DNA of 18,151 nt from Deltaproteobacteria bacterium (GTDB taxonomy: Bacteria; Bdellovibrionota_B; Oligoflexia; Oligoflexales; Bog-1112), in assembly GCA_016186945.1 (NCBI GenBank), contig JACPKR010000042.1:1-18151 (forward strand), written 5' to 3'. Positions 1 to 18,151 of the stretch are shown here, one piece after another; the stretch's first letter is position 1; each line of letters opens with the position of its first letter. The notes under the pieces are model-generated. The model did not search any database. It was not told the DNA's origin and saw nothing but the letters and a program-made list of their open reading frames with translations. The translations under genes were made by a program, and so were the position numbers.

Positions 1-531
1 CCAAATAAGTTCGAGTCGAGGGAACAAGTTCTTCAACTTATTCAACAGCTGCACTGCACCACTCCTATCTTGAATGTCAGCTGGATGAACAACTACCTTC
101 ATTAGTAGCCCGCAAGTATCGACAACGATATGTCGTTTGACTCCGTTAATCTTTTTTCCAGCATCAAACCCATGCTCTCCACCGGTTTCGGTGTTTTTTA
201 CCGATTGGCTGTCGATAATGGCCGCACTTGGTTCAGGGTCTTTTTCTTCACAAAGAACTCGTGTAGCTTTTCGCAGTTCCCCGTTCATTTTTTCCCAAAT
301 TCCACGCAAGTGCCAAACTCGAAAGTAAAAATATGCTGTCCACCAAGGAGGAAGGTCATGAGGAATGATCCTCCACTGACAACCTGACCTGGCAACAAAA
401 AAAATTGCGTTTAAGATTTCACGCCATCCGTATTGACGAGGCCGACCTTCTGATTTTTCTAGTGGCATGAAAACGCGCAATACTCCCCACTCGTCATCTG
501 AGACGTCCGTCTGATATTGTCTTCTTTCCAT
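1..531 (-). CDS. IS5-family transposase, N-terminal part, runs off left edge
   Basis: I translated the minus strand from an ATG at 531; the frame stays open for 177 codons to the window edge, so the 3' part lies outside. The product resembles transposases of the IS5 family (IS427/IS1031-like, DUF4096 N-terminus). It has an aromatic-rich N-terminal half with CQWRIIPHDLPPWW (residues 51-64), then IIDSQSVKNTETGG (105-118), where Asp107 should be the first acidic residue of the DDE catalytic triad, then GKKINGVKRHIVVD (125-138). The sequence stops at LELIW, just before the expected second Asp. A GGAG ribosome site lies 7 bases upstream of the ATG. No frameshift is seen in the visible part, so it may be an intact insertion sequence. 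I could not assign its terminal inverted repeat with confidence. Confidence 0.88.
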   Translation of the reverse strand, partial: MERRQYQTDVSDDEWGVLRVFMPLEKSEGRPRQYGWREILNAIFFVARSGCQWRIIPHDLPPWWTAYFYFRVWHLRGIWEKMNGELRKATRVLCEEKDPEPSAAIIDSQSVKNTETGGEHGFDAGKKINGVKRHIVVDTCGLLMKVVVHPADIQDRSGAVQLLNKLKNLFPRLELIW

Positions 532-1120
532 AGTCCCGCTCCGATCTTCTTGCTGTTGAACATGGGCGGGATTCTACTTAACCTAACGATTTTAAGCCAC
601 TATTTCCTCTGATTCCCTTGTGCTAAGCTTTTTTAAACAAGCTCTTAGGAACTTTGTTGTCAAACATTTTACCACCGGAGTAGTACCTGCAGTGGCACTA
701 GCAATTACTGACAGAGCCTTCAAAATTGAAGAACTTCTGATGATCCAGACCATCATCAACTAGGCTGGCCCAGTGCCGTTATTCCTATTATACTCAAAAA
801 TCATGGACATGCCATCGATCAGATATCATGCTCAATCAAATACCAAAATCGTTTGATAGAATGGAATCCATGTTCGGAGAAGGTTCGACAAAAGCGAAAG
901 AGAAATACATTCGTACAGTTTCCTCTATTCGCTTTATTTTGGATCTTGCAGCTAAGAGCGGGCCTCCGCCCGGATGCTATTATCGAACGTATCCTCCTCC
1001 CTGGAAGTTTTTGGCCTTTCAATTGGTTTCAAGGCTTCCATTTACTTATCCGTTTATAAAATTCGTAGGCTCTAAAGTTAATTCAATCGGACGGAAGATC
1101 GTAAATGATTGGGATGAACC
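532..1120. other. 589-bp gap between IS and rfbH, no convincing gene
   Basis: This stretch should hold the end of the insertion sequence (within about 100 bases of 531) and the leader of the rfb genes. Short open frames exist at 620-763 and 828-1145, but neither has a good ribosome site or clear family match. The 105-codon frame at 828-1145 overlaps the first 25 bases of rfbH and reads as a possible remnant of a larger protein that I do not recognise. No tRNA, strong terminator or clear sigma70 promoter was found by eye. Confidence 0.5.
620..763 (+). pseudogene. Possible decayed MFS-transporter N-terminus
   Basis: A 47-codon open frame from a GTG at 620 to a TAG at 761-763 contains the string RNFVVKHFTTGVVPAVALAI followed by ITDRAFKIEELLMIQTIIN. 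The pattern (RNF, HFTTG, a hydrophobic stretch, then a short loop ending in a Gln-rich helix start) looks like the first transmembrane helix of some major-facilitator transporters. The frame then hits a stop and nothing transporter-like continues in any frame. If real, it is a fragment left by rearrangement next to the insertion sequence. It could equally be chance. Confidence 0.2.
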
Positions 1121-2425
1121 ATGCGAGATAAAATCGCCTCGTTAGTAAGAGAATACTTCAGAACTCAAGTTCATAGCGTTCCCGAACCTCGGGAAGGGTA
1201 TCTACCTGTAGCCGGCAAGGTTATTGATGAAGAAGATTTGGCGATGTTGGTTGATTCCTGTCTGGACATGCATTTTACCTCAGGACGCTTTGCTCATCAG
1301 TTTGAAAAAGACTTTTATCGTTGTTCCGACGTTCGCTTTTGCTGTCTCGTCAACTCAGGTTCATCAGCAAACCTGGTCGCTCTTTCTTCCCTGTCCTCTC
1401 CAATCCTTCGTGAACGGAGGATTACTCCAGGGGATGAAATCATTACTGTAGGAGCGGGATTTCCCACAACGGTGAATCCAATCATCCAAAATCAGTGGGT
1501 ACCGGTTTTCATCGATGTGAAGTTGGGAACCTATCAAGCCGACTGCTCGCTATTGGACGAGGCCCTTTCGAATCGAACCAAGGCTGTGATTTTTGCCCAC
1601 ACGCTTGGCAACACTTTCGATCTCAAAAAAACAAAGCATTTTTGCGAACGCCACAATCTATGGCTTATAGAAGACTGTTGCGACTCCTTAGGAGCTGAGT
1701 ATCAAGGGCAAAAAGTTGGCACGTTCGGAGATATAGCTACCGTCAGCTTTTACCCTGCCCACCAGATCACAATGGGGGAAGGTGGGGCTGTACTGACCAA
1801 AAGTGCAAGGCTTAAACGCATCATTGAATCCTTTCGAGACTGGGGTCGAGATTGCTGGTGCGAGCCTGGGAAAGACAACACATGCGGCAAGCGCTTCGAA
1901 TGGGACCTTGGAGATATGCCAAAGGGCTATGATCACAAGTACATCTATTCGCATGTTGGGTACAACCTTAAACTAACTGATATGCAAGCTGCGCTAGGGT
2001 TGTCCCAGCTCAATAAACTTGAGACTTTTGTCAAAAAGCGCAGATATAACTTCAATCTCCTGAATAGCCACTTGAGAGGATTAGAAGAATTCATCGTCTT
2101 GCCCGAAGAAACACCTTTAGCAAAGGCGAGTTGGTTCGGCTTTCCGATCACACTTAAAATGCCCATTTCGGGAAAGAGGACGCAACTTGTGCGCTTCCTT
2201 GAGGAGAACGGGATAGGCACTCGAAATATTTTTGCTGGCAATTTAACAAGGCAACCAGCCTATCGCGATGTCAAATTTCGAGTGATCGGCTGCTTGACAA
2301 ATTGCGATCGAGTCATGGTTGATTCTTTTTGGGTTGGTGTCTATCCGGGACTTGAAGATAGACATATACAATATATAAGTGAAAAAATCTATGAGGGTGT
2401 TGAACTTGCCAAAACATCTGAGTGA
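1121..2425 (+). CDS. rfbH: CDP-4-keto-6-deoxy-D-glucose-3-dehydrase (E1) RfbH
   Basis: RfbH removes the 3-hydroxyl of CDP-4-keto-6-deoxyglucose, using pyridoxamine phosphate and an iron-sulfur cluster, to make the precursor of all 3,6-dideoxyhexoses; it acts in the cytoplasm. The 434-residue protein has the aspartate aminotransferase-like fold sequence. The usual PLP-binding Lys is replaced by His214 in [16 protein letters not shown], the known hallmark of E1/RfbH. The cluster cysteines fit the E1 pattern C-X57-C-X1-C-X7-C exactly: Cys187, Cys245, Cys247 and Cys255. The length is normal for the family. The ATG at 1121 agrees with the usual N-terminus, although the ribosome site is weak. The stop at 2423-2425 lies 11 bases before the chosen rfbF start, so the genes form one transcription unit. 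Confidence 0.96.
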
Positions 2426-2436
2426 AAGATGAGCTT

Positions 2437-3219
2437 ATGAAGGTAATAATTTTGGCTGGTGGATTTGGAACTAGAATGTCCGAAGAGACCTCAGTTATTC
2501 CAAAACCAATGGTTCCGATCGGAAATAAGCCGATATTGTGGCACATCATGAAAACCTACAGTCACTATGGATTTAACGACTTTGTCGTGCTTTTAGGCTA
2601 CAAGGGAGATTCTATAAAGAATTTCTTTTTGAACTATTATACCTCTCAAAGCGATATTTGCATTGACCTGAATACAAATTCAGTAGATTTTTTGGAATCG
2701 CGCTCAGATCCGTGGAGTATTACGTTGCTGGAAACGGGGCCGGATTCACTGACTGGCAGCCGAATTAAATTAGCCGAGAAGGTCATTAACAATCAACCTT
2801 TTATGTTAACGTATGGAGACGGTGTCTCTGACATCAATATTCCTGCTTTGATAGAATGCCATCAAAAGTCAAGAAAATTGGCTACACTATCTTCAGTTCA
2901 GCCAGAAGGACGCTTTGGAAGTCTAGGATTCGGATCCAATGGTGAAGTCATTTCGTTCAATGAAAAAATTGCTGGTGATGGTAGTTGGATAAACGCCGGC
3001 TTCTTTGTCTGCGAGCCTGAAGTTTTTGGCTATATAGGCGAGGGCAGTAGAGTTACCTTTGAGAGAGAACCTTTGGAGAAACTTGCTAGAGACGGACAGC
3101 TAAACTCTTACAAGCACAATGGATATTGGAAATGTATGGATACTTTATCTGATAAAATGAAACTCAACGAAATATGGAATACAGGTCATCCACCATGGAG
3201 AGTTTGGAGTGAACCCTGA
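2437..3219 (+). CDS. rfbF: Glucose-1-phosphate cytidylyltransferase RfbF
   Basis: RfbF joins CTP and alpha-D-glucose-1-phosphate to give CDP-glucose, the first committed step of CDP-dideoxyhexose synthesis, in the cytoplasm. The N-terminus KVIILAGGFGTRMSEET carries the nucleotide-binding GxGTR signature, followed by PKPMVPIG with the conserved Lys. TYGDGVSDINI supplies the metal-binding Asp, and NAGFFV and GYWKCMDTLSDK are typical of this family. I chose the ATG at 2437 because it gives the standard RfbF N-terminus and 260 residues, close to the usual 257. A GTG at 2422 would add five residues and overlap rfbH. The 3' end overlaps rfbG by 11 bases, which suggests coupled translation. Confidence 0.95.
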   Translation: MKVIILAGGFGTRMSEETSVIPKPMVPIGNKPILWHIMKTYSHYGFNDFVVLLGYKGDSIKNFFLNYYTSQSDICIDLNTNSVDFLESRSDPWSITLLETGPDSLTGSRIKLAEKVINNQPFMLTYGDGVSDINIPALIECHQKSRKLATLSSVQPEGRFGSLGFGSNGEVISFNEKIAGDGSWINAGFFVCEPEVFGYIGEGSRVTFEREPLEKLARDGQLNSYKHNGYWKCMDTLSDKMKLNEIWNTGHPPWRVWSEP

Positions 3220-4294
3220 CTACCGAAATGCATTTGAGAGAATTTATCGAGGGAAGAGAGTCCTTGTGACCGGCCACACCGGCTTTAAGGGGGTTTGGCT
3301 GTCTCTGATGTTGCAGGAGCTAGGGGCGGAGGTTTTTGGGATTGCTTTGCCGGCAGATACCGAACCAAACTTGTTTTCTATTGCCCCCTTGAAAATTCAC
3401 TCCAATTTTGTAGACATTCGAAATTTCAAAGAGATATCAAGATCGGTTGAGAATGCAAACCCTGAAATTGCTTTTCACCTTGCCGCACAACCACTTGTAA
3501 TACGTTCTTATAAAGACCCAATCGCGACCTACGAAACAAACGTCATGGGGACGGTGCACCTATTTGAGGCCTTAAAAACACAAAAGTTGGTAAGGGCAAT
3601 TGTTTGCATTACGACGGATAAAGTCTATCGTCAGAGTCAGGGACGAAGACACTACCGGGAAGATGACCTTCTTGGAGGGAAGGATCCATACAGTGGTTCC
3701 AAGGTATGTGTGGAATATATATGTGAACAATTTCGACATCTATTTATGGAAAAGAATGTTCTTCTTTCTGTTGCGCGCGCCGGAAATGTACTTGGTGGAG
3801 GAGATTGGTCAGCAAATAGAATCTTGCCAGACTTAATTAGGAGCTTTATCAATGGAAGGGTTGTCAAGATTCGGCATCCAGAGGCAATTCGGCCGTGGCA
3901 GCATGTTCTCGATTGCATTCATGGGTATTTAATCATCGGTGCGCATCTCTTACAAAACAAATCCGATGTCGCTAAGGCTTGGAATTTCGGTCCTGATCGA
4001 GATAGGTTGATTACGGTACGCGAGGTCGTTGATCGCGTGCGCAATCATTTCGACGGTCTCAAGATTGAGATCTCTTCCTCGGCATACCCAGAAAATCAGT
4101 TTTTAGCTCTCGATAGTTCAATGGCAAGAAACGAACTTCATTGGCATCCGCATTACACGTCCGAGGAAGCCATCGAAGAGTCTATTCTGTGGTATAAAAA
4201 TTACTACCAGAGCGGCCGAGCAAATTGCTTCGAAGCTCTAGAAAAATTCTGGAGTAAAAGCCCCCATTATAATTCTATGGAAGCCAACTCATAG
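3209..4294 (+). CDS. rfbG: CDP-glucose 4,6-dehydratase RfbG
   Basis: RfbG converts CDP-glucose to CDP-4-keto-6-deoxyglucose with tightly bound NAD, supplying the substrate of RfbH. It is an extended short-chain dehydrogenase/reductase. The Rossmann motif TGHTGFKG lies near residue 20, FHLAAQPLV is the strand-4 region, TTDKVY carries the catalytic Thr and Asp, and YSGSK gives the YxxxK pair. The 361-residue length is usual. The start is a GTG at 3209 with GGAG at 3197-3200 (spacing 8); the nearby ATG at 3228 is out of frame. The gene overlaps rfbF at its 5' end. At its 3' end it overlaps the convergent reductase gene by 20 bases, leaving no room for a terminator between them. Confidence 0.95.
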   Translation: MNPDYRNAFERIYRGKRVLVTGHTGFKGVWLSLMLQELGAEVFGIALPADTEPNLFSIAPLKIHSNFVDIRNFKEISRSVENANPEIAFHLAAQPLVIRSYKDPIATYETNVMGTVHLFEALKTQKLVRAIVCITTDKVYRQSQGRRHYREDDLLGGKDPYSGSKVCVEYICEQFRHLFMEKNVLLSVARAGNVLGGGDWSANRILPDLIRSFINGRVVKIRHPEAIRPWQHVLDCIHGYLIIGAHLLQNKSDVAKAWNFGPDRDRLITVREVVDRVRNHFDGLKIEISSSAYPENQFLALDSSMARNELHWHPHYTSEEAIEESILWYKNYYQSGRANCFEALEKFWSKSPHYNSMEANS

Positions 4295-5075
4295 CAAGGT
4301 TTCCAATATTCCTGCTAAGACAATGAGGTTCTCGTCGAATTCGAAGTTGCTTGAAGAGTTCCGTAAGCGGAACCCTAGAAACGAGTGTTTTTGGGTCGCT
4401 TGGCCTTCCCTGGTAGGTTCCGAAATTAAACCGAGCCGAGTTCCGAACAAAATGTTCCTGCGCTAAGCTTACAAGCTGACGGATAGAATATCCTTTTCCT
4501 TCACCGATTTCGATATCCTCCAGTCCCGGCTCGAAGTTTGAAACTTCAGTAGCAAAATGCATGATTATGGCAACAAGATCCTCGATATAGACGAAGTCTC
4601 GAATTTGAAATCCATATGACAAATCCATCTGCTGGTTTTTTGCTGCTGCGTGAACGATCTTATCCACGACGGAATCCATGGGAGGACCATAGATAATGTG
4701 TGGCCTTAAGTTCACAACTTGATATCGGTCGGAAAATCCAGCAAGGTATTCTCGAAACATGCATTTGGTCTTACTGTAGAGGTTCGTTTCTTGTGGCAAT
4801 ATAGTATCTATATTAATGACTCTGCGAAGGGGGGCTTCGCTGAGTTTTTCAAGAATTCTCTTTGGAAAAAAGTAGTTTGCCTCGTATACATCATTTCGAG
4901 AGGTGCCCTCCCCATAATTCGTAGCTAAATGTACAAAGCAAGTCCAATGACCTCCTCGGCAATTTTCTCCTTTTTCGAGGTTATGAAAATTGATGTTTTT
5001 CTTTCCTAAATGTTGGCAAACAACTGAACCAAGTCTTCCAGTACCACCCGTGACGAGGATATTTGCGTTTGACAT
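4275..5075 (-). CDS. NAD(P)-dependent SDR, probable CDP-abequose/paratose-type synthase (RfbJ/RfbS-like)
   Basis: This extended SDR probably reduces the 4-keto group of CDP-4-keto-3,6-dideoxyglucose made by RfbF, RfbG and RfbH, giving CDP-abequose, CDP-paratose or an isomer. The 266-residue product has VTGGTGRLG (residues 8-16) as dinucleotide-binding motif, HLATNYG (49-55), which resembles HLATEYG of Salmonella RfbJ, and YSKTK (100-104) as the YxxxK catalytic pair. It also has RPHIIYGP and QIRDFVYIEDLV, again RfbJ-like. The segment between the glycine motif and HLA is clearly shorter than in RfbJ, so the protein is unusually compact. The ATG at 5075 has GGAG 6 bases upstream; a TTG at 5081 is also in frame. 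It is transcribed against the rfb genes. Which dideoxyhexose it makes cannot be told from sequence. Confidence 0.75.
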   Translation of the reverse strand: MSNANILVTGGTGRLGSVVCQHLGKKNINFHNLEKGENCRGGHWTCFVHLATNYGEGTSRNDVYEANYFFPKRILEKLSEAPLRRVINIDTILPQETNLYSKTKCMFREYLAGFSDRYQVVNLRPHIIYGPPMDSVVDKIVHAAAKNQQMDLSYGFQIRDFVYIEDLVAIIMHFATEVSNFEPGLEDIEIGEGKGYSIRQLVSLAQEHFVRNSARFNFGTYQGRPSDPKTLVSRVPLTELFKQLRIRREPHCLSRNIGNLAMSWLP

Positions 5076-5137
5076 AACCAACTCCGATCCATAGACGCGA
5101 ACGGTTCTTCAATTTCTGCAGTGTGGTCTCACTCTCG

Positions 5138-5167
5138 TTGCCATCACGGCAAGAAACTCGATATATT
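5138..5167 (+). promoter_or_regulatory. Candidate sigma70 promoter for the 5227-9004 gene group
   Basis: TTGCCA at 5138-5143 and TATATT at 5162-5167 are separated by 18 bases and each match the sigma70 boxes at five of six positions. They lie in the divergent gap between the reductase and the membrane transferase genes. The site was found by eye only; no start-site evidence is available. Confidence 0.35.
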
Positions 5168-5226
5168 TGATTGATTTTGGAGGAATTACAGACAATAATA
5201 GAAAATCTCATCAATTTAGGCTTTTT

Positions 5227-7056
5227 ATGGATTCACTTCTGTTTATTGGAAATCTTTTTTTACTTTTAAGTAGTTCTTTACTATTGACGGAAAAATTCAT
5301 ACCGAGCAGCTCTTTCGCTGCAAAAGGAATCCTGTGCTTTCTTCTCATGGTTCTTTTTATTTCCATTGAAACTTTGATACTTGGTTTGTTCGGCTATCTA
5401 AATAAAAATATGATTAGTCTTGGAACCATGATCATTGCCATTGCTGTTTCCTTAAAATATTCTAAAGTTACAGTACTATACAATTTTCGCACCATTTCGT
5501 TTTTTTTTAGTTCCCTGCCTTTAGTCTTGAATATCTTAACGGTATTTTTTGTCGCGGTCCTTGCTTGGCATGCTTACCTTAACACACTTTTGCCAATTCA
5601 TGTTTGGGATGTTTTGGTTTATCACATGCCAAACGTGGCGGAATGGGTTACACATAGCAGGATTTTTGAAATCCACACGTGGGTGGATCGCAGTCATTAT
5701 ATGCCGATGGGCTTCGAAACTATTCTAACTTGGGTGGGTGTTTTTTTTCACCACGATTTGCAACTACGATTCGTTGAATACACATTTGGACTGATTGGCT
5801 CGGTTGTCTGCTACGACTTCTGCAGGCTTCTCATGGATGGCAAACATCGAAATTTCGCGTTCTTTTTGGCGATAACGTTTTTCTTAACACCGGCGATTTT
5901 AATCCAAATTTTGGCCACTAGAAACGATTTAAGTACGAATATATTGTATCTTACAACCCTTCTCTTTATGGCTCGGACGATTGTAAGCAAAGATTCAAGG
6001 TATCTAGCGATCGCGACCTTAAGCGCAGGTTTGGCTCTAAATTTTAAACCGATAGCTCTTGTTTTTCTTACGCTTTTCTATACTACTTTTGCCATTGCAA
6101 TGCTCATTCAGTGGGGTTTTAGAACCGCCTTAATCCGTGTAGCGCTGTCTGGAATCGCTTGCCTCTTTATCGGCTCGCCGTGGTATTTAAAAAACTGGAT
6201 CATATACGGCCATCCTATTGAAGCAATTCAAAACGCCGGCTCCCGACATATGGTATCCCTTTTCAATTTTAGCGACTTCTCGACCCATTTCTGGAGTGTT
6301 TGGTATAAACTCTTGGATCGAGGTACGCCATTTTCAAGTGACCTAACTGGAAGTTCCGGGTTCGGGCCTATATTTTTTGGTTTTTTCTTTACTATGGGAT
6401 GCCTTCTTTTATGCTACCGTTTTATTGGCGAAGGAAAAGAGAAAGGTAAAAAAGGTGACTTACTTGCTCCATTGTGGATTACGGCTACCGCGTTTTTAGG
6501 AATATTCATAATCATCCAGTATTTAAGTCATGACAATCCATGGAACTTTAGATATTTTAGCTGGATATCAATTGTCCCCTTTCTTCTTATGGGATTTCTA
6601 GTCTCTAAAAACCAAATATCGAAGCTTAATTGTATTCCCTTTCTTGTTTTTTCCTCAATATATGGATTTATGACTTCATATACGTCCGGCGATACGTCTG
6701 ATGGAGTTGTTTCCCATATGAAAAGTAAAGCTATGTTCGAACGGTCAAGCGCAATGAGTGCTCGATTTATGCCGGACCCTCATCGATACGTAGGCTATTT
6801 TGTTCCCACCAAATTTCCGATCGGATATAGGGGAGCTAATGGTGCTGATTGGTTCGTCTATCCTCTTTATGGGACATGGTTTTCCAGACAGGTCCATCAC
6901 TGCCATGAAGCAAATAACCTTCAAGAACTAAAAAACTGCCTTTCCAAAAATGGAGTAAAATTCGCCATCATAGCTGATTCTCTCGCTCCTGAAGTTCGGG
7001 CTAGTAAGAACTTCATAGAGATCCGGCCTTTCGTATTCTATTGGAGGGAGGGATGA
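5227..7056 (+). CDS. Polytopic GT-C-like (ArnT/PMT-type) glycosyltransferase
   Basis: The protein of about 609 residues has many hydrophobic segments (roughly ten or more helices) and a short soluble C-terminal tail. After four N-terminal helices comes VWDVLVYHMPNVAEWV, matching the acidic first periplasmic loop of family 39-type lipid-phosphate-sugar transferases (an Asp followed by YHxP and a Trp-rich stretch). Such enzymes move a sugar from a polyprenyl-phosphate donor on the periplasmic face. Start choice is uncertain. The ATG at 5227 has only a weak AGG upstream, while a strong GGAGG at 5179-5183 has no good start codon near it, and a TTG at 5167 is also in frame but overlaps the candidate -10 box. 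Its stop overlaps the next gene's ATG. Donor and acceptor are unknown; a flippase-independent O-antigen role is possible. Confidence 0.7.
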   Translation: MDSLLFIGNLFLLLSSSLLLTEKFIPSSSFAAKGILCFLLMVLFISIETLILGLFGYLNKNMISLGTMIIAIAVSLKYSKVTVLYNFRTISFFFSSLPLVLNILTVFFVAVLAWHAYLNTLLPIHVWDVLVYHMPNVAEWVTHSRIFEIHTWVDRSHYMPMGFETILTWVGVFFHHDLQLRFVEYTFGLIGSVVCYDFCRLLMDGKHRNFAFFLAITFFLTPAILIQILATRNDLSTNILYLTTLLFMARTIVSKDSRYLAIATLSAGLALNFKPIALVFLTLFYTTFAIAMLIQWGFRTALIRVALSGIACLFIGSPWYLKNWIIYGHPIEAIQNAGSRHMVSLFNFSDFSTHFWSVWYKLLDRGTPFSSDLTGSSGFGPIFFGFFFTMGCLLLCYRFIGEGKEKGKKGDLLAPLWITATAFLGIFIIIQYLSHDNPWNFRYFSWISIVPFLLMGFLVSKNQISKLNCIPFLVFSSIYGFMTSYTSGDTSDGVVSHMKSKAMFERSSAMSARFMPDPHRYVGYFVPTKFPIGYRGANGADWFVYPLYGTWFSRQVHHCHEANNLQELKNCLSKNGVKFAIIADSLAPEVRASKNFIEIRPFVFYWREG

Positions 7057-8252
7057 CTATGTTGACAACTGGATTTTTTTTTAAGACGTTAAAAACAATT
7101 CTAATGCTCATCAGTTGCCTTGCTTTCATATTTTATACCTACGGTAACATAATTAGAATTAGAGATGGGTCGTCATACTTTTTTCCGTTTTTTAAAAGTA
7201 TTATAACTAATAGCGATCAAAAAGAGTGTGTGCCTTTGAAAAATGATTCTGTTCCACTATGTGTGAATGACTCTTTTCCGGCAATGAACTCTCTCCTCCT
7301 AAGAAACCTAAATCAGAACTTCGGAGATATAAGGAGTTTCAAGGAAATAGGTATTCAGAAGCAATCTACAGGGGATATTCCTGCTCCGAAAGATATCGAC
7401 GATTTGTTGGAGATTGGTCAACAAGACTGCCTATATGAGCTTCTCAACACAAGTGAGGGAACATTTGTCATCAAAATGAAAACAAAATTTGCTTGCCGGA
7501 ACTCCTATTTTAGAGCAGATGTAGTCCCCGGATTTAAAGGCAAAATCATCGAAATGACATTTGACGTAGAACGTCCAGGTTCTGATGATTTAATTCCAGA
7601 GATTCATCTAGCGGGAAAAACGAAAATCACTCATTCGGACCACAATGGGTGGGCGCAATTTGCTCAACGGTTACCACGAATCCCGCATGACAATGATCTT
7701 GTCTCCGTTGACGGCGAATTTAGTTTTTCTGTGAAAAAGGGAACTCATCAGCCGTACATAGAAACCGGCCGCTCAATTTTCGCCGGTGTGGGGACGTGGC
7801 CACAGGCTGGACAAGAGCTAATGGTCATCTATCAAAAATACTTCGAAGGAATTAAGCCTATTGATGATAGCTACCCGCGGGAAGGACTCTTTTTGAACTC
7901 CTACCTTGAACACGGTGGTGAAACTACGAAGGTCCATGTCACCGCCTTGCTTCCTAATGAGGATTCATGGTCATTTTATGCAAACTTAAACTCACTTAGC
8001 AAAGATAATTGGAACCTTCGCTCTGTGACGGTCCATTTGGCGGAAGGTCCATTGAAAACCTCAGTGACTGCCCTATCCGCCCTCGATTACGACTACGCCA
8101 TTGCAATGGTGGAGAATGGCGTTTGTCCAAGCAATTCCGTAAAGTGTATATTTAAGGAACTAGCTGTTTTTCACGAAGCTTTGGGAGTATCAAGCAGTAT
8201 TAACGGCGACCTATCTTTCAGCAGTGATTTTACGTCCTCTAACGTGCCATAA
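7053..8252 (+). CDS. Exported or membrane-anchored protein of unknown family
   Basis: I do not recognise this protein of about 399 residues. One hydrophobic segment near the N-terminus (about residues 9-30) is followed by a long soluble part, so it is probably an inner-membrane-anchored periplasmic protein. The soluble part contains several Cys residues, an aromatic-rich middle (GVGTWPQAGQELMVIYQKYF) and alternating polar/hydrophobic strands, which would fit a beta-sandwich; that is only a guess. The ATG at 7053 overlaps the TGA of the preceding GT-C gene (ATGA) and lies behind a very strong purine-rich ribosome site, so the two are translationally coupled and probably work together. A second ATG at 7059 is also possible. 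The DPM1-like GT2 gene follows 11 bases later. Confidence 0.6.
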   Translation: MTMLTTGFFFKTLKTILMLISCLAFIFYTYGNIIRIRDGSSYFFPFFKSIITNSDQKECVPLKNDSVPLCVNDSFPAMNSLLLRNLNQNFGDIRSFKEIGIQKQSTGDIPAPKDIDDLLEIGQQDCLYELLNTSEGTFVIKMKTKFACRNSYFRADVVPGFKGKIIEMTFDVERPGSDDLIPEIHLAGKTKITHSDHNGWAQFAQRLPRIPHDNDLVSVDGEFSFSVKKGTHQPYIETGRSIFAGVGTWPQAGQELMVIYQKYFEGIKPIDDSYPREGLFLNSYLEHGGETTKVHVTALLPNEDSWSFYANLNSLSKDNWNLRSVTVHLAEGPLKTSVTALSALDYDYAIAMVENGVCPSNSVKCIFKELAVFHEALGVSSSINGDLSFSSDFTSSNVP

Positions 8253-8263
8253 CGGAACCTGTC

Positions 8264-9004
8264 GTGAAGATTGACTTATCTATCATCATGTGCAGCTTCA
8301 ATGAAGAAGCCTGGATCCAAAAATCACTAAACGATTTGCATCAATCAATCGATTCAAGATCTGAGTCTGTGGAGATTCTTTTGATCGACAATGGATCGAA
8401 TGATGGAACTAGAGATGTTATTAAAAAAATTAAAGACCCCCGTTATCGAATATTTTTCAATGACAAAAACATAGGAAAAGGAGGTTCGATTAAAAAAGGA
8501 ATTCAGAACTCTACCGGCAAATATATTGTGATTCATGACCCCGACTTTGAATATCGAGCAAGCGATCTATGGAGGTGTTACGACTCTATTACTTCCCAAC
8601 CGGTCGAATGCATCCTCGGCAGCCGTCTAAAAGGATCAAAGATTCGATTTATTTATCTAACCAACCTTCTCGGAGTCATCTTTTTGTCGAAACTGATAAG
8701 TTGGCTATACAATTGCGAAATATCAGATGGGGCAACGGCGATGAAGATGTTTCACGCTTCGACCTTGAAGAATCTTCAACTCGCTTCCAGTGGCTTCGAT
8801 CTTGATTTTGAACTTATTACGAAAACAAGACTAGCAAAAGGATCAATAGGAGAAATTGCAATTGAGTACTTCCCACGGACCTTCAAAGAGGGAAAAAAGA
8901 TTCGAGCGCTTCAAGATGGAATAAAGGCACTATTTGTGATTTTGAGAGATCGATATCAATTTTTTCAAAGAATCTCCTATCGCTTCTACCCTTCAGCCAA
9001 TTAA
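8264..9004 (+). CDS. GT2 glycosyltransferase, DPM1-like
   Basis: This is a GT-A fold family 2 transferase of 246 residues. LSIIMCSFNEEAWI opens the nucleotide-binding fold, LLIDNGSNDGTRDVI follows, and NIGKGGSIKKGI and HDPDFEY supply the donor-binding and DxD-like acidic region. GSRLKGS and the DGATAMKMF region are typical of polyprenyl-phosphate mannose or glucose synthases such as DPM1. It likely makes a polyprenyl-phosphate sugar, which would feed the GT-C protein two genes upstream; that link is inference. The start is a GTG at 8264 with a weak GGAA upstream. The last four codons and the stop lie inside the 47-bp direct repeat, so the C-terminus may have been set by the repeat. Confidence 0.82.
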   Translation: MKIDLSIIMCSFNEEAWIQKSLNDLHQSIDSRSESVEILLIDNGSNDGTRDVIKKIKDPRYRIFFNDKNIGKGGSIKKGIQNSTGKYIVIHDPDFEYRASDLWRCYDSITSQPVECILGSRLKGSKIRFIYLTNLLGVIFLSKLISWLYNCEISDGATAMKMFHASTLKNLQLASSGFDLDFELITKTRLAKGSIGEIAIEYFPRTFKEGKKIRALQDGIKALFVILRDRYQFFQRISYRFYPSAN

Positions 9005-9041
9005 GGAAGCATGCTTCGCATGCTACTTGCTAGGAGGAGGC
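8995..9041. repeat. 47-bp direct repeat, copy 1
   Basis: The 47 bases at 8995-9041 recur at 16065-16110 with a single missing T. The copy contains the end of the GT2 gene, a 10-bp palindrome (AAGCATGCTT, 9007-9016) and the left arm of a 12-bp hairpin stem. Copy 1 continues into the right arm and terminator; copy 2 does not. The two copies bracket the six-gene operon. Confidence 0.93.
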
Positions 9042-9058
9042 TTGGACCTCCCCCTAGC
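9029..9058. repeat. Inverted repeat (12-bp arms, one mismatch)
   Basis: The left arm 9029-9040 (GCTAGGAGGAGG) pairs with 9047-9058 (CCTCCCCCTAGC) with a single A-C mismatch and a 6-base loop. The left arm is also the last part of the repeated 47 bases, so the homology with copy 2 ends exactly at the hairpin apex. The right arm could alternatively pair with GGAGGTC at 9138-9144, which would enclose the terminator hairpin. Confidence 0.8.
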
Positions 9059-9062
9059 TAAC

Positions 9063-9105
9063 GCGCGTATCGAGCCATAGCTTCGCAATGGCTGACGCGC
9101 TTTTT
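9063..9105 (+). terminator. Rho-independent terminator after the GT2 gene
   Basis: GCGCGT (9063-9068) pairs with ACGCGC (9095-9100) and AGCCAT (9073-9078) with ATGGCT (9088-9093), with a 4-versus-1 internal bulge and a 9-base loop, followed at once by TTTTT (9101-9105). This should stop transcription of the 5227-9004 genes. The operon that starts at 9438 would then need its own promoter, which I could not identify. Confidence 0.7.
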
Positions 9106-9146
9106 GGGCCTAAAGGCCGAGGTCTGTACCACTGAGGAGGTCTAGG

Positions 9147-9447
9147 AAAATTCTCCACGAATTTTTAGTCGAGCAGCTGATCAAAAAAGCAAGGATTGCC
9201 TTTATAGACTGCGACCTTAAAGAACCAACTAAACTCGTCCTAGATTGGTTGCGCCCAGTAATGCAGGACGGATGATCTTGATCATGGACGAGTTTTCTCG
9301 TACAATGGCAGCAATTCGAAGGGTCTTCCTGGTGCTTTTAACGATTTCTGCCGGGAAAATCCCAATCTCTCCTTCCGTTTTCTATATAGCTACGGATGTG
9401 GCGGGGTTGCTTATATTCTTTCGGACGCGGGGGAAAGTTGTCGATAA
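9147..9447 (+). pseudogene. TylF/macrocin-type O-methyltransferase, truncated and frameshifted
   Basis: Three reading frames in succession encode the C-terminal third of a SAM-dependent TylF-family methyltransferase. Frame one gives IAFIDCDLKEPTKLVLDW, then LRPVMQDG. The frame breaks near 9270-9272 and continues as MILIMDEF, breaks again near 9296, and continues with YNGSNSKGLPGAFNDFCREN and the family-typical YSYGCGGVAYIL, ending at TAA 9445-9447. The conserved DCDL and GCGG motifs and the correct order leave little doubt about the family. The N-terminal two thirds are missing: recognisable sequence begins directly after the structured repeat element. Its stop overlaps the start of the HAD gene, so it was probably the first gene of this operon. 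Confidence 0.82.
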
Positions 9448-10133
9448 AAGGCATCATCCTTGACCTCGATGATACGCTTATCGACTCAGAACGAGCCTAT
9501 GGCGAGGCTCTTGAAGCGCTGAATTTGTCGGCCAGTAGTACCGACTTCGTGACCGCGCGCGAGACCGTAAAAAATCGCCTGCCAGCCGAGCATGTAAGTG
9601 CTCGCAACCGCATTCTCTATTTCAAGTGCCTTTTGGAAACTCGCGGCGACTTCAACGCGACCAACTTACTAAGTATCATGACCTCGTACGAGAAATCATT
9701 GGCGACTTCTATAGAACGTCAATGGCGACAACTGTGTCGAGAGTCACTATTTGCAAACCTAACATCCAGGGCTGCGCTAATTGTTGTTACGAATGAGAAC
9801 TTGCGAACACAAGCTATCAAAATCCGCGCCATGGATCCCGATGGCTTATATTTTTCGAAGGTTGTCTGCTCTGAAGAGTACGGCGCAGAAAAGCCAGATC
9901 GCCGGCTTTATGAAGCGGCGTTGTCACGCCTTGCCCTCAAGCCAAGCGAATGCGCCGTGGTAGGAAATCACTTTGAAAACGATATTGAACCGGCACTTCG
10001 ATTAGGGATGATAGCCTTCCTCTCGATCGAATTCGCAAAAAATACACCCACAAAAATTGGTCGACCGCCGGTTTGCAAGGACGTGACCATTCTCGACGCG
10101 TTGGATCAAATTGAAGATGCATTGCATGGGTAG
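9438..10133 (+). CDS. HAD-superfamily (subfamily IA) phosphatase
   Basis: This 231-residue haloacid dehalogenase-type hydrolase probably removes phosphate from a small phosphorylated metabolite in the cytoplasm. Motif I is DLDDTLID (nucleophile Asp9, acid/base Asp11), the motif II Thr is in VVTNEN, the motif III Lys is in GAEKPDRRLYEAAL, and motif IV is VVGNHFENDIEPA, where the usual first Asp after Gly is Asn. A helical cap lies between motifs I and II. I chose the TTG at 9438, which puts motif I at the normal distance from the N-terminus and overlaps the upstream methyltransferase stop; no ATG or GTG fits. Its stop overlaps the aldolase ATG by 8 bases. The substrate is unknown; a phosphorylated sugar from the neighbouring aldolase is a reasonable guess. 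Confidence 0.85.
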   Translation: MSIKGIILDLDDTLIDSERAYGEALEALNLSASSTDFVTARETVKNRLPAEHVSARNRILYFKCLLETRGDFNATNLLSIMTSYEKSLATSIERQWRQLCRESLFANLTSRAALIVVTNENLRTQAIKIRAMDPDGLYFSKVVCSEEYGAEKPDRRLYEAALSRLALKPSECAVVGNHFENDIEPALRLGMIAFLSIEFAKNTPTKIGRPPVCKDVTILDALDQIEDALHG

Positions 10134-11055
10134 CGATAGCAGCGTAGTTCGTCTAGCTGAAGTTTGCCGCCAAGTCGGGTCCTGCATTCCCTATTGGAAT
10201 CAAGGTCAAGGGGGCAATGTCTCTCTTAAGGTAACCGTCAATAACGTCGAGTCCCTCTACATAAAGGCTTCTGGCTACCGCCTTGGTGAAGTCACAGCAG
10301 AGAAAGGCCTCGCCTGTCTCAATCTGTCAAAGTTTAGGGCTGCCCTTGCCCAAGTCTTGGGTGAAAAGGCCTATGCGGATCTCTTGAGCGACCAGACCTT
10401 TCGGCTGGCTTTTCACGAGGCCCAGCCATCAATGGAGACGATCTTTCACGTCCTTCTGCCTTCGCCCTGCGTTATTCACTTTCATTCTGTGGCAGCCCTC
10501 ACGATGGCGCACATCGCTGCAAAGACGCCAGTTCGCTGGTCCTCATGGCTTGCCGCTACGGCTTTCGATCGCGTAGCTATCGTCTCAAGGATGAGTCCCG
10601 GTCTTCAGCTTGGATTGACCTTAGGAGCAAAGGCCGATTGCCAAGTATTGCTGCTCGAAAATCACGGAGTCGTCTTACAAGGAGACGATTGGTCAATGGT
10701 TGAGAAATGGAAGGATTTCGAAAGGAAGTTTTGCATCGAATGGGGCCACCCGGCTTTGGTTCCGGCTGGAAAGACTTACGTTGGCGGAACGGCGCCGTTG
10801 CGCCTGTATTTCCCCGACACAGCAGTATTTTTGCCGCGTATAAAAGCGTTGCTGCAAGCAAAATTCCAAGGTAAGCAGGGCGAGATCCAGTGGCAAGCCC
10901 ACCCATCTTCCGAAATTACCGATCGCAACGCCTTGGAAATCTGGCTTGCGACCACACTTTTGTATGAAAGCTGCCCCGACTTGCCTGAGATTCCCCGAGA
11001 CCTCGCGGCAAAAATTGCTGGGCTGCCAACCGAACAGTTTAGAAAGTCAACATGA
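10126..11055 (+). CDS. Class II aldolase/adducin-family protein
   Basis: The 309-residue protein belongs to the zinc-dependent class II aldolase (fuculose/rhamnulose-phosphate aldolase) family. QGGNVSLKV (residues 28-36) is the phosphate-binding loop. PSMETIFHVLLP carries Glu104, the likely catalytic acid, VIHFHS gives zinc ligands His118 and His120, and LLLENHGVVLQG gives the third ligand His180. Family members cleave or form ketose-1-phosphates using dihydroxyacetone phosphate, or epimerise pentulose phosphates. About 100 residues follow the catalytic part, more than in simple aldolases. The ATG at 10126 overlaps the HAD stop; ATG 10117 and TTG 10111 are also in frame. Next to a phosphatase, a kinase-like domain and a nucleotidyltransferase it probably builds a precursor rather than degrading a sugar; that is inference. 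Confidence 0.85.
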   Translation: MGSDSSVVRLAEVCRQVGSCIPYWNQGQGGNVSLKVTVNNVESLYIKASGYRLGEVTAEKGLACLNLSKFRAALAQVLGEKAYADLLSDQTFRLAFHEAQPSMETIFHVLLPSPCVIHFHSVAALTMAHIAAKTPVRWSSWLAATAFDRVAIVSRMSPGLQLGLTLGAKADCQVLLLENHGVVLQGDDWSMVEKWKDFERKFCIEWGHPALVPAGKTYVGGTAPLRLYFPDTAVFLPRIKALLQAKFQGKQGEIQWQAHPSSEITDRNALEIWLATTLLYESCPDLPEIPRDLAAKIAGLPTEQFRKST

Positions 11056-12638
11056 CTCCAATTCAACTTCTTATTCCTATGTCCGGCCAAGGCAACCGCT
11101 ATCAAAAGGCGGGATACACTCAACCAAAACCGCTCATTCCCGTATCCGGGATACCGATGATAGAGCGACTGCTCGGGTGCTTTCCCGAGCGTTGGCCGAC
11201 CACGTTCGTTTTGGCTATTAACCACAAAAAAACGCCGCTACCCGCTGTTCTGTCTGGGCTACGCCCCCAGGGCCAACAAATTTTCATCCCCAAGCACGCC
11301 CTGGGCCCTGGCCACGCAATCTCGAGTGCCCTGGCACACATGGATCCCAACGGACCGGTCCTCGTAAGCTATTGTGACTACGGAATGGTCTGGAGCAGTC
11401 GCCAATTTGAAGATTTTGTCAGAGAGTCGGAATGCGACGCCTGCGTAGTATCGTACCGTGGCTTCCACGCTCACTACCTCAGACAGACCAACTACGCATT
11501 TTCCCGCTTAGACAATGAACGAGTCGTTGAGGTCAGAGAAAAAGGCAATTTTACCAACGATCGCGAACAGGAATTTGCGTCCTGTGGTGCTTACTATTTC
11601 CGGACGGTGAAGATCCTAGAGCGCGCATTGAAATCTCAGATTGAACAAAATCTATCTCTCAACGGTGAATTCTACGTCAGCCTAACGGTCCAGGCGCTTT
11701 TAGCTGCTGATCCAAATGCCCACGTCAGGGTCTTCGAGATTCCCGCCTTTTTCCAGTGGGGAACCCCCGAAGATTTACGCAACTTTGAATATTGGGAAAA
11801 AGGCATGTCTAGTGCCAGCCGAAATGCCTCTCGACCACTTGCCGGAGTGTCACAGCTCCTGATGCCTATGGCCGGAAAAGGATCTCGCTTTCGGTCGATG
11901 ACTAGTATTCCAAAACCCTTTTTGCAGATTAACGAATACCGACCCATGTACGCCTATGCACTTGCAACGCTTCCTCCGGCAAAATCGGAAGTTTTCGTAG
12001 CGCTCGAAGAACATCGGCCGCACATCGACGCTGCGAAAGCCGATAGTTTCACTTTCCTGTCCCAAACCCCGGACGGCCAAGCCCTATCGACCGAAGCGGG
12101 TTTGGGAAATATCGACCATTCACGCGACGTCCTCGTTTCTTCCTGTGATCACGGCTTAGTCCTTGATCCGGAAGCATGGGGAAAATTCATCAAGAACCCC
12201 CGGTGTGATGCCGCCATTTTTGTCGTGCGCGGCTACCCGGGCGCTCGGCGTCGACCCACCGCTTACGCGTACGTCGAGACGGTTAACGATCAAGATTCTT
12301 ACCCAAAAGTGAGCGGTGTAAGCGTAAAAAAGCCACTTTCCGATGCACCGGAGCGGGACTATATCTTGGTAGGAACATTCTGGTTTGCCCGTGGCGGACT
12401 ATTACAGTCAGCCATTGCTCGCCTTAAGTCCGAAAACATTCGAGTGAATGGCGAACTCTATTTAGACTCAATCTTTCCGCTCATGCTTGCGGGTGGTAGC
12501 ATAGTTCGGGTCATAGAACTCGACGGCTACGTGAACTGGGGGGATCCAGACGCCCTTGCGGAGGCCCTCTATTGGCAAGAGGTTTTCTCCTGCCACCGAC
12601 TCGATCGACGCCCGCGCTTTCCTGGAGTTAAATTCTGA
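11052..12638 (+). CDS. Tandem two-domain sugar/polyol-phosphate nucleotidyltransferase
   Basis: The 528-residue protein consists of two NTP-transferase domains in a row. Domain 1 (about 1-250) opens with LIPMSGQGNRYQKAGYTQPK, domain 2 (about 265-515) with LLMPMAGKGSRFRSMTSIPK. Each then has a degenerate metal motif (SYCDYG near 107-111, SSCDHG near 363-368), an NGE(F/L)Y motif (204-208 and 466-470) and a closing (Q/N)WG(T/D)P(E/D) (235-240 and 495-500). Domain 1 keeps GPGHAISSAL; domain 2 has a changed segment there, so it may have a different substrate or be catalytically poor. The reaction is presumably NTP plus sugar- or polyol-phosphate giving an NDP-derivative. The gene starts with an ATGA overlap on the aldolase gene and ends one base into the next start. 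Confidence 0.85.
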   Translation: MTPIQLLIPMSGQGNRYQKAGYTQPKPLIPVSGIPMIERLLGCFPERWPTTFVLAINHKKTPLPAVLSGLRPQGQQIFIPKHALGPGHAISSALAHMDPNGPVLVSYCDYGMVWSSRQFEDFVRESECDACVVSYRGFHAHYLRQTNYAFSRLDNERVVEVREKGNFTNDREQEFASCGAYYFRTVKILERALKSQIEQNLSLNGEFYVSLTVQALLAADPNAHVRVFEIPAFFQWGTPEDLRNFEYWEKGMSSASRNASRPLAGVSQLLMPMAGKGSRFRSMTSIPKPFLQINEYRPMYAYALATLPPAKSEVFVALEEHRPHIDAAKADSFTFLSQTPDGQALSTEAGLGNIDHSRDVLVSSCDHGLVLDPEAWGKFIKNPRCDAAIFVVRGYPGARRRPTAYAYVETVNDQDSYPKVSGVSVKKPLSDAPERDYILVGTFWFARGGLLQSAIARLKSENIRVNGELYLDSIFPLMLAGGSIVRVIELDGYVNWGDPDALAEALYWQEVFSCHRLDRRPRFPGVKF

Positions 12639-13369
12639 TGACGTTAAAATTCGAACTAGTCATTCCTGCATACAACGAGTCAAAATCGCTGGGTTCACTT
12701 TTTGAACGCTGCGTCAATGCAGCGCGGACACATGGATTTACTTCCTCGCAGTTCCAGCTGGTTGTTGTTCAAAATGGCAGTATGGACGATTCTCCAGCTA
12801 CCTTGGAAAAACTCAAAAGCGGCCCCCTAGGTGAGTGGTTCCGTGTCGTCAACATTGTTACTAATCAAGGCTATGGCAACGGCATTTGGACCGGCCTCCA
12901 GTCAACCAGCGCCGACTACGTCGGTTGGACCCATGCCGATATGCAGTGCGACCCAACGGATGCGATGAAAGCCTATCAGATGTGCACCGCAGCGACAGGT
13001 CAAAACCTAGTCGTGAAAGGGGTTCGCACCAAGCGAAATTGGAAGGACTGGTGTGTGAGCCGAGTTTTTGAGTTTTTCATCAAGTTCTTTTTAGGGTTTC
13101 GCGTCTTCGAAGTAAACGCCCAGCCAAAAGTGTTTCGCCGGGAATTGCTCACTAGCTTGAAAAATCCGCCAAAAACGTTTGCCTTCGACCTATACGTTCT
13201 CTATCACTCGGTAAAAGCGAAGTACCAGATTCAATCCTTCGAGGTAGCTTTTCCTCCGCGCATCCACGGGGTTTCCAAATGGGCCGCAACCTTTTTTGGG
13301 CGCTATAAGACTATCCTAGGCATGATCCGTTACATGCAAGTCTTAGCTCGGACAGAAGGTCGCCTGTGA
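12638..13369 (+). CDS. GT2 glycosyltransferase (DPM1/DPG-type)
   Basis: This 243-residue family 2 transferase carries FELVIPAYNESKSLGSLFER at the N-terminus, VVVQNGSMDDSPATL, NQGYGNGIWTGL and THADMQCDP, the acidic donor-metal motif in the DAD-x-Q form seen in polyprenyl-phosphate hexose synthases. GVRTKRNW and FDLYVLYHSV are the acceptor-side conserved parts. It has no clear transmembrane helix, only a short hydrophobic stretch near FFIKFFLGF. The gene overlaps the nucleotidyltransferase by one base (TGATG) and the next gene by GTGA. It may transfer the activated product of the preceding enzymes to a lipid carrier, which the GT-C domain encoded next could then use; this order is inferred. Confidence 0.85.
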   Translation: MTLKFELVIPAYNESKSLGSLFERCVNAARTHGFTSSQFQLVVVQNGSMDDSPATLEKLKSGPLGEWFRVVNIVTNQGYGNGIWTGLQSTSADYVGWTHADMQCDPTDAMKAYQMCTAATGQNLVVKGVRTKRNWKDWCVSRVFEFFIKFFLGFRVFEVNAQPKVFRRELLTSLKNPPKTFAFDLYVLYHSVKAKYQIQSFEVAFPPRIHGVSKWAATFFGRYKTILGMIRYMQVLARTEGRL

Positions 13370-15426
13370 AAGAACTGCTGCGGTCGCCGCTATTTTGGGC
13401 AGGTCTTCTGATCAGAACCGCTCTTATGCCGTTCTTTGTGGGTAAAATCCCCGAGACCTCTATCATTCCCTTTTTGGATTTTACCGTCCAAAATCTTGGT
13501 ACCAATCCTTGGGGGCAACTGCCGGCGGAATCATTTCCCTACGGGATCGTGTCTTTGTTGCTGATGGCATTTCCCCGCTGGTTGGGGTTCCTGCTAGTGG
13601 GAGCCAGCGCTCTCGGCACTTCCGCGCTAGGGTTGTGTTTGTATAAATTGCCGCTTCTTGGCTTGGACTTGTTTCTTTTTCTTGTTCTGACGCGATTGTG
13701 CGAATACCGCTCCCGCATGCTGCTAATTTTCTACTGGCTCAACCCTGTTTTGATTTACATAAGCTACATACACGGCCAGATCGACGTAGCTTCCATAGCA
13801 TTCCTAGCACTGTCGCTAGTCATGCTCGGCAAAGACCGTCCAGTTGGAACCGCGGTTGCATTGGCTGCGGCAACATTGTGCAAATTTCAGGTGGCGTTGG
13901 CGCTGCCGATTTATATGGCATTCATCTGGCGCCAAAAGTACCCCGGCGCCGCCCTGGCCAGTCTTGCCAAACTGCTACCGATCCTTGGCGCCCTGTCGTT
14001 TCTTGGGTTCTTGCCGATCATTATGGCTAATAAACTCGACTATGTAACGATAGCATCGCCGCAGGCGGCGTCCATCTTTGGTGCTTGGATTCACTACGGC
14101 CATGAGACTGTCCTGTACCTCGGTGTTTCGGTCGTCGCAATGATCCTCGGGCGGCAAATCATTGTCTCCCCTGTCAAGCCCCTTGGGCTTGCCTACGGTT
14201 TTGCGGTGGTGTTCGGCGCGATTATTCTGGTAACCGACCCAGGCCCTGGGTGGTACTTTTGGTTTTATCCCTTTCTCGCCATTCTCATGGTCCATCAATT
14301 TAACGTGCCACGCTCCCTCTACTGGCTCAGCGTCGCTCTCTATTTTCTACATTTCGCTGGAGTCGACCTCCTCGGATTGGCTTCACGTTTCCCGGCATCC
14401 CATGAAAGCTTGACCTTCACTCTTATACAGACGTGCCACATGGGTCTCATGATCGTCATCATCAAGATTGTGTGGGCAGAGCATATGCCGATTCTTTCAC
14501 GGACTCGACCGGTGTTGATCGGCATAGCTGGTGATTCAGGCACCGGAAAAAACACCCTGAGCGAGGGTCTAATCAAAGTCTTTGGCGATTCGGGAATGAG
14601 TCTCATTGAAGGCGACGACTACCATAAATGGGAGAGACACCATGAAAAATGGGGAGACTATACTCATCTTGATCCGAAGGCGAATAACCTAGCCGACTGG
14701 GCATCTCACGTTGACAATCTGATCTTGGGGCGCTCGGTCTACCAGCCTCACTACGATCACAGCCAAGGGACATTTACCTCGCCGCGCGAACTTCGGCCAA
14801 ACCGAACCTTAGTGGTTCAAGGACTCCATACATTTTTCCTGAAAAGCATGCGCCGGCATTTCGCCATCAAGGTATTTCTGGCCCCCGATCCGATGATTCG
14901 CCTAGCGTGGAAGATTCACCGCGACGTTCATCTCCGCGGTCACTCACTTGACAAGGTCATGAGCACAATCAAGGCTAGAGAGGCCGATTCCCGCCTGCAC
15001 ATAGATCCGCAACGTAAACTAGCCGATTGGATCATCGAGTATTTTTCCACCGAGACAATTACCCAGGAAAACCTCATCGAGGGCAAGGAATTTAAACTTG
15101 GGGTTCGTCATATCTTTTGGAACGACACCCCGGTTATGCCGCTTCTTGCCGAGCTGCGGGATCGCTATCAAGTTCATGTTGATATCAAAAATATTGAAGG
15201 CGACTTTGACCGGGTTTCAGTCACGATTATTGGTGATGCAATTACACCACAACAGATCGCCACACTTGCCGAGAGCACTTTTCCCAATCCTAGGCGAATC
15301 ACCCGGTCACACAAACCGCCGATTTGGGAAGGCGGGCTCGCCGGGATCAACCAACTTTTCGCGTTGGCACTCACTGAGCAACGTCTAGATCGAAAAGCAG
15401 CGTCGGGAGTTGAACGCAATGCCTAG
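13366..15426 (+). CDS. Fusion: GT-C membrane transferase plus uridine-kinase-like P-loop domain
   Basis: This 686-residue protein has two clearly different halves. Residues 1 to about 375 are polytopic, with WLNPVLIYISYIHGQIDVAS (124-143), the W-NP...HGQxD signature of mannosyltransferase-type GT-C proteins, and DPGPGWYFWFYPFL (291-304). Residues about 383-580 resemble uridine kinase/phosphoribulokinase: IGIAGDSGTGKNTLSE is the P-loop, with Asn396 where Ser or Thr is normal, and EGDDYHKW (415-422) carries acidic catalytic residues. About 100 further residues (VHVDIKNIEGDFDRVSVTII onward) form an extra domain I do not recognise. The join is continuous in one frame with no internal start needed. 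It begins with a GTG overlapping the GT2 stop. The kinase half would sit on the cytoplasmic side, tethered to the transferase. Confidence 0.85.
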   Translation: MKELLRSPLFWAGLLIRTALMPFFVGKIPETSIIPFLDFTVQNLGTNPWGQLPAESFPYGIVSLLLMAFPRWLGFLLVGASALGTSALGLCLYKLPLLGLDLFLFLVLTRLCEYRSRMLLIFYWLNPVLIYISYIHGQIDVASIAFLALSLVMLGKDRPVGTAVALAAATLCKFQVALALPIYMAFIWRQKYPGAALASLAKLLPILGALSFLGFLPIIMANKLDYVTIASPQAASIFGAWIHYGHETVLYLGVSVVAMILGRQIIVSPVKPLGLAYGFAVVFGAIILVTDPGPGWYFWFYPFLAILMVHQFNVPRSLYWLSVALYFLHFAGVDLLGLASRFPASHESLTFTLIQTCHMGLMIVIIKIVWAEHMPILSRTRPVLIGIAGDSGTGKNTLSEGLIKVFGDSGMSLIEGDDYHKWERHHEKWGDYTHLDPKANNLADWASHVDNLILGRSVYQPHYDHSQGTFTSPRELRPNRTLVVQGLHTFFLKSMRRHFAIKVFLAPDPMIRLAWKIHRDVHLRGHSLDKVMSTIKAREADSRLHIDPQRKLADWIIEYFSTETITQENLIEGKEFKLGVRHIFWNDTPVMPLLAELRDRYQVHVDIKNIEGDFDRVSVTIIGDAITPQQIATLAESTFPNPRRITRSHKPPIWEGGLAGINQLFALALTEQRLDRKAASGVERNA

Positions 15427-16042
15427 TCCAATCTTTATTGAACATCGAATCAATTCAATTGCGGCACTGGCGGGCGTTCACAAAGATCATGGAGTTGAAA
15501 TTGATCTGCGCTCAGATGTAGGTAACATCGGAAAACTTCATCTTTCCCACGATCCATGGATTCGAGGTGACGACTTCGATGATTGGCTGCGAGAGTATGT
15601 CGGGCTAGGCATCAAAGGGCCGCTTATTCTCAACACCAAGGAAGACGGCTTGGAACAGGCCGTGTTGGATCGAATGGAACTTGCAACCATCAGGAATTTC
15701 TTCTTCCTCGACACAGCTTTGCCGACCTTAGTCAAATGGAGCCTGAAAATGAGGCGGGATTGCTTTGCGCTGCGCCTATCTCAACACGAACCAGCGGCGC
15801 CGCTCGATAGCTTCAAGGGCCGAGCAAAATGGGTATGGGTTGATTGTTTTGATGGAGTCCCCCTTACCGCCGACATCCTTAGAAATATCAGCAACGATTT
15901 TAAGCTTTGCATTGTTTCCCCGGAGCTTCAGCAGCGGCCAATCGACGAAGTAGCTAAGTTTTCAGCTCTTCTGCCATTTGCTTCGGCTGTCTGTACTAAA
16001 GATCACAGAGTCTGGGAAACGTTGGCGAAAACAAAAACCTGA
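15419..16042 (+). CDS. GDPD/PI-PLC-like TIM-barrel phosphodiesterase, cytoplasmic
   Basis: This 207-residue protein matches the active-site pattern of glycerophosphodiester phosphodiesterases: EHR (His9, Arg10), VEIDLR (Glu27 and Asp29, metal ligands) and LHLSHDP (His44). Later strands (GPLILNTK, NFFFLDTALPTLVKW, WVWVDCFDG, KLCIVSPEL) follow the TIM-barrel order. It is shorter than most GDPDs and has no signal peptide, so it should act in the cytoplasm, perhaps on a phosphodiester-linked or nucleotide-linked glycerol or polyol intermediate. The ATG at 15419 overlaps the previous stop by 8 bases, with GGGAG upstream; a TTG at 15410 is also in frame. It is the last gene of the operon. A different activity on the same fold cannot be excluded. 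Confidence 0.75.
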   Translation: MPSPIFIEHRINSIAALAGVHKDHGVEIDLRSDVGNIGKLHLSHDPWIRGDDFDDWLREYVGLGIKGPLILNTKEDGLEQAVLDRMELATIRNFFFLDTALPTLVKWSLKMRRDCFALRLSQHEPAAPLDSFKGRAKWVWVDCFDGVPLTADILRNISNDFKLCIVSPELQQRPIDEVAKFSALLPFASAVCTKDHRVWETLAKTKT

Positions 16043-16064
16043 TCGTTCTCACCGAGAAGGCGAT

Positions 16065-16110
16065 AGCCAATTAAGGAAGCAGCTTCGCATGCTACTTGCT
16101 AGGAGGAGGC
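16065..16110. repeat. 46-bp direct repeat, copy 2
   Basis: Identical to 8995-9041 apart from one missing T within the central palindrome. It starts 22 bases after the GDPD-like stop. The match ends at 16110, at the point corresponding to the hairpin apex in copy 1. Beyond it the sequence is the coding strand complement of a truncated GT2, whose last codons (PPPSK and stop) are supplied by the repeat. Confidence 0.93.
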
Positions 16111-16661
16111 CCCTGCAAAAACCGATACATAAGTTCCACATCCGCCGCGATTTTGAAGTCTAACCGGTAATACTCATATTTTTCGAATAGCTCACGTTTG
16201 CAATAGAATGTGGATGCGCCGGGGTCCAACTTTTCTCAAACAAGCCATCTTGAAACGGCCGGGAAATCCATCTGCACGTGGTGTGCGTGGCGGTGGCGCG
16301 GTCTACATAAATCAAATCGCCATAGCAGCAATCAATGGAGTTGGACTGAAACGCCGATACCACGTTGGCAACCACAGTCCTGTCGTAAAACATATCATCC
16401 GAATTCAAGATTCCCACGATGTCACCTGCGGCCAGGCGGATGCCTCTGTTCATGGCGTCATACATCCCGCGGTCCTGCTCCGAAACAACGTGACGGATTT
16501 TGTACGATTGAATGATGTCTAGAGTGCCGTCTGTTGCCACCGTCCATGACAATGTGTTCGATATGGGGGTAAGACTGGGACAAAACAGACTCAATGGCCC
16601 CAGCGATAAACGCTTTGTTGTTAAATACAACGGTGATGATGGATTTTACCGGACCTCTCAT
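16092..16661 (-). pseudogene. GT2 glycosyltransferase (WcaA-like), two frameshifts and truncated
   Basis: Read on the minus strand from an ATG at 16661, the gene encodes SIITVVFNNKAFIAGAIESV, then IEHIVMDGG. The frame breaks near 16534-16540 (a DGGSTDGT-type motif is spoiled) and continues as TDGTLDIIQSYK, EQDRGMYDAMNRGI and GILNSDDMFYDRTVV. It breaks again near 16207-16212 and continues as FYCKRELFEKYEYY, then LDFKIAADVELMYRFLQG. The reading then runs into the repeat and stops at 16092-16094. The expected last 50 or so residues of this family are missing. The start codon overlaps the stop of the upstream membrane protein gene (ATGA), so the pair was an operon. Single-base sequencing errors could explain the shifts but not the truncation. 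Confidence 0.85.
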
Positions 16662-17878
16662 TTTATTTTTTCTAGCCAGGTATTTTTGATGGGTTTTAAA
16701 AAAAAGCAGACTGCAACAGATGCCAAAATGAGAAGTAAAAATTCTGTTGTCATGCGATTTCGGATAACCCCTTGATACAGAACATGGGGAAGCCAAAATA
16801 GAATAATCGATGATTGCACAATGAGAAATGCAAAACGATTTTGTTTGTATAAAATAGCGCTGCCTACCAAAGCAAGCAGCACATAAATCGTGTAAGGCAG
16901 CGTATACAGCAAATTCTTAAGAAACGAGGTGTTATTCGCATCATCCAGTCGAATATCCCAATACCGGATGGTTTTCCATCCGAAGTTGGCGAGGGTCTGA
17001 ATTGGATGAGTGTACATATAGGTAAAAGCGATTTTTGCGAGAAGTCGGTCTCGAATATAAGGGTCGGTTTCACGTCTTATATTTGCCGGAAGACCATGAT
17101 CGTGCTCAAGTTCTTCCAGATAGCCGGAAACGTAATAGCGTTTTGCGTAATAAGGAACCAGCGCATTATTGCTTAGGTATAAATTGTAACCGCTTAAGGG
17201 TGGGAAAGGTTTGAAGTGTCCCGTATCACGATACATCTTCAACGATAATAGTCCCAACAATCCCGCTAAGCAGAAACCCGACAAGAAAAGGGGGATCATT
17301 TTTTTTAACCATGTTTGGCGAGAGAGGGGGGATTTAAGGAAATGCCAAATCCCGAATCCATAAAAAAAACATACCAAAATAAGAGTATTGGAACGGATGC
17401 CAATGATTAAAAAGGATAATAACGCAAATATAAGCCCTGATTTTAATTTGTAGCCATGGGTGTGCCAATGCATAAAACTCACAATCATGCCGGCAAACAG
17501 TGTTACCACGATTCCTGCTTGGGGTTGCTGTGATGCCATGGACACATAGTAAGGAAGGAAGGCTACACCAGCTACACTCAACCATGCGATTTTGTTAGAC
17601 AATTTTAATTGCTGTGTGAGAAAATAAACCAAGGGTCCGATCAAGGCATGCAAGCAGACATGAAAAAAAATATAGAGCGGGAGTATATGACAACTCACCA
17701 TCCATAGCGTAGCCGCAATAATCTTATAGAGGGGGTACCAATAGGAATTTAGTGATATGGCAGGATTTTGAAAATAGGTGTAGTCCGTGGCAGCAGAGGT
17801 AACAAACACCACTGCCAAACGTGGAACTAAACAAGTTATCCAACTAACGACCAGCCAGCGTGTGATTATTGCCAACAT
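16658..17878 (-). CDS. Polytopic membrane protein, probable GT-C-type glycosyltransferase
   Basis: This protein of 406 residues has about ten hydrophobic segments. It resembles family 39/ArnT-like transferases only loosely: an early loop with SAATDYTYFQNPAISLNSYW and YPLYKII, then helices with SVAGVAFLPYYVSMASQQPQ, a larger soluble loop around GHFKPFPPLSGYNLYLSNNA and the HP-x-x-T-x-x-NFGWKTIRYW region, and four C-terminal helices. Loop residues such as GYNLYLSNNA followed by the arginine-rich RRETDPYIRDRL are typical of this class in polysaccharide loci. It is translationally coupled to the downstream GT2 pseudogene, so its partner enzyme is probably lost. It is intact itself. The ATG at 17878 is used; no strong ribosome site was noted. 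Confidence 0.6.
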   Translation of the reverse strand: MLAIITRWLVVSWITCLVPRLAVVFVTSAATDYTYFQNPAISLNSYWYPLYKIIAATLWMVSCHILPLYIFFHVCLHALIGPLVYFLTQQLKLSNKIAWLSVAGVAFLPYYVSMASQQPQAGIVVTLFAGMIVSFMHWHTHGYKLKSGLIFALLSFLIIGIRSNTLILVCFFYGFGIWHFLKSPLSRQTWLKKMIPLFLSGFCLAGLLGLLSLKMYRDTGHFKPFPPLSGYNLYLSNNALVPYYAKRYYVSGYLEELEHDHGLPANIRRETDPYIRDRLLAKIAFTYMYTHPIQTLANFGWKTIRYWDIRLDDANNTSFLKNLLYTLPYTIYVLLALVGSAILYKQNRFAFLIVQSSIILFWLPHVLYQGVIRNRMTTEFLLLILASVAVCFFLKPIKNTWLEKIK

Positions 17879-18151
17879 AATGCTCCATCAACTGATTGAG
17901 TGTGGCCTCTGCCATCTTCTTGAGGTTGGCACCGCATTCAGGGTTGGACACGGATTACTTTACGCTACCGAAATTATGTAAACATCTCCATGAAACATTC
18001 ATATGGCCACCTGAGGTGGACCCCGTTGTCTAGACAAATTTTGACCTAAAATAAGTAAAACCCAAGACACTAAATAATGGCAGAGTCCCTGGTCTAGGGA
18101 GTCGCCAAGTCAAACTTCCCTCACTAAGCTGCATAATGCATCTCCTCTGGG
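17879..18151. other. Right-edge intergenic region, possible IS terminus
   Basis: No gene is supported here. CCACCT-G-AGGTGG (18007-18019) is a short inverted repeat, followed by TGGACCCC and the 12-bp perfect palindrome TTGTCTAGACAA (18026-18037). On the minus strand the last bases of the window read as PEEMHYAA and a stop. Together this could be the 3' end of a transposase gene followed by an insertion-sequence end about 100 bases later, entering the window from the right. The match to any known element is not confirmed. Confidence 0.3.

Follow-up and report, generated by a model that had tools for sequence, protein, structure and literature searches.

We propose that two copies of a small mobile element, which bracket a conserved six-gene glycan module in the window (the whole 18,151-nt stretch of DNA that was analysed), acted as the joints through which the module was gained; the evidence for this reading, which comes from the anatomy of the locus, is good but circumstantial. 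The repeat itself is a mobile element 184 bp long, non-autonomous and rich in hairpins, and its family is of a known kind. As to how the joints worked, we see about an even chance that the module was brought in by recombination between element copies.

The direct repeat and its surroundings

The two copies of the repeat lie in direct orientation at 8995-9041 and 16065-16110. They have 46 bases in common, one base being absent from the right copy, and an exact core of 29 nt; the chance expectation for exact repeats of 29 nt in the 18,151-nt window is about 7e-10, so the repeat is not a chance occurrence. The preliminary description of this DNA, which reported 46/47-bp direct repeats around a six-gene block, was right about their presence, one-base difference included, but the size it gave covers only the shared part, as the left copy runs on to 9179 as a 184-bp element. 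In other copies within the window's own genome (G000; 2.66 Mb in 76 contigs, 91% complete) the 46/47 bp form the left end of this longer element, and the right copy, which corresponds to its first 45-46 nt, is thus a left-end fragment. The features of the window are as follows.

1121-8252, left-flank glycan genes: DegT, NTP transferase, CDP-glucose 4,6-dehydratase, epimerase (minus strand), PMT-like membrane protein and an unknown
8264-9004, plus strand, intact GT2 gene of the left flank
8996-9179, plus strand, complete multi-hairpin element of 184 bp (left copy), 98% identical to copies on contigs C71 and C43
9180-9434, plus strand, 3' remnant of a sugar O-methyltransferase gene (CalS11/TylF-like)
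9396-10133, plus strand, module gene 1, HAD-type phosphatase (PF00702), a conserved neighbour in L038, L039, L041, L093 and L094
10111-11055, plus strand, module gene 2, class II aldolase-like (PF00596)
11052-12638, plus strand, module gene 3, tandem double nucleotidyltransferase (PF12804 twice), 50-58% identical in relatives
12638-13369, plus strand, module gene 4, GT2 glycosyltransferase (PF00535)
13366-15426, plus strand, module gene 5, membrane region (GT87-like by inspection) fused to a PRK/uridine-kinase domain (PF00485, residues 384-565)
15410-16042, plus strand, module gene 6, GDPD-like by motif, with no Pfam or NCBIfam match
16066-16110, plus strand, left-end fragment of the 184-bp element (right copy), cut in the loop of hairpin 2
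16111-16796, minus strand, GT2 pseudogene, its C-terminal part missing at the right element fragment
16658-17878, minus strand, right-flank membrane protein with no relatives among the genomes searched

The contig starts inside an IS5-family transposase gene (window 1-531), which probably accounts for the contig break at that point.

Structure and distribution of the element

The preliminary description named absence of the repeat from the rest of the genome and from relatives as grounds for refuting its reading; copies do occur elsewhere in the host genome, and they occur also in a relative. Besides the left copy, complete copies lie on contigs C71 (4499-4682, 184 bp) and C43 (182 bp, opposite strand), both 98% identical to window positions 8996-9179; a right-hand part, interrupted by another insertion sequence, lies on C42 and a short diverged piece on C49. 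The element contains six potential hairpins and, as single-stranded DNA, folds much better than shuffled versions of itself (z = -5.05). Covariation of the hairpins was set aside as evidence, the diverged copies being too few and yielding one compensatory pair. Its ends, read directly, are GCCAATTAAGG and GAGCAGCTG. The left copy is followed by ATCAA (9180-9184; TTGAT on the other strand), and the four right ends in the host genome are followed by ATCAA, GACAA, TTCAA and ATCAA, that is, by NNCAA in every case and by the complement of TTGAT in two.

No copy was found in viral, genome, plasmid and phage collections, and the weak BLAST matches in other genomes were, once read in context, attributable to chance. 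An Rfam search returned no match at the element. A TnpB omega RNA was considered and rejected, Rfam being negative and the TnpB relic by one copy in the relative lying on the wrong side for such an RNA. Of classical MITE features, no terminal inverted repeat was seen by eye, and no duplication was found at copies with both ends. The same genome does carry another family of intergenic repeats, about 138 bp long (L053 206-343; also L011, L012, L013, L015 and L052), a classical MITE with near-perfect terminal inverted repeats (ATGCGTAAGCCACTTGGGGCAA...), whose terminal sequence forms a tandem array of five at exact 45-bp steps in L015 (12705-12885).

The relative just mentioned, G005, is the genome of another genus in the host's family. 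A covariance model made from the host copies led to a second, diverged family of the same architecture there, and a DNA search then listed at least eight copies, which share an invariant right end and are either full or truncated on the left. These fold equally well as single-stranded DNA when set against shuffles (z = -6.45), and five of their right ends are followed by TCAA and one each by TTAA, TCAC and CCAA, so that TCAA (TTGA on the other strand) flanks most copies of both families. In L065 of this genome an element copy lies within a transposase-like relic, of which L057 contains an uninterrupted homologue. The empty site reads CTTTTAGATAGCCAAGTTTTCTGAGAAC and the occupied one CTTTTAG, the element and then TCAAGTTTTCTGAGAAC; CAA is part of the target and there is no target duplication. 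On the other strand this amounts to insertion 3' of TTGA-like sequence. The presence of both an occupied gene copy and its empty counterpart shows that the sister family transposes, the evidence for mobility being this single pair and belonging to that family.

Relation to known mobile systems

We infer the class of transposase from these features: a single-strand Y1/HUH transposase of IS200/IS605 type most likely acts on the element in trans, placing it next to TTGA without target duplication. It behaves like an IS200/IS605-type passenger, which is a likeness of behaviour and not proven membership. IS608 and ISDra2 insert at TTAC and TTGAT, respectively, without target duplication (PMC5934647, PMC8612924), and with such elements it shares subterminal hairpins at both ends and insertion, free of duplication, beside a short fixed motif, TTGA-type at most right ends and the very target of ISDra2 at two of the four in the host. 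It departs from them in packing five or six hairpins into 184 bp, in its looser motif (TTGNN) and in having no autonomous partner with the same ends among the Y1 loci of the two genomes. Four such loci were found in the host and twelve in G005, none of them flanked by the element, and neither genome yielded a transposase whose ends match. The host's own IS605 elements were rejected as the mobiliser, as their ends differ from those of the element.

There is also a resemblance to REP/BIME systems and their RAYT transposases (PMC3733652, PMC8266576), given that the element is intergenic, palindromic and found in mosaic fragments and that six of the twelve Y1 loci in G005 are RAYT-like paralogues. 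Unlike REP/BIME sequences, however, it is low in copy number and shows no GTAG tag at its ends; of the RAYT-like genes in G005, none is flanked by it. The RAYT-like paralogues of G005 (L086-L091) are about 78-86% identical to one another in DNA.

A conserved module between chimeric junctions

All six bracketed genes are intact, and their order recurs in L038, L039 and L041 (metagenome-assembled genomes titled Bdellovibrionales and Deltaproteobacteria) and in G049, G027, G036 and G030; the module is cut by contig ends in L039, L041, G036 and G030, L039 being without a GT2 match, and in G049 the GT2 gene is placed first. Rearranged versions occur in L040 (Oligoflexia) and L097. GDPD-like homologues beside the module in relatives are 36-51% identical, and the fusion of a membrane glycosyltransferase-like region to a phosphoribulokinase/uridine-kinase domain in gene 5 is kept across the relatives. 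Since gene order is conserved while the surroundings in distant relatives are different each time, the module is a unit found in varying locations. The methyltransferase was rejected as a member, as it does not adjoin the module in the relatives examined. Among the seven nearest genomes, of the same genus and family, the signature gene 3 had no match.

Composition changes at the borders: GC content is 51% inside the module versus 42% in the left flank and 44% in the right, against a genome background of about 48%, and the limits of the module coincide with the element copies and with the composition breaks. No relatives of the flank genes on either side were found among the genomes searched, the flanks being unique to the host genome, and the GT2 pseudogene at 16111-16796 had no match in 42 other genomes of the order.

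Both junctions are chimeric. On the left, the stop codon of the intact GT2 gene lies inside the element, as the preliminary description had it. The methyltransferase remnant on the inner side was likewise recognised there as lacking its N-terminus, but its start is 9180, where the full element ends, and not 9042: homology begins at the first codon past the element, the same point at which the TTGAT insertion motif lies. What remains, itself disrupted by frameshifts or stops, is the last third, matching residue 189 onward of a 271-aa homologue related to CalS11. The far side of the element holds a complete, unrelated GT2 gene and no N-terminal half of a methyltransferase, and the absence of these first two thirds from the other side of the element disfavours a plain insertion. 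On the right, a complete gene end precedes the element fragment and an N-terminal GT2 piece follows it, the GT2 C-terminal part being absent from the left of the fragment. The C-terminus is indeed gone and the last frame ends at a TAG inside the repeat, but the earlier remark that this gene borrows its stop codon has no functional meaning, since it is a pseudogene with several frameshifts.

Origin of the arrangement

The model that we favour can be laid out as a series of steps, whose order we infer from the junctions. The element would first have reached several loci, among them a methyltransferase gene adjoining the six-gene module. Recombination between copies would then have joined the element, the methyltransferase tail and the six genes to an element already present behind the GT2 gene, leaving one element on each side of the module. 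A subsequent deletion would have taken the greater part of the right copy and, with it, the end of the adjoining GT2 gene. The earlier proposal of an insertion or replacement by recombination between copies of an intergenic element thus draws support from the dispersal of the element, the coherent module found in other contexts, the composition break and the two chimeric junctions. Several points count against our model: no transposase with these ends turned up in the host or in G005, mobility is seen in one empty/occupied pair, from the sister family, the 46 shared bases are too few for a recombination tract to be detected, and, as the right copy has no right end, the product expected of a simple integration cannot be seen directly.

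The alternative that survives best, conceivable if somewhat improbable, is that two elements inserted independently into a locus in which the module was already present and that their neighbours decayed by unrelated deletions, with no exchange at all. Elements of the sister family do move on their own, other copies occupy single intergenic positions where no exchange is visible, glycan loci often contain pseudogenes, and the truncation of the right copy itself tells us that deletion beside elements does occur. This account does not, however, readily accommodate a methyltransferase cut exactly at an intact element end with its other half absent from the far side, nor the match of module limits to element copies and composition breaks. 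Recombination via the copies explains both junctions, while independent insertions need extra deletions that stop exactly at the element end, and it is for this reason that we favour the former.

It is distinctly unlikely that the two copies delimit a composite transposon which the transposase of the short element mobilised as one piece. Their common orientation around the module would suit such a structure, and in G049 the module does lie between direct repeats of a different transposon, namely copies of a transposase-like gene (L093 2178-2691 and 13567-14080; 514 bp, 99.6% identical), one of which is partly deleted. A right copy without its right end would nevertheless render the unit immobile now, 7 kb is large for single-strand movement of IS200/IS605 type, and a transposase with matching ends was not found in either genome. 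Finally, an assembly chimera at the left junction of this metagenome-derived genome is very improbable: although the genome is in 76 contigs, several of which end near copies, and the 184-bp left copy exceeds short-read length, the three complete copies differ from one another at several positions and lie inside contigs with different flanks, so that the assembler distinguished them, and the composition break and broken gene at the 46-bp right copy are independent of the long repeat.

Implications

Recombination at repeats or insertion sequences on either side is a means by which O-antigen and capsule cassettes are exchanged. The arrangement proposed here resembles such exchange in that a block of glycan genes would be swapped as a unit between common flanking sequences, and differs from it in what would serve as the common flank, namely a small hairpin element with no specificity for glycan loci. 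The other host copies adjoin murB, a serine recombinase (resolvase) gene and an ATPase/USP-like pair (names partly by inspection), and a preference for glycan loci, none being visible among these small numbers, is therefore unsupported. With three complete copies plus fragments, the others beside unrelated genes, the suggestion of a dedicated exchange element for surface-glycan loci is not supported. A broader and rather doubtful possibility is that hairpin elements, scattered by a transposase acting in trans, serve as portable recombination joints, allowing a fixed module of six glycan genes to be exchanged between surface loci among uncultured Bdellovibrio-like bacteria.

Taken together, the locus offers a concrete, testable case of a conserved glycan module entering a surface locus, and with it a description of a small mobile-element family in a little-studied bacterial group. 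The six-gene module, with its double nucleotidyltransferase and its membrane-kinase fusion, represents a conserved putative pathway.
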